From positions 1 through 55,094 of the forward strand of contig CALFVX010000007.1 of NCBI GenBank assembly GCA_937928765.1: DNA of 55,094 bases, read 5' to 3'. The translations under genes and the position numbers were made by a program. The stretch's first letter is position 1, and every line of letters begins with the position of its first letter. Positions 1 to 55,094 of the stretch are shown piece after piece. The notes below the pieces were generated by a model. The model was not told the origin of the DNA. It saw only the letters and a program-made list of their open reading frames with translations, and made no database searches. Origin of the DNA: an uncultured Endomicrobiia bacterium (GTDB taxonomy: Bacteria > Elusimicrobiota > Endomicrobiia > DTEH01).

Positions 1-188
1 ATAAAATTTCTGTTGAGGAGTTAAAACAAATTGCTGAAGAATCTTTTGGTGATTTGGTGAAGGCTACTGTTGATGTTGAAAAAGAGTTGGTGGTTATAGC
101 AGGAGAACTACATTCTGATCAGGAAAGTTTTTTGTTAGACCAAGGTAGTAGTAAGAACAATCTCTAGGGGATAAACCTTTATCCTTTT
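1..188 (+). pseudogene. C-terminal part of a DUF5674-like protein, broken by in-frame TAG
   Basis: The frame starting at base 3 reads through 54 codons to a TAG at 165-167. The peptide contains GDLVKATVDVEKELVV, GELHSDQESFLLDQGS and KNNL, which match my memory of the DUF5674 family of unknown function. In that family the text continues LWGINLYP. Here the same frame continues GINLYPF immediately after the stop, so the TAG sits where a tryptophan TGG is expected. Family similarity is lost a few codons later, just before the palindrome at 196-222. The 5' end lies outside the window. I read it as a decayed gene, possibly ended by a repeat insertion. A short but functional protein cannot be excluded. 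Confidence 0.6.
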
Positions 189-195
189 AAGAATG

Positions 196-222
196 GTAGA
201 CGGCGCTTAAGCGCCCTCCTAC
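196..222. repeat. REP-like GTAG...CTAC palindrome
   Basis: GTAG (196-199) and CTAC (219-222) bracket a perfect 14-base palindrome GGCGCTTAAGCGCC (202-215). The GC-rich stem stands out sharply from the AT-rich surroundings. A GTAG head followed by a stem-loop is the known signature of REP elements recognised by RAYT transposases, and a RAYT gene lies at 49239 flanked by similar GTAG palindromes centred on TTAA. Confidence 0.7.
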
Positions 223-271
223 AAGATATATTTTGAGAAAAGCTGGCAGGCATTAGTATCCACTGAAATTC

Positions 272-339
272 TTGGAGTAGAGGCTTTAGCCTCGTGAAGA
301 AAAAATTATAATATAACGAGCCTGAAGGCTCTACTCCAA
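272..339. repeat. Large inverted repeat of two REP-like units (BIME-like)
   Basis: The arms 272-295 and 316-339 (24 bases each) are inverted copies, both ending in TTGGAGTAGAG or its complement. Each arm also holds its own internal palindrome, GAGGCTTTAGCCTC and GAGCCTGAAGGCTC. The loop of about 20 bases is pure A/T. Two oppositely oriented self-complementary units with GGAG/GTAG heads is the architecture of a bacterial interspersed mosaic element. It could also act as a transcription terminator or mRNA-stabilising hairpin. Confidence 0.65.
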
Positions 340-414
340 AAATCGTCAGTAAATCAAATTAGAGGTGGTAGGTGGTAGCAGGTAGAAGGGAGTGGTTTGG
401 TATAGAAGTTAAAT

Positions 415-768
415 ATGCAATATAAAGAGTTAGCAAAAGGGAGATGGTTTGAATTGTCTTTTGTTGAACAGATGGCGAATGTTGGTTCTGAAGTTATAAG
501 AGCAATCTCATGGAAGAAAAAAGGTAATCTTGAATATTCTAAGAACGCAATTGAACGTGCGTTAGAACTTTTGTATTTAACTATTGAAGACCCAAAGAAC
601 AAAAAATTTCCGCGTTTAAAAGAACTTACCCGTGTTTACGAAGTTTTAGTTGATTATTTTTATTATGACAACATCTACGGTTCTTCAGACGATTTGTGGT
701 ACAAATATTTTTTTGCGTTTAATTATAAAGCAAATATAGAAAGACAACAAAAGAATAAAAAAATTTGA
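415..768 (+). CDS. Conserved hypothetical protein, 117 aa
   Basis: A soluble, mostly helical protein starting MQYKELAKGRWFELSFVEQ, with a central stretch rich in aromatic and charged residues (ERALELLYLTIEDPKNK, LKELTRVYEVLVDYF) and ending in a lysine-rich tail. No enzyme motif, membrane helix or signal peptide is visible. From memory, proteins with the same opening (AKGRWFELSxxEQxANVGSEV) recur in uncultured candidate phyla without a named function. The start is the first ATG of the frame, and its ribosome binding site is weak (a GGGAG lies about 20 bases upstream). It stands alone between repeat-bearing spacers. Codon use and protein texture look real, so I trust the gene but not a function. 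Confidence 0.75.
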   Translation: MQYKELAKGRWFELSFVEQMANVGSEVIRAISWKKKGNLEYSKNAIERALELLYLTIEDPKNKKFPRLKELTRVYEVLVDYFYYDNIYGSSDDLWYKYFFAFNYKANIERQQKNKKI

Positions 769-833
769 TTTTGAAATACCGTAGGAATATTTTATAAGAA
801 TATCACTCAAGTATAGTATTTGTAATTGTATTT

Positions 834-866
834 GTAGGTAGTATCCAACCTTTAATGGTCGTCTAC
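834..866. repeat. Degenerate GTAG...CTAC REP-like unit
   Basis: GTAG at 834-837 and CTAC at 863-866 bracket a weakly self-complementary core (ACCTTTAATGGT). The spacing and end tetranucleotides resemble the clearer unit at 196-222, but the stem is imperfect. It may be a decayed REP copy in the 769-948 spacer, which otherwise shows nothing. Confidence 0.3.
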
Positions 867-948
867 GAAGATAATTTTTAAAATTAGCTTTGTTTTTAAA
901 ATAACTATGAATGATATATTATATGTATAACCAATTTGTTTTTAAAAA

Positions 949-2238
949 ATGAGATATAACTCTATGGTTGATTTTACAAAAAATGTTAAAATAAAGAATT
1001 TTTTTATTTACATTTTTACTTTTCTTATAACTTATCAAATATATTTTACTTTTTATTTTAAGAAACATCTTACTGCTGCTTTTTTGTTGTGTTTTTTTAT
1101 TTCTTTTTTGTATCTAAAAGATATAAAAAAAATTTTTAAAGATAAAACAGTGATCGTTTACATTTTTTTTATTATATCTTTGGCGTTAAGAGGATTTTTT
1201 TCGTATGATAAACTTGAAGTGATAAAATATGTTTTATTTCTTGGAAGCGGGATATTGTGTTATTTTGTATATTTAAATTCACAAATAAAAAAAGAAAATA
1301 TTGTTTTAACTTTAATCATTTCAGTTTTGCCAATGGTAATTTTTATGGTTTATACTTATCATAACGAAAATTTAGAATTTGAAATATTAAAACATCCTTT
1401 AATGAAACTATTTATTGAACCAAATACTTTAGAAGATATTTTTTTAGGTAATTTTTATCCAAATATTTATGAAGCAAAAAGAGTTGGAGGATTTTTTATC
1501 AATGCTAACATTTGTAGTATGTTTGTTGGGTTAAATTTTATTTTATTGTTTAGTTTGTTTTTCTTTTATAAAAATTTAGTTAAAAAAATTTTTCTAATAA
1601 TTTTTGGAGTTATTTTTTTTATTAGTATAATTTATACTGGTTCCAAGGGAGCAACTGTTGCATTTATTTTATCATTTGGCATTTCAGGAATAATTTTTAT
1701 CTTAGAAAGAGTAATTGTGAGGGTTAAAAATAAGATTATTTTTTTAATAATTTTTTTATTGACCATTTCTTCAGTTTATTATATTATGTCAAAATTAAGT
1801 GGACGAAAAAGTGATCTGCAAAAATTAAAAGATTTTCATGGTAGAAGTTTAATCTGGAAAGCATCGTTAGAGGTCATAAAGAAAAACTGGCTATTTGGCA
1901 CAGGGTTAAGTGGAGATGAATGGTCTAAAAATTACAATCCTGAGGCAATAAAAATTGGTGCTTCAGAGAATATGCCTCCTCATAATATGTTTTTATATGT
2001 ATGGGGAAAAGCAGGAATATTTTCAGCAGGACTTCTATTTATATTTTTTATTTTGAAAATTTTTAATTCTCTTAGGAATTTTTATATTTATCATAACCAG
2101 TATTCCCTAGCAGTTTTTACTGCAACTTTATGGATTTTTATACAAGGAATGGTTGAAAATTTTGTTTTAATGGATTTGAGAATTTCAGCAGTTTATTGGT
2201 TAATTATTGCTTTGGAGAATAGAAATGGGCTCTCTTAG
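949..2238 (+). CDS. O-antigen ligase / polymerase family membrane protein (Wzy_C/WaaL type)
   Basis: A 429-residue integral membrane protein with about ten to twelve hydrophobic segments. Near the C-terminus it carries PPHNMFLYVWGKAGIFSAG (about 343-361), matching the conserved HN...G..G motif of the Wzy_C domain, preceded by a large polar loop with LIWKASLEVIKKNWLFGTG. Members polymerise or ligate undecaprenyl-linked glycans at the outer face of the inner membrane. It is the first gene of a run of glycan genes, and its last codons overlap the flippase gene. The start is uncertain: ATG 949 or ATG 964 (MVDFTKN), and neither has a strong ribosome binding site. Ligase and polymerase cannot be told apart by sequence. 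Confidence 0.85.
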   Translation: MRYNSMVDFTKNVKIKNFFIYIFTFLITYQIYFTFYFKKHLTAAFLLCFFISFLYLKDIKKIFKDKTVIVYIFFIISLALRGFFSYDKLEVIKYVLFLGSGILCYFVYLNSQIKKENIVLTLIISVLPMVIFMVYTYHNENLEFEILKHPLMKLFIEPNTLEDIFLGNFYPNIYEAKRVGGFFINANICSMFVGLNFILLFSLFFFYKNLVKKIFLIIFGVIFFISIIYTGSKGATVAFILSFGISGIIFILERVIVRVKNKIIFLIIFLLTISSVYYIMSKLSGRKSDLQKLKDFHGRSLIWKASLEVIKKNWLFGTGLSGDEWSKNYNPEAIKIGASENMPPHNMFLYVWGKAGIFSAGLLFIFFILKIFNSLRNFYIYHNQYSLAVFTATLWIFIQGMVENFVLMDLRISAVYWLIIALENRNGLS

Positions 2239-3760
2239 AGCTGCAACTTTCTTTCTTGTAATTTTTTCAATCTTAAGTAAAATTCTTGGAACTGCTAGAG
2301 AGATAATGACCGCATATTTGTTTGGAACGACTTCTTATCTTGACGCTTATTTGATAGGAACAACTATTCCAAATCTCATTATGCATCTTATCGTTGGTAG
2401 TACATTTTTAGTTGCTTTTATACCTGTTTTCACAAAATGTATAGCAAATAATGATGAACAAAAAGCATGGCGATTTGCTTCAAATATAATAAACCTATCT
2501 GTTGTTGTTTTTGGGATATTTATCATACCTTTTTCTATATTAGAAGCTCCTTTTCTTGTTAAATTATTCGCTCCTGGTTTTTCTAAATCTACATATAATA
2601 TTTCTGTTTCTTTAACAAGGATAATGTTGCCTTCTATGTTGTTTTTTAGTCTAACTACTATTTCACAGGGGATACTCAATAGTTACGAACATTTTACTAC
2701 CCCAGGATTAAAATCAACAATTCTGAATTTGACTATGATTTTAGTTATGATTTTAGGTTATAAAAATTTTGGCATATATGCTCTTGCGGTTGGATTTCTT
2801 CTGGCTTCTATTTTTCAACTTATAGTTCAACTGCCACCACTTCTATCCAGAATAAAAAATTATTTTTTTTCAATAGATTTTTCAGATAAAAGTTTTCAAA
2901 ATTTTATAAAACTTTTTTTACCTTTAACTATAGTTATGGGAATAAACGAACTAAATATTCTTGTAGACAGGATGATTGCTTCAACACTTTCTGAAGGAAA
3001 CATTTCTGCTTTGAGTTATTCTTCACATCTTATGCAAGCATCAGAAAATATCTTTGGTGTATCTCTTGCAACTGTTCTTTTCCCAAGATTAACTTCAACA
3101 AGTTATAAAGGTGATTGGGCTCATTTTGAAAATATTCTATCAAAAGGTTTAAGTGTTTTGTTTTTTTCAACTTTGCCGGTAACTTTTGGATTTATCTTTT
3201 TTGGTAAACCAATAATAACGATTCTTTTTCAGAGAGGCAGTTTTGATATAATATCTACAAATGTTACGAATAACGCATTATTTTATTATTCATTTGCAGC
3301 ATTTTTTATGTCAGCAAATTATGTTTTAATTAGAACACTTTATGCACTTGAAAAAATTAAAATTACAGTAATTATAAGTTCTATTTCACTTATATTAAAT
3401 ATTATACTTAATGTTTTACTTTCAAGATTAATGGGTATAGGTGGTATTACACTCGCTACAAGTATAACAACCGGATTTCTTTTTTTTATGGCAATAAATA
3501 TTATAACTAAACAAATTGAAATAAGGAAATTTGAAAAAATATATAAAAAGTTTTTTATGATATTCTTGATAGAATTTATCTCATTTTTTATTGGCTGGAC
3601 GATTTATAACTTTCTAAAATATTCTTATATTATAAACTTTGTGATTTCAATTTTGATTTCCTTCTTTATAATTGCTTTACTTTCAGAAATAACTAAAATA
3701 GAAGAGTATGTTTGGATAAAAGAACTTTTATTTTCTAAACTTGTAAAAAAACTACAATGA
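2225..3760 (+). CDS. murJ: MurJ/MviN-family lipid-linked glycan flippase
   Basis: A 511-residue polytopic protein with about 14 membrane helices. It opens MGSLRAATFFLVIFSILSK, followed by GTAREIMTAYLFGTTSYLDAY and later APGFSKSTY, typical of MurJ (MviN), which flips lipid II across the inner membrane. I chose ATG 2225 over the upstream ATG 2207 because GGAG at 2214-2217 lies 7 bases before it and MurJ proteins begin at this point. It overlaps the ligase gene by 14 bases, and its own last 4 bases overlap the next glycosyltransferase. Lying inside a polysaccharide locus without a separate Wzx, it may flip the repeat unit of this glycan instead of, or as well as, lipid II. Confidence 0.85.
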   Translation: MGSLRAATFFLVIFSILSKILGTAREIMTAYLFGTTSYLDAYLIGTTIPNLIMHLIVGSTFLVAFIPVFTKCIANNDEQKAWRFASNIINLSVVVFGIFIIPFSILEAPFLVKLFAPGFSKSTYNISVSLTRIMLPSMLFFSLTTISQGILNSYEHFTTPGLKSTILNLTMILVMILGYKNFGIYALAVGFLLASIFQLIVQLPPLLSRIKNYFFSIDFSDKSFQNFIKLFLPLTIVMGINELNILVDRMIASTLSEGNISALSYSSHLMQASENIFGVSLATVLFPRLTSTSYKGDWAHFENILSKGLSVLFFSTLPVTFGFIFFGKPIITILFQRGSFDIISTNVTNNALFYYSFAAFFMSANYVLIRTLYALEKIKITVIISSISLILNIILNVLLSRLMGIGGITLATSITTGFLFFMAINIITKQIEIRKFEKIYKKFFMIFLIEFISFFIGWTIYNFLKYSYIINFVISILISFFIIALLSEITKIEEYVWIKELLFSKLVKKLQ

Positions 3761-4935
3761 AAATAGCAATAGTTGTAAGAGAATGTCATCGTAGAGGTGG
3801 GATATCCAGAGTTGTGTCAGAGATTGTAGAAAAAATAGCAATTTTGGGACACGAGGTCCATGTTTTTAGTGGAAATTATGAAAATGTGGATGATACAAAA
3901 ATAATTCTGCATAAAATTCCTATGATTAAAGGTTCGTTATTTAACAATTTAGGGTTGTATAAAATAGCAAAATTTCTTGAAGGTATAAGTTTTTGTATAA
4001 TAAGCAAGTTTTATTTAAAATCTGACATTTTTGATATAGTTCATGTAAACGGTGATACACTTTCTAAATTTGATATAAGGATGGCACACAGTTGTCATAA
4101 AGCATGGTTGAAGTTGGCAAACAAAGATTTAAAAGGACCTATTGACTGGATTAAAAAGAATTTAAATCCGCATCATTGGAGAATTTTGATAACAGAAAAA
4201 TTTAATTTCAAAAAAGGAAATTATAAGAAAATAATTGCTATTTCAGAAATAGTTAAACAAGAAATAGTTGAAAATTATGACATACCTTCTAAAGATATAG
4301 TTGTTGTTCATCTTGGAGTTGATTTAAATGAGTTTAATCCGACAAATAAAAAATTATATCGGAATGATATAAGAAATAAATATAATATTTCTAATGAAGA
4401 TATAGTTCTACTTTTTGTAGGTTATGATTTTAGAAGAAAAGGGTTAGAGTTTGTAATAAGAGCGTTAAATAAACTAAAGTATAAAAATATAAAATTGTTG
4501 GTTGTAGGGAAGGATAGAATTTCTCCATATTTAAATTTAGCAAGACAGCTAAATGTTGAAGATAAAATAGTTTTTGTAGGTCCTCAAACAGAAATAAATA
4601 AATTTTATTCTGCAAGCGATATATTTGTATTCCCAACTGTTTATGAACCGTTTGGTCTTGTAATAATTGAAGCGATGGCATCTGGTGTTGCCGTTGTTGT
4701 TTCAAAACTCGCAGGTGCTGCTGAACTTATTACTGATAACAGAGATGGTATATTAATTGAAAATCCAAAAAATGTAGATGAGATTGAAGAAAAATTGTCA
4801 TATTTAATTGAAAACGAAAAATTGAGAGAAGAAATAGGGAAGAATGCAAGAATTACTGCTGAAAATTTTTGTTGGGATAAAGTTGCTAAAAGAATTGTTA
4901 ATGTTTATAAAGAAGTCTTAGAAAGTAAAAAATGA
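3757..4935 (+). CDS. Glycosyltransferase family 4 protein
   Basis: A 392-residue GT-B fold enzyme. The N-terminal acceptor domain has a glycine loop RRGGISRVV (12-20). The C-terminal nucleotide-sugar domain has VGYDFRRKGLEFVIRAL and the retaining GT4 motif EPFGLVIIE (E297-x7-E305), followed by GAAELI. It would transfer a sugar from a nucleotide donor to a lipid-linked acceptor on the cytoplasmic side. Its ATG overlaps the flippase stop (ATGA), and the next glycosyltransferase starts in its own stop, so translation is probably coupled. The style resembles WaaG-like enzymes. The sugar and linkage cannot be read from the sequence. Confidence 0.88.
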   Translation: MKIAIVVRECHRRGGISRVVSEIVEKIAILGHEVHVFSGNYENVDDTKIILHKIPMIKGSLFNNLGLYKIAKFLEGISFCIISKFYLKSDIFDIVHVNGDTLSKFDIRMAHSCHKAWLKLANKDLKGPIDWIKKNLNPHHWRILITEKFNFKKGNYKKIIAISEIVKQEIVENYDIPSKDIVVVHLGVDLNEFNPTNKKLYRNDIRNKYNISNEDIVLLFVGYDFRRKGLEFVIRALNKLKYKNIKLLVVGKDRISPYLNLARQLNVEDKIVFVGPQTEINKFYSASDIFVFPTVYEPFGLVIIEAMASGVAVVVSKLAGAAELITDNRDGILIENPKNVDEIEEKLSYLIENEKLREEIGKNARITAENFCWDKVAKRIVNVYKEVLESKK

Positions 4936-6128
4936 AAATCTGTATTCTTTCAAGAAGTATTCCTGAACATTCAATAGGTGGCATGGAAATTCATTGTTGG
5001 ATAGTTGCTTGCGTTTTTGCTAAAAGAGAACATAAAGTTAAACTTATTACAACTTCACATCCTAAAGGAATAGAGTATAAAAAAATAGATAAAAATCTTG
5101 AAGTATTTTATCTTAAAGGAACAAAACCAGGAAAGTATTCAAAAACTTGGTGGGAAAGAAGTTTACAAAAATTTTTTGAACTGAATTCGGTTGAAAAGTT
5201 TGATGTTGTCTTAAGTGAAAGTTCTGGGGCACTTTCTGTTTTAAAATATAAAGTAAAAAATCAACTTAATATTCCTATAATTTTAGTAATGCATGGAACA
5301 GCAATAAGAGATGCAATATCTCAACTAAAACAGTTATCTATAAGAAGTACTTTAGCTGCAGTTAAAAATTATATTTTTTCATTAAGAGATATAAGATGGA
5401 TAAAATATTCTGATGCTGTTATTGCATGTAGTGATGAAGTAGCAAAATCTTTAATTGAACAATTAAAAGTGCCAAAAGAGAAAGTTTATACAATACTAAA
5501 TGGTGTTGATACAGAAAAATTTTCTCCTTATATAGATACTTTAACTTTAAGAAAACAACTGAATATTTCAGAAGAATACAAAGTTATAACTTGTATTACA
5601 AGGCTAAAACTTGAAAAAGGAGTTCATATATTATTAAAAGCATTTAAGGAAGTAATTCAACAAAGACAAAATGTCTTTCTTATGATTGTTGGCTCAGGAA
5701 ACTATCAAGAAAAACTAAAAGATATTTCAAAAGAACTAAATATAGAAGAAAAAGTAAAATTTATAGGAAGCATCTCTCATGAAAATTTAGCAGGATATTA
5801 TGCTGTTGGAGACATTTTTGTTTTTCCTACACTTGCTAAAGAAGGGCTTCCATGGGTAGTGTTGGAAGCAATGTCTTGTGGCAGGCCTGTTATTGCATCA
5901 AGAATTGGTGGTATCCCACAGATAATAAAAGATAGTGAAAACGGACTATTATTTGAACCTGGAAATATAAATGAACTAAAAGAAAAAATATTTTTACTAT
6001 TAGAAAATTATGAAATATGCAAAAAATTATCAAAAAATGCAAGAGATTATGTTGTTCAAAATTTAAGTCAGGAAAAAATGATTGATGAAACTCTGAGGGT
6101 TATATCAAAATGTTTGATAAAGATGTAA
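4932..6128 (+). CDS. Glycosyltransferase family 4 protein
   Basis: A 398-residue GT-B enzyme with an N-terminal glycine loop SIGGMEIH (about 14-21), a central DAVIACSDEVAKSL segment, a domain hinge around NGVDTEKFSP, a donor-domain start CITRLKLEKGVHILLKAF and the catalytic motif EGLPWVVLE (E304-x7-E312). It is a second, clearly different GT4 enzyme of the same operon, sharing ATGA with the preceding gene. It probably adds the next sugar of the surface glycan. The downstream gene starts inside its last 19 bases. Donor specificity is unknown. Confidence 0.88.
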   Translation: MKICILSRSIPEHSIGGMEIHCWIVACVFAKREHKVKLITTSHPKGIEYKKIDKNLEVFYLKGTKPGKYSKTWWERSLQKFFELNSVEKFDVVLSESSGALSVLKYKVKNQLNIPIILVMHGTAIRDAISQLKQLSIRSTLAAVKNYIFSLRDIRWIKYSDAVIACSDEVAKSLIEQLKVPKEKVYTILNGVDTEKFSPYIDTLTLRKQLNISEEYKVITCITRLKLEKGVHILLKAFKEVIQQRQNVFLMIVGSGNYQEKLKDISKELNIEEKVKFIGSISHENLAGYYAVGDIFVFPTLAKEGLPWVVLEAMSCGRPVIASRIGGIPQIIKDSENGLLFEPGNINELKEKIFLLLENYEICKKLSKNARDYVVQNLSQEKMIDETLRVISKCLIKM

Positions 6129-7045
6129 TTAAAACATTGAAATTACATTGTAATGATTTGGTATTTAAAGAAATTGATTGGGAGAAAATTATTGATAACA
6201 AAATATTAAATTTAAATACACCTTCTTTTTTTAGAAGAGCAATAGATAAACTTGTATTAAAGAAAGAAACTGACTATTATTCAATAATCTTAGAAAAAAT
6301 TTTAAATTTGAGAAAAAAAATAAAATCTTTATTTGGCACAAATAATGATGGACAAGTAAGATTTCTTTTAAGAGTAGATGATTTTCCAAGGTTTGGAGTT
6401 GAATCAGAAATGTTTTATGAATTTCACAATATTTTGAAAAGAAATAATATTCCTTATCTACTTGCGGTTACTCCAAAACCAGGTAATAGAGAGTTAACTT
6501 TATCAGAAGTAAACATATTAAAAGATATTTCAAAAGACAAAGTTGAATTTGCATTGCATGGATTTACTCATCAAATAAAAAATAAAAATATAAAAAGTGA
6601 GATAATTGGAATGAAAGAATCAGAAATACATAAAGAAATAAATAATAATTTAGAGTATCTTAAAGATTTTAATATAAATGTTTTTGTTCCTCCTTTCAAT
6701 AGTATTGATTTAAAGAGTTATAAGATTATCTCACAAAAATTTAAGTGTATCTGTGGTGGAAGAGAAACAATAAAATATTTAGGTTTTTGGTTTACACCTT
6801 GTTTTTTGATGAATAGTTTATATGTTTCATCTTATTATCCTGTTTATGGTAAAGCAAATGAAATTTTAGAATACATTGTTAATAAGTTGAATAAAATTAA
6901 AGAAAATATAATTGTGCCACTTACACTTCACTGGACTTGGGAGATTAAAAACAACTTTAAACATACTGAATTGTTGATAGAAAGTATAAAAGATAAAGTA
7001 ATAGCTTGGAATAAATTTTTGAAAACAGCGATAGATATATTATGA
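6110..7045 (+). CDS. Polysaccharide-deacetylase-like protein (DUF2334 type)
   Basis: A 311-residue protein whose core begins about residue 85 with LRVDDFPRFG (D90, D91). It continues with ALHGFTHQ (H150-x3-H154), VFVPPFN and, near the end, LTLHWTWE (H274). The double Asp, the HxxxH metal-ligand pair and the late histidine are the landmarks of the NodB/DUF2334 (CE4-like) superfamily. The first 80 residues are an unassigned lysine-rich lead. No signal peptide is seen, so a cytoplasmic or lipid-linked-intermediate substrate is more likely than finished wall polymer. It overlaps both neighbours (19 and 4 bases) among glycosyltransferases, which fits N- or O-deacetylation of a glycan precursor. 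Activity is inferred only. Confidence 0.72.
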   Translation: MFDKDVIKTLKLHCNDLVFKEIDWEKIIDNKILNLNTPSFFRRAIDKLVLKKETDYYSIILEKILNLRKKIKSLFGTNNDGQVRFLLRVDDFPRFGVESEMFYEFHNILKRNNIPYLLAVTPKPGNRELTLSEVNILKDISKDKVEFALHGFTHQIKNKNIKSEIIGMKESEIHKEINNNLEYLKDFNINVFVPPFNSIDLKSYKIISQKFKCICGGRETIKYLGFWFTPCFLMNSLYVSSYYPVYGKANEILEYIVNKLNKIKENIIVPLTLHWTWEIKNNFKHTELLIESIKDKVIAWNKFLKTAIDIL

Positions 7046-8166
7046 AAACAATAGGTTATTTAATTAACACATTTTGTCGTAAATCAGAAGGGTTTATATA
7101 CGACCAAGTTGTTGGTATTAAAAATTTTCAAGTAGAAGTTTTAACACGAGAATATATAAATAAAGGACAATTTCCTTATGATAAAGTTAACTCTATAAAT
7201 GATAATTTCTGTGGACTAGAAAAGTTTTGGCATATTTATTCATATACTATTTTTAGAAATTGTAGTTATTTTTCAAAAATTATAAAACAGAAAAACATAA
7301 AACTTCTTCATGCACATTTTGGTCCTGATGGTGTATATGCATTGAAATTAAAACAAAAACATTCTTTACCACTTATAATAAGTTTTTATGGCCATGATTT
7401 AACTCGTCTTCCAAAGTTTGTTTTATATCCTCCAGCATGGTTTAATTACTGGTTTTACTTTCGTGAACTTCAAATTAATGGTGATTTATTTATTGTTAAT
7501 TGTGATTTTCTATCCAGAAAAATTATTGAAAGAGGATTTCCTTATCAAAAAGTAAAAACTCACTATCTAGGTATAAATATAAATTACGATTCTAATTTAG
7601 AAGATAAAGAGAAGATATTACTAACTGTAGCTAGATTAGTAGAGAAAAAAGGAACCTTATACTTAATAAAGGCGATGACAAAAATAGTTAGTAAAGATAA
7701 AGAAATAAAATTATATATTGTAGGAGATGGAATATTGAGAAAAAGTCTTGAAAATTTAGCAACAAAACTAAATCTTAAAAACAATGTTATTTTTCTTGGA
7801 TGGCTAAGCAGAGAAGAGGTAATTAAACTTATCAAAAAATCAATTATATTTGTATTACCAAGTATTACAGCAAAAGATGGCGATTGCGAAGGATTACCTA
7901 CTGTTATATTAGAAGCAATGGCATATGGTTTACCTGTAGTTTCTACATATCATGCAGGCATTCCAGAAGCAGTTATAAATAATGAAACTGGTTTTCTTGT
8001 GCCTGAAAGAGATTATAAAGAACTTGCTGACAAACTTATAGTTTTGATTTCAGATAGAAGATTGAGAGAAAAAATGGGTAAAAGAGCTAGAGAGGTTGTC
8101 CAAGAAAAATTCAATATTGAGAAACAAATTGGTAAGTTAGAAAAGATATATAAAGAATTTATATAA
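7042..8166 (+). CDS. Glycosyltransferase family 4 protein (WcaL-like)
   Basis: A 374-residue GT-B enzyme. LLHAHFGPDGVYALKL and SFYGHDLTRLP in the N-terminal half resemble colanic-acid type GT4 enzymes. TVARLVEKKGTLYLIKAM opens the donor domain, and CEGLPTVILEAM carries the E283-x7-E291 motif. It starts in the stop codon of the deacetylase-like gene (ATGA) and ends 3 bases before the next gene, so it belongs to the same transcript. It is probably another chain-extending transferase of the surface glycan, with the sugar unknown. Confidence 0.88.
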   Translation: MKTIGYLINTFCRKSEGFIYDQVVGIKNFQVEVLTREYINKGQFPYDKVNSINDNFCGLEKFWHIYSYTIFRNCSYFSKIIKQKNIKLLHAHFGPDGVYALKLKQKHSLPLIISFYGHDLTRLPKFVLYPPAWFNYWFYFRELQINGDLFIVNCDFLSRKIIERGFPYQKVKTHYLGININYDSNLEDKEKILLTVARLVEKKGTLYLIKAMTKIVSKDKEIKLYIVGDGILRKSLENLATKLNLKNNVIFLGWLSREEVIKLIKKSIIFVLPSITAKDGDCEGLPTVILEAMAYGLPVVSTYHAGIPEAVINNETGFLVPERDYKELADKLIVLISDRRLREKMGKRAREVVQEKFNIEKQIGKLEKIYKEFI

Positions 8167-8169
8167 AAA

Positions 8170-9969
8170 ATGATTGAGATTATTTGGTTTTTATTATTTT
8201 TAATGGCAGTTTTTTTAATAGGGAGTAATATTCTTAAATTTTTTTATTTTATTGATATTAATTTTGAAGAAGAGTTTATTATTTCAGAAGGTATTGGTTG
8301 GGGAATATTTTCTTTTTTAACATTTTTGATGGGATGTTTAGGTATTTTGGAAAAGATTATTTTTCAGATTATTATAACTTTGTTTGGTATTCTTGGTATT
8401 ATAAGATTTATAAAAAAAAATAAACCTATTTCACTTTCTACACTAGTAAATTTCAGGGATAAAATTTATATTTTTTTTATTGTTTTGGGTTTTATTTCTA
8501 TTATTTCTTACTTACTATCCTGCTATTTACCTATACTAGAAAGTGATGTTCTTATCTATCATCTCAGTATACCAAAAATATTTATACAAGAAGGAAAAAT
8601 TTATAATATAAGTGAGTGGTTTAAGTATGCTACCTTTCCCCAACTTGCAGAAATGTTATACTTATCTTCAATGATTATAAGTAATGAAACACTTGCTAAT
8701 TTTATTCATACATTTTTTGGAATACTTTCTGCTTTTTTAATATATATAATTTGTAAAAAGTTTATTGATATAAAAACAGGTATTATAGCAGCGGTTACAT
8801 TTTTGATATTGCCAGTGGTGAAAGATCTTTCAGGCACAGCTATGGTTGACCTTATGCTAAATTTTTATTTTTTATTAGTAATTTTTTCTTGTTTAGAGTG
8901 GCTTAATAAAAAAGATATAAAATGGTTTTATTTGTCAGGGGTATTTTGTGGATTTTCTTTTGGTGTTAAATACACAGGTATTGTTTTTTTGTATTTAGTT
9001 ATACTTACTATTTTGTGGTTGAAGAATAGAACGGATAGCTTATCCAAATTTTTTATTAAAGATTACGCTATTTTTTTATCAATTTTTTTGATTCTTGTTT
9101 TTCCTTGGATTATAAAAAATTACTTATGGACAAAAAACCCATTTTCGCCTTTTTTTTATAATATTTTTGGTGGTACAAATTGGAATGATTATCTACAAAT
9201 GGATTTAATAAATCATTTTATATCAGATAAAAAACCAGTTATTAAGTATCTATATGATTTTATAGGAGAGAACGGCGATATTTTTGTTTTGTTTATTATT
9301 TTTATACCATTTTTAAAGCTGCCCACGAATATAAAATTCTTAACTTTATGTGGTGCAATATATATGTTTATATCAATATTTTTCTTTCCGAGAATATTTC
9401 GTTTTATGCTACCAGGCATATCAATTTTAGTTATATATACTTCTTATATATTTATTCAAGTTTTAGAAAATAAAGAAATTTTTCGTTTGAAATATTTAAG
9501 ATCTTTTTTGCTACTTTATTTTTTATTATCTGTTTCTTATAAAACATTGCTTGCTATACAAAAAATAACCTTACATAATAAGTGGAAAGTTCTTATAGGT
9601 ATAGAGAGTAAAGAAAATTATTTACGAAAAAATACTGAATACTTTAGTGTTATTGAATATATAAATAGTAACTTGTCAAAAGATGATATATTGTTATCTT
9701 TAAACGAATCAAGGGGATACTATTTTAAACCAAAATTTTTGGTTTCGTATCATACTAAAATTGGTTCTGTAGTTCACACAAGTAAAGATATAGAACATAT
9801 TATAAGACACTTAAGAAAAAATAAAATATATTATCTTTTTATAAATCGCTCAGATTATTATAGTAAATCGCAAAGATATACACTTTTAATAGAAAATTGG
9901 GTGTTAGAAAAATATTTCTTTTTGCTTAATACTAACGGCATATGCTATATCTATAGAATTAAAGACTAA
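8170..9969 (+). CDS. GT39/ArnT-like polytopic glycosyltransferase
   Basis: A 599-residue protein with about ten or more membrane helices and a soluble C-terminal tail. The first large loop has LESDVLIYHLSIP (E124, D126, H131), the acidic loop motif of GT-C enzymes of the ArnT/PMT kind, which use polyprenyl-phosphate sugars on the outer side of the membrane. GTAMVDLMLNFYFLL and VKYTGIVFLYL later in the protein fit the same superfamily. It could decorate a glycan or lipid A-like anchor with a single sugar. Only 3 bases separate it from the preceding GT4 gene. The family assignment is good, but substrate assignment is not possible. Confidence 0.78.
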   Translation: MIEIIWFLLFLMAVFLIGSNILKFFYFIDINFEEEFIISEGIGWGIFSFLTFLMGCLGILEKIIFQIIITLFGILGIIRFIKKNKPISLSTLVNFRDKIYIFFIVLGFISIISYLLSCYLPILESDVLIYHLSIPKIFIQEGKIYNISEWFKYATFPQLAEMLYLSSMIISNETLANFIHTFFGILSAFLIYIICKKFIDIKTGIIAAVTFLILPVVKDLSGTAMVDLMLNFYFLLVIFSCLEWLNKKDIKWFYLSGVFCGFSFGVKYTGIVFLYLVILTILWLKNRTDSLSKFFIKDYAIFLSIFLILVFPWIIKNYLWTKNPFSPFFYNIFGGTNWNDYLQMDLINHFISDKKPVIKYLYDFIGENGDIFVLFIIFIPFLKLPTNIKFLTLCGAIYMFISIFFFPRIFRFMLPGISILVIYTSYIFIQVLENKEIFRLKYLRSFLLLYFLLSVSYKTLLAIQKITLHNKWKVLIGIESKENYLRKNTEYFSVIEYINSNLSKDDILLSLNESRGYYFKPKFLVSYHTKIGSVVHTSKDIEHIIRHLRKNKIYYLFINRSDYYSKSQRYTLLIENWVLEKYFFLLNTNGICYIYRIKD

Positions 9970-9985
9970 AATGATAAAAAAATAA

Positions 9986-10327
9986 TTTGTTTTACTAATT
10001 TATTTGATTGCAGAAATAAAAAGAGTTATTAAGCCTGGTGTAACTTTAGTTCTCATAACACCAAACTTTCGTAAATTGAAAAATATTTTAATTCTAATTT
10101 TTAATGGAGTATTTCCTAAAACATCTGGAGATCCCATAGGCTGGGATGGTGGACATTTACATTATTTTACCTATAGAGATATTAAATATATTCTTACAAA
10201 ATGTGGGTTCAAAACATTATTACTTGAAGGACTGCTAAGTACAGAAAGATTTTTTATACTTAAGAAATATTTAAGATATTTTTTCCACGATATCTTTTTA
10301 ATGAATTTATTGCTGGTGGTATTATAG
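9986..10327 (+). pseudogene. C-terminal remnant of a class I SAM methyltransferase
   Basis: The frame encodes LIAEIKRVIKPGVTLVLITP, then GGHLHYFTYRDIKYILTKCGF. These are the last third of a Methyltransf_11/25-type enzyme (EIxRVLKPGG...TPN, then GHxxxFT...L..CGF). The SAM-binding N-terminal half is missing. Upstream the frame closes at a TAA (9983-9985) and no ATG exists, the first possible start being a TTG at 10004. It sits between two intact glycan genes, so a glycan-modifying methyltransferase was probably lost here by deletion. Expression as a stable protein is doubtful. Confidence 0.68.
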
Positions 10328-10351
10328 TAGTGGCACAAAAATAAATAGAAT

Positions 10352-11539
10352 ATGTTGAGTAATAAAAACATCATCTGTTTTGGTTTTGCTGATTGGGATA
10401 ATCCCTATAAGACAAATCAGCATCATATTATGCAGCGACTTTCACAAAACAATCGTGTGCTTTTTGTTGAATCACTTGGGTTAAGACAACCTGTTTTTCA
10501 AAAAAAAGATATAAAAAGAATTTTTAGACGGTTAATAAAAGGAATTAAAGGTATAAAAAAAATTAACGAAAATTTATACATATACTCACCACTGGTTTTA
10601 CCGTTCCATAAATTTTCATTAGTTAGAAGAATAAACAATTTAATATTAAAATCAAAACTAAAAAAAATACAAAAAAAGTTGAATTTTATAGATCCTATAC
10701 TCTGGAGTTATATACCAAACATTATAGATTTTAAGAATTTTTTTAATGAAAAACTAATTGTATATCACTGTGTTGACGAACTTTCTGCAAATCCTTTAAT
10801 ACCAAGTGAAATAATTTCAAGTATGGAAAAAGAACTAATCAAAAATGCAGATATAATTTTTGTAACTTCAAAACCTCTATATGAAAAAAAGAAAATTTAT
10901 AATCCACAAAAGACATATTATATGGCAAATGTTGCTGATTTTGAACATTTTTCAAAAGTTTGGAAAGAAAAGTTACCTAATCCTGAAAATGTTAAAAACA
11001 TCAAACACCCTATAATTGGATTTGTTGGTGCAATCTCAAGATATAAAGTTGATTTCTCAATCATTGAATATATTTTGAAAACACATCCTGAATGGTCTGT
11101 TGTTTTAATAGGTGCAGTTGGTGAAGGAGAAAAAGCAATAAATATTTCTGAATTTAAATATCCAAATTTATATTATCTTGGTCCTAAACCATATTCAGAA
11201 TTGCCATCTTATATAAGTTGTTTTGATGTCTGTATTTTGCCAAGTTTAATAAATGAATATACAAAAAATATGTTTCCAATGAAATTTTTTGAATATCTTT
11301 CTACTGGAAAACCAGTAGTAGCGGTTGATTTGCCATCATTAGAAGAATTTAAAGAGTATTTTTATTGTGCAGAAAATAAAGAAGATTTTGTTGACAAAAT
11401 AAAAAAAGCACTTAATGAAGATAATGAAGAATTTAAAAAGAAAAGAGTTGACCTTGCAAAACAGTTTACTTGGGAGAAACGAATTGAAAATATAAGTAAA
11501 ATAATAGAAACAACTATAAAACAAAAATTAAATGTTTAA
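10352..11539 (+). CDS. Glycosyltransferase, TuaH-like GT4/GT1 family
   Basis: A 395-residue GT-B protein. It begins NKNIICFGFADWDNPYKTNQ followed by HHIMQRLSQNNRVLFVESLG, the opening seen in TuaH-like enzymes that start with a D/W..xxxQxHHxMxxL motif. The middle has LIVYHCVDELSA and NADIIFVTSKPLYEKK, and the donor domain has GFVGAISRYKVDFSIIEYIL and CILPSLINEYTKNMFPMKFFEYLSTGKPV in two blocks. In this branch the usual E-x7-E is replaced by a P-x-KxFEYL arrangement. It follows the methyltransferase remnant by about 24 bases. It is likely another transferase for the same glycan. Confidence 0.8.
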   Translation: MLSNKNIICFGFADWDNPYKTNQHHIMQRLSQNNRVLFVESLGLRQPVFQKKDIKRIFRRLIKGIKGIKKINENLYIYSPLVLPFHKFSLVRRINNLILKSKLKKIQKKLNFIDPILWSYIPNIIDFKNFFNEKLIVYHCVDELSANPLIPSEIISSMEKELIKNADIIFVTSKPLYEKKKIYNPQKTYYMANVADFEHFSKVWKEKLPNPENVKNIKHPIIGFVGAISRYKVDFSIIEYILKTHPEWSVVLIGAVGEGEKAINISEFKYPNLYYLGPKPYSELPSYISCFDVCILPSLINEYTKNMFPMKFFEYLSTGKPVVAVDLPSLEEFKEYFYCAENKEDFVDKIKKALNEDNEEFKKKRVDLAKQFTWEKRIENISKIIETTIKQKLNV

Positions 11540-11549
11540 TTAAAATCAA

Positions 11550-12686
11550 ATGCGTGGTAATAAATTAATAAAATATATAGATTTAATTTTTGGTATTCCG
11601 GTGTTGATTTTTTTAAGTTTATTTAAAATTTTTGAAACAAAAAAAGATGTAGGTAAAATAAATAAAATTCTTATAATAAAACTGTCTGCGTTAGGAGATA
11701 CAATTTTGTTAATTCCTGTTATAAGAACTTTGAAAGAAAATTATTCTGAATCAAAAATTAGTGTTGTTTTAACAGAAATTAATAAATCAGTTGCAGAAAG
11801 ATGTGATTATATAGAAAACATTTTTGAATTTAAACCAGAAGAGTTTATAAAGAATCCTCTAAAGTTATTAAAATTCATAGAAAAAATAAGAAAAGAAAAA
11901 TTTGATTTAGTCATAGATGCAGACCAGTGGTTAAGAATCTCAGCATTGTTGTGTTTTTTTTCTAAAGCAAAAATAAGAATTGGTTTTAAGACAAAAGGAC
12001 AGTTTAAACATTATACTTTTAATAATGTTGTAGAACATAAAAAAAATATTCATGAAATTGAATGTTTTTTTGATTTAATAAAACCACTTAAAGTAAAAAT
12101 AAGAGATAAATCTCTTGAGTTTAAAATTAAAAATGATGAGATTAAAAAAGCAAAAGATTTGTTAGAATCTATTGGTATAAAAAAGAATGAAAAATTTATT
12201 ATAATTCATTCTGAAGTTCCTCAACATGCTTTTCAACGACAATGGCCAATTAAAAATTTTGTCAAACTTATTGAAAAAATTATAAAAAAATATAATATTA
12301 AAATATTAATTACTGGTACAAAAAGGACAAGTTCTTTTATTAGATTAATTTCAAGTGATATTAAAGAAAATGTAAAATATATTCTTGACACAGATATTGG
12401 TGTGCTTTCTGCAATTATTTCAAAATCTACTTTGGTTGTTTGTAATAATACAGGTTTAATGCATCTTACTTGTGCAGTTGGTGTGCCGGTTATAGCTTTG
12501 CATGGTCCAACAGATCCTTTGAAATGGGGGCCGATAGGTGAAAATAGTGTAGTTATAAAATCAAAACTTTCTTGTAGTCCATGTTTATATCTTGGGTTTG
12601 AATATGGCTGTAAAACAAATAATTGTATGAAATCAATAGCTGTAGAAGAAGTGTTAAAGTATGTTGATAAAGTATTATCTTCGTAG
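11550..12686 (+). CDS. Glycosyltransferase family 9 (heptosyltransferase-type)
   Basis: A 378-residue enzyme with a hydrophobic N-terminal patch (about 8-28), then KILIIKLSALGDTILLIPVI, the GT9 opening (basic stretch, S-x-GD), and RTLKENYSESKISVVLTE. The C-terminal domain has CNNTGLMHLTCAVGVPVIAL and HGPTDPLKWGPIG, the donor-binding signature of ADP-heptose:LPS heptosyltransferases. It ends with a cysteine-rich piece (CSPCLYLGFEYGC) typical of GT9 tails. It suggests that the organism makes an LPS-like or heptose-containing glycan. The ADP-heptose donor is inferred from the family, not from specific residues. Confidence 0.85.
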   Translation: MRGNKLIKYIDLIFGIPVLIFLSLFKIFETKKDVGKINKILIIKLSALGDTILLIPVIRTLKENYSESKISVVLTEINKSVAERCDYIENIFEFKPEEFIKNPLKLLKFIEKIRKEKFDLVIDADQWLRISALLCFFSKAKIRIGFKTKGQFKHYTFNNVVEHKKNIHEIECFFDLIKPLKVKIRDKSLEFKIKNDEIKKAKDLLESIGIKKNEKFIIIHSEVPQHAFQRQWPIKNFVKLIEKIIKKYNIKILITGTKRTSSFIRLISSDIKENVKYILDTDIGVLSAIISKSTLVVCNNTGLMHLTCAVGVPVIALHGPTDPLKWGPIGENSVVIKSKLSCSPCLYLGFEYGCKTNNCMKSIAVEEVLKYVDKVLSS

Positions 12687-12768
12687 CAATTAAATTATGT
12701 TTAGTTTCTAATTCATATTTTATATTTATAATAATGATCCAAAATTTAATCAAACTATAGGAGAGTAT

Positions 12769-15552
12769 ATGAATAATATAAAACAAAAAATTATAAATAA
12801 AGAATCAACTGTTGGTGTTATAGGGTTAGGTTATGTTGGGTTGCCCTTAGCAATGCTTATTTCTAACAAAGGTTTTAAAACTTACGGGTTTGATATTGAT
12901 GAAAATAAGGTTAAACTTTTGAAAAATAAAAAAAGTTATATTTCACATATACCTGAAGAAAAAATTAAAGAGTTAAAAAATTTCTATCCAACAAACGATT
13001 TTTCAAAATTAAAGAAGTGTGATGTTATAATTATTTGTGTTCCAACACCAACTACTGAATCAAACGAACCAGACCTTTCTTGTGTAATAAACACAACAAA
13101 GACAATTGCAAAATATCTTCGTAAAGGTCAACTTATTGTTTTAGAAAGTACCACTTATCCAACTACTACCAGAGATGTTGTAAAACCAATCCTTGAAGAG
13201 ACAAACCTTAAATGTGGGAAAGATTTTTATTTAGCATTTTCACCTGAACGAGAAGATCCAGGAAGAAAAGATTTTAATACAGAAACAATACCCAAAGTTG
13301 TCGGTGGTGTGGATAAAACTTCTGGTAAGATTGCGTGTGAGTTTTATTCACAAGTAGTAAAAAAAGTTGTCCCTGTATCATCAGCAGAAGTTGCTGAATC
13401 AACAAAGATGCTTGAGAACACTTTCCGTGCAGTAAATATTGCTTTGGTTAACGAACTTAAAATTCTTTTTGACCGTATGGGAATAGATATATGGGAAGTA
13501 ATAGAAGCGTCTAAAACAAAACCGTTTGGTTTTATGCCGTTTTATCCAGGTCCAGGCTGGGGCGGACATTGTTTTGAAAAAAATCAAACTGTGATTATAA
13601 AAGATTATAAAGAGATAAAATGTATAACAATTGAAGAGTTATATAATTTAATATATAAAAAAATTAATTCACTTAAATTATCTACTGTTGTATCACATAA
13701 GAACTATCACAGAAATGTTAAAGATTTAGAAATCTTAAAACCTGCAAGTGAAATAGAAATACTTTCTTTTGATATTGAAAATCAAAAAATAACTTTTCAG
13801 CCAATAAATTATGTTTCAAAAAGAATTGCGGATGATATTATATCTATAAAAACCCATTATAATTATGAAATAAAAGTAACAAGTTTACATCCTGTATTTG
13901 TATTTGATGGATTAACTAAAGGAATATCATTAAAGTTTGCTAAAGATATAACAAAAAATGATTTTTTGTTGTTACCCAAGAAATTACCTGAGGTGTATAA
14001 AAATTTAAACTATGATCTGATAGAAATGTTGAACAAATTATATCCAGAACTAATGGTTAAATTTAGAGTTAGGCCAATAAACTGTAAATGGAAACAATAT
14101 AAAAAAATTATTTATTCAAATATAGTTGGTAACAAAAAATATGATTTTATAAGAAAAAATTATCTTCCTTTAGTTGAATATATTAAACTTGAAAAATACT
14201 TAAACATAAAAAGAGATGAATTATTAATTTTAAGTGGCAATGGTAATTCTGTTAATTCTTTTAATGCTTTTAATGCTGTCATAACGATAGATAATGATTT
14301 TGCAAGATTGATTGGTTACTATTTAAGCGATGGATGTTTAACTGAAGATAAAAAAACTTTGAAAATAAGATTTGCTTTTAACAAAAATGAAAAGGAGTAT
14401 ATTGAAGACTTAAAAAATATATTGTTAAAGAAAAAAATAAGATTTTCAGAATATGAAGATAAAAAATATAAAACTTATCACATAAAAATTTCTTCGTTTT
14501 TATTAGGGTTGTTTTTTAAACATGTTTTAAATCTTGGCAAAGATTGTTATTCAATGAAAATTCCACAACAGATATTTTTGTCTACTAAGGAATTAAGAAA
14601 AGAGATACTTAAGGGAGTTTTAAGAGCAGATGATGGTGTGTATTTAAATAAAAAAAATAATAAAATATACGAACACAAAGACAACTCTGTAGAAGTAAGT
14701 TTTTTTACTTCTTCTGAAATATTATTTAATCAAATACAACTATTGTTAAGAGAACAAGAAATATTGCCTATAATTAAAAAAAGAAAAGGTCTATTAACCA
14801 TATTTGGCAAAAAAAATATAATTAAACTAAAAAACATATTCTTAGGTAAAAAAGAAAAGTTATTACAGAAATATTTGAATAAAATTTCAAAACAACCAAA
14901 TTATAATTTTGTTATAGAAGATGAAAATTATTTTTATGTAAAAGTTAAAGACATCTACAAAATACATACGACTGAAAAAGTATTTTCTGTTGAAGTAGAT
15001 ACTACAAATAATCTTATTGTTAACAACAGTATTTTAGTGCATAATTGTATTCCGGTGGACCCGTTTTATCTATCTTATATTGCTAAAAAATATGATTTTT
15101 CAACAAGGTTTATAGAACTTGCAGGACAAATAAACATTAGGATGCCGGAATATGTTGTAGAAAAAGTAATTGATGGTTTAAACAAACATAAAAAGACAAT
15201 AAATGGCGCAAAAATTCTTATTTTAGGACTTTCTTATAAAAAAGATATAGGTGATCCACGCGAATCACCGTCGTTTAAGATTATTGAACTTTTAGAACAA
15301 AAAGGTGCAAAGGTTGATTATAATGATCCATATATACCTTATATGCCTAAAATGAGAAAGTTTAACTTTTCTAAAAAATCAGTAAATCTTGATAAAAAAG
15401 TTATAAAAAGGTATAATTGTATAATTATTGCGACAGATCATTCTTGTTATGATTATAAGCTTATAGTTGAAAATGCAAAGTTGGTATTTGATGCAAGAAA
15501 TGTTGTTGAGAAATTTTTAGAAAAAAAGTTTGGTAATGTTATAAAAGTATAA
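12769..15552 (+). CDS. UDP-sugar 6-dehydrogenase (UDP-glucose/GDP-mannose DH family) with intein
   Basis: The precursor is 927 residues and the mature enzyme would be 435. The N-terminal Rossmann part has GVIGLGYVGLPLA (GxGxxG at 19-24), then VPTPTTESNEPDLS, ESTTYPTTT and AFSPEREDPG, and ESTKMLENTFRAVNIALVNE in the middle domain. The family's catalytic motif GGHCIPVDPFYL is split: GGH ends at residue 267 and CIPVDP resumes at 760, with the intein between. After splicing the motif is exact. The C-terminal UDP-binding domain has ILGLSYKKDIGDPRESPS. The enzyme oxidises a UDP- or GDP-hexose (possibly UDP-GlcNAc or UDP-ManNAc, WecC/WbpA-like) to a uronic acid for the glycan locus just upstream. 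AGGAGA (12759-12764) fixes the start. The unspliced precursor lacks a contiguous active site. Confidence 0.93.
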   Translation: MNNIKQKIINKESTVGVIGLGYVGLPLAMLISNKGFKTYGFDIDENKVKLLKNKKSYISHIPEEKIKELKNFYPTNDFSKLKKCDVIIICVPTPTTESNEPDLSCVINTTKTIAKYLRKGQLIVLESTTYPTTTRDVVKPILEETNLKCGKDFYLAFSPEREDPGRKDFNTETIPKVVGGVDKTSGKIACEFYSQVVKKVVPVSSAEVAESTKMLENTFRAVNIALVNELKILFDRMGIDIWEVIEASKTKPFGFMPFYPGPGWGGHCFEKNQTVIIKDYKEIKCITIEELYNLIYKKINSLKLSTVVSHKNYHRNVKDLEILKPASEIEILSFDIENQKITFQPINYVSKRIADDIISIKTHYNYEIKVTSLHPVFVFDGLTKGISLKFAKDITKNDFLLLPKKLPEVYKNLNYDLIEMLNKLYPELMVKFRVRPINCKWKQYKKIIYSNIVGNKKYDFIRKNYLPLVEYIKLEKYLNIKRDELLILSGNGNSVNSFNAFNAVITIDNDFARLIGYYLSDGCLTEDKKTLKIRFAFNKNEKEYIEDLKNILLKKKIRFSEYEDKKYKTYHIKISSFLLGLFFKHVLNLGKDCYSMKIPQQIFLSTKELRKEILKGVLRADDGVYLNKKNNKIYEHKDNSVEVSFFTSSEILFNQIQLLLREQEILPIIKKRKGLLTIFGKKNIIKLKNIFLGKKEKLLQKYLNKISKQPNYNFVIEDENYFYVKVKDIYKIHTTEKVFSVEVDTTNNLIVNNSILVHNCIPVDPFYLSYIAKKYDFSTRFIELAGQINIRMPEYVVEKVIDGLNKHKKTINGAKILILGLSYKKDIGDPRESPSFKIIELLEQKGAKVDYNDPYIPYMPKMRKFNFSKKSVNLDKKVIKRYNCIIIATDHSCYDYKLIVENAKLVFDARNVVEKFLEKKFGNVIKV
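13570..15045 (+). other. Intein (492 aa) with LAGLIDADG homing endonuclease, in nucleotide-sugar dehydrogenase
   Basis: The intein covers residues 268-759 of the precursor. It begins with Cys1 (CFEKNQTVIIKDYKEI, block A) and has the block B motif VTSLHPVF (T371, H374 of the precursor). It carries two dodecapeptides, LIGYYLSDG (514-522) and LKGVLRADDG (614-623), each with the acidic residue of a LAGLIDADG endonuclease. It ends VFSVEVDTTNNLIVNN...ILVHN (blocks F and G) with penultimate His and terminal Asn. The first extein residue after it is Cys760, the dehydrogenase catalytic cysteine. All splicing residues are present, so it should splice, and the endonuclease looks intact. From memory an intein is known in the archaeal UDP-glucose dehydrogenase family (Methanocaldococcus), so an archaeal origin is possible. 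Confidence 0.93.
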
Positions 15553-15572
15553 AGTTGTAGCAAAAATAATAA

Positions 15573-16034
15573 ATGATTATAATAAGTATAGTACTTATCT
15601 TATTAGGTTTATTATATTTTTACTTACCTAACTTAATAATAAAATCTTCTGAATTAGTAAAAAAATATATTTTTAATGAACGGATAATTATTTTGTATAG
15701 TAAAAAAATAGGATTAGTTTTAGTATTATTAGGGTTGATAATTCTTTTTTTAGATATAAGAAAAAGTTTTAATAAAAATAAATTATATTCTGCGTACAAA
15801 AAATTCTACTCTTATGATTTTAAATCAGCTGAAAAATTTTGTTTAGAGATTTTGTCTGAACAACCTAAGAATATTGATGTTTTGTATTTATTAGGTAAAT
15901 TGTATTTTGTTACAGAACGGTATATGCCTGCCAAAAATATTTTTTTAAAAATAAGAAGTTTAGATTCTAAAAAAGAAAAAATGGTAGATAAATATATTGA
16001 AGCAATAGAAAAAAAGTTAGTGATAAAAAAATGA
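15573..16034 (+). CDS. Membrane protein with TPR-like tail, 153 aa
   Basis: Two hydrophobic helices (about 1-22 and 45-63) are separated by a polar loop, followed by a soluble helical tail with FKSAEKFCLEILSEQPKNID and VLYLLGKLYFVTERYMPAKN. This has the A/G and L spacing of one to two tetratricopeptide repeats. Such small anchored TPR proteins usually serve as scaffolds. It lies 20 bases after the dehydrogenase and overlaps aroE by 4 bases, so it may be cotranscribed with both. No specific partner can be named. Confidence 0.7.
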   Translation: MIIISIVLILLGLLYFYLPNLIIKSSELVKKYIFNERIIILYSKKIGLVLVLLGLIILFLDIRKSFNKNKLYSAYKKFYSYDFKSAEKFCLEILSEQPKNIDVLYLLGKLYFVTERYMPAKNIFLKIRSLDSKKEKMVDKYIEAIEKKLVIKK

Positions 16035-16876
16035 ATGTAGATTCACATACAAAACTTTTGGGGATTATAGGGTATCCTATAAAACATTCTTTATCGCCGT
16101 TTTTGCATACTTTTCTAGCTAAAAATTATGGTTTAAATTTTGTATATCTTGCATTTGAAATTTTGCCACAAAGGTTTAAATATATAAAAAATTGTATTCT
16201 TACTTTTAACATAAGAGGTTTAAATGTTACAATTCCATATAAAGAAAAAATTCTTCCTTTTTTAGATGAAATTGATAAGTTGGCAAAAAAAGTTGGTGCA
16301 GTAAATACTGTAGTAAACAGAAATGATAAACTTTATGGATACAATACTGATATCTATGGATTTATTAAATCTATAGAAGGTGAAAAATTAAAAGATGAAA
16401 ATGTATTAGTTTTAGGTTGTGGGGGTGTTAGTAAAGCGATAGTTTGTGGATTAAAAGAGTTAGAAGTAAAAAAAGTTTTTATATATGATATAGATAAAAA
16501 GAAGATGGAGAGTTTAAGAAAAAAATTTGCTGAAGGTATAAGCTGTATAAAAAATTTAGGTGAAATAAAGAAAATTGTTGAAGAAGTTAAGATGATAATT
16601 AATGCAACGCCTTTAGGTATGAAAGAAACAGATCCTGCAGCTTTAGAATTAAATCTTATTAAAAAAGAGCATATTGTTTATGATGTGGTATACAATCGTG
16701 AAACAGAACTTATAAGTTACGCAAAAAAGCTTGGTTGTAAGACAATTGATGGAACTTTAATGTTTGTATACCAAGCAGAACAAGCATTTTTTTTATGGAC
16801 AGGAATAAGACCTGATGTTAGATTTATGTTAGAATTAATTAATAAGATAAATTTAAAAAGTGAGAAAGTGGGATAG
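16031..16876 (+). CDS. aroE: Shikimate dehydrogenase
   Basis: A 281-residue enzyme that reduces 3-dehydroshikimate to shikimate with NADPH (aromatic amino acid pathway). Substrate-binding motifs are YPIKHSLSPFLH (S20-L-S22-P) and NVTIPYK with catalytic K71. NTDIYG supplies D107. The NADP-binding half has VLGCGGVSKAIVCGL, and INATPLGM lies in the later conserved loop, with the C-terminal YQAEQAFFLWTG also typical. Length is normal for AroE. The start overlaps the preceding gene (ATGA). No other shikimate gene is nearby. Confidence 0.93.
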   Translation: MNVDSHTKLLGIIGYPIKHSLSPFLHTFLAKNYGLNFVYLAFEILPQRFKYIKNCILTFNIRGLNVTIPYKEKILPFLDEIDKLAKKVGAVNTVVNRNDKLYGYNTDIYGFIKSIEGEKLKDENVLVLGCGGVSKAIVCGLKELEVKKVFIYDIDKKKMESLRKKFAEGISCIKNLGEIKKIVEEVKMIINATPLGMKETDPAALELNLIKKEHIVYDVVYNRETELISYAKKLGCKTIDGTLMFVYQAEQAFFLWTGIRPDVRFMLELINKINLKSEKVG

Positions 16877-17041
16877 TTAGAAAGTGAAAAAGAGATGAGC
16901 TTATAGGCGGTAGGTTTTAGTAGGTAGTGATTGGTGATTAGTTCATTTATAATTTAGTAATTTCTACTTTATTAAGATATTAAGGTTTAAATAAAGAGCA
17001 ACTAAATAATAAATTAAATTTGAAAATTTTTTAAAAAATTT

Positions 17042-17230
17042 ATGGATAGTGCAACAAAAATTTTTATTTTTCTTCTAATAATTTCTATTATTTTTGGTAC
17101 AGTTGTAATTTTAACTCATCCCGAGTATAGAGTAAAAAATATTTATCAAACAAATAAGAATTATTATCCCCAGATAAATGATGAGAATTTAAATAAAGAG
17201 TTTAAGAAGTTGTTTGAAAGAAAAAAGTAA
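17042..17230 (+). CDS. Small membrane protein, 62 aa
   Basis: A single N-terminal hydrophobic helix (about 6-26) precedes a polar, lysine- and asparagine-rich tail (YRVKNIYQTNKNYYPQINDE), giving a bitopic protein with the tail probably outside. The stop codon directly abuts the comEC ATG, so the two genes are very likely translated together, which makes a link to DNA uptake possible. No homologous family comes to mind. The 165-base spacer before it holds only AT-rich sequence with some GGTAG-like repetition. Confidence 0.55.
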   Translation: MDSATKIFIFLLIISIIFGTVVILTHPEYRVKNIYQTNKNYYPQINDENLNKEFKKLFERKK

Positions 17231-20200
17231 ATGGATATAAGAGAAAAAATATCTAAATGGTTAGATCTTTTAGTAGTAATTTTGTGGTTTTTTGTTTTTG
17301 GTATAGGTGTTGGAATTGTTTTTTATTCAAACGATTTTTCTAATTTTTATTTTTTGAAATTTAAATATCTCTTCTTATATCTTTCTTTAATTTTTATATT
17401 CTTTTCATTAGTTATAAGAGCAAAAATTTTTCTTCCTAATTTAACTATTAAACGATTTTTTTTAATTTTAGCAAGTTTTAGTTTTGGCATTTTTTGGTAT
17501 TTAAAATCTACAACTGAGATTTCTCCTTCACATCTTCTTGCAAAAGAAAATGGAAAGTATAAATTTATTGATACTGACATTTCTGAAGAAACAATAGTTT
17601 ATGGAACAATTGTTTCAGATCCAGATATTAGAGAGGATCATACTAATATTGTAATAAAACCTGACATTATAATTCCTGAGCCTGAAAAATATACAATAGA
17701 ACTTGACACAACAAATGTTAAGGTTATTATTGAAAAAGATTTTGTTTTAAGAGTTATAGATGGAGATACTTTTGAGACAAAACAAGGGCAAAAAGTTCGT
17801 CTTTTAGGTATAAACGCACCAGAGGTTGGTCAACCTAAAGCAGACAAAGCAACAGAATTTTTAAAGAAAAAACTGTTAAATAAAGAAGTTGAGCTTATAA
17901 TTCAAGAGGATTATATTTTTGATATTTATGATAGAGTTTTAGCTGTAGTTTTTGTTGATGAAGAAAATATCAATAAGTTGTTGTTAGAACAAGGACTTGC
18001 AGAAATTTATGACGATCCTAATATTAGAATTATAAAAAAACAGAAATATGGAGAAAAAATTAAGATTAAAGGAAATAGTGGACTTATAAGAGCAAAAGTT
18101 TTGCCTACAATTGGAAATTATTATTTTGAGATGAACTATGGTGATTATATAAAAATAATCTCTCCTTTGATGTTACCAAAAAAAGCGACAAATCCTGCCG
18201 GGTTTGATTATAGAAAATATTTAAATGCAAGAGGAATTTATGCTGTTACTAAAACATTAAGAAATCCACAAGAAATAGAACTTCAAGGTTTAGGAAATTT
18301 AAATATTTTTGTAAAACTTTCATATATACTTAGAAAAAAGTTATTATTATCTATTCGCAAAACAGTGCCTTATCCTCAAAGTGCATTTTTAGGCGGTGTT
18401 ACTTTAGGATACCGTGGTGGTGTTCCACAAAAAATTAGAGAGCAATTTCAAGCAACAGGTGTGGCTCATGTTTTAGCTTTGTCAGGTTTGCATACAGGAT
18501 TTATTGCTGCATTGTTGTTGATTGTTTGTAATATTTTTAAGATAAAATCTTTAGGAAGATTCATTTCAGTAAGTTTTTCGTTGTCTGTTTTTGTTACAAT
18601 GACAGGAGCATCACCAGCAACTGTTCGTGCTGCGTTAATGTTTTGTTTAGGACTTTTTATGTATGATGTTTTGAAATTATCTTTAAGAAATAGTTCAAGA
18701 ATAACTATAATTATTGCTGCAACAATTATTTTATTTTTTAGTCCACAACTTTTACCTGACGCATCTTTTGTTTTATCTTTTATGGCGGTATGGTCGTTAA
18801 TATATGTTAGTCCGTTAGTTGAAAAAATATTGTTGTATTCAAATTCAAAATTTATACATCAGTTTTTAACTTTTCCTTTATTTTCTGTAATTAGTGGTAT
18901 GACAGTTTTATCTTTATTTGGCGGAATTTTGCAAGAAGTTTCTATTTTTAGAAAATTTTTTCCATTTTTTACTTATTTACCATCGTTGGAAAATCTTTTT
19001 CCAAAATGGTTTAATGTAGAGACTTCTCAATGGTTATCAAAAGGTGAGTTTTTCCTTTTGTCTTTAACATTTTATTTTTGTGGAATTTTGATACATTATT
19101 TATATTCGTTATCAGGCAAGATGTTAGTAAGAGATATGATAAGATACCCTTTATTTCGTACTCTAATGAAATTTGTCTCAGCACAAGTAGCAATACAGAT
19201 TGGTATGATGTGGCCATTGTCGAGTGTTTATTTTTATAGATTTCCAATTTCTGGTTTTTATGCAAACTTTTTAGCAATACCAATTATTGGTATAATTGTT
19301 CAACTTGGTTGGATTGCAGGGTTAGTGAGTTTGATTTTTGATTTTTTATCATATTTGTTAGGAATAAAATTTGTTTCTACAATAGGTATAAATATTACTT
19401 TACTTATAAATGCATTTAATACACAACTATGTCAGATGTTTTTAGGTATGGCAAAGACATGGGGTAATTTTGTTCCATATCCTTATGTGGAGATGTTTAG
19501 TAGTAATTCGTTAATTTTATGGTTTTCTTCGTTATTAATTATTATATGGTTTGATAGAATAAAACATTTGGTTGAAATTTATAAAATAAAAGCTGTTATT
19601 TTTTTAAGTTTGATTTTTTGTTTTGGATTATATTATTTTGTTTTTCCACAGATTAAAAAAAATAAAAATGTTGAGATAATATTTTTTGATGTAGGTTTTG
19701 GTAATGCTGTGTTAGTTAAAACGCCTAATAAAAATATTCTTATAGACACAGGTTCACCAGGGCCTTCGGGATGGTCATCAGCAGAATCTGCAGTTGCACC
19801 TACTTTGACAAAATTTGGGATAAAAGAAATAGATGCTCTTATAATTACTTCTGTTAAACCACAATGTGTAGGAGGGGTTATCTATATTTTATCTCATTTT
19901 AAAACAAATAAATTGTATTTACCAAAAAATTTTTTAGATTGTTCTACTCTAACTTATTATGATTTTATTGAAAAACAAAATTTGTGGTATTATATAACAA
20001 ATCCTTATTTATATGAGGCAACTTCTTTATTTGTAGAAAATTATAAGTTGTCAAAATATATAAAAGAGTTTTATGGAGAAATTAAAATTGTTTCTGATAA
20101 AGAAGAAATTGTAATTAACGAATTAATTGATGGTAAAAATTTTAAATTAGTTATTTTATCTTCTGAAAAGATTGTAGACACTTTAGATACTATAGCAGAT

Positions 20201-20605
20201 AACTCTTTATGTGTAAAGATTATATATGGTAATCACTCAGTTTTATTGCCAACTCAATTAGGAGTAAAACTACAAGATAAATTTGTTGTTCATTTTAGTG
20301 ATGTTCTAAAATCAAATATTTTGTTGGTGCCACAAAACGGACATTATAACGCATATAATGAAGCTTTTGTCAAAAAAGTATCTGCAGAAATAGCGGTGTG
20401 TCAATATGGATGGACAAACCAACGTATTGGTTATTTTAATCCTTCATATGTTTTAGCAACACAACAAAAATATCAGTCTTTAAACATAAAATTTTTAAGG
20501 ACAGATTTTGTTGGTTCTGTAAGTTTTGTACTTGATGGAGAAAAATATATTTATACTACAGGCATTTCCGAAGAGGAATACAAGACAAGAATTAATATTG
20601 ATTAA
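17231..20605 (+). CDS. comEC: ComEC/Rec2 DNA-uptake channel with nested SNase domain and degenerate MBL domain
   Basis: An 1124-residue protein, longer than the usual 700-800 for ComEC. N-terminal helices are followed by the DUF4131 region, interrupted at about 171-272 by a staphylococcal-nuclease-like domain. That domain has VIDGDTFETKQGQ (D177, D179), VRLLGINAPEVG (R190, E198) and YDRVLAVVFV (R235). DUF4131 resumes with NYGDYIKIISPLMLPKKA, then NPAGFDYRKYL. The competence domain has SAFLGGVTLGYRGGVP and HVLALSGLHTGFIAALL with many membrane helices. The C-terminal metallo-beta-lactamase-like domain starts FFDVGFGNAVLV (818 on). Its metal motif reads ITSVKPQCVGG (872-882) where THxHxDHxGG is expected, and the later HHGS and TGD motifs are also lost, so that domain is probably inactive. 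The expected role is transport of single-stranded DNA across the inner membrane during transformation. Confidence 0.9.
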   Translation: MDIREKISKWLDLLVVILWFFVFGIGVGIVFYSNDFSNFYFLKFKYLFLYLSLIFIFFSLVIRAKIFLPNLTIKRFFLILASFSFGIFWYLKSTTEISPSHLLAKENGKYKFIDTDISEETIVYGTIVSDPDIREDHTNIVIKPDIIIPEPEKYTIELDTTNVKVIIEKDFVLRVIDGDTFETKQGQKVRLLGINAPEVGQPKADKATEFLKKKLLNKEVELIIQEDYIFDIYDRVLAVVFVDEENINKLLLEQGLAEIYDDPNIRIIKKQKYGEKIKIKGNSGLIRAKVLPTIGNYYFEMNYGDYIKIISPLMLPKKATNPAGFDYRKYLNARGIYAVTKTLRNPQEIELQGLGNLNIFVKLSYILRKKLLLSIRKTVPYPQSAFLGGVTLGYRGGVPQKIREQFQATGVAHVLALSGLHTGFIAALLLIVCNIFKIKSLGRFISVSFSLSVFVTMTGASPATVRAALMFCLGLFMYDVLKLSLRNSSRITIIIAATIILFFSPQLLPDASFVLSFMAVWSLIYVSPLVEKILLYSNSKFIHQFLTFPLFSVISGMTVLSLFGGILQEVSIFRKFFPFFTYLPSLENLFPKWFNVETSQWLSKGEFFLLSLTFYFCGILIHYLYSLSGKMLVRDMIRYPLFRTLMKFVSAQVAIQIGMMWPLSSVYFYRFPISGFYANFLAIPIIGIIVQLGWIAGLVSLIFDFLSYLLGIKFVSTIGINITLLINAFNTQLCQMFLGMAKTWGNFVPYPYVEMFSSNSLILWFSSLLIIIWFDRIKHLVEIYKIKAVIFLSLIFCFGLYYFVFPQIKKNKNVEIIFFDVGFGNAVLVKTPNKNILIDTGSPGPSGWSSAESAVAPTLTKFGIKEIDALIITSVKPQCVGGVIYILSHFKTNKLYLPKNFLDCSTLTYYDFIEKQNLWYYITNPYLYEATSLFVENYKLSKYIKEFYGEIKIVSDKEEIVINELIDGKNFKLVILSSEKIVDTLDTIADNSLCVKIIYGNHSVLLPTQLGVKLQDKFVVHFSDVLKSNILLVPQNGHYNAYNEAFVKKVSAEIAVCQYGWTNQRIGYFNPSYVLATQQKYQSLNIKFLRTDFVGSVSFVLDGEKYIYTTGISEEEYKTRINID

Positions 20606-20629
20606 CAAAAAGCAGGATTAATTTTTTTT

Positions 20630-22456
20630 ATGAAACATTCAACAAAAATAGAAATAGAAGCAAAAAGTATTTTAGAAATTTTTTATTTTTTATTTAAAGG
20701 AATAAAAAATATTTTTAAATTTATAAAATCTATTTTTTCTTTACCTATATTGGTTAGTTTGGGTAAAATAAAAGATTTACAATCCTGCGGGTTAAAGTAT
20801 AAGTTTAAATATTATTACAATCTTGATGAGATTTTATTAAAGCAATATCCACAAGGAATGATTGGTCAGATGATACACCGTTATATATATCAAATACTTA
20901 ATAAAGAAACAAAATTTGACAAAGAACACATTTTGGAAGTGATAATATCTAAAATAGAAGATGAATATAAAGATTTCACTGAAGAAGATAAAAATTTTCA
21001 TATAAGGAATATTAAAAAGATGCTAGAAAATTTTTACAATTGGTATTCTGAAAACAAATATGAGATTGTTTCTGTAAATTATGATATTTTTGTTAAATAC
21101 AATAATGCAAAATTTAAAGTAAAATGCGATTGCATACTTAAAGATGAAGACTATATTGTTATAGATTTTATGACTAGTAAAAAAAATTTGTCTTCAGAAT
21201 TTTTAACCTATGATTTTGATACAAACTATCAATATTTTGTTTTGGATAAATTTTTTACAAAAAAACAAAAAAATTTCAAGTTGATAAAATTTTTTCTTCC
21301 TTATAATAATTTTGTAGAATTCAAACCCGATTGGGCACAACAAAAAGAAACTGAAAAAATTATTTTTGATCTATTAGAACAGTTGAAGAATAAAGAATTT
21401 GAGATTAAAAAAGGGCCTATGTGTGGTTGGTGTGGATATTATGATATTTGTCCTGGATGGAAGTTAGAAAGAGAAGGGGATAAAGGAAAAAATATTCCTG
21501 CTTTTGCAGAAAAAACAACTTTGTTTCGTCAAGCAAGAGAGACAAAAGCTAGGATGGGACTATCATACTCAAAACTGTCAATGTATATTCAGTGTCCTAG
21601 AAGGTATAGACTGTGTTATTTAGATAAGAAAGGAGTTAAACCTCAAGGATTTTTTTCTATAGGTTCAACTATCCATAATGCTTTAGAGGTATTTTATCAA
21701 ATAAAAACAAAAAATAATAAAGAACCAAGTATAGATCAACTTTTAAATTTATATGATAAATTTTGGATTTCTGCTGGATATAAAACTCCTCAAGAAGAAA
21801 AAGAATATTATTTAAATGGTAGGCAGTGGTTGATAAATTATTACGAAAAATTTGTGAAAGAAAAATTTATTACTGCATATGCTACAGAAGAATATTTTGA
21901 ATTACCAATTGGCAAAAATACTCATGTTATGATAGGATATATTGATAGAATACAGAAAAATCCTGACGGAACTTTTGAGATACTTGATTATAAAACAGAT
22001 CCAAAAATAAGGTCTCAACAAGAAGTTGATAGTGATCTACAACTTACCATATATTATTGGGCGTTGAGAAACAGAGGTATTGAAACAAAAAGTTTAGGAT
22101 TAATTTTTATAAGGTTTGCAGAAATTGTTTATACTACCAGATCACAAAAAGATATTGATGTATTAGATGGTTATGTTAAAGAAGTAGCAGACAGAATGTG
22201 GGCTGATGCTGAAAAATATATGAATTTAGCTAAAGAATATGATGAAAAAAATCAAGTTATTCCTGAAGAAAAAATTGAAGAAATTTTGCCATCAAAGATA
22301 AACAAATATTGTGGAGGCTGTGATTATTTAAAAGGATGTCCTAAGGAAGAACTTGTAAAGACAGAATATAAAGATAAACTTTTGTTTGAAGTTTCAGATA
22401 CAGGAGAGGTTTTAGATGAAGAGATAGAAATAGATATTAAAGAAGAACCTGAATAA
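20630..22456 (+). CDS. Tandem PD-(D/E)XK nuclease (RecB/Cas4-like), two Fe-S domains
   Basis: A 608-residue protein with two copies of the PDDEXK_1 (AddB C-terminal/Cas4-like) fold. Domain 1 (about 45-280) has GQMIHRYIY, D167...DFMTSK (179-184) and a cysteine set CGWCGYYDICPG plus an upstream Cys. The catalytic Lys position holds Met181. Domain 2 (about 310-590) has LSYSKLSMYIQCPRRY (C322), GSTIHNALEVFY, GYIDRI (D439), ILDYKTD (D453, K455), LQLTIYYWA and YCGGCDYLKGC, so it looks fully catalytic. Four cysteines per domain would hold an iron-sulfur staple. Such proteins act as DNA exonucleases in repair or recombination. Position between comEC and a ComEC-type hydrolase suggests processing of incoming DNA, though this is inference. 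Confidence 0.82.
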   Translation: MKHSTKIEIEAKSILEIFYFLFKGIKNIFKFIKSIFSLPILVSLGKIKDLQSCGLKYKFKYYYNLDEILLKQYPQGMIGQMIHRYIYQILNKETKFDKEHILEVIISKIEDEYKDFTEEDKNFHIRNIKKMLENFYNWYSENKYEIVSVNYDIFVKYNNAKFKVKCDCILKDEDYIVIDFMTSKKNLSSEFLTYDFDTNYQYFVLDKFFTKKQKNFKLIKFFLPYNNFVEFKPDWAQQKETEKIIFDLLEQLKNKEFEIKKGPMCGWCGYYDICPGWKLEREGDKGKNIPAFAEKTTLFRQARETKARMGLSYSKLSMYIQCPRRYRLCYLDKKGVKPQGFFSIGSTIHNALEVFYQIKTKNNKEPSIDQLLNLYDKFWISAGYKTPQEEKEYYLNGRQWLINYYEKFVKEKFITAYATEEYFELPIGKNTHVMIGYIDRIQKNPDGTFEILDYKTDPKIRSQQEVDSDLQLTIYYWALRNRGIETKSLGLIFIRFAEIVYTTRSQKDIDVLDGYVKEVADRMWADAEKYMNLAKEYDEKNQVIPEEKIEEILPSKINKYCGGCDYLKGCPKEELVKTEYKDKLLFEVSDTGEVLDEEIEIDIKEEPE

Positions 22457-22465
22457 GAATAAATT

Positions 22466-23506
22466 ATGAAAAATAAAAATTACTGGAATAGAAGATATGT
22501 TAAACAATTGGAAGAAAAAATTTATTGTGGTGAGTTGTGTATTTTTATTGATAAAATATTGATATTAACATTTTTAGTTATATTAGTTTTTTTAGGATTT
22601 TTTACATTTAAAAAGTTGTATTATCAAATACAACTTAACAGAAATTTAGAAAAATTAAGTTTTGAGAAAAAAATTTTAAAAATAACATTTTTTGATGTTG
22701 GCCAAGGAGATGCGACATTAATCTCTTCTTCTAATGGAGAGAATATTCTTATTGATGCAGGTTCAGGTGAAGGTATGAGAATACAAGAATCTGAGCCAGG
22801 AAAACTTATAACTGAGATTGATGCTGGCAAAGAAATAATTGTTCCGTATCTTAAAAAAAATGATGTTACTCTTACAGGGATCATTATCACACATCCTCAT
22901 TCAGACCATTTTGGTGGGTTGTTTAGTATTTTTGAAGCAGGATTTTATCCTAAATGGTTTATAGATAATGCTGTGCCAACTTCGCATCCTTTATATGAAG
23001 ATGTTTTAAAGATAATTAAGAAAAAAAATATCAAATATTCTGTTGCAAAACCCGGTCAAAGGATTAAAATTGATGATGAGATAGAATTGTTATTTTTAGC
23101 GCCTGTAAATGAATATAAATCAGAAGTTGTAGACAGAGCAATAAATAATTCCTCTATAGTAGCAAAACTTATCTATAAAAATTTTTCTTTATTATTTACT
23201 GCAGATATAGAAATTTTTGCCGAAATGGATTTGTTAGAATATAAAGATCAGTTAAACTCAACAGTGTTAAAAGTGGCACACCACGGATCGTTTACTTCTA
23301 CATCTATACCATTTCTAGACAAAGTAAATCCTAAAATTGCAATAATTTCTTGTGGAAGAGGTAATCCTTTTGGTCATCCTCATCAAGAAACAATTGAAAA
23401 ACTTAATAAAAGAAAAATAACCATTTTTAGAACTGATCAAAACGGTAATATAACAATTCTTACCGATGGGATGAATTACAAGATTACAAAAGAGTTTGAG
23501 TATTAA
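22466..23506 (+). CDS. ComEC-type metallo-beta-lactamase hydrolase, membrane-anchored
   Basis: A 346-residue protein with one N-terminal membrane helix (about 28-50) and a complete ComEC-like MBL domain: ITFFDVGQGDATLIS, ILIDAGSGEG, ITHPHSDHFGG (H143, H145, D147, H148), LLFTADIE and VAHHGSFTSTS, ending with GHPHQETIEKL. All metal ligands are present. Enzymes of this group are nucleases or phosphodiesterases. It follows the PD-(D/E)XK gene by 9 bases and lies near a ComEC whose own MBL domain is degenerate, so it may supply the missing nuclease activity from the outer face of the membrane. An independent phosphodiesterase role remains possible. Confidence 0.85.
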   Translation: MKNKNYWNRRYVKQLEEKIYCGELCIFIDKILILTFLVILVFLGFFTFKKLYYQIQLNRNLEKLSFEKKILKITFFDVGQGDATLISSSNGENILIDAGSGEGMRIQESEPGKLITEIDAGKEIIVPYLKKNDVTLTGIIITHPHSDHFGGLFSIFEAGFYPKWFIDNAVPTSHPLYEDVLKIIKKKNIKYSVAKPGQRIKIDDEIELLFLAPVNEYKSEVVDRAINNSSIVAKLIYKNFSLLFTADIEIFAEMDLLEYKDQLNSTVLKVAHHGSFTSTSIPFLDKVNPKIAIISCGRGNPFGHPHQETIEKLNKRKITIFRTDQNGNITILTDGMNYKITKEFEY

Positions 23507-23609
23507 GATATATTTTTTCTCATCAAAATTAATGTTGATTTAATCTATAAAATTTTATAAAAATTAAAAGTTTATTTAATTTTTTTTCAATTTATACTGA
23601 GGGGAATTT

Positions 23610-25565
23610 ATGAAACTTAATTTAACACAAAAGATAATTTTATCTCATTTATTAAAGAAAGATAGATTTTTGCCTTCACCATTGCAACCAATAAAGATCA
23701 AAGTTGACCAAACACTCACTCAAGATGCAACCGGAACAATGGTATACTTGCAATATGAAAGCATAGTGAAAGAAAGAAAAGATAAAAAAATAAAAGTTTC
23801 CTTAGCAGTATCATATGTTGATCATAACACTCTACAGCCAAGTTTTGAAAATTCTGATGATCACAGATATTTACAGACTGTTGCTGAAAAGTATGGGATA
23901 ATTTTTTCTGCTGCAGGTAATGGTATTTGTCATCAATTACATCTTGAAAATTTTGCAAAACCAAAACAAGTGTTGTTAGGTTCTGATAGCCACACACCAA
24001 CTTCTTCTGCTGTTGGTATGTTAGCAATAGGAGTTGGCGGTCTTGAGGTGGCTTGTGCTTTAGCAGGAGAACCTTTTAGTCTAAGAATGCCTTATGTATT
24101 CAATATAATTCTTAAAAATAAACTTAAAAAATATGTTTCTGCAAAGGATATAATTTTGTATTTGTTAAAAAAATTCACAGTAAGAGGTGGAATAAACAAA
24201 ATTTTTGAATACACAGGTGATGCAATAAAAACATTGTCAGTTTATGACCGTGCAACTATCACAAATATGGGTACAGAGTTAGGACTTACCTCTTCTATAT
24301 TTCCTTCTGATGAAATCACAAGACAATTTTTTAAATTTCAAAACCGCATAAAAGATTTTGTATATTTTTATGCAGATGATGGATGTAGATATGATGATAA
24401 ATACGAGATTGATTTATCTGAAATTTCGCCGATGGTTGCTTGTCCACATTCGCCTGATAATGTAGTTTCTGTAGAAGAACTTGAAGGATTGGAAGTCTCT
24501 CAAGTTTGTATTGGTAGTTGCACAAATTCTTCTCTTAAAGATATGATATTTTTTGCAAAAATGTTAGAAAATAAGAAAGTTAATCCTAATGTTTCAGTTG
24601 TTGTATATCCTGGTTCAAGACAGGTAATCTTAGTTTTGGAACAACTTGGGCTGTTGAAAAATTTTTATAATTCGGGTGTGCGTGTTATGGAACCTGTCTG
24701 TGGTGCATGTATAGGTCAAGGACAAGCACCTCAAAGTGGTGGTATTTCTGTTAGAACTTTTAACCGAAATTTTGAAGGACGTTCCGGAACAAAAGATGCA
24801 AAAGTATATCTTACTTCTGTAGAAGTTGCCACTGCATGTGCAATTTTTGGTAAATTTGTCCATCCAGAAAAATTAGGTGAATATCCTAAAATAAAACTTC
24901 CTAAAAAAAATAAGTTTAAACCAAATTTTATCTATCCACCTAAAGATTCTAAAAACATAAAAATTTTTTTTGGACCAAATATAAAACCATTACCTGAATT
25001 TAGTAGGTTAGAAAAAAATTTATCTTTATATGTGATAAAAAAATTGCCTGACAATATTTCTACTGACGATATTTTGCCTGCAGGAACTAAAATTTTGTCT
25101 TTGAGGTCTAACATTTCAGCAATAAGTGAGTATATGTTTTTTAACAAATATCCAGAATTAACTTCTGAAATTAAAACATTAAAAAAAGAAAATAGAAACT
25201 TTATACTTATTGCAGGAGAAAATTATGGTCAAGGATCCTCAAGAGAACACGCTGCTATTGTTCAAAGGTACAACAACATAAGAATAGTTTTGGCAAAATC
25301 TTTTTCAAGAATACATAAAAATAATTTGATAAACTTTGGTGTTATACCTTTAGAATTCATAGATGAAAAAGATTATGAGATTTTATCTGAAAAAGAAGAA
25401 ATAATTATTGAAGATATAATTAGCCAGTTACAAGCTAGACAACAAATTGTTATAATAAAAATTAAAAATAATAATATTTTGAAAACAAAGTTTTCATTAA
25501 CAGATGAAGAAATAAAAATATTACTATTTGGAGGAAAACTTAATTTTGTTAAAAGTATGTTATGA
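23610..25565 (+). CDS. acn: Aconitate hydratase, short (Aquifex-type) single chain
   Basis: A 651-residue protein interconverting citrate and isocitrate through a [4Fe-4S] cluster. Cluster ligands are C304 in CIGSCTNSS and C364/C367 in PVCGACIGQG. Substrate-binding motifs include GSDSHTPTSSAVGMLAIGVG and, in the C-terminal swivel domain, NISTDDILPAGTK and GENYGQGSSREHAAI with its SRE active-site loop. At about 650 residues it is shorter than AcnA (about 890) and longer than LeuC alone, fitting the putative-aconitase family with the swivel domain fused. AGGGGAA precedes the ATG. Its stop overlaps tmk. Homoaconitase-like specificity cannot be fully excluded. Confidence 0.87.
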   Translation: MKLNLTQKIILSHLLKKDRFLPSPLQPIKIKVDQTLTQDATGTMVYLQYESIVKERKDKKIKVSLAVSYVDHNTLQPSFENSDDHRYLQTVAEKYGIIFSAAGNGICHQLHLENFAKPKQVLLGSDSHTPTSSAVGMLAIGVGGLEVACALAGEPFSLRMPYVFNIILKNKLKKYVSAKDIILYLLKKFTVRGGINKIFEYTGDAIKTLSVYDRATITNMGTELGLTSSIFPSDEITRQFFKFQNRIKDFVYFYADDGCRYDDKYEIDLSEISPMVACPHSPDNVVSVEELEGLEVSQVCIGSCTNSSLKDMIFFAKMLENKKVNPNVSVVVYPGSRQVILVLEQLGLLKNFYNSGVRVMEPVCGACIGQGQAPQSGGISVRTFNRNFEGRSGTKDAKVYLTSVEVATACAIFGKFVHPEKLGEYPKIKLPKKNKFKPNFIYPPKDSKNIKIFFGPNIKPLPEFSRLEKNLSLYVIKKLPDNISTDDILPAGTKILSLRSNISAISEYMFFNKYPELTSEIKTLKKENRNFILIAGENYGQGSSREHAAIVQRYNNIRIVLAKSFSRIHKNNLINFGVIPLEFIDEKDYEILSEKEEIIIEDIISQLQARQQIVIIKIKNNNILKTKFSLTDEEIKILLFGGKLNFVKSML

Positions 25566-26194
25566 AAAAAAATGGGTTGTTTATAGTTTTTGAAGGGCCA
25601 GAAGGTTCAGGAAAATCAACTCAAGCAAAACTTTTATATAAATATTTGAGAAATAAAAATTATGATGTTGTTTTAACAAGAGAGCCTGGAGGAACTAAAG
25701 TTGCTGAAATGATTAGAGAAATTTTGCTTCATAAAGATATAAAAATTTTTCCGTTGACAGAATTGTTGTTATACGAATCAGCACGAGCACAGCATATACA
25801 AGAAATTATTAAACCATCTTTACTAAAAGGTAAGATAGTTATTTCAGATAGATTTTCTGATGCGTCTTTAGTATATCAAGGTTATGCTCGTGGATTAGGA
25901 ATGAAGTTTGTTAAAAAAATTAATGATATTGTAGTAAAAGATACATATCCTGACATTACTTTTATTTTAGATGTAACTCCAGAGGAAGGATTAGCAAGAA
26001 TAAAAAACAGAACTAAAAAAAAGTTTGATAGATTAGAAAACGAAAATATTGAATTTCATAAAAAAATTCGTCGAGGATATCTGAAATTGGCTAAAAACAA
26101 AGAAAATTTTTATTTAATCTCTACTGAAGGTAGGATTCCTCAAAAGGTACATAAAGAAATAATAAAAGTTTTAGTTAAAAAATTTAGCTTATAA
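25562..26194 (+). CDS. tmk: Thymidylate kinase
   Basis: A 210-residue P-loop kinase making dTDP from dTMP. The P-loop is FEGPEGSGKST (10-20), LTREPGGTKVAEMIRE follows, ISDRFSDASLVYQGYARG carries the DR(Y/F) motif, and RIKNRTKKKFDRLE is the LID region. The length is standard. It overlaps the aconitase stop (ATGA) and precedes holB by 3 bases. The tmk-holB-ricT order is a widely conserved bacterial neighbourhood. Confidence 0.94.
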   Translation: MKKNGLFIVFEGPEGSGKSTQAKLLYKYLRNKNYDVVLTREPGGTKVAEMIREILLHKDIKIFPLTELLLYESARAQHIQEIIKPSLLKGKIVISDRFSDASLVYQGYARGLGMKFVKKINDIVVKDTYPDITFILDVTPEEGLARIKNRTKKKFDRLENENIEFHKKIRRGYLKLAKNKENFYLISTEGRIPQKVHKEIIKVLVKKFSL

Positions 26195-26197
26195 ACT

Positions 26198-27091
26198 ATG
26201 AGCTTAAAAAATGTTTTTGGTCAACAACAAGCAGTTGGTTTATTGATAAATGAAATAAAAACAGGTAATGTTAAACATTCTTATATATTTTATGGTATAA
26301 AGGGTATTGGAAAAAAATTTACTGCAATACAGTTTGCAAAGACTTTGCTGTGTGAGAATTTAGATAGTGTGTATAGTTGTGATGAATGTACAAATTGCAG
26401 AAAGATTGAAGACAACGCACATCCTGATGTTTTTATAGTTGATACTGAATATCAAGAAAGGCTGTTAGATAAAATTGATAAACAAAAAAACATAAAAATA
26501 GATACTATAAGATACATAAAGGAACAAGCAAGTTTATCTCCTTATTTGGGTAAATACAAAATTTTTATAATAGACCAAATAGAAACATTACAAAAAGAAG
26601 CAGCAAATTCTTTGTTAAAACTTCTTGAAGAACCACCAAAAAATTGTATAATTATTCTTGTTACTGCACTACTGGGTGTTTTACCAAAAACTATTATTTC
26701 TCGTTGTGAACTTATAAAGTTTTTACCTTTAAGTAAAGATATAATCAAAAATTTAGTTTCTTATGATATAGAAATACCTTGTAATTCTATGGAGGAGATT
26801 TTTTATTTGAAACAACTTTCTAAATTTTTAGATAATTTAGAAAAAGACTTAACTTTAGAAGAAACACAAAAAATAGCAGACGAACTTAAAAAAGATAAAG
26901 AATTAGCAAAAAATTTTGTTGCAAAAATAACAGAAAAATTTTTACATCAACAATACAACAACGAATTATCTTATGATTTTCTTAAAGATATTGAGATTTA
27001 CCTAAAAGAGTTTAGATATAATATAGATGTGAGTTTGATGATAGAAACAATTTTGGTTAAAATGAGGTTAATAAAATGCAACAAAAGTTGA
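26198..27091 (+). CDS. holB: DNA polymerase III clamp-loader subunit delta'
   Basis: A 297-residue AAA+ protein opening FGQQQAVGLLINEIKTGNVK, then HSYIFYGIKGIGKKFTAIQF. The P-loop ends GKK instead of GK(S/T), which fits delta', normally the non-hydrolysing subunit. A zinc module (CDECTNCRKIEDNAHPD) and LQKEAANSLLKLLEEPPKN follow, then ISRCELIKF as the sensor/SRC motif. It loads the sliding clamp with DnaX and delta. It overlaps ricT by 16 bases. Confidence 0.9.
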   Translation: MSLKNVFGQQQAVGLLINEIKTGNVKHSYIFYGIKGIGKKFTAIQFAKTLLCENLDSVYSCDECTNCRKIEDNAHPDVFIVDTEYQERLLDKIDKQKNIKIDTIRYIKEQASLSPYLGKYKIFIIDQIETLQKEAANSLLKLLEEPPKNCIIILVTALLGVLPKTIISRCELIKFLPLSKDIIKNLVSYDIEIPCNSMEEIFYLKQLSKFLDNLEKDLTLEETQKIADELKKDKELAKNFVAKITEKFLHQQYNNELSYDFLKDIEIYLKEFRYNIDVSLMIETILVKMRLIKCNKS

Positions 27092-27885
27092 TAACAGAAC
27101 TTAAACTCAGCAATAACGAAATAATTTATGGAGAAAATGTTAATGGGATAGATTTGAAAATCAACGATAAAGTTATTGTTTATTTTGAAAGAAGTTATGA
27201 TATAGCAGTAGTTTCTAAAGAAGAAAGGCTTGTTGAATCAACAAAGATAGATAAAAATATATATAAAATTGTAAGAAAGCTAAACCAACAAGATATGCAA
27301 AGATTAAAAGAAAATAGTTTTAAGTCAGATGAAGCATATAAAATTATAAAAAATACAATACATAATTATGAAATAGAAATTAAAATAGTAAAAGTTTTTT
27401 ATTCTTTTGACAGGACAAAGCTATATGTATATTATACTTCAGAGAAACAAACTGATTTAAAAAAACTTATTCGCGAATTTGCTAATAGGTTTAAAGCAAA
27501 AATAATTATAAAACAAATTGGACCGAGGGATGAAACCAAGATGTTAGGTGGTATAGGGATGTGTGGTTATGAATTATGTTGTAAAAAATGGATTAAAAAA
27601 TTTGAATCTATTTCTATAGAAATGGCTAAGACACAACAACTATCTTTAAATATACCAAAACTTTCTGGTGTTTGCAACAGGTTAAAATGTTGTTTACATT
27701 ATGAATATCTCTTTTATAAAGAGTGTGTAGAAAAATTTCCCAAGATCGGTTCAAATATAAAAACTAAAGATGGTGAAGGAAAAGTTGTAGGTATTGATTG
27801 TATAAAAGAATTAATACATATTGAATTTACAACAGAGGATAAAGAAAAAATTATAAAAACATTTAAAGCTGAAGAAGTTTTATAA
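27076..27885 (+). CDS. ricT: PSP1-domain regulatory protein RicT (YaaT)
   Basis: A 269-residue PSP1 domain protein. The C-terminal part has GPRDETKMLGGIGMCGYELC then CKKW, and SGVCNRLKCCLHYEY, giving the cysteine pairs that bind iron-sulfur clusters in RicT. In Bacillus the RicA/F/T complex adjusts RNase Y activity, and YaaT lies beside holB just as here. The start at 27076 lies inside the holB end. No ricA or ricF is visible in this window, so the protein may act alone or with distant partners. Confidence 0.88.
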   Translation: MQQKLITELKLSNNEIIYGENVNGIDLKINDKVIVYFERSYDIAVVSKEERLVESTKIDKNIYKIVRKLNQQDMQRLKENSFKSDEAYKIIKNTIHNYEIEIKIVKVFYSFDRTKLYVYYTSEKQTDLKKLIREFANRFKAKIIIKQIGPRDETKMLGGIGMCGYELCCKKWIKKFESISIEMAKTQQLSLNIPKLSGVCNRLKCCLHYEYLFYKECVEKFPKIGSNIKTKDGEGKVVGIDCIKELIHIEFTTEDKEKIIKTFKAEEVL

Positions 27886-27887
27886 AA

Positions 27888-29408
27888 ATGAAAAAATTTT
27901 ATTTAACAACACCAATATATTATGTTAATGACGAACCACATATTGGTCATACTTATACTACAACTATTGCAGATGTGATACATAGATACTACAAATCTTT
28001 AGGATATGAAACATTTTTTCTTACAGGGACAGATGAACATGGTACAAAAATTAACGAAGCTGCTAAAAAAAATAGCCTTAATCCAAAACAATATTGTGAT
28101 ATGATAGCAGAAAAATTTAAGCTTACCTGGCAGCAACTTGGTATCAAATATTCAAATTTTATTAGAACCACAGATGAGTATCATAAAGATACCGTTCAGT
28201 TAGTATTACAAAAAATTTATGATAAAAAAGATATATATAAATCTAATTATGAAGGACTCTATTGTATTAATTGTGAAAAGTTTATGTCAGAAGAAGAACT
28301 TGTAGATGGACTTTGTATTTATCATAATACAAAACCTTTATTTTATAAGGAAGAAAATTATTTCTTTCGTTTATCAAAATATAAAGATATAATTTTTGAA
28401 AAAATTAAAAATGATGAGATACAAATTATTCCTGATACAAGAAAAAATGAAATATTAGGTAAATTACAGTTACCTTTAGAAGATATTAGTATTTCAAGAA
28501 AAAATTTAAAATGGGCAATAAGTTTACCTTTTGATAATGAACAAACAGTCTATGTTTGGATTGATGCTTTAATAAATTATCTTTCAGGTATAGATTTTTT
28601 TGATATAAAATTTAAACCTTCAATATATAAAAAATTTTGGCCTTGTGATTTACATCTTATTGGAAAAGATATTTTATGGTTTCATTCGGTTATTTGGCCT
28701 GCAATATTGTTATCTTTAGAAATTGATCTGCCAAAAAAAATTTTAGCACACGGATTTTTTACAGTTGAAGGGAAGAAAATGTCAAAGACACTTTGCAATG
28801 TAATAAGACCAAAACAACTTATAGAACTTTTTGGAGTTGATGCAACAAGAATGTTGATTTTATCGACTTTTCCTTTAGGAACAGACGGAAATTTTTCTTT
28901 ATCTGAGATGAAGGAAAAATATAATCAAGATTTAGCAGACAACTATGGTAATTTAGTTTTGAGAACTTTTTCTATGATACAGAAATATTTTTATAATGAT
29001 ATTAAAATTAAAAAAATTTCTTACAAAATTAAAGAAAAGATTTTAGAGTGTGTAAAAAATTATAAGTTTCAATTTGAAAATTTTGAACTACACAAACTTA
29101 GTGAGACAATTTTATCTTTAACTTCTTTTGCAAATAAATATATTCAGCAAAAAACTCCTTGGATTTTAGCTAAAGAAAAAAAAGTTGAAGAATTAAATCA
29201 AGTATTGTCAGACTTGTTGTTTTGTATAAAATCGGCTACTTTATTATTTTATCCAATAATGCCAAATGTTAGTTTAGAAGTTTTAAAATCTTTTGGTGAA
29301 ACAAATAATTTTGAAAAAGAATTTGTATCACTTATAGAAAATTATGAAGTAAATATTACAAAAGAAAAAATTTCTTCTTTAGATATACTTTTTAAAAAAC
29401 TCCAATGA
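27888..29408 (+). CDS. metG: Methionyl-tRNA synthetase
   Basis: A 506-residue class I synthetase that charges tRNA-Met. The HIGH motif is EPHIGHTYTTT (17 on) and the KMSKS loop is KMSKT (297-301). The zinc insert keeps CINCEKFMSEEEL, then CIYH, as in the single-knuckle type. LKWAISLPFD and TVYVWIDALINYLSG are also diagnostic. It ends near the anticodon-binding helices and lacks a C-terminal EMAP-like tRNA-binding domain. It starts 3 bases after ricT and overlaps the next gene by 4. Confidence 0.94.
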   Translation: MKKFYLTTPIYYVNDEPHIGHTYTTTIADVIHRYYKSLGYETFFLTGTDEHGTKINEAAKKNSLNPKQYCDMIAEKFKLTWQQLGIKYSNFIRTTDEYHKDTVQLVLQKIYDKKDIYKSNYEGLYCINCEKFMSEEELVDGLCIYHNTKPLFYKEENYFFRLSKYKDIIFEKIKNDEIQIIPDTRKNEILGKLQLPLEDISISRKNLKWAISLPFDNEQTVYVWIDALINYLSGIDFFDIKFKPSIYKKFWPCDLHLIGKDILWFHSVIWPAILLSLEIDLPKKILAHGFFTVEGKKMSKTLCNVIRPKQLIELFGVDATRMLILSTFPLGTDGNFSLSEMKEKYNQDLADNYGNLVLRTFSMIQKYFYNDIKIKKISYKIKEKILECVKNYKFQFENFELHKLSETILSLTSFANKYIQQKTPWILAKEKKVEELNQVLSDLLFCIKSATLLFYPIMPNVSLEVLKSFGETNNFEKEFVSLIENYEVNITKEKISSLDILFKKLQ

Positions 29409-30028
29409 AAAAAAATATTGTTTATAAATATAAAGATAATTTATACTTAAATATAACAAACCGTTGTCCTGTAAAATGTGTTTACTGTATTAAATATCGT
29501 TGGAAGTCAAGATTTCGTGGATATTATTTAGGGCTAAATAAAGAACCTAGATTTGAAGAAGTGATAAAAGAACTAAATAAAAAACTTAAAATATATTGTA
29601 ATATAAAAGAAATAGTTTTTTGTGGTTATGGTGAACCATTATTAAGATGGGAAATTTTAAAAAAAGTTACTTTGTGGATTAAAAAGAACTATCCTGAAAT
29701 AAAAATTAGAATCAACACAAATGGTCTTGCAAGTGCTTATAAAAAAATAAACATACCTAAAAAATTAGAAGGGTTGATAGATACGATTTCAGTATCTTTA
29801 AATGCGCATAATCAAAAAGTTTACAACACTCTTCACAAAACTAAAATAAAATCCCCATTTAATAAAATTATAAATTTTATCAAACAAGCAAAAAAATATT
29901 CATCAAAAGTTGTAATAACTACTATTTTGCATCCTAAAATAGATGTAGATAAAGTTAAAAAAATAGCTGAAAAATTAAAAGTTGAATTTAGACAAAGAGA
30001 ATATTTAACAGATTACGAAAATAAATAG
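29405..30028 (+). CDS. Radical SAM protein of the TatD-linked type
   Basis: A 207-residue protein with LYLNITNRCPVKCVYCIKY (C21, C25, C28; CxxxCxxC), then VFCGYGEPLLRWEI, IRINTNGLAS and IDTISVSLNAHNQKVYN. This text closely follows the TatD-associated radical SAM family, where the gene is next to or fused with tatD. Here it sits after metG, which in many bacteria precedes tatD, but no tatD is present. It would bind one [4Fe-4S] cluster and S-adenosylmethionine. The substrate is unknown. It shares ATGA with metG. Confidence 0.83.
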   Translation: MKKNIVYKYKDNLYLNITNRCPVKCVYCIKYRWKSRFRGYYLGLNKEPRFEEVIKELNKKLKIYCNIKEIVFCGYGEPLLRWEILKKVTLWIKKNYPEIKIRINTNGLASAYKKINIPKKLEGLIDTISVSLNAHNQKVYNTLHKTKIKSPFNKIINFIKQAKKYSSKVVITTILHPKIDVDKVKKIAEKLKVEFRQREYLTDYENK

Positions 30029-30056
30029 TATTTAGTATAAAATTTTATAATATAGA

Positions 30057-32423
30057 TTATTTTTTCTTAGATTTTCTTTCTTCCAAAACTTCAGGTAAGA
30101 TTTCATTTATGTGTTTCACAGCTATTAGTTCTATTTTATCTTTTACATACTGTGGCACTTCTTCTAAATCTTTTTGGTTAGCATAAGGGTAATATACTTT
30201 TTTAATACCGTCTCTGTATGCAGCAATAAGTTTTTCTTTTAATCCACCTATAGGTAAAACTCTTCCCTGAAGAGTTACCTCTCCTGTCATTGCAATACCA
30301 TCTTTTATTTTTCTTTTTGTTACTACAGAAGCAATAGCAGTAGTTATTGCTATACCAGCAGAGGGTCCATCTTTTGGTATAGCACCTTCGGGAATATGTA
30401 TGTGTAAGTCATACTTCTTAAACAACATCGGATCAACTTTTAATTTCTCTGATATAGATTGAATATAAGACAACGCGGCTCGTGCTGATTCTTGCATTAT
30501 CTCACCTAGTTTACCTGTAAGTATAAGTTTACCACTACCTTTAAATAATGCTGCTTCTATTGTTAGAATTTCGCCACCATACTCTGTCCATGCAAGGCCA
30601 GTCACTACACCTATATTGTTTGGAGAAACAGTTTCTTTTATAAACTTTGGCGGACCTAAATATTTATTTATATTTTCTTTTGTTATTTCTATTTTATGTT
30701 TTATTTGTTTTTTTTCTTCTTCATTTAAAGTGATTTCTTTTAGCGCTTTTCTTATTACATTAGAAATTTCTCTTTCTAAATTTCTCACACCTGCCTCTTT
30801 TGTATATTTGTCTATAATTTCTTTTATAGCATCATCTTTAAATTCTATCTCATTTTCTTTTGCACCATGATTTTTTACTTGTTTAGGTATGAGATATTTT
30901 TTTGCAATTTGCAATTTTTCTTCCCAAGTATAACCAGAAAAATGTATAACTTCTAATCTGTCTAACAAAGTTGGAGAAATAGTATAAGTAGTGTTTGCAG
31001 TACATATAAACATTACATCTGATAAATCAAATTCTACATCTAAATAATGATCTACAAAACGATAATTTTGTTCTGGATCTAATACTTCAAGTAATGCAGC
31101 AGATGGATCACCGCGCCAATCAACTCCTAGCTTGTCAATTTCGTCTAACAAAAATACTGGATTTTTAGATTTTGCTTTTCTAATCCATTGAATAATTCTT
31201 CCAGGTAAAGAACCGATATATGTTCTTCTATGGCCACGAATCTCTGCTTCGTCTCTTATTCCACCAAGTGAAACTGAGACAAAATTTCTTCCCAAAGCAC
31301 GAGCAATTGATTTTGCAATAGATGTTTTACCAACGCCAGGAGGCCCTACAAAACATAATATAGGACCTTTTAATTTTTTTACCCTTTTTAATACTGCAAG
31401 ATATTCTACAACACGTTCTTTAACTTTTTCTAATCCGTAATGGTCTTCATCTAAAATTTCTTTTGCTTTATGGATGTTTAGCCTATCTTGAGTTTTTACA
31501 CTCCAAGGAAGTGAAATTAGCCAATCAAGATATGTTCTTACAACAGTTGCTTCTGGCGAATACGGCATCATTTTTTCTAATCTTGAAAGTTCCTTTTCTG
31601 CAGTTTCTTCAACTTCTTTTGGCATCTTTGCTTGTTTAATTTTTTCTCTCAATTCATCAATTTCTTTTGCAAGATCATCTTTTTGACGCAATTCTTTTTG
31701 AATTGCTTTCATTTGTTCTGTAAGATAATATTCTTTTTGTGCTTTTTCAATTTGTGATTTTACTCTTGTATGTAGTCGTTCTTCTACTTTTAGTATCTCT
31801 TTTTCTGAAATTATAAATTTAATAACTTTTTCAATACGGGATTTTAAGTTAATTTCTTCTAATATTTGTTGTTTGTCTTGAATTTTTAGAGGTAAGTATG
31901 TAGTTATAGTATCAGCGAATTTCCCAGGTTCCGAAATTGTTTGTAAAGACAATATTAATTCTTGTGGTAGTTTACGATTTAGTTTCAGATATTCTTCAAA
32001 TTCTTCTTTTGCTTTACGATACAATGCTTCTATTTCAACTGGGTTATATTCTTCTTTAGATTCTTTTAAAACATTAAATTTTGTTTCAATAAATCCCTTT
32101 GTAGTATAATTAAACTCAATAATTTCTATTCTTTCAATTCCTTCAATAAGAATTTTTAAAGTGCCGTCAGGCGTTTTTAAAGACTGTAGTATTTTTACCA
32201 AAGAGCCAATTTTATAAACATCTTCAAAATTAGGTCTTTCAATGTTAGGTCTTTTTTGACAACTTACAATAATAAATTTTTCAGGTTTTGATAAAACATC
32301 TTCTGCAGCGCGAATAGAAATATCTCTGCCTAAATTTAGTGGTATTACAGAATTTGGCAACACTACAGTATCTCTTAAAGGTATAAATGGAAGTCTTTCA
32401 GGATATAAATTTTTTTGTATCAT
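30057..32423 (-). CDS. lon: ATP-dependent protease Lon
   Basis: A 788-residue LonA. The N-terminal substrate domain begins LPFIPLRDTVVLPNSVIPL. A coiled region with KAQKEYYLTEQMKAIQKELR leads to the AAA+ module (GPPGVGKTSIAKSIARALGR, about 357 on, and VFLLDEIDKLG). The protease domain has PKDGPSAGIA with catalytic Ser688 and a GLKEKLIAAYR segment carrying the Lys. It degrades damaged and regulatory proteins in the cytoplasm. It is the last gene of the minus-strand tig-clpP-clpX-lon run, 15 bases after clpX. It converges with the radical SAM gene across a 28-base AT-rich gap with no clear terminator. Confidence 0.96.
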   Translation of the reverse strand: MIQKNLYPERLPFIPLRDTVVLPNSVIPLNLGRDISIRAAEDVLSKPEKFIIVSCQKRPNIERPNFEDVYKIGSLVKILQSLKTPDGTLKILIEGIERIEIIEFNYTTKGFIETKFNVLKESKEEYNPVEIEALYRKAKEEFEEYLKLNRKLPQELILSLQTISEPGKFADTITTYLPLKIQDKQQILEEINLKSRIEKVIKFIISEKEILKVEERLHTRVKSQIEKAQKEYYLTEQMKAIQKELRQKDDLAKEIDELREKIKQAKMPKEVEETAEKELSRLEKMMPYSPEATVVRTYLDWLISLPWSVKTQDRLNIHKAKEILDEDHYGLEKVKERVVEYLAVLKRVKKLKGPILCFVGPPGVGKTSIAKSIARALGRNFVSVSLGGIRDEAEIRGHRRTYIGSLPGRIIQWIRKAKSKNPVFLLDEIDKLGVDWRGDPSAALLEVLDPEQNYRFVDHYLDVEFDLSDVMFICTANTTYTISPTLLDRLEVIHFSGYTWEEKLQIAKKYLIPKQVKNHGAKENEIEFKDDAIKEIIDKYTKEAGVRNLEREISNVIRKALKEITLNEEEKKQIKHKIEITKENINKYLGPPKFIKETVSPNNIGVVTGLAWTEYGGEILTIEAALFKGSGKLILTGKLGEIMQESARAALSYIQSISEKLKVDPMLFKKYDLHIHIPEGAIPKDGPSAGIAITTAIASVVTKRKIKDGIAMTGEVTLQGRVLPIGGLKEKLIAAYRDGIKKVYYPYANQKDLEEVPQYVKDKIELIAVKHINEILPEVLEERKSKKK

Positions 32424-32438
32424 AATTTTGTCCTTTAT

Positions 32439-33680
32439 TTAAGCAGTTTTTTTAGTTATCTCTTGTTTTTTTATATAAACAGGTTTTGTTTTTCCTAAAA
32501 CAACATCTGAGTTTATTATACATTTTTTTATTGTTTTATCTTCAGAAAGTTCATAAATTTCATTTATCAAAATGCTTTCTAAAATAGTTTTTAATCCACG
32601 AGCTCCACTACAAAGTTGTTTTGCTAAATGTGCAATAGTAGAAATTGCGTCATCACTAAATTCTAATTCTATACCTTCAAGTTCAAACATTTTTTTATAT
32701 TGTTTTATTAAAGAATTTTTTGGTTTTATTAATACATCTTTTAGTTCTTCTTCAGAAAGTTCATAAGTTACTGCTACAACAGGAAGTCTCCCAACAAGTT
32801 CTGGTATAAGTCCGTATTTTATCAAATCTTCTGGTTTTATATGTTTATACCATTGATTTGATTTTTCTATTTTGTCATCTTCTTTAATAAAGCCGATTTT
32901 ATTTTTATTTAATCTATCTTCTACAATTTTTTGTAATCCTTCAAACGCTCCTCCACAAATAAATAATATATTTTTTGTATTTACCTGTATAAACTCCTGA
33001 TAAGGATGTTTTCTTCCACCTTGTGGAGGAACATTTGATATAGTCCCTTCAAGAATTTTAAGTAATGCTTGTTGAACACCCTCACCTGAAACATCTCTGG
33101 TTATAGAAGGAGAGTCGCTTTTTCTTGAAAGTTTGTCTATTTCATCTATATAAACAATACCACATTCTGCAGATTTTATATCAAAATTTGCTGATTGTAA
33201 TAAACGCAACAAAATATTTTCTACATCTTCACCGACATAGCCTGCTTCAGTATAAACAGTAGCATCTACTATTGCAAAAGGAACATTTAATATTTTAGCT
33301 AATGTTTCTGTTAATAATGTTTTGCCATTACCAGTAGGACCTATCAATAGTATATTAGATTTTTGTATTTCAACATCGTTTTCATTTTTTAACAAAAACA
33401 CTCTTTTATAATGATTATATAAAGCAACAGAAAGAATTTTTTTTGCTTCTTCTTGACCTACAACATATTGGTCTAAATATGATTTTATTTGTTTAGGAGT
33501 TGGGAGTTTTTCTGATGCTTTTTTGTGAATATTAGCAGTTTTTAATCTTGACAAAAGTTCGTATGAAAATGTTATGCATTCTTCACAAATATAAATGTTA
33601 TTTTTACCTATAAATTTTATTTCTTTTTTTGTATCATTTAGTTCTTTATTACACATTATACAATAAATTTTTTCTTTCAT
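32439..33680 (-). CDS. clpX: ClpXP unfoldase ClpX
   Basis: A 413-residue AAA+ unfoldase with an N-terminal zinc finger (C7, C10, C32, C35). The P-loop is [19 protein letters not shown] and Walker B is [31 protein letters not shown] is a pore-region motif, and ICGGAFEGL carries the IGF-like ClpP-docking loop region. [14 protein letters not shown] lies in the sensor-2 domain. It delivers substrates to ClpP, encoded just upstream. Only one base separates the two genes. Confidence 0.95.
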
Positions 33681-33681
33681 A

Positions 33682-34299
33682 TTATTTTAAATTTTTTCTA
33701 CTTGTTATTACTTCATCTATTATACCATATTGTTTAGCTTCTTCTGCTGACATATAAAAATTACGTTCTGTATCTTGTATGATTTTTTCTATTGGTTGTC
33801 CAGTGTGTTTTGCCAAAATTTCTATAAGCTTTTGTTTTGTATGCAAGAGTTCTTTTGTTTCAATATCTATATCTGTTACAGCACCGCTTAAGCCTTCACC
33901 ATAGATGAGTGGTTGGTGAATCATAATTCTTGCGTGCGGTAAAGCAAAACGTTTACCTTTAGTTCCAGCAGCAAGAAGTAGTGCACCAAAACTCATCGCC
34001 ATACCGACACAAACAGTTGTTATAGGACAGCTTATATATTGCATAGTGTCATATACAGCAAGCCCAGCAGTAACCATACCACCAGGCGAGTTTATGTATA
34101 AAAATATATCTTTGTTTGGATCTTCTCCTTCAAGATATAAAAGTTGTGCTATTACTAAGTCAGCAATATCTGTTGTTATTGCACCACCATAACCACCCAC
34201 AAAAATTATTCTGTCTTTTAATAATCTAGAAAATATGTCATATCCTACAGCAGCGCCTTGGTTCCACCTTTCTATTATTGTAGGAATTATTGCTGGCAT
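33682..34299 (-). CDS. clpP: ClpP protease subunit
   Basis: A 205-residue serine protease. The catalytic triad is Ser103 in [17 protein letters not shown], His128 in HARIMIHQP and Asp176 in [32 protein letters not shown] is the usual family signature. ClpP usually has QAAS before the Ser, and [11 protein letters not shown] here is close enough to be active. A GGGGGA ribosome binding site precedes the ATG. It forms the proteolytic barrel with ClpX. Confidence 0.95.
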
Positions 34300-34320
34300 A
34301 CAAATCCCCCTTTTTAAAAA

Positions 34321-35646
34321 TTAATTCTTTTGTTCTTCTGTAATATCTACTTCTTTAATTTTAGCGTTAGAAATAATAAGTTCAAAAATTTTTTCTTCTA
34401 AAATATTAGATGCAATAGTGTCAAAATTTTTTTCAAAATAATCATTAATTTCTTTTTCTTTTGTAGGATATAAAGCTAAATATTTACCTTTTTCTTTTTC
34501 AATCAATTCTTTTGTAATTTCAATTTTTTCTTCTTTTATGATTTTTTTAAGTATATATTTTAATTTTATTTCATCTTCTGCTTTTTTTAACAAATTTTTT
34601 TGTTGCTCTTCTTTAAGTTTAAACTCTTCTTCTTTTCCACCTCGGGAAAGATGCTCTTGTTTTATATAATCAAGGATTTCTTGGTAATGTTGTTTTACTT
34701 CTGTTTCTGGTAAAACTAAGTTGTTTTCTTTAAGAAGAATTTCATAAATTTGTTTTTTTAATTTTTCGTTTGTCTCATTATCAAATTCTGTTCTTAGAGA
34801 TTGTTTTATTGCAGAGATTAGTTCTTCTTTATTTTTATATCCCAAATTTTTTACAAAATCATCATTTATTTCTGGCAGTTGTTTTTCTTTGATTTCTATA
34901 AGTTCAACTTCCATATTCACTTGTTTACCCATAAGTTCTACTTGAGGAAAATTTGATAAAAATTCTACTTTGATAGTTTTTTTCTCTCCTTTAGACATAC
35001 CAACTAAACCTTCTTTAAATCCTAAAGGTAGATTATCTTTAGAAAGATCTATTAATATATTTTTAGATTCAAAATTTTTTAACTCTTTATCTTCCAAAAA
35101 AATTTTATAATTTACCACACAAAATGTTTTTGAATCGGAATTAATATCTTCTTTTGTAATATTTGTTTTTTCTGAAATAATGAGTTTTGCATTATTTTGT
35201 TTTAGTTCTTGTAATACTTTATCAATATCTTTTTGTGTAACTTGTCTTATTTCTTTTTTTAGTTTTAAACCTTTATAAGATTTAAGTTTAACTTCTGGTT
35301 CTACTTCTAAATTCAGTTCATAAACCATATTTTTATCTTCTTTAAAATCTAATTTTTCTATTTTTAATGTATTGGCTATATAGTTAATATTCTTTTCTTC
35401 TAATATTTTATGTAATGTTTCATTGATTATTTTATTTATAGTTTTTTCTCTCAATGTTTCAGAAAAACGTTTTTTTATGATTTCTAAAGGGACAAAACCT
35501 TTTCTAAAACCAGTCAGTTCTGTTTCTTTTTGTAGTTCCTTAGCGGCTTCTTCATAATTTTTTTCTACTAATTTTTTATCAACTTCTATATTTAATTTCA
35601 TTTTACAACCGTCAAGTTTTTTTATTTCTGTTTTTACTAACTCCAT
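34321..35646 (-). CDS. tig: Trigger factor (ribosome-associated chaperone)
   Basis: A 441-residue protein. The ribosome-binding loop TGFRKGFVPLEI (normally GFRxGxxP) lies in the N-terminal domain. The PPIase-like middle domain contains NLPLGFKEGLVGMSKGEKKT, and a long lysine- and glutamate-rich helical C-terminal domain follows. It catches nascent chains at the ribosome exit. I start it at the ATG 35644-35646 (MELVKTEIKK), preceded by AAGGAG with 5-base spacing. The open frame continues upstream, but only by reading through the tRNA-Leu gene. It heads the clpP-clpX-lon run, a conserved protein-quality-control operon. Confidence 0.93.
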   Translation of the reverse strand: MELVKTEIKKLDGCKMKLNIEVDKKLVEKNYEEAAKELQKETELTGFRKGFVPLEIIKKRFSETLREKTINKIINETLHKILEEKNINYIANTLKIEKLDFKEDKNMVYELNLEVEPEVKLKSYKGLKLKKEIRQVTQKDIDKVLQELKQNNAKLIISEKTNITKEDINSDSKTFCVVNYKIFLEDKELKNFESKNILIDLSKDNLPLGFKEGLVGMSKGEKKTIKVEFLSNFPQVELMGKQVNMEVELIEIKEKQLPEINDDFVKNLGYKNKEELISAIKQSLRTEFDNETNEKLKKQIYEILLKENNLVLPETEVKQHYQEILDYIKQEHLSRGGKEEEFKLKEEQQKNLLKKAEDEIKLKYILKKIIKEEKIEITKELIEKEKGKYLALYPTKEKEINDYFEKNFDTIASNILEEKIFELIISNAKIKEVDITEEQKN

Positions 35647-35691
35647 GATGTCTCCTTTCTTAAATTTCGTATTTTTTGGCCAAAAAATTTT

Positions 35692-35774
35692 TGCCGCGAG
35701 AGGGATTTGAACCCTCACTCCTTTTAGGAACACGGTTCTAAGCCGTGCGCGTCTGCCAGTTCCGCCATCGCGGC
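35692..35774 (-). tRNA. tRNA-Leu (anticodon UAG)
   Basis: The minus strand folds into a full class II cloverleaf: acceptor stem GCCGCGA/TCGCGGC with discriminator A, D arm with TGGCGGAACTGGCAGACGC, and an anticodon stem CACGG/CCGTG enclosing CTTAGAA. The anticodon is TAG (complement of 35738-35740). There is a long variable arm and a T arm GAGGGTTCAAATCCCTC. CCA is not encoded. It lies 45 bases upstream of tig on the same strand and may be cotranscribed and processed from it. Confidence 0.96.
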
Positions 35775-36093
35775 AAATTGTAATATTATATTTATTTCAA
35801 AACATAAAGTCAATAAAAAATAAATAAAATGAGAAGCGAAAATTTAAATAAAAAGATAAATTGTTGAAAATTTTATGGTAATATACTAATGTTTCAATAT
35901 TGACATTTATAAAATAATTTGGTAAAAAATGAAAAAATAAAATAAAAAGATAGAAAAATTTGGTAAAAAATATAAATTTAGAAAAATTAAATGTAGGTTA
36001 TCGTTTTTTTAATTATATTTTAGGCATTTTAAAAAATTTTAAACTGCAAAATTAAAATTTATAACTTAATTTTAAAAAAGGAGTAAAAAATTT
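35775..36093. other. Divergent AT-rich intergenic region between tRNA-Leu and smc
   Basis: This 319-base gap must carry promoters in both directions. It contains a good -35 at 35900-35905 (listed separately) and a 15-base direct repeat AATTTGGTAAAAAAT at 35916-35930 and 35957-35971. No open frame or GC-rich hairpin is visible. AAGGAG sits before the smc ATG. Confidence 0.6.
35900..35928 (+). promoter_or_regulatory. Candidate sigma-70-type promoter for smc
   Basis: TTGACA (35900-35905) is a perfect -35 box, followed after exactly 17 bases by TAAAAA (35923-35928, 4 of 6 to TATAAT). It would give a 5' leader of about 155 bases before smc. The -10 is weak and the region is AT-rich, so a chance match is possible. 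Confidence 0.4.
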
Positions 36094-39000
36094 ATGTTAA
36101 AAAGGTTAGAAATTTATGGATTTAAATCATTTGCAGAAAAGACATTAATAGAATTTGATTCAGAAATTAATGGTATAGTAGGACCTAACGGTTCTGGAAA
36201 ATCAAATATTGTAGATGCAATAAAATGGTGTTTAGCAGAACAATCTTTAAAAGAAATAAGGGCGAAAAGTCCAACAGATGTAATATTTGCAGGTTCTGAG
36301 AGTAAACCACCGCTTAATTATTGTGAAGTTACAATAACTTTTGATAATCAAAAAAGAATTTTCCCAATTGACTACGAAGAAGTTTCTATTACAAGAAAAA
36401 TTTATCGTGATGGAGAAACAGAATATTTTATAAACCGTGCTCCGTGTAGACTAAAAGATATAAAAGATTTAATATTAGACACAGGACTTTCTTCTGACGG
36501 ATACAGTATTATTCCACAAGGTAAAGTAGAATTTGTCGTATCAGCAAAACCAGAAGAAAGAAGGTTGTTGTTTGAAGAAACCGCAGGTATTGCAAAATAT
36601 AAAGTTAAACGAGAGGAGGCTTTAAGAAAACTTGAACGTGTCAAACTTGATATGGCACGTGTAGAAGATATACTAGCTTATTTAAAAGATCAAATGGCTT
36701 CATTAGAGCAAGCAGTAAAAAAAGCAAAAAATTATCAGAAGTATAAACAAGAATTAGAGATGTTAGAATGTACACATTTTATAAAACAGACAAATATTAT
36801 AGAACAAGAATTACAAAAAATTGAAAGTTTATATCAAGAACTTATTTCACAATATACTCCTTTAGCTACAGAGATTACATCAAAAGAAGCAGAAAATGCT
36901 CAAATGAAATTAAGTTTGACAAATCTTGAAAAAGAATTTATAAAGTTAAAAGATGAACATTCTTATGTTGAAACTCAAATCTCGCTTTCTACACAAAAAA
37001 TTGAAAGTTATAAACAAGAGGTTACAAAGTCTGAGGAAAACATTAATAAAATAAATCTTGAGATAACAACTCTAAAAAATAGAAACAACTCTTACATTAG
37101 CGAATTAGAAGAGTTAAATAATAAAAAAATTTCGTTAAAAGATAATATAGATCTTGTGTCTGAAAGGAAGCTAGCATATCAGAAAGAATATGATAAGTAT
37201 AAAATTGAAATTATTAGTAAACAAGAAATACTTAAAGAAAGAAATAAACGAATAACTGAAATTTCGTACAGTCGTGCAAAAATAAAAAATGATGTTGTTG
37301 TTTTATCAAAAGAATTACAAAGATTACATTTAGAATTAAACAGTGTTAAGAAAGATATTATCTTAAATGAAAAAGAAAAATTTTCTTCAGAAGAAGAAAT
37401 TAGCAATATAAATAAATTATTAGATGAATATAAGAATAGCCAAATACAGTTGCAACAAAAAATAAATCAACTTTCTTATGAAATAAAAGATATTTTAGAA
37501 AAATTAACACAAAAAAGAATTTTAGCTGAAGAAAAAAATAAAGAGTTTTATGCTTTATCTACAAAGTTGGAAAATATAAATGCGAATTTTTCTCCTTTCG
37601 GATTAAACCTTAACAAAATTATAAAACTGCTTGAAGAAAAAAATTTATTAAGCTTTTGTATTCCAATAAAAGCATTAATAAAGATCCCATCTACACATTA
37701 TTCGATGATTTCAAGTTATTTAGGGAACAGGTTATTATGGTTTTTAGTAGAAAAAGAAAAAGAAGTTTTAGAAATATCAAAGTTGTTAAAAGAAAATTCT
37801 TTAGGATTTGCTACTTTTATAATAAAAGAGAAGTTAGATTTAGTAGATGAAGGTATGTTTAATCCTGTAGATGAAAAGATTCTACAGATTTTAAGTTATG
37901 ATAAAAAATTTGATAAAGTTGTAAAATTTTTGTTTTCTAAAACAGAGTTAATAGATGCTACTTTAAAATCTGATTTTATATTTCACACTGGCAAACACGA
38001 AGTTAAAGAAGAACAAGATGATTTTTATACAATAGAAGTAAAACTTAATAATGTTTCATCTGAAATTAAAGTTTTAAATGAAGAGATACAAAATTTAAAC
38101 GAAAAATATCAAAAATTTGTAGAAGAAAAGAGTTTATTAGAGAAAGAATTAGTGTCAATAGAAACACAGCTTAAACAATTACAGCAGTTAAAAAAAGAAA
38201 AAGAAGAATATTTAGGATCTGTTTTAGAACTTTTTGGTGTGTTATCTACAACTTCTTTAAGTTTAGAAAAACAAATTCAGGATTACGAATTGCAAATTAA
38301 TAATCTAAACCTTGAAGTAAAAAATTTTGATGATGAAGAAAAAAAATTAAGAGAAGAGATCAATACTTTATTATCAGAAATTTCGCAGCTGCAATCAAAC
38401 AAAGTTGTAGATGAATATTTAAACATAAGTTCTGAATATGCAAGATTTGAAGAACAACATAACAATTTGTTGTCTGAAATAGAAACAAAAAACAATTTGA
38501 TAAACATAAACGAACAAAAAATTTTATCTTTAGAAAAAGAAATAAAAGATATTGAATACTATATATTAAAAACTAAACAAAATATTGTTGAAGAAGAAAA
38601 TACTATAAATATTTTATTAAATAAAAGAGAAAACCTTACAAAGAATATTACTGATATAACTTCTCAATTAGATCAAAAAAGAACTGCGCTTAGCAATTTA
38701 GAAATACAAATTAAAAATTTGGCAAGCCAAAAAGAACAATTACAAAAACAGATAAATGATTTAGAAATACAAAAAAGTATATTAAGCAATAATAAGAATA
38801 ACTACATAAATTTGTTAAAAGAAAAATATAATCTTACTTTAGACGAAGCAACTGAGATGTATTGTAATGTTCAAGAAGTAGATATTCAACAAATTGAAAA
38901 ACTTAAGAGACGAATAGATTCTATGGGAGCAATAAATCTTGCTGCACCAGAAGAGTATGCACAATTGGAAGAAAGATACAATCTTCTTATTAGCCAACAA

Positions 39001-39534
39001 CAAGATTTAATAAAATCGCAACAAGATCTAAAAGATGCAATTTTTAAAATTAATCAACAAATTAGTATAAATTTTAAAGAAACATTTCAAAAAGTTAAAG
39101 AAAATTTTATCAGCTTATGTAAAATTTTGTTTGAAGGAGGCACCGCTGAATTAATTTTAACTGACGAGAGTAATATTTTAGAGTCAGGTATAGAAATAAT
39201 AGTCCAACCTCCTGGCAAGAAACATCAGAATATTAATCTTTTATCTGGTGGAGAGAAATCTTTGGTAGCGTTTGCGCTGTTATTTTCATTTTTTATGGTA
39301 AAACCTTCTGCTGTATGTATTTTAGATGAAGCTGATGCACAATTAGATGAAACAAATGTTGTAAGATTTATGAAATTATTGAAAGAATTTTCTAAAAATA
39401 CAGAATTTATTTTAATAACACACAATACTCGCACGATGGAATTCATTGATACATTATATGGTATTACTATGGAAGAGTTGGGGGTTTCTAAAATAATTGC
39501 TATAAAATTGCAAAAAGCAGAAGTTGCTGTATAG
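36094..39534 (+). CDS. smc: Chromosome segregation ATPase SMC
   Basis: An 1146-residue SMC with Walker A GIVGPNGSGKSNIVDAIKW (27-45) and DTGLSSDGYSIIPQGKVEF in the N-terminal head. Two long coiled coils (about 165-500 and 650-1000) flank a hinge near 500-615 (NFSPFGLNLNKIIKLL on). The C-terminal head has the ABC signature LLSGGEKSLVAFALL (around 1051) and Walker B CILDEADAQLD. It compacts and segregates DNA with ScpA/ScpB, which are not present here. AAGGAG precedes the ATG. It follows a long intergenic region, so it is the first gene of its transcript. Confidence 0.95.
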   Translation: MLKRLEIYGFKSFAEKTLIEFDSEINGIVGPNGSGKSNIVDAIKWCLAEQSLKEIRAKSPTDVIFAGSESKPPLNYCEVTITFDNQKRIFPIDYEEVSITRKIYRDGETEYFINRAPCRLKDIKDLILDTGLSSDGYSIIPQGKVEFVVSAKPEERRLLFEETAGIAKYKVKREEALRKLERVKLDMARVEDILAYLKDQMASLEQAVKKAKNYQKYKQELEMLECTHFIKQTNIIEQELQKIESLYQELISQYTPLATEITSKEAENAQMKLSLTNLEKEFIKLKDEHSYVETQISLSTQKIESYKQEVTKSEENINKINLEITTLKNRNNSYISELEELNNKKISLKDNIDLVSERKLAYQKEYDKYKIEIISKQEILKERNKRITEISYSRAKIKNDVVVLSKELQRLHLELNSVKKDIILNEKEKFSSEEEISNINKLLDEYKNSQIQLQQKINQLSYEIKDILEKLTQKRILAEEKNKEFYALSTKLENINANFSPFGLNLNKIIKLLEEKNLLSFCIPIKALIKIPSTHYSMISSYLGNRLLWFLVEKEKEVLEISKLLKENSLGFATFIIKEKLDLVDEGMFNPVDEKILQILSYDKKFDKVVKFLFSKTELIDATLKSDFIFHTGKHEVKEEQDDFYTIEVKLNNVSSEIKVLNEEIQNLNEKYQKFVEEKSLLEKELVSIETQLKQLQQLKKEKEEYLGSVLELFGVLSTTSLSLEKQIQDYELQINNLNLEVKNFDDEEKKLREEINTLLSEISQLQSNKVVDEYLNISSEYARFEEQHNNLLSEIETKNNLININEQKILSLEKEIKDIEYYILKTKQNIVEEENTINILLNKRENLTKNITDITSQLDQKRTALSNLEIQIKNLASQKEQLQKQINDLEIQKSILSNNKNNYINLLKEKYNLTLDEATEMYCNVQEVDIQQIEKLKRRIDSMGAINLAAPEEYAQLEERYNLLISQQQDLIKSQQDLKDAIFKINQQISINFKETFQKVKENFISLCKILFEGGTAELILTDESNILESGIEIIVQPPGKKHQNINLLSGGEKSLVAFALLFSFFMVKPSAVCILDEADAQLDETNVVRFMKLLKEFSKNTEFILITHNTRTMEFIDTLYGITMEELGVSKIIAIKLQKAEVAV

Positions 39535-39549
39535 ATAAGATTTAATATA

Positions 39550-40320
39550 ATGTTTATATATGAAATTAATGGCATAAAAATTTTTTTTAGTAGAAATTTT
39601 GATGAAACAATAAACTTAATTGATAATATACTTGCAAAAACAAAAAATCCTTGCCAGATTACTACATTAAATACACTTATTTATTATCAAACGAAGAAAG
39701 ATTTTGAGACATACCTTGCAGTAAAAAATTCTAAGTTAGTAATTGCTGATTCTTTTGGTATAACTTTTTTTGTTAATCTTTTTAATTTTAAATTTTTTAG
39801 AAGGCAGCCAGGTATTGAATTAATACATTATATATTTTTGTTATCAAAAAGAAAAAATTATAAGATTTATCTTTTAGGAAGTACTGAAGAAGTCGTTTTA
39901 AAAACTAAAGTTGTTTTAGAAAAAAAGTATTTGTTAAAAATCTATGGTGTACATCATGGATATTTTTTGAACTCACAGGATTTAACTGAGAAGGTAATAA
40001 GTGATATAAATTCAAAATCAATAGATATTTTGTTAGTAGGCTTACCTACTGAAATACAAGAAAAATGGATTTTTAAAAATTTAAATAAATTAAATTGTAA
40101 GATAGTTATAGGTGTTGGGGGTAGTTTTGATGTAATAAGCAATACTCTTCCTCGTGCACCGAAATTGTTTCAAATTATATGTCTTGAATGGTATTATAGA
40201 TTACTTATACAACCATCAAGAATAAAAAGAATTTTAAAACTACCTTTAGCAATATTTTTTTTATTTTTTGATTTTTTAAAAAATCATTTTAATAAATTTA
40301 ATTTAAGATATGAAGATTGA
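39550..40320 (+). CDS. WecB/TagA/CpsF family glycosyltransferase (GT26)
   Basis: A 256-residue membrane-associated GT26 enzyme. ITTLNTLIYYQTKK and LVIADSFGITFFVN are followed by RRQPGIELIHYIFLLS, YKIYLLGSTEEVV, ILLVGLPTEIQEKWIF and GVGGSFDVISNTLPRAP. EWYYRLLIQPSRIKRIL begins the C-terminal basic tail that docks on the membrane. Family members add ManNAc or ManNAcA to GlcNAc-PP-undecaprenol (TagA/WecG). It lies away from the main glycan locus but could act in the same pathway, matching the nucleotide-sugar dehydrogenase if the latter makes a HexNAc-uronate. Confidence 0.88.
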   Translation: MFIYEINGIKIFFSRNFDETINLIDNILAKTKNPCQITTLNTLIYYQTKKDFETYLAVKNSKLVIADSFGITFFVNLFNFKFFRRQPGIELIHYIFLLSKRKNYKIYLLGSTEEVVLKTKVVLEKKYLLKIYGVHHGYFLNSQDLTEKVISDINSKSIDILLVGLPTEIQEKWIFKNLNKLNCKIVIGVGGSFDVISNTLPRAPKLFQIICLEWYYRLLIQPSRIKRILKLPLAIFFLFFDFLKNHFNKFNLRYED

Positions 40321-41464
40321 TAAACTTGTAGTTGTTTCAACTTGTGAGGAATATAAAAGTACTAAAATATATGGAATATTAAAAAAACATCTTAATTTTT
40401 TTGATTATGAAAAATTTTATAACAAAAAAATTCTTTTAAAACCTAATCTTCTTTCTGCACAAAAACCACAAAAAGCTGTTACCACTCATCCAGAATTTTT
40501 ACATGCTGTAATAAAATTATTTAAAGATTTCAACTGTAAAATATTTGTTGGAGATAGCCCGTCAACTTTAAATTTTGATGAAGTGATAAAAACAACAGGG
40601 ATAAAATATATATGTGAGAAAGAAGATGTAAAAGTTTTAAACCTTACAACTTATTCTAAGATAGAATTTGATTTCAACAAATTTGGATTAAAAAAAATTG
40701 TGATATCTAAAATTGTGGAAGATGTAGATTATATAATCAATTTACCGAAACTTAAAACACATTCTCTTATGTTTTTCACTTGTGGAATAAAAAATATGTA
40801 TGGTTTAGTACCTGGTATGACAAAAGCAATTTATCACAGGTATGCTTTAAACCCAGAAGATTTTTTTGAAATTCTTTATGCTGTTTATCAGTATAGAAAA
40901 CCTGAGTTGACTATTCTAGATGCCATATTAGGTATGGATGCAGAAGGTCCTTCAAATGGTAATATAAGAAAGTTTTCTTTTATACTTACTTCTAATGATG
41001 CTGAGTCTGTTGATTGGTTTATACTCTACGAGTTTTTTAAAAAATCAACAAAGTTTTATGATAGAATATTAAAATCGAAAAAACCAAATATAATATATCA
41101 TAATTTTAATCCGGATTTGAAGTTAAAAAATTTTGTTTTTCCTCAGACGACGTTTTTTATCTCAGTTTTACCAAAATGGATTTTAAATTTAATAAAACCA
41201 TTTTTTTGGTTTTATCCTTTTATATTGCAACAAAAATGTAGAAGATGTGGGAAATGTTATGAAATCTGTCCTAAGAAAACAATAAAGTATATAAACAAAA
41301 ATTATATTGTTTTTAAAGAAAGTTGTATTTCTTGTTTTTGTTGTATAGAAACTTGTCCTTATAATGCAATAAAGATTAAAAGAAGTATGTTTTACGAGTT
41401 AATTTTTAAATTAAAAGGTTTAATATCAAAATTGGCAAAATTGCTAAACCTCAAAAATTCTTGA
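40310..41464 (+). CDS. DUF362 protein with two [4Fe-4S] ferredoxin motifs
   Basis: A 384-residue protein. The DUF362 core has ILLKPNLLSAQKPQKAVTTH, VGDSPS, NLPKLKTHSLMFFTCGIKNM and ILDAILGMDAEGPSNGN. The C-terminus carries CRRCGKCYEICP and CISCFCCIETCP, two classical 4Fe-4S motifs, followed by a basic hydrophobic tail. Members are cytoplasmic iron-sulfur proteins of uncertain redox role. Two hydrophobic patches near residues 275-305 may touch the membrane. It starts within the last 11 bases of the GT26 gene. Confidence 0.82.
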   Translation: MKIDKLVVVSTCEEYKSTKIYGILKKHLNFFDYEKFYNKKILLKPNLLSAQKPQKAVTTHPEFLHAVIKLFKDFNCKIFVGDSPSTLNFDEVIKTTGIKYICEKEDVKVLNLTTYSKIEFDFNKFGLKKIVISKIVEDVDYIINLPKLKTHSLMFFTCGIKNMYGLVPGMTKAIYHRYALNPEDFFEILYAVYQYRKPELTILDAILGMDAEGPSNGNIRKFSFILTSNDAESVDWFILYEFFKKSTKFYDRILKSKKPNIIYHNFNPDLKLKNFVFPQTTFFISVLPKWILNLIKPFFWFYPFILQQKCRRCGKCYEICPKKTIKYINKNYIVFKESCISCFCCIETCPYNAIKIKRSMFYELIFKLKGLISKLAKLLNLKNS

Positions 41465-41495
41465 TTTTTTGATAAAAATTTTGTATAAAATAAGA

Positions 41496-42191
41496 ATGAA
41501 TTTTGAGTATATAAAAGAAAAGTTTTTTAAGTTAAAAGAAGAGGTAGAAAATTTTGATAAAAATATAAAAATAGTTTTAGTCACTAAATATGTATCAGAT
41601 ATTTCTATAATTTCTGAACTTTTTAACATAGGTGTTACTGATATTGCTGAAAGTTATGCTCAGCAGATGCAATATAAATATCAAGAGTTAAAAAATATAA
41701 ATTTTTCTATAGAAAACTACACTTGGCATTTTTTGGGACATTTGCAGAAAAACAAAGTAAAGAAAGTTGTGGCAATTGCAGATTATATCCAATCATTAGA
41801 TTCTATAGATCTTGCCGAAAAAATTAATAGTGTTGCTGAGAAAAACAATAAGGTTTGTAAATGTTTAGTAGAACTTAAAGTTTCTAAAGAAGAGACAAAA
41901 TTCGGGTTAGAAGAAGAAAATATTTTCAGTGTTGTAGAAACTTTATTTTCTAAGAAGTTTTCTAATATCAAACTTGTGGGTCTTATGACAATGGCTCCAT
42001 ATTTTAAAGATCCACAGCTTACCCGACCATATTTTAAAAAAGCATATAATATATTCACACAGATAAAAAATAAATATAAGGATTTTGTTATTCTTTCAAT
42101 GGGTATGAGTAACGATTATAAAATTGCATTAGAAGAAGGTGCAAATATGTTGCGTATAGGAAGTTTGTTATTTAGTAGCGAAAATAACTAA
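41496..42191 (+). CDS. yggS: YggS/PLPBP family pyridoxal-phosphate homeostasis protein
   Basis: A 231-residue alanine-racemase-like barrel. The PLP lysine is K31 in IVLVTKY. DIAESYAQQMQYK aligns with the family's GENYxQE segment, followed by WHFLGHLQKNKVK, GLMTMAP and LSMGMSNDYKIALEEGANML with RIGSLLF at the end. It buffers PLP and affects amino acid balance. I chose ATG 41496 because the open frame upstream has only a TTG at 41469. It is followed by proC and yggU, the usual bacterial cluster. Confidence 0.9.
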   Translation: MNFEYIKEKFFKLKEEVENFDKNIKIVLVTKYVSDISIISELFNIGVTDIAESYAQQMQYKYQELKNINFSIENYTWHFLGHLQKNKVKKVVAIADYIQSLDSIDLAEKINSVAEKNNKVCKCLVELKVSKEETKFGLEEENIFSVVETLFSKKFSNIKLVGLMTMAPYFKDPQLTRPYFKKAYNIFTQIKNKYKDFVILSMGMSNDYKIALEEGANMLRIGSLLFSSENN

Positions 42192-42203
42192 AAAAGTAGA
42201 AAT

Positions 42204-43034
42204 ATGAAATTTGTTAACAAAAAAGTTGGGATTATAGGTTGTGGCAATATGGGAGAAGTTATCTTAGATTCAGTAATATCAACTGTGGAGCAAAAAAATA
42301 TTTTTTGTTATGATATAGATAAAAATAAATTAGATGAAGTAAAAAAAAACTATAAAGTTAATATTGTAAAATCCAATTCTGAATTAACAAAAAATTCCGA
42401 TGTTATAATATTAGCAGTAAAACCACAAAAAATAAAGGATGTATTAGAAGAAATTAAAACTTTAGTAAATTCTAAAAAACTAATAATCTCTATTGCTGCA
42501 GGAGTAAAAATTAAGTTTATAGAAAAATTTTTTAATAAAAAAATTCAGGTTGTTCGCACAATGCCAAATCTACCTTTAAAAGTTTGTTGTGGCGTTACTG
42601 CTATATGTAAAAACAATTTTTGTAGTAAAAAAAATTATAACTTTGCTAAAATGATTTTTTTAAAAAAGGGTATAGTAGTTGAAGTGAAAGAGAAAATGAT
42701 GAGTTTAATAACAGCAATTTCAGGTTCAGGTCCTGCATATATATTTTATATTTCTGAAATAATGCAAAAAATATCAACTGTTTTAGAATTAAATAGAGAA
42801 ATTGTTGCTGATGTAGTTAACTATACAATTTTAGGTGCTGCAAAGATGTTAGTTGACCAAAAGAAAAATTTTTCAGCAGAAGAGTTAAAGAATAAAGTTA
42901 CATCCAAAGGTGGTACTACAGAACAAGCTTTAAAAGTTTTTTATAGTAATAATTTAGAAAAAATTTTTGAAGAAGCAATTAAAAAAGCATATTTTCGTGC
43001 AGAAGAATTGTCAAAAATAGTAAGCAAAAGTTAA
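42204..43034 (+). CDS. proC: Pyrroline-5-carboxylate reductase
   Basis: A 276-residue enzyme making proline from pyrroline-5-carboxylate with NAD(P)H. The Rossmann motif GIIGCGNMGEVIL has GxGxxG at 12-17. VIILAVKPQKIKDVL, VRTMPNLPLKVCCGVTAI and ITAISGSGPAYIFYI are diagnostic, and SKGGTTEQALKVF is the C-terminal substrate-loop motif. The length is standard. Confidence 0.94.
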   Translation: MKFVNKKVGIIGCGNMGEVILDSVISTVEQKNIFCYDIDKNKLDEVKKNYKVNIVKSNSELTKNSDVIILAVKPQKIKDVLEEIKTLVNSKKLIISIAAGVKIKFIEKFFNKKIQVVRTMPNLPLKVCCGVTAICKNNFCSKKNYNFAKMIFLKKGIVVEVKEKMMSLITAISGSGPAYIFYISEIMQKISTVLELNREIVADVVNYTILGAAKMLVDQKKNFSAEELKNKVTSKGGTTEQALKVFYSNNLEKIFEEAIKKAYFRAEELSKIVSKS

Positions 43035-43059
43035 TCTTAGATATTTAAGGAGTAGATCT

Positions 43060-43326
43060 ATGATCATAAAAGTTCGTGTATTACCAAATTCAAAAAATAA
43101 TGAAATAGTTTCCCGTATAGGAACAGTATTACGTGTATGTGTTAAAACAAAAGATGTTGACAGCGATGAAACAAACAATCTTATAAAAAAAATTGTAGCA
43201 GAATTTTTTGGGGTTAAAGAAAGAGATATATACTTAAGGAAAGGTCAACGAGGTAAAGAAAAAACAATAGAAATTGAAGGTAAATCTGATGAAGAAATCA
43301 AAGAGTTGCTAGACTGTATTCCATAG
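43060..43326 (+). CDS. yggU: DUF167 (YggU) family protein
   Basis: An 88-residue protein opening with IIKVRVLPNSKNNEIV and continuing LRVCVKTKDVDSDETN, then IVAEFFGVKERDIYLRKGQR and GKEKTIEIEG. This is the compact DUF167 alpha/beta fold, whose function is unknown. AAGGAG precedes the ATG. It ends the yggS-proC-yggU group, in which yggT is missing. Confidence 0.88.
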   Translation: MIIKVRVLPNSKNNEIVSRIGTVLRVCVKTKDVDSDETNNLIKKIVAEFFGVKERDIYLRKGQRGKEKTIEIEGKSDEEIKELLDCIP

Positions 43327-43678
43327 CTTAACTCTAACCTTTAATATGAGATTATAATAATACTGCTATAATTACTTTTCATTTAAAAATTTTAATATAA
43401 ATTAGTATTTGTATGACATCATATTTAGTATTTAAATTTTTTCAAAAACATAGATATTTTACGATTTTAATTTTAAATTATTTAAATTTATGTTTTTTAA
43501 AGATATATTTTTTTATAGATTGATTTTATACATATGTTGATTACAAAAATATAATTTTATATATCAAAAATATACAGGTTGCTATATTAATTTTATGTTA
43601 TTTTTTTGAATTATAAGTTTAAAAAATAAAATTATATAAAAAATTCAACAGAGCTATTTTTTGGAGGAGGAAAGATTT
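43327..43678. other. AT-rich intergenic region upstream of dapA
   Basis: This 352-base gap has runs of T and A, no open frame and no GC-rich hairpin. I see no promoter with both boxes convincing (for example TTGATT at 43537 with TATATA 15 bases later). GGAGGAGG (43663-43670) is the dapA ribosome binding site. The dapA-to-radical-SAM run that follows needs a promoter here. Confidence 0.5.
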
Positions 43679-44569
43679 ATGTTTCAAGGCTCAATAGTAG
43701 CGTTAGTTACACCGTTTAAAGGTGGTGAATTAGATGAGAAAAAATTGTGCGAGTTAGTAGAATGGCACATATCCGAAGGGACTGATGCAATCTTACCTTG
43801 TGGGACCACAGGTGAATCACCAACTTTATCATATGAAGAACATAATAGAGTTATAGAACTTGTAGTAAAACAAGCAAGAAGAAGAGTTTTAGTAATTGGT
43901 GGTACAGGAACAAATTCTACCTCTGAAAGTTTACTTTTGTCAGAACATGCGAAGGAAGTTGGCTGCGACGCTTTGTTGTTGATTGTTCCTTATTACAACA
44001 AACCTACTCAAGATGGTATTCTACAACATTTTAAGACTATTGCAGAAAGAATCAAAATACCTGTTGTAGTTTATAACATTCCTGGTAGGACTTCTATAAA
44101 TCTTGAACCACAAACTTTTGTAAAGTTAGTTAAGGAATGTGAATATATTGTAGGAATAAAAGAAGCATCTGGTTCTATTGAACAAGCATCACAAATAATG
44201 TCTTTGCTTATACAAGAGAATCTAGAAGAGAAAATTTCTGTCTTAAGTGGAGATGACAGTATTACATATCCTTTAATGTGCTTAGGTGCTAAGGGTGTGA
44301 TTTCTGTTTTAGCAAATATAATACCTAAAAAAATGCATGTATTTACAGAACTATTGCTTAAAAAAAAGTTTGATGAAGCTAAAAAACTCCATTATGAGCT
44401 ATATCCTTTGATGAAATCAATGTTTATTGAAACAAATCCAATACCTGTAAAAACAGCAATGGAGATGATGAATTTGTGTTCTTCTGAATTGAGATTGCCA
44501 ATGACAAAAATGAAGGATGAAAATAAAGAAAAATTAATAAAAATTTTAAAAAAATATAATTTAATATGA
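43679..44569 (+). CDS. dapA: 4-hydroxy-tetrahydrodipicolinate synthase
   Basis: A 296-residue TIM-barrel aldolase of lysine and diaminopimelate synthesis, joining pyruvate and aspartate semialdehyde. The Schiff-base lysine is K161 in VGIKEASG. LPCGTTGESPTLSYEEH, VPYYNKPTQDGILQHF and VVYNIPGRTS supply the other active-site residues. I start at ATG 43679, behind the strong GGAGGAGG. An upstream in-frame TTG (43661) would place that Shine-Dalgarno inside the gene. It shares ATGA with the next gene and is the first of a tightly packed run. Confidence 0.95.
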   Translation: MFQGSIVALVTPFKGGELDEKKLCELVEWHISEGTDAILPCGTTGESPTLSYEEHNRVIELVVKQARRRVLVIGGTGTNSTSESLLLSEHAKEVGCDALLLIVPYYNKPTQDGILQHFKTIAERIKIPVVVYNIPGRTSINLEPQTFVKLVKECEYIVGIKEASGSIEQASQIMSLLIQENLEEKISVLSGDDSITYPLMCLGAKGVISVLANIIPKKMHVFTELLLKKKFDEAKKLHYELYPLMKSMFIETNPIPVKTAMEMMNLCSSELRLPMTKMKDENKEKLIKILKKYNLI

Positions 44570-45693
44570 GATTATCTGATATTCTTAAAAAATCAATACA
44601 ACAAAAACAAAATTTTTCAATACCACAAAAATCTGATACAGAATCTTTGCTAAACCAACAAAAAATAGAAAATATAATATATTCTGAAGATAAAGTTTAT
44701 AAAGTTGTTGATCAGTCTGAAAAAAAATTGTCAATTTCTGTTGAAGAAGTTTATTCAAAGGGTATAAAACTTTTAAGAAGTTTGTTTAAGGATTTAAATT
44801 CATCTAAGAATAATATTCAAATAAACGACTTGATAGAAGTAGCAAAAGATATAACAAGATTTATTTTGGATAATAACGAAGAAATTTTGTTGTATACATA
44901 TTATTCTACAATTGATAGTTATGTTTATGCACATAGTCTTAATGTAGCAATTTATAGTTGTGTTATTGCAGTAGATAAAAAGATGAAGATAAACGAAATT
45001 GAAGAGATTGTTTTATGTGGATTATTACATGATATAGGTATGGCAAGGATTTTAAATTTTGTAGATAGAAAACATAATTTTTCTTCTAAAGAATTTGAAG
45101 AAGTAAAAAAACATTCTGAATATGTAAAGGAAGAGATTTCAAAGTTAAATTTATCTTTAGAGTTGAGAAATAAAATAACCAATGTTGTTATGAAAGTTCA
45201 CGAACGTATTGATGGGAGTGGTTATCCATTACATCTAACTTCAGAGGACATAGATTTATATACAAAAATAATAAGTATTGTGGATGTCTATGAAGCGTTA
45301 TCTCATCCACGTCCTTATAGAGATAGGATTTTGCCTCATGACGCTATTGTTGCTGTTGTAAAACAAGCGCAGACAGAATTTGATTCTAATTTAGTAAAAA
45401 TTTTTGTAAATAGAATGTCTTTATTCCCTGTAGGAAGTTATGTAAAACTTAACACAGGAGAGATAGCACGAGTTATATCTACAAATCCTTCCTCGCCAGT
45501 AAGACCAAAAGTAAAAATAATTTTAAATTCCGATGGTAATGCTTCCAAGAAAGAAGAGATTATAGATCTTTTAGAACACACAAAGATATCTATTGTAGAA
45601 GCCATAGATGAAACAAAACTTGATATAAAAGATAAGATATTACTTTTGCAGATAAAGACACAACGATGGTGGGTTAAGGATGTTACGATATAG
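44566..45693 (+). CDS. HD-GYP domain phosphodiesterase-like signalling protein
   Basis: A 375-residue soluble protein. The HD-GYP domain covers about 130-290: HSLNVAIYSCVIAVDKK, LLHDIGMARI (H155, D156), VMKVHERIDGSGYP (H212, GYP 219-221), then SIVDVYEALSHPRPYRDR. The metal ligands and GYP are all present, so c-di-GMP hydrolysis is expected. The N-terminal 120 residues and the C-terminal PilZ-like beta stretch (VGSYVKLNTGEIARVIS) are of the kind seen in motility and surface regulators. It overlaps dapA by 4 and the HPr-kinase-like gene by 14 bases, tying it to the peptide-modification cluster. Confidence 0.87.
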   Translation: MRLSDILKKSIQQKQNFSIPQKSDTESLLNQQKIENIIYSEDKVYKVVDQSEKKLSISVEEVYSKGIKLLRSLFKDLNSSKNNIQINDLIEVAKDITRFILDNNEEILLYTYYSTIDSYVYAHSLNVAIYSCVIAVDKKMKINEIEEIVLCGLLHDIGMARILNFVDRKHNFSSKEFEEVKKHSEYVKEEISKLNLSLELRNKITNVVMKVHERIDGSGYPLHLTSEDIDLYTKIISIVDVYEALSHPRPYRDRILPHDAIVAVVKQAQTEFDSNLVKIFVNRMSLFPVGSYVKLNTGEIARVISTNPSSPVRPKVKIILNSDGNASKKEEIIDLLEHTKISIVEAIDETKLDIKDKILLLQIKTQRWWVKDVTI

Positions 45694-46477
45694 TGGAGAG
45701 TTTTATTTTGTTTTAGGTTCCGATATTGTTTTAAAGATTAATTACTTTGATATCTCCAAGAAACTATTAAGCCAAATTAAAAAAAATTTTGATTTTTTCA
45801 TTAAAGATGAATATTATTGCAAAAATTTTTTTGAATTGGAAATATATACAAATAATATTAAAAGATATCTGAAAAACAAAAAAATTTTTAAATTTTTAAG
45901 GAAAGATGTGGAATTGTTTTATGATAATAAAAAATTTTATGGAATAATTTCAGAGAATATCTTTTCTTTTGATACCTTACTAAGAATTTTATCAAGTTTA
46001 GTTATTTTAAAAAATAATGGTATAATCTTGCATTCTTCAAGTATTGTAGAAAATAGAAAATCTATTTTATATGTAGGTCCATCAGGTTTTGGGAAGTCTA
46101 CCATTGCTAAAAAGTGTGAAAGAAATAAAATTTTGACTGATGAATTATCAATTTTATTTTTTGAAAATAACAAATTAATTTCTGTTAGAAGTCCGTTTTG
46201 GGGAGAGCTTAAATATTCATTTTCTAAAAAAGATAGTGTTGAAGAGAAATTTGTTGTAGATAGAATAATGTTTTTGTGTGGATTTGTTAAAAATGATAGG
46301 CCAAAAGTTGAGGTTTTAAGTTTCAAAGAAGCTGTTATATTACTGCTTAAAAATTTGTTTTGGGTTGTAAAAGACGAGATATATAATGAGAGAATTCTAA
46401 GAATAGTTATTAAAATAGCTAAAACAACAAATTGTTATAAATTTTATCCTTTATATGAAATACAGAATAAAACCTAA
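45680..46477 (+). CDS. HPr-kinase-like (HprK-related) P-loop protein of a RiPP-type cluster
   Basis: A 265-residue protein. The first 120 residues are an unassigned lead. A P-loop VGPSGFGKSTIAK (132-144) is followed by LTDELSILFF, the placement of the acidic HprK motif, and VRSPFWGELKYSFSKKDSVE. The set matches HprK-related kinases found beside PqqD-like genes in peptide-modification clusters. In paeninodin-type lasso clusters such kinases phosphorylate the C-terminal serine of the precursor, and the precursor here ends in Ser. It overlaps the PqqD-like gene by 23 bases, implying coupled translation. A regulatory ATPase role is the alternative. Confidence 0.75.
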   Translation: MLRYSGEFYFVLGSDIVLKINYFDISKKLLSQIKKNFDFFIKDEYYCKNFFELEIYTNNIKRYLKNKKIFKFLRKDVELFYDNKKFYGIISENIFSFDTLLRILSSLVILKNNGIILHSSSIVENRKSILYVGPSGFGKSTIAKKCERNKILTDELSILFFENNKLISVRSPFWGELKYSFSKKDSVEEKFVVDRIMFLCGFVKNDRPKVEVLSFKEAVILLLKNLFWVVKDEIYNERILRIVIKIAKTTNCYKFYPLYEIQNKT

Positions 46478-46724
46478 CCTTGCGTATAGAAAAATTTTTG
46501 ACGAGATATACATTGTCGATAGTAAAAACTCTTATTTACATAAGATAAATGAAGTTGGAAGTTTTATTTTTGAAAAACTGAAAGAAGGTTTAAATGAAGA
46601 TGAAATTATTGATGAATTAGTAAAAACTTATGATGTTGAGATTGAGGTTGCAAAAAGTGATTATAAAAATTTTATAGAAGAAATTTTTTTAAAAGGTTTA
46701 ATAGAAAAGGATGCAAAAAAATAA
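46455..46724 (+). CDS. PqqD-like peptide-binding (RRE) protein
   Basis: An 89-residue protein with RKIFDEIYIVDSKNSYLHKI, NEVGSFIFEKLKEGLNEDEI and LVKTYDVEIEVAKSDYKNF ending LKGLIEKD. This is the PqqD fold: short beta strands, the NxxGxxIxxxL helix, an acidic EI turn and an L..KGLI end. PqqD-type domains recognise leader peptides and hand them to a radical SAM enzyme. Its gene overlaps the next, a radical SAM enzyme, by 14 bases, which is the expected partner. Confidence 0.85.
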   Translation: MKYRIKPNLAYRKIFDEIYIVDSKNSYLHKINEVGSFIFEKLKEGLNEDEIIDELVKTYDVEIEVAKSDYKNFIEEIFLKGLIEKDAKK

Positions 46725-47727
46725 AAAAAGTTTAGTTGATGTCCTTTTCAATATTTCTTATTGCAAGAAAATACCTTTGTATACTTTAATAGAGCTAACT
46801 TATAGATGTAATTTTCTATGTAAACACTGCTACATACCAGAATCTTATCGTAAAAAAATATTAGAATTAACTTCAGAAAAGATTATTTCTCTTATTGAAG
46901 AGATATATTCTTTAGGTGGAATTTATTTAATTTTTAGTGGTGGAGAACCTTTATTAAGAAAAGATATTTTTGAGTTAATAAAGTTTGCTAAGAAATTAAA
47001 TTTTTTTGTTGTTTTATTTACTAACGGTAGTTTGTTAGATGAATCTGTAATAGAAAAATTAAAAATCTGTGGTATAGACAAGGTTGAGATAAGTTTGTAT
47101 GGAAATAAAAAATATCATCAAGAATTTGTAGGTAAGAATGGTATTTATGAAAAGATAATAGAAGCCATTAAGTTGTTGAAGAAAAAAGATATTAATGTAT
47201 GTATAAAATCAGTAATTACAAACCAAAATTTTAAACAAAGAGAATTTTTAGAATCTTTAGCGAGAAGTATTGGGATAGAATACAAGTTTGATTTTGTTAT
47301 TGCTCCTAAAAATAACGGTGATTCTTCTGCTATAGCTTTAATGTTAAATGATAAAGAAATATACAGCTTGCTAAAGGAATATAATTATGAAAAAGAAAAA
47401 ACTAATCTTTTGTCAAAAGTTATCTGTTCTGCTGGAATTAACATTGTAGCGATAAATCCTTATGGTGATGTTTTTCCTTGTATTCAACTGCCTTATAGAT
47501 TAGGTAATATTAAAGAAAAAAGATTTAAAGATATATGGGAAAATGATAGTTTTAGGGAAAAATTTATTCAAATCAAAAATTATAAAGAATGTAGAAAATG
47601 CGATTTATTATTTTGGTGCAACCGTTGTCCTGGTTTAAGTTTTGTTGAAAATAAAAATTTATATAGTTGTTCAAGTATAACCAAGAAAGTTGCGTCGATT
47701 TCTAAAAAAATATATGTTTTTAGTTGA
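46711..47727 (+). CDS. Radical SAM/SPASM peptide-maturation enzyme
   Basis: A 338-residue enzyme. The radical SAM motif LTYRCNFLCKHCYIPE has C33, C37 and C40, GGIYLIFSGGEPLLRKDIF binds SAM, and DKVEISLYG follows. The C-terminal SPASM part has AINPYGDVFPCIQL, then RLGNIKEKRFKDIW, and a cysteine cluster CRKCDLLFWCNRCPG, for auxiliary [4Fe-4S] clusters. Enzymes of this build install cross-links (for example thioether or C-C) in ribosomal peptides. It overlaps the PqqD-like gene, and a candidate 48-residue precursor follows 101 bases later. The -35 box of that precursor's promoter overlaps this gene's stop codon. Confidence 0.9.
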   Translation: MQKNKKSLVDVLFNISYCKKIPLYTLIELTYRCNFLCKHCYIPESYRKKILELTSEKIISLIEEIYSLGGIYLIFSGGEPLLRKDIFELIKFAKKLNFFVVLFTNGSLLDESVIEKLKICGIDKVEISLYGNKKYHQEFVGKNGIYEKIIEAIKLLKKKDINVCIKSVITNQNFKQREFLESLARSIGIEYKFDFVIAPKNNGDSSAIALMLNDKEIYSLLKEYNYEKEKTNLLSKVICSAGINIVAINPYGDVFPCIQLPYRLGNIKEKRFKDIWENDSFREKFIQIKNYKECRKCDLLFWCNRCPGLSFVENKNLYSCSSITKKVASISKKIYVFS

Positions 47728-47752
47728 CATAGAACAACGATTTAAGTATATT
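47724..47752 (+). promoter_or_regulatory. Strong sigma-70-type promoter for the precursor peptide
   Basis: TTGACA (47724-47729, perfect) and TATATT (47747-47752, 5 of 6) lie exactly 17 bases apart. The -35 overlaps the radical SAM stop codon TGA (47725-47727). Transcription would start near 47759, leaving a leader of about 70 bases. It is the best promoter I found in the window and would let the peptide be made in excess over its enzymes. Confidence 0.65.
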
Positions 47753-47828
47753 TTTTATTTGATGATAAAAATTAAAAATAGTTTAAAAATTTATTAGTAA
47801 AGGAAGGTAAGGTTTTATTTATTGCACA

Positions 47829-47975
47829 ATGAAAAAGGATAAAAAGAAAAAGTATAAAAAACCAAAAATTATTTCTGAAAAAATTTTTGAACAAGCAGCG
47901 CTTGCCTGTGGGAAATGCATTTCTGGCAATCCGGTATTCAAGAGCGGTTGTAGGTATGCTCCAAGGTTGTCATAA
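47829..47975 (+). CDS. Candidate RiPP precursor peptide, 48 aa, three Cys
   Basis: A short gene with a very basic start (MKKDKKKKYKKPKIISEK), a leader-like IFEQAALACGKC and a core ISGNPVFKSGCRYAPRLS. Cysteines are at 27, 30 and 41, glycines at 28, 33 and 40, and the last residue is Ser48. Basic lead, KPKI(I)SE-F-Q-ALACGKC pattern, position directly after a PqqD/radical SAM pair and an own promoter all fit a ribosomally made, post-translationally modified peptide. The ATG lacks a close ribosome binding site. GGAAGG (47802-47807) is about 21 bases away and nearer to an in-frame ATT at 47817, so the true start could be 4 codons upstream. Cleavage point and modification are unknown. Confidence 0.75.
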   Translation: MKKDKKKKYKKPKIISEKIFEQAALACGKCISGNPVFKSGCRYAPRLS

Positions 47976-48001
47976 ATAATTTTGAAAAAGATATAAATTT
48001 T

Positions 48002-48352
48002 ATGAATTTATTGTATGTAAGACTTAAAGGTGGTTGTATGCGGCCACTGTTAATAGACGAACAGGTGGTATTGATTTTACCGCTGTATAAAAAAGTTAAA
48101 CCTGGAGATGTGGTTTTATACAGACTTGAGGGTCAATTGTTCCTACACAGGGTAGTTAAACTCTCTTCAAAAAGTATGTTTGTTGAAGATGACAGTGGTA
48201 TTACTTGCAGAGTTGTTGTTCCATTGAAAGATGTTTTAGGTATTTATCCTACTATTTTATCTGGTTTTTTAGGATATATATATCACATCTTAGTGAGAAC
48301 AGTTTATATAACTTTTAGGTCGGTGAAAAAATTGTTTTTACAAAAAATATAA
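48002..48352 (+). CDS. S26 (signal peptidase/SipW-like) peptidase with Cys for Ser
   Basis: A 116-residue protein. LKGGCMRPLLIDEQVVLILP aligns with the signal peptidase box (SMxPxLxxGDxVxV) but has Cys12 in place of the nucleophilic serine. KPGDVVLYRLEGQLFLHRVV holds His49, the general base of SipW/archaeal-type enzymes. FVEDDSGITCRVVVPLKDVLGIYP matches the end of the catalytic core. One C-terminal hydrophobic segment (about 82-108) and a basic tail would anchor it. Its place right after the precursor makes it the likely leader or signal protease, or a dead regulator if Cys12 is not reactive. The next gene starts 4 bases later. Confidence 0.75.
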   Translation: MNLLYVRLKGGCMRPLLIDEQVVLILPLYKKVKPGDVVLYRLEGQLFLHRVVKLSSKSMFVEDDSGITCRVVVPLKDVLGIYPTILSGFLGYIYHILVRTVYITFRSVKKLFLQKI

Positions 48353-48356
48353 CTTT

Positions 48357-49193
48357 ATGCAACAGAGTTCTTCATATCTGTCCTATTGGGGACTTAAAGA
48401 ATTACCGTTTTCTACAACACCTGATGTAAGATATTTTTATTTTTCAAAAGAACATGAAGAAGCATTTGTCAGACTTAAATTTGTGATAGAACACAAAAAA
48501 CCTTTGTGTATGATAACAGGTGAGTATGGTATTGGCAAGACACTTCTTTGCAATTTCCTTATTTCTAAACTTTCAGCGACAAACTATCAGTTTGTATATT
48601 TAGGCAACCCGTTTGTCCCTAAGGAAGAACTAGTACATAATTTAGTTTTATTTTTAACCCGAGTGGGTGTGGGGGGTATAGAGAAACTTCCAACTAAATA
48701 TACAGAGTTGGTCCAGTTGTTTGTTGAAATAGTAAATCGTAACTTCCAAATTGGTAAACATACAGTGATATTTTTTGACGAGGCACACCTTGTTGAAGAT
48801 ATAAAAGTTTTTGAACAACTCAGAGTTTTGTTAAACAGTGCTGGTCAAAATACATCTTCTTTAAGTATAATTTTGTTAGGACAAACCGAGTTAAGAGAAA
48901 AGATTGCTTCTTTAGGACAGTTTAAGTCAAGAATTACATATCATTACCATATAAAAAATCTTGATAAAGAAGAGGTGGCAGAATATATAAAACACAGGTT
49001 ACTTGTAGCAGGCCATCCTACTGGCGAGTTGTTTTGCAAGTTCGCAGTGGAAGAAATTTATAATCTAACTTTGGGTTTGCCAAGGACAATAAATAATATA
49101 TGTGATATAAGTTTAATGCTTGGTATGGCTAAAAGTGTGGATAAAATTAATAAAGAAATAGTGTTAGAAGCGAAAGAAGAAGTTTTGTTGTGA
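48357..49193 (+). CDS. ExeA/MshM-like AAA+ ATPase
   Basis: A 278-residue ATPase starting YLSYWGLKELPFSTTPDVRY, with FYFSKEHEEAFVRLKFVIEH, Walker A ITGEYGIGKTLLCNFL and Walker B VIFFDEAHLVED, then SIILLGQTELREKI and GLPRTINNICDISLMLGM. This is the ExeA/GspA family, whose members insert or assemble type II secretion or MSHA pilus parts using peptidoglycan-linked partners, but the C-terminal peptidoglycan-binding domain is absent here. It follows the peptidase by 4 bases, so it may be cotranscribed with the peptide cluster. No secretion-system genes are nearby. Confidence 0.85.
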   Translation: MQQSSSYLSYWGLKELPFSTTPDVRYFYFSKEHEEAFVRLKFVIEHKKPLCMITGEYGIGKTLLCNFLISKLSATNYQFVYLGNPFVPKEELVHNLVLFLTRVGVGGIEKLPTKYTELVQLFVEIVNRNFQIGKHTVIFFDEAHLVEDIKVFEQLRVLLNSAGQNTSSLSIILLGQTELREKIASLGQFKSRITYHYHIKNLDKEEVAEYIKHRLLVAGHPTGELFCKFAVEEIYNLTLGLPRTINNICDISLMLGMAKSVDKINKEIVLEAKEEVLL

Positions 49194-49205
49194 AGTTTCA
49201 AAATA

Positions 49206-49227
49206 GTAGCCGACATTTAAGTATCGG
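49206..49227. repeat. REP-like GTAG palindrome, left flank of RAYT
   Basis: GTAGCCGACATTTAAGTATCGG has a GTAG head and a self-complementary core (CCGA...TCGG) centred on TTAA. In inverted orientation it matches 49921-49941 with 17 of 19 aligned bases identical. It lies 11 bases before the transposase ATG. Confidence 0.65.
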
Positions 49228-49238
49228 TTTAGAAAAGA

Positions 49239-49914
49239 ATGAGTGAGACTAAACAAAGGAAGTTAAAGCATTATTTTGAAAAAGGGGCAGTCTATTTTAT
49301 TACTTCTGTCACAAAGGATAGAAAAGAGATATTTAATCACATCATAACAGCGCGGTTTTTAGCAATAACTATAGCATATCACAAATTCATTCTGAATTTC
49401 TCGTTATTCGGATATGTCATAATGCCTGACCATTTTCATCTGTTATTACAACTCGACGATAAATACCCGTTATCAATTATTATGAAAGGTATTAAAGGTA
49501 ACTTCGCAAGGAAATATAATGAATTCTTAGATCAAAAATTTACCCAAAACACACTACTCGGTGATCACGGTAGCATTGGTAACAAAGGTAATGTCGGTAA
49601 TGTCGGTAATATCGGCAATATCGGTAGAGGGAGAGGGAGAGGGGGATAATGGAGGACAAGGTGGTGAAAAGATTGAAGGTGTTAAGAGACATCCTTTAGG
49701 ACATTTATATTTACCTGTTTGGCAGAGGGAGTATTATGAACATATTATTCGTGATGAGAAGGATTTTATTGAAAAGTTGAATTATATTCATAACAATCCG
49801 GTAAAGAAGGGTATAGTAAATTCGCCAGCAGATTATGAGTTTTCAAGTTACCATCAATGGTATGGTGAAACAAGGCAGAATATACAGATACCAATAGACA
49901 AGATTATGATTTGA
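49239..49914 (+). pseudogene. REP-associated tyrosine transposase (RAYT, Y1/IS200-like), frameshifted
   Basis: The first frame (49239-49649) gives GAVYFITSVTKDRKEIF and YVIMPDHFHLLLQLDD, with the HUH metal motif HFH, then KGIKGNFARKYNEFL. After a stop, the +1 frame gives LPVWQREYYEHIIRDEKDFI, with the catalytic Tyr region, and YIHNNPVKKGIVNSPADYEF. The join falls in a tandem-repeat tract (49569-49645) of 9-base and 6-base units ending GGGGG. Deleting one G there restores one frame of about 224 residues. It is either a broken gene, a slippage-switched gene or an assembly error. GTAG palindromes flank it in inverted orientation, as for RAYT/REP systems. Its function would be to nick and mobilise REP DNA. 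Confidence 0.85.
49569..49643 (+). repeat. Tandem repeat tract inside the RAYT gene
   Basis: Seven 9-base units of the type GGTAATRTC (49569-49631, encoding Gly-X-X triplets) run into three AGAGGG units (49626-49643) and a 5-G run (49641-49645). The 9- and 6-base units keep the frame when copy number changes, but the G run does not. It lies in the linker between the HUH half and the tyrosine half of the transposase. Confidence 0.8.
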
Positions 49915-49920
49915 GCAAGG

Positions 49921-49941
49921 TAATACTTAAGTATCGGCTAC
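49921..49941. repeat. REP-like palindrome, right flank of RAYT (inverted)
   Basis: TAATACTTAAGTATCGGCTAC contains the palindrome ATACTTAAGTAT and ends in CTAC, the complement of the GTAG head. Read on the minus strand it is GTAGCCGATACTTAAGTAT, nearly identical to the left-flank unit at 49206. It begins 7 bases after the transposase stop. Imperfect repeats of ACGGGTTA (49947-49967) follow it. Confidence 0.65.
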
Positions 49942-49981
49942 GGGTTTACGGGTTATAACGGGTTATGGGTGGTTATTTACT

Positions 49982-52900
49982 ATGGTTAAAAAAGTTGCGA
50001 TAGTTTCAATAGTTACAATAATTTTAGTAGTTACAGAAGTTTTTTCTGCTACACGGATAAAGACGGTTGAATGGAATTTTGGGTCGTATTATTCTGCAAC
50101 AGATATTGCTTCTGGTTCTGGTTGGACTGCACCGTATATAATTGTGAACTTGCCTGAGTCAGGTGTCGTAATAAGAAATGCTTATGTAGAGATTGAGTAT
50201 TTATCTTCAGCAGGTACTGCTGCTGATACTACAAATATTGATATTTATTTCAATGCAGGAACACAAGCAACTGATATAGTTGATAACATCACAGGCAATC
50301 AAGTGCCGGATTCTTCCGGTGAGTCAAACCTGTTTGTAGCGAGAGCAGTTGTAACTTCAAAAATTACTTCCTGGAATAACCAACCATATTCGTTAAGATT
50401 TGTTTCAGTTGGTTCACCACACAATATGCATTCTGCAAAACTTTATATTACTTACGAATATGATGATACTTCACCAACACAGATAAAAACTGTGCGCTTC
50501 CCTTTATATTCTTCTTCAACAGATGGCACTTATGGTATAGCATCAACTGGAGGGCAACAATCATCTCCTGCATCAATCCCGTTTAAATATATTGCTGAAA
50601 TACCTGAATCAGGGACAACAATAAGGCAGGTCTGGTTTGAAATTCGTGGCCTTCGTCAGAGTGGTGCTACAACTACTGACGGGTCAATAAATGTTAACAT
50701 TTCAGGCTATGCTGCTGAACCAACAATGAACTTAGACGGTTCACAGATTGATACTTATAGGTTTAGATATTTATCTTCAACTGGCACACCGGCAGGCTTC
50801 GCTATTAATACTTTACAGACGGTATATGTGAACCTTTCAGGAAATGCAAACACAAATGTTTTAGGTGGCGAGGTTGTTATAACTTACGAATATCCATCAA
50901 ATGCATCAACAAAACTTAAAACAATCTCATACTTTTTTGCACAATCAACAGGAACTGTTGGCAGTGTTACAAGTTTCTCGGTCCCTGTTTATCTTAATGA
51001 AAGTGGAATAACAATAAAAAGAATTTATGCGCTCATTTCCGGTTCTTATGATTCCACTACGGTTGGTAATTTTACTGTTAACTCTTCAATTGCAGGAAAT
51101 TCTTTAACACAAAGAAATTACGCACTTGTAGTAACTGCAATACAAATTTCAGGGTTTGAACTTTATCACGACCTCTCTGAAGGAAAAAATTACTTAGTAA
51201 ACGGTGCAACTGTTACAATCTCTTGGCCGAACAATTTAGCAGCTCTTGGTGGTTGCGGTGTTGAAATAATTATCACATATACTTATACTTCCGAAAACAA
51301 ATACACAGAATTTTACCGTATCTTTGCAGGACAAACTGCAAACGAAGTTGCCTCCGGTAGTGTTTATAATTATACTGCTAATATATTTTTCCCTAATCCT
51401 GAGTATCCTGTTGGAAGAAAATTACTCAGAACTTCTTGGTTAAGAGGAGATTTTTTAGAAGGCGATGCTACTGTTACTCAGGATCCAACAACTACAATGA
51501 ATGTTAACTCTGCTACTGGCAAAGCACAGGTTGTTAAACATCAGTCAACTACGGAAAATTTCCAAACAACAGCATTATATGATTTCACTGACAGAATCAC
51601 ACCGTCATCTACAACATTTACTGCAAACTATACTTTAACAGGTGACCCGTTCAATGTCAGTGGAGTTGCTTCAATTGTTTACGAATACTATCCTGCACCG
51701 TCAACACCGACTGCACTTGCACAATACCGTTCAGACGGTGTTACTGTTATTTCAACAGGTGGCTGGACCAATAGTAGTTCTGTAGTATTAAAATTTAATA
51801 TGTTTTCAAAGATTGCTGATACACTAACACCAGTAGTAGAAGTAAAACCTATCGGGACAGCATTTAACGAAACAAACCTTTCCACAGGAACTGCGGTTTA
51901 TTATCCTGGCAGTGGTGTAGTAGTTGGCTCTGTAACAGTTTCAGGTCTTAGTGATGGTACAACATACCACTGGCGTGCAAGAGTTGTCTCACCAAATGGT
52001 TCATCACTCTGGCAAAGTTTTGGTGGAAATTTAGAGACAGAGATAGATTTTGGTTGTGATTTAAGTTCACCAACAGTAAGTTTAACAAATCCATTAAATG
52101 GTTACACAACAAACCAGATGACAATAAACTTTACCTGGTCAGGGACAGAGTATCCAACAGGGTCAAATTCTGGTATTAAACAATATGAGTTTCAAGTTTC
52201 AACAGTTCCAAGTTTCAGTACAATTTATTATTCTTCAACAACTGTTTCTTCAACTGTTTCTACTACATTATCGCAAGGAACTTATTATTGGCGTGTCCGT
52301 GCTGAAGACAATGCTGGCAATATTGGTAATTGGTCAAATGTATGGTCAATTTTGGTTGATACCACTTCACCTTCGGTACCAGTTTTACAATCACCGATAA
52401 ACAATTACGCAACGAACCAGATTACATTAACATTTTCATGGTCAGTTTCCGACGATAGTGGTTTTCGTGGCGGGTCTGGAATAAGTGGTTATGAATTTTA
52501 CATTTCAACCACAAGTGATTTTACTGTTTTTACATCTTCCGGGTTCACATCTTCTACTTCGTTAGTTGTTTCTCTTTATTCTTCAATTTTTTATTGGCGT
52601 GTCCGTGCAAAAGATGGTGCTTTTAATTTTAGCAATTGGTCAGATATATGGTCAGTTTTAGTTGACACTGTACCGCCACAGGTGCCATCATTAGTTTCAC
52701 CATTAGAAGATTTTGCTACAAATTATGCAATAATAAATTTTGTATGGTCGGAAGTTTCTGACCCTTATCCATCTTCAGGGATAAAATATTACAAATTACA
52801 GGTTTCAAGTTCACAAAATTTTAGTTTAGTAAACTATTCAACTTTTACAACTCAGACAAACATTCAGGTTGGGTTAAGTTTTGAGTCTACATATTACTGG

Positions 52901-55094
52901 CGTGTGAGAGCTTATGACAATGTTCTGAATACTTCTACTTGGTCAAATGTGTATTATTTACAGTACGACACTTCACCACCGAACGCAGTAAGGAACTCAA
53001 TCCCGGATTCACTTCAGACACCACCGTATTTCAGAGCACAAGGACCTGTTGAAGGTGATGTAGATTTTACTGATTATTTAAGTCGGCTAAATGAATTAAA
53101 ATACCGAGTAAGTTCAAAACCTGACGGGACTGGTACTGAAATTATTCCTTACACACTAATCGTTTCCTCTCCGGTAAATATAAGTTCTTACACAACAAAC
53201 TGGTTAATACCATTTGAGAACTTACAAGAATGGGCTACGAATTATGTCCATATTTATTATTCAGACCGTGCAGGGAACAAGGTTGTCTGGAACAACTGTT
53301 TTGATATACTAAAAGATACAACACCACCCACAACACCTGGGTTAGTTTCACCACAGGACGGGTTCACTACAAATTATACTTTAATAAATTTTGACTGGTA
53401 TGATTCTACTGATTTACGTTCAGGTGTTACAAGTTATGTTCTACATATTTCTACTGATATAAACTTTGGTGTGATAACCTATTCTGCAACAAGTTATGTC
53501 TCAAATGTTACAATTAACAATATTTCTGAAGGGTTATACTACTGGCGTGTTTGTGCAAAAGATAAATCTACACCTGCAAATTTTTCTTTATGGTCATCAA
53601 CGAGAAGTTTCAGGGTTGATTTGACAGCACCAACACATATTATCGGTTCATCACTTATTGGTGGTGATACAACATGGCGTAGGATAAACGACGGTGTTTA
53701 TGATATAGATTTTTACGACAATGGTGGTTCAAAACTTGACAAATTCCAAATCTCAGTAAGCAGTTCACCTAACAGGTCTACTATTATCCTTGACTGGACT
53801 GATAGCGGAATAAACATTACAGGATTGACTTCATACACATCCGAGTGGCAGTTATCAGACACTATCTGGGGAACATTAATCTCTGGTGGGACAAATTATA
53901 TCTCAATTAGAACATATGACCTTGCAGGCAATGTCTCAACTTATATAGACGCATTCTTTGTTAAAAAAGATACAATACCACCTTCTGCGCCAATATTGTC
54001 AACTCCGATAAATAACACCACTACTAATTATACAACCATAAATTTCAGTTGGAGTTCAGTAAACGATTTACCTTATAATGGTTCAGGTGTTTATGGATAT
54101 GAATTATATATCTCTACAACATCAGATTTTTCTGTATTTATATCATCAAAATTCGTTTCTGGGACACAATACCAACAAGTTCTTTCTCAAAACATTTACT
54201 GGTGGCGTGTACGTGCAATAGACAACGCAGGTAATTTTGGTAACTGGTCGTCAGTTTATCAATTAACAGTTGATACTACAGCACCAACTATTGTAGATGG
54301 CCAGCCAGGGGACGATTCCTGGCAGAACACTGGCGGGAAAACTTATAATGTAGATTTTTATGATACAGGCATTGGCCAGTCAGGGTTGTATTCACTACAG
54401 TATGCAGTTTCTACTACACCATACTTAGGTGCGCCTGTTTTAATCCCGTGGAGTGATATTGTCCCACCACCTGTGAACCAACCTTCATATACTTCTGACT
54501 GGCAGGTTTCGTTTGCAGCATTGTTAGAAGAAGTAACAAATTATGTTTCAGTGCGTGCAACAGATTTAGCAGGTAATACTTCTTATTGGTATGACATTTT
54601 CTATATTAAAAAAGATGTAACTTCTCCGTCAATCATAGATAACCAACTCGGTGATGATACCTGGCGTAAAGAACCCAAGCCTGACGGGTATGATGTAGAT
54701 TTTGAAGACCGGGGCGGTTCTTTGTTAAACTATGCACAATGGCGTGCTGTAAGATACCTTTCTGACGGAAATACAATTTATATCACTAATTGGATTGATA
54801 TATTCAATTCTTTAAATCAGCCAACATATACACAAAACTGGAACATAAACTTTGATTTACTTATTGAAGGTCAGAATTCTATCTGGGTACAAGTGTTTGA
54901 CAATGCTGGCAACCCACAAAATATACAAACCTACCCTGACCCGTTCTATGTGAAAAAAGATACAACACCACCGACTTGTATTGATAACCAATCAGGTGAT
55001 GATACCTGGAGGACAACAAATGATGGTGTTTACGATGTAGATTTTAAAGATGCGACAAGTGGTTCTGGAGTGAACCGAGTTGAAATAAAAGTTT
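49982..55094 (+). CDS. Giant secreted modular protein with FN3-like repeats (partial, runs off window)
   Basis: The frame is open from ATG 49982 to the window end (about 1704 codons, no stop). Residues 1-23 are a signal peptide (KK, a hydrophobic stretch, then FSA). The N-terminal third has three related beta-domain segments starting TRIKTVEW, TQIKTVRF and TKLKTISY. Then come FN3-like modules with a YYWRVRAxDNAGN consensus near 52283, 52591, 52890, 53540 and 54198, mostly about 300 bases apart. These alternate with a second module starting DDTWR...YDVDF (53668, 54307, 54653, 54998) and closing with FFVKKDTxPP. It is an exported surface or extracellular protein, possibly an adhesin. The C-terminal anchor or sorting domain is not in view. 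Its codons are visibly richer in G and C than the rest of the window. Confidence 0.85.
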   Translation, partial: MVKKVAIVSIVTIILVVTEVFSATRIKTVEWNFGSYYSATDIASGSGWTAPYIIVNLPESGVVIRNAYVEIEYLSSAGTAADTTNIDIYFNAGTQATDIVDNITGNQVPDSSGESNLFVARAVVTSKITSWNNQPYSLRFVSVGSPHNMHSAKLYITYEYDDTSPTQIKTVRFPLYSSSTDGTYGIASTGGQQSSPASIPFKYIAEIPESGTTIRQVWFEIRGLRQSGATTTDGSINVNISGYAAEPTMNLDGSQIDTYRFRYLSSTGTPAGFAINTLQTVYVNLSGNANTNVLGGEVVITYEYPSNASTKLKTISYFFAQSTGTVGSVTSFSVPVYLNESGITIKRIYALISGSYDSTTVGNFTVNSSIAGNSLTQRNYALVVTAIQISGFELYHDLSEGKNYLVNGATVTISWPNNLAALGGCGVEIIITYTYTSENKYTEFYRIFAGQTANEVASGSVYNYTANIFFPNPEYPVGRKLLRTSWLRGDFLEGDATVTQDPTTTMNVNSATGKAQVVKHQSTTENFQTTALYDFTDRITPSSTTFTANYTLTGDPFNVSGVASIVYEYYPAPSTPTALAQYRSDGVTVISTGGWTNSSSVVLKFNMFSKIADTLTPVVEVKPIGTAFNETNLSTGTAVYYPGSGVVVGSVTVSGLSDGTTYHWRARVVSPNGSSLWQSFGGNLETEIDFGCDLSSPTVSLTNPLNGYTTNQMTINFTWSGTEYPTGSNSGIKQYEFQVSTVPSFSTIYYSSTTVSSTVSTTLSQGTYYWRVRAEDNAGNIGNWSNVWSILVDTTSPSVPVLQSPINNYATNQITLTFSWSVSDDSGFRGGSGISGYEFYISTTSDFTVFTSSGFTSSTSLVVSLYSSIFYWRVRAKDGAFNFSNWSDIWSVLVDTVPPQVPSLVSPLEDFATNYAIINFVWSEVSDPYPSSGIKYYKLQVSSSQNFSLVNYSTFTTQTNIQVGLSFESTYYWRVRAYDNVLNTSTWSNVYYLQYDTSPPNAVRNSIPDSLQTPPYFRAQGPVEGDVDFTDYLSRLNELKYRVSSKPDGTGTEIIPYTLIVSSPVNISSYTTNWLIPFENLQEWATNYVHIYYSDRAGNKVVWNNCFDILKDTTPPTTPGLVSPQDGFTTNYTLINFDWYDSTDLRSGVTSYVLHISTDINFGVITYSATSYVSNVTINNISEGLYYWRVCAKDKSTPANFSLWSSTRSFRVDLTAPTHIIGSSLIGGDTTWRRINDGVYDIDFYDNGGSKLDKFQISVSSSPNRSTIILDWTDSGINITGLTSYTSEWQLSDTIWGTLISGGTNYISIRTYDLAGNVSTYIDAFFVKKDTIPPSAPILSTPINNTTTNYTTINFSWSSVNDLPYNGSGVYGYELYISTTSDFSVFISSKFVSGTQYQQVLSQNIYWWRVRAIDNAGNFGNWSSVYQLTVDTTAPTIVDGQPGDDSWQNTGGKTYNVDFYDTGIGQSGLYSLQYAVSTTPYLGAPVLIPWSDIVPPPVNQPSYTSDWQVSFAALLEEVTNYVSVRATDLAGNTSYWYDIFYIKKDVTSPSIIDNQLGDDTWRKEPKPDGYDVDFEDRGGSLLNYAQWRAVRYLSDGNTIYITNWIDIFNSLNQPTYTQNWNINFDLLIEGQNSIWVQVFDNAGNPQNIQTYPDPFYVKKDTTPPTCIDNQSGDDTWRTTNDGVYDVDFKDATSGSGVNRVEIKV

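Follow-up and report, generated by a model that had tools for sequence, protein, structure and literature searches.

The window analysed here, a 55,094-nucleotide stretch of DNA from an uncultured Endomicrobiia bacterium, carries five genes in one order on the forward strand, which encode an HprK/PEPCK-fold kinase (K, 265 aa; 45680..46477), a discrete PqqD-type RiPP recognition element (RRE; D, 89 aa; 46455..46724), a radical SAM/SPASM maturase (R, 338 aa; 46711..47727), a precursor peptide (A, 48 aa; 47829..47975) and an archaeal/ER-type signal-peptidase-like protease (S26, 116 aa; 48002..48352). An ORF check of the window located all five at these positions, with overlaps of 23 bp between K and D and 14 bp between D and R, in agreement with a preliminary description that had reported five genes in one strand and order, the first three overlapping. 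A conserved gene overlooked at that stage encodes an HD-domain (HD-GYP-like) protein (375 aa; 44566..45693, forward strand; PF13487, 6e-19) and overlaps K by 14 bp. Neighbourhood comparison gave HD-K-D-R-A-S26 as the order in relatives; the HD gene immediately precedes K in Endomicrobia-like families and a number of others and is absent from this place in the Elusimicrobiia-type order. Downstream of S26 lie a gene for an ExeA/PEP-CTERM-type ATPase (278 aa; 48357..49193, forward strand; TIGR03015 at 2e-45, below the model's cut-off) and then the start of a gene for a giant secreted protein (at least 1704 aa; 49982..55093, forward strand), which has an N-terminal domain (RIKTVEWNFGSYY...) and Ig/FN3-like repeats and runs off the contig. 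The giant gene was likewise absent from the preliminary description. Since the ATPase gene adjoins the cluster in close relatives only, it is probably not a pathway member. Upstream of A, a sigma-70-like consensus match (TTGACA-17-TATATT, 11/12; 47724..47752, forward strand) ranked best of 50; the promoter of its own formerly ascribed to the precursor gene is thus backed by a good consensus match, but by nothing beyond it. A structured RNA between R and A was considered and rejected, as no Rfam match was found there.

The precursor consists of MKKDKKKKYKKPKIISEKIFEQ followed by AALACGKCISGNPVFKSGCRYAPRLS, the latter being the predicted mature peptide (26 aa; 47895..47972, forward strand), delimited by a putative cleavage site behind FE[T/Q]. 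Alignment of 66 distinct variants showed a Y-x-x-P motif in the leader of all 66 (YKKP in the window, codons 9-12, 47853..47864), which is predicted to bind the RRE. The core is characterized by LxCxKC (65/66), a third Cys (66/66) and a C-terminal Ser (65/66), which is kept while the residues preceding it vary; in the window the cysteines are C27, C30 and C41 and the terminal residue is S48. The sole exception to both LxCxKC and the terminal Ser is the third copy in one Armatimonadota genome (G400), in which both Lys and Ser are lost. In most variants, FE[T/Q] precedes AALACGKC. The precursor is nearly invariant across two phyla, Elusimicrobiota and Armatimonadota; it is present in 54 of 341 Elusimicrobiota genomes, nearly always as a single copy, and is kept across families. 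Differences in the gene among close relatives fall mostly on third codon positions, which, together with the retention of precursor, enzymes and order across the phylum, indicates conservation beyond chance. In profile searches the window peptide matched no NCBIfam precursor model, consistent with the earlier statement that it could not be assigned to a named class. Neither the core ALACGKC nor such an Elusimicrobia pathway was named in the literature searched, a weak negative given that most subscription journals lay outside the search.

Searches with the precursor gave 47 loci in public genomes, in two different gene orders; the neighbours of A include S26 at 46 of them, D at 45, R at 42 and K at 41. 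In Armatimonadota, A, K and R co-occur in about 11 genomes, mostly unlinked: K is present in 11/11 genomes with a clear A, and R scores above 320 bits in 10 of these 11 and in one genome without A, the next-best R reaching 294 bits. R relatives scoring 270-294 bits occur in G561, G563 and G587. An Armatimonadota match (L050) was suspected of being a mis-binned contig, which was rejected because two A genes, R and K are all present in that genome and because 11 genomes of the phylum clearly carry the family. Vertical descent can preserve gene neighbourhoods, so that A might in principle sit beside R and K without being their substrate; the two gene orders and the co-occurrence without linkage in Armatimonadota argue against this and make it very improbable indeed. 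The cluster combines a small precursor with conserved leader and core, an adjoining RRE and a tailoring enzyme, kept across genomes, and is almost certainly a RiPP pathway. The preliminary description had proposed such a pathway with a PqqD leader binder and a radical SAM maturase, which the conserved precursor-enzyme neighbourhoods strongly support. Of the two observations it had named as speaking against this proposal, a precursor missing from or not conserved in the neighbourhood of the enzymes and an exact match to a characterised RiPP class, neither was made: A lies beside each enzyme in at least 41 of the 47 loci, and no named family was reached.

The four enzymes differ in how readily they were recognized. 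The sequence evidence for K, previously called an HprK-like kinase, is weak (HprK_rel_A, 3e-5), and its profile found essentially only P-loop matches among solved structures; the kinase fold emerged from fold comparison, in which the AlphaFold model (pLDDT 91.6) matched PEPCK at 6e-8 and HprK/P at 5e-4 (Foldseek), a predicted PEPCK/HprK fold. Residues R102, H118, G138-K139 and D154-E155 are invariant among homologues. The assignments of D and R are firm. D matches PF05402 at 2.3e-12 and lasso PqqD models at 1e-7, and has invariant R12 and D69. The YxxP motif has a known function for the RREs of lasso peptides and of linear polyphosphorylated peptides (LPP) (PMC13381572), and D very likely binds this motif (YxKP) in A. 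R contains radical SAM (PF04055, 2e-28) and SPASM (PF13186, 1e-13) domains, with conserved cysteines in a CxxxCxxC motif (C33, C37, C40) and in SPASM (C239, C257, C294, C297, C303, C306). Its closest solved relatives are SkfB (4e-34), PqqE (6e-32), CteB (6e-25) and SuiB (2e-16); SkfB, PqqE and CteB are peptide maturases. The window protein is below the cut-off of every NCBIfam model listed and far under all named maturase families, so that its chemistry is not readable from a family name. Some modification of the Cys-containing core by R is highly likely, and for thioether links in particular the chances appear evenly balanced.

S26 falls under the Pfam cut-off, matches TIGR02228 at 7e-6 and, as a profile, SEC11A/C at 3e-6, and its model (pLDDT 93.8) has a LexA/signal-peptidase fold, which bears out the signal-peptidase-like protein described after the precursor. 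Its label as Cys-type applies to the window's close relatives, but most homologues have Ser in place of C12; the other candidate catalytic residues are H49 and D64. The protein has a long C-terminal helix (88-115) and no obvious N-terminal anchor, which, with no exporter encoded in the cluster, weighs against the pathway proposed below. It is a predicted leader peptidase, LppS-like, and there is a good chance that it cuts A after FE[T/Q].

Several named systems share parts of this gene set. The SynChlorMet (SCM) cassette of NCBIfam (ScmC, ScmD, ScmE, ScmF) has the same combination of HprK-related, PqqD-like and radical SAM/SPASM proteins, and K matches ScmC in 26 of 35 members (best 1e-10). 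Unlike the present cluster, SCM has two radical SAM enzymes; S26 is present here, A matches no SCM model, and the window proteins stay far below the SCM cut-offs (14.9 of 125 bits for ScmC, 18.8 of 100 for ScmD and 93.1 of 400 for ScmE/ScmF). Sacti- and ranthipeptide systems (SkfB, AlbA, CteB/SCIFF) likewise use a SPASM radical SAM maturase on a Cys-bearing core, and SCIFF, like A, is strongly conserved. The present cluster differs from them in its separate RRE and kinase, thioether formation in A is putative, and the weak match to SCIFF (0.0066, in 4 of 25 precursors) does not make A a SCIFF peptide. In the PQQ and mycofactocin pathways, too, a PqqD-type protein and a SPASM radical SAM enzyme act on a conserved precursor of small size, and propeller proteins make use of PQQ. 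Their precursors are different, no other pqq or mft genes were seen in the cluster, and R scores 123 of 381 bits for PqqE and 117 of 265 bits for MftC. Membership in SynChlorMet, ACGX, GeoRSP, SCIFF, PQQ and mycofactocin was rejected, all matches being below curated cut-offs.

In the clusters of paeninodin-type lasso peptides (PadeK, ThcoK, SyanK), the gene for a PqqD-type RRE likewise adjoins one for an HprK-like kinase. The residue modified by PadeK-type kinases is a C-terminal Ser (PMC9266682), and lasso clusters with a kinase were aptly chosen for comparison in the preliminary description, since the invariant C-terminal Ser of A, its predicted phosphorylation site, corresponds to this kinase site. 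PadeK needs H-K-D-D; K has the invariant His, the P-loop Lys and D-E in place of D-D. K probably phosphorylates the C-terminal Ser of A. The lasso enzymes are missing, as had been noted: the window ORFs near the cluster include no apparent B2 protease or asparagine-synthetase-like cyclase C, neither recurs in relatives' neighbourhoods, and a radical SAM enzyme and an S26 peptidase are found instead. Classification as a lasso cluster was therefore rejected.

The nearest characterised relative is LPP (Nat Commun 2026), a likeness absent from the preliminary description. LPP leaders are bound at YxxP by a discrete RRE and cleaved behind F-E-T by an archaeal-type signal peptidase, and phosphate is placed by an HprK-like kinase on a Ser close to the N-terminal end of the core (S3) (PMC13381572). 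The cluster shares the discrete RRE, the HprK-like kinase and the archaeal-type signal peptidase as leader peptidase, and the YxKP...FE[T/Q] of A parallels the LPP leader, with a Y-to-T spacing two residues shorter. In contrast to LPP, the cluster has a radical SAM enzyme and lacks the MsbA-like transporter and the NTP transferase, for which no ORF was found in the window between 43 and 55 kb and no gene recurs beside relatives' clusters. The cores also differ: LPP cores vary and are phosphorylated at Ser3, whereas that of A is near-invariant, starts with AALACGKC, and has three Cys and a C-terminal Ser. This placement of the Ser, at the opposite end from the LPP site, also speaks against the pathway proposed below. 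LPP membership was rejected on account of R, the missing transporter and NTP transferase, and the position of the Ser. The match of K, D, S26 and the leader motif to LPP would also suit a phosphopeptide system of the LPP type, modified chiefly by phosphorylation, with R in a minor or regulatory part. We consider this improbable, as R is present in 42 of the 47 loci and accompanies A in Armatimonadota genomes even where the two are unlinked, the invariant core residues are cysteines and not a Ser at the core N-terminus, and LPP precursors have highly variable C-termini (PMC13381572).

The giant secreted proteins form a further recurrent association. In relatives they are up to 10,458 aa long, with a lamin-tail domain and a PQQ_2-like beta-propeller at the C-terminus; the giants of G058 and G178 are examples with such a propeller. 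The giant N-terminal domain occurs in 25 genomes, 23 of which have A as well, usually 0.4-4 kb away; one of the two others, G010, was discounted as a case without A, because its contig ends at S26 and has probably lost A to the truncation. Several genomes encode S26 and the giant protein as a fusion, and in G005, K-D-R are located elsewhere while A and S26 remain beside the giant. In 11/11 listed Elusimicrobiota genomes, the genome's best PQQ_2 match falls within the giant near A or within the next ORF behind that giant; this count excludes the window genome (G000), which has no PF13360 match and whose giant gene is cut by the contig end. Armatimonadota have separate PQQ_2 propeller genes, which adjoin A in 2/2 cases in G341 and 2/3 in G400, the K locus in G341, G400 and G519-G527, and R in G399; one propeller protein encoded next to A lies at 10460-11914 of the Armatimonadota locus L162. 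The G519 clade has no propeller gene next to A, and its propeller gene and K are separated by a DprA-like gene. Propellers of this type are common (15-17 loci in G341/G400); the adjacency in G341 alone has a chance probability of about 1e-4, a figure to be read with the post hoc recognition of the link and the non-independence of the genomes compared. The propeller link is new and testable. The giant secreted protein is a probable partner of the peptide, and a functional partnership with propeller proteins in general is moderately well supported.

This linkage bears on two further explanations of the peptide. A secreted antimicrobial, a sactipeptide- or ranthipeptide-like bacteriocin with the giant as an incidental neighbour, would fit a small, Cys-rich product, the resemblance of R to SkfB and CteB, which make thioether peptides, and the weak SCIFF matches. 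Bacteriocin cores usually diversify, whereas this core is near-identical in two phyla, nearly always single-copy in Elusimicrobiota and kept across families. The cluster contains no dedicated ABC exporter, as already stated in the preliminary description, no exporter or immunity gene recurs beside it in relatives, and the giant/propeller linkage survives rearrangements; this explanation is improbable too, about on a par with the LPP-like one. The peptide might also be a pheromone that controls adjacent surface or pilus genes, perhaps via the HD-domain protein that overlaps K or the Rrf2-type gene that follows R in about 15 Elusimicrobiia loci. Each of the HD and Rrf2 genes goes with a single gene order, and the scattered Armatimonadota genes showed no HD gene next to them. 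Together with the usual divergence of pheromone sequences from lineage to lineage, this leaves such a signal still less plausible than an antimicrobial.

We favour, with some reservation, a dedicated four-enzyme pathway that makes a ribosomal peptide and supplies it to a secreted propeller protein. D would bind YxxP in the leader and present A to the enzymes; R would modify the LxCxKC...C core, most likely by one or more thioether cross-links from the conserved cysteines; K would phosphorylate the invariant C-terminal Ser; and S26 would cleave after FE[T/Q]. The predicted product is a peptide of about 26 aa, radical-SAM-modified at Cys and phosphorylated at its terminal Ser, which may act outside the cytoplasm with the neighbouring PQQ-like beta-propeller protein, a giant surface protein in Elusimicrobiota and smaller propeller proteins in Armatimonadota. 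A structural or cofactor role is suggested by the fixed core, the single copy per genome and the physical linkage to genes for giant surface proteins with propellers; the peptide has the appearance of a constant part of the cell surface or of a cofactor, and not of an antibiotic. PQQ likewise derives from a peptide, processed by a PqqD/radical-SAM pair, and sits in a propeller. More speculatively, and with rather low probability, the mature Cys/Lys phosphopeptide could be a prosthetic group or bound cofactor of the PQQ-like beta-propeller domains on secreted proteins; if true, it would be a new peptide-derived cofactor parallel to PQQ, serving giant propellers in Elusimicrobiota and separate ones in Armatimonadota. 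Taken together, the cluster is a new, unnamed RiPP family assembled from known parts. Its core is all but constant across two phyla, both poorly cultured, and the family would join radical SAM core modification with HprK-like phosphorylation, a combination met in no other system found, along with a recently described signal-peptidase-type leader peptidase.

The cluster is a new RiPP family built of known parts. In the window, the preliminary description had placed all five ORFs exactly, namely those for an HprK/PEPCK-fold kinase (K), a PqqD-type RRE (D), a radical SAM/SPASM enzyme (R), the 48-residue, three-cysteine precursor (A), and a signal-peptidase-like protease (S26), and Pfam matches bear out its PqqD, Radical_SAM and SPASM identities. 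The promoter it proposed ahead of A corresponds to a promoter-like site just upstream of that gene (11/12, a match to the consensus only). Upstream, the last 14 bp of an HD-domain gene (HD; 44566-45693) are shared with K, which makes HD or a point ahead of it the probable start of the transcription unit.

K and S26 are the divergent members among the cluster proteins. K scores only 23 bits against HprK_rel_A, and its sequence retrieves essentially only P-loops from solved structures. Its predicted structure (pLDDT 91.6) matches PEPCK (6e-8) and HprK/P (5e-4), which form two arms of one kinase superfamily, and the His, P-loop Lys, and Asp-Glu are retained in K of both phyla carrying the pathway, Elusimicrobiota and Armatimonadota. 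S26 has a profile match to SEC11A/C (3e-6), and its model (pLDDT 93.8) shows a LexA/signal-peptidase fold, with modest scores (best 1.2e-3). Aligned homologues retain Ser or Cys, plus His and Asp; the nucleophile in the window is a Cys, which we assume to be active.

Elsewhere in the window, a UDP-glucose/GDP-mannose dehydrogenase gene (12769-15552, + strand; PF14890, 3e-19; PF14528, 9e-9) contains an intein with a LAGLIDADG-like domain. In a ComEC-type competence protein (17231-20605, + strand; PF00565, 4e-13; PF03772, 3e-30), the N-terminal part harbors a staphylococcal-nuclease-like domain, an insertion that may place a nuclease within the DNA-uptake channel.

Among 60 relatives searched, 15 genomes contain K, which adjoins HD, D, and R in 12 of the fetched neighborhoods, ten of them also including A and S26. 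A profile of A, searched in one genome from each of 84,980 named species, matched 47 loci, by title 42 Elusimicrobia/Endomicrobia-type, four only "bacterium", and one Armatimonadota. The genes adjoining A are S26 (46/47), D (45/47), R (42/47), and K (41/47), and several of the gaps fall at contig ends. Two gene orders occur, HD-K-D-R-A-S26 and K-D-A-S26-R. Whole-genome searches found A in 54 of 341 Elusimicrobiota genomes and 25 of 100 genera, in single copy with one exception; among the genomes listed, none from f3, a family of the same class with small genomes, gave a match.

In Armatimonadota, a search prompted by locus L050 detected A in 12 of 291 genomes (E <= 0.001), and in 11 of these the match is clear. 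Here, the pathway genes are mostly dispersed: the G519-G527 group has S26-D-A without K or R within the fetched flanks, and G341 and G400 carry S26-K-D at one site and A at another. K is nevertheless present in all 11 A-bearing genomes, and R scores above 320 bits in 11 genomes, ten of them A-bearing (the exceptions are G528, with R but no A, and G523, with A but no R). This co-occurrence of unlinked genes is good evidence that the pathway parts function together. Lower-scoring R relatives (270-294 bits; G561:C61, G561:C442, G563:C72, and G587:C33), in Armatimonadota genomes without a clear A, probably belong to sister pathways with other precursors.

The 66 distinct variants of A share YxxP (66/66), LxCxKC (65/66), a third Cys (66/66), and a C-terminal Ser (65/66), which is preceded by any of 12 residues. 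Between close relatives, most differences fall at third codon positions. In distant cores, which include LGCNKC and LACAKC, neighboring residues drift around a fixed L, C, K, and C. The sole variant lacking both the Lys and the C-terminal Ser is the third copy in G400 (L170, G400:C17), which adjoins no listed propeller gene and is possibly a decaying paralogue. That the peptide is an antibiotic is disfavored because its core is fixed.

The closest characterized system is that of the linear polyphosphorylated peptides (LPP; PMC13381572). In LPP, the YxxP motif is recognized by a discrete RRE, which also helps an archaeal-type signal peptidase (S29, H68, D93) to cleave behind F-E-T, and one Ser of the core is phosphorylated by an HprK-like kinase. 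The cluster has these three protein types in D, S26, and K, and the leader of A has YxKP and FE[T/Q]. However, A offers nothing equivalent to the LPP phosphosite (core Ser3); instead it has an invariant C-terminal Ser, and a C-terminal Ser is what PadeK, ThcoK, SyanK, and PsmK act on (PMC9266682). R is also additional to LPP; it carries the radical SAM motif and a SPASM cysteine set, and among solved structures it is closest to the peptide maturases SkfB, PqqE, and CteB. It most likely forms a thioether at the conserved cysteines, or may make a Lys- or carbon-based link. Judging from its genes, we propose that the cluster follows LPP in how the leader is recognized and cleaved and PadeK clusters in phosphorylating the terminus, and that the radical SAM step is an addition; by the features tested, it is a member of neither.

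Downstream of the window cluster, the gene for a giant secreted protein begins (at 49982). The N-terminal domain of this protein is found in 25 genomes, and A is present in 23 of them (odds ratio 157 at genus level, p = 3e-12, uncorrected for phylogeny), usually 0.4-4 kb away; of the two others, one stops at S26, with A expected next. Several genomes have S26 fused onto the giant's N-terminus, and in G005, K-D-R lies on a separate contig while A and S26 remain beside the giant. At L112 / L074, an S26 domain is N-terminal in a 904-residue ORF, whose C-terminal part differs from the usual giant and looks secreted. Between cluster and giant gene in the window lies an IS200/Y1-type transposase-like gene (PF01797; 49239-49914, + strand), which seems to be split between two reading frames close to a short repetitive segment. 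L045, L049, L062, and some 20 further Elusimicrobiia loci encode, upstream of K, a conserved pilus-assembly-like protein of about 430 residues and prepilin-like proteins (N_methyl), of which one has carboxypeptidase-regulatory and lamin-tail domains.

Full-length giants reach 10,458 residues, with a lamin-tail domain and PQQ_2/BamB-type propeller repeats at the C-terminus. In a PF13360 search of 14 genomes, the best match fell either within the A-proximal giant or in the ORF immediately after it in 11/11 Elusimicrobiota besides the window's genome, whose giant gene is cut by the contig end. Elusimicrobiia have a second giant type (F8) in the equivalent position, also followed by a propeller. 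In Armatimonadota, A has separate genes for secreted propeller proteins as neighbors in G341 (2/2) and G400 (2/3), with chance probabilities by a simple estimate of ~1e-4 and 3e-4 for a pattern found post hoc; as the two genomes look related, these estimates are not independent. A propeller gene also adjoins the K locus, directly in G341 and G400 and across a DprA-like gene in the G519-G527 group, and R in G399. The propeller thus occurs in at least three arrangements: at the giant's C-terminus, stand-alone by A or K, and by R. BamB-type propellers are not known to bind PQQ, so a PQQ_2 match alone is uninformative on a ligand. A cofactor function of the peptide is conceivable; we favor a role at the cell surface, together with the propeller protein.
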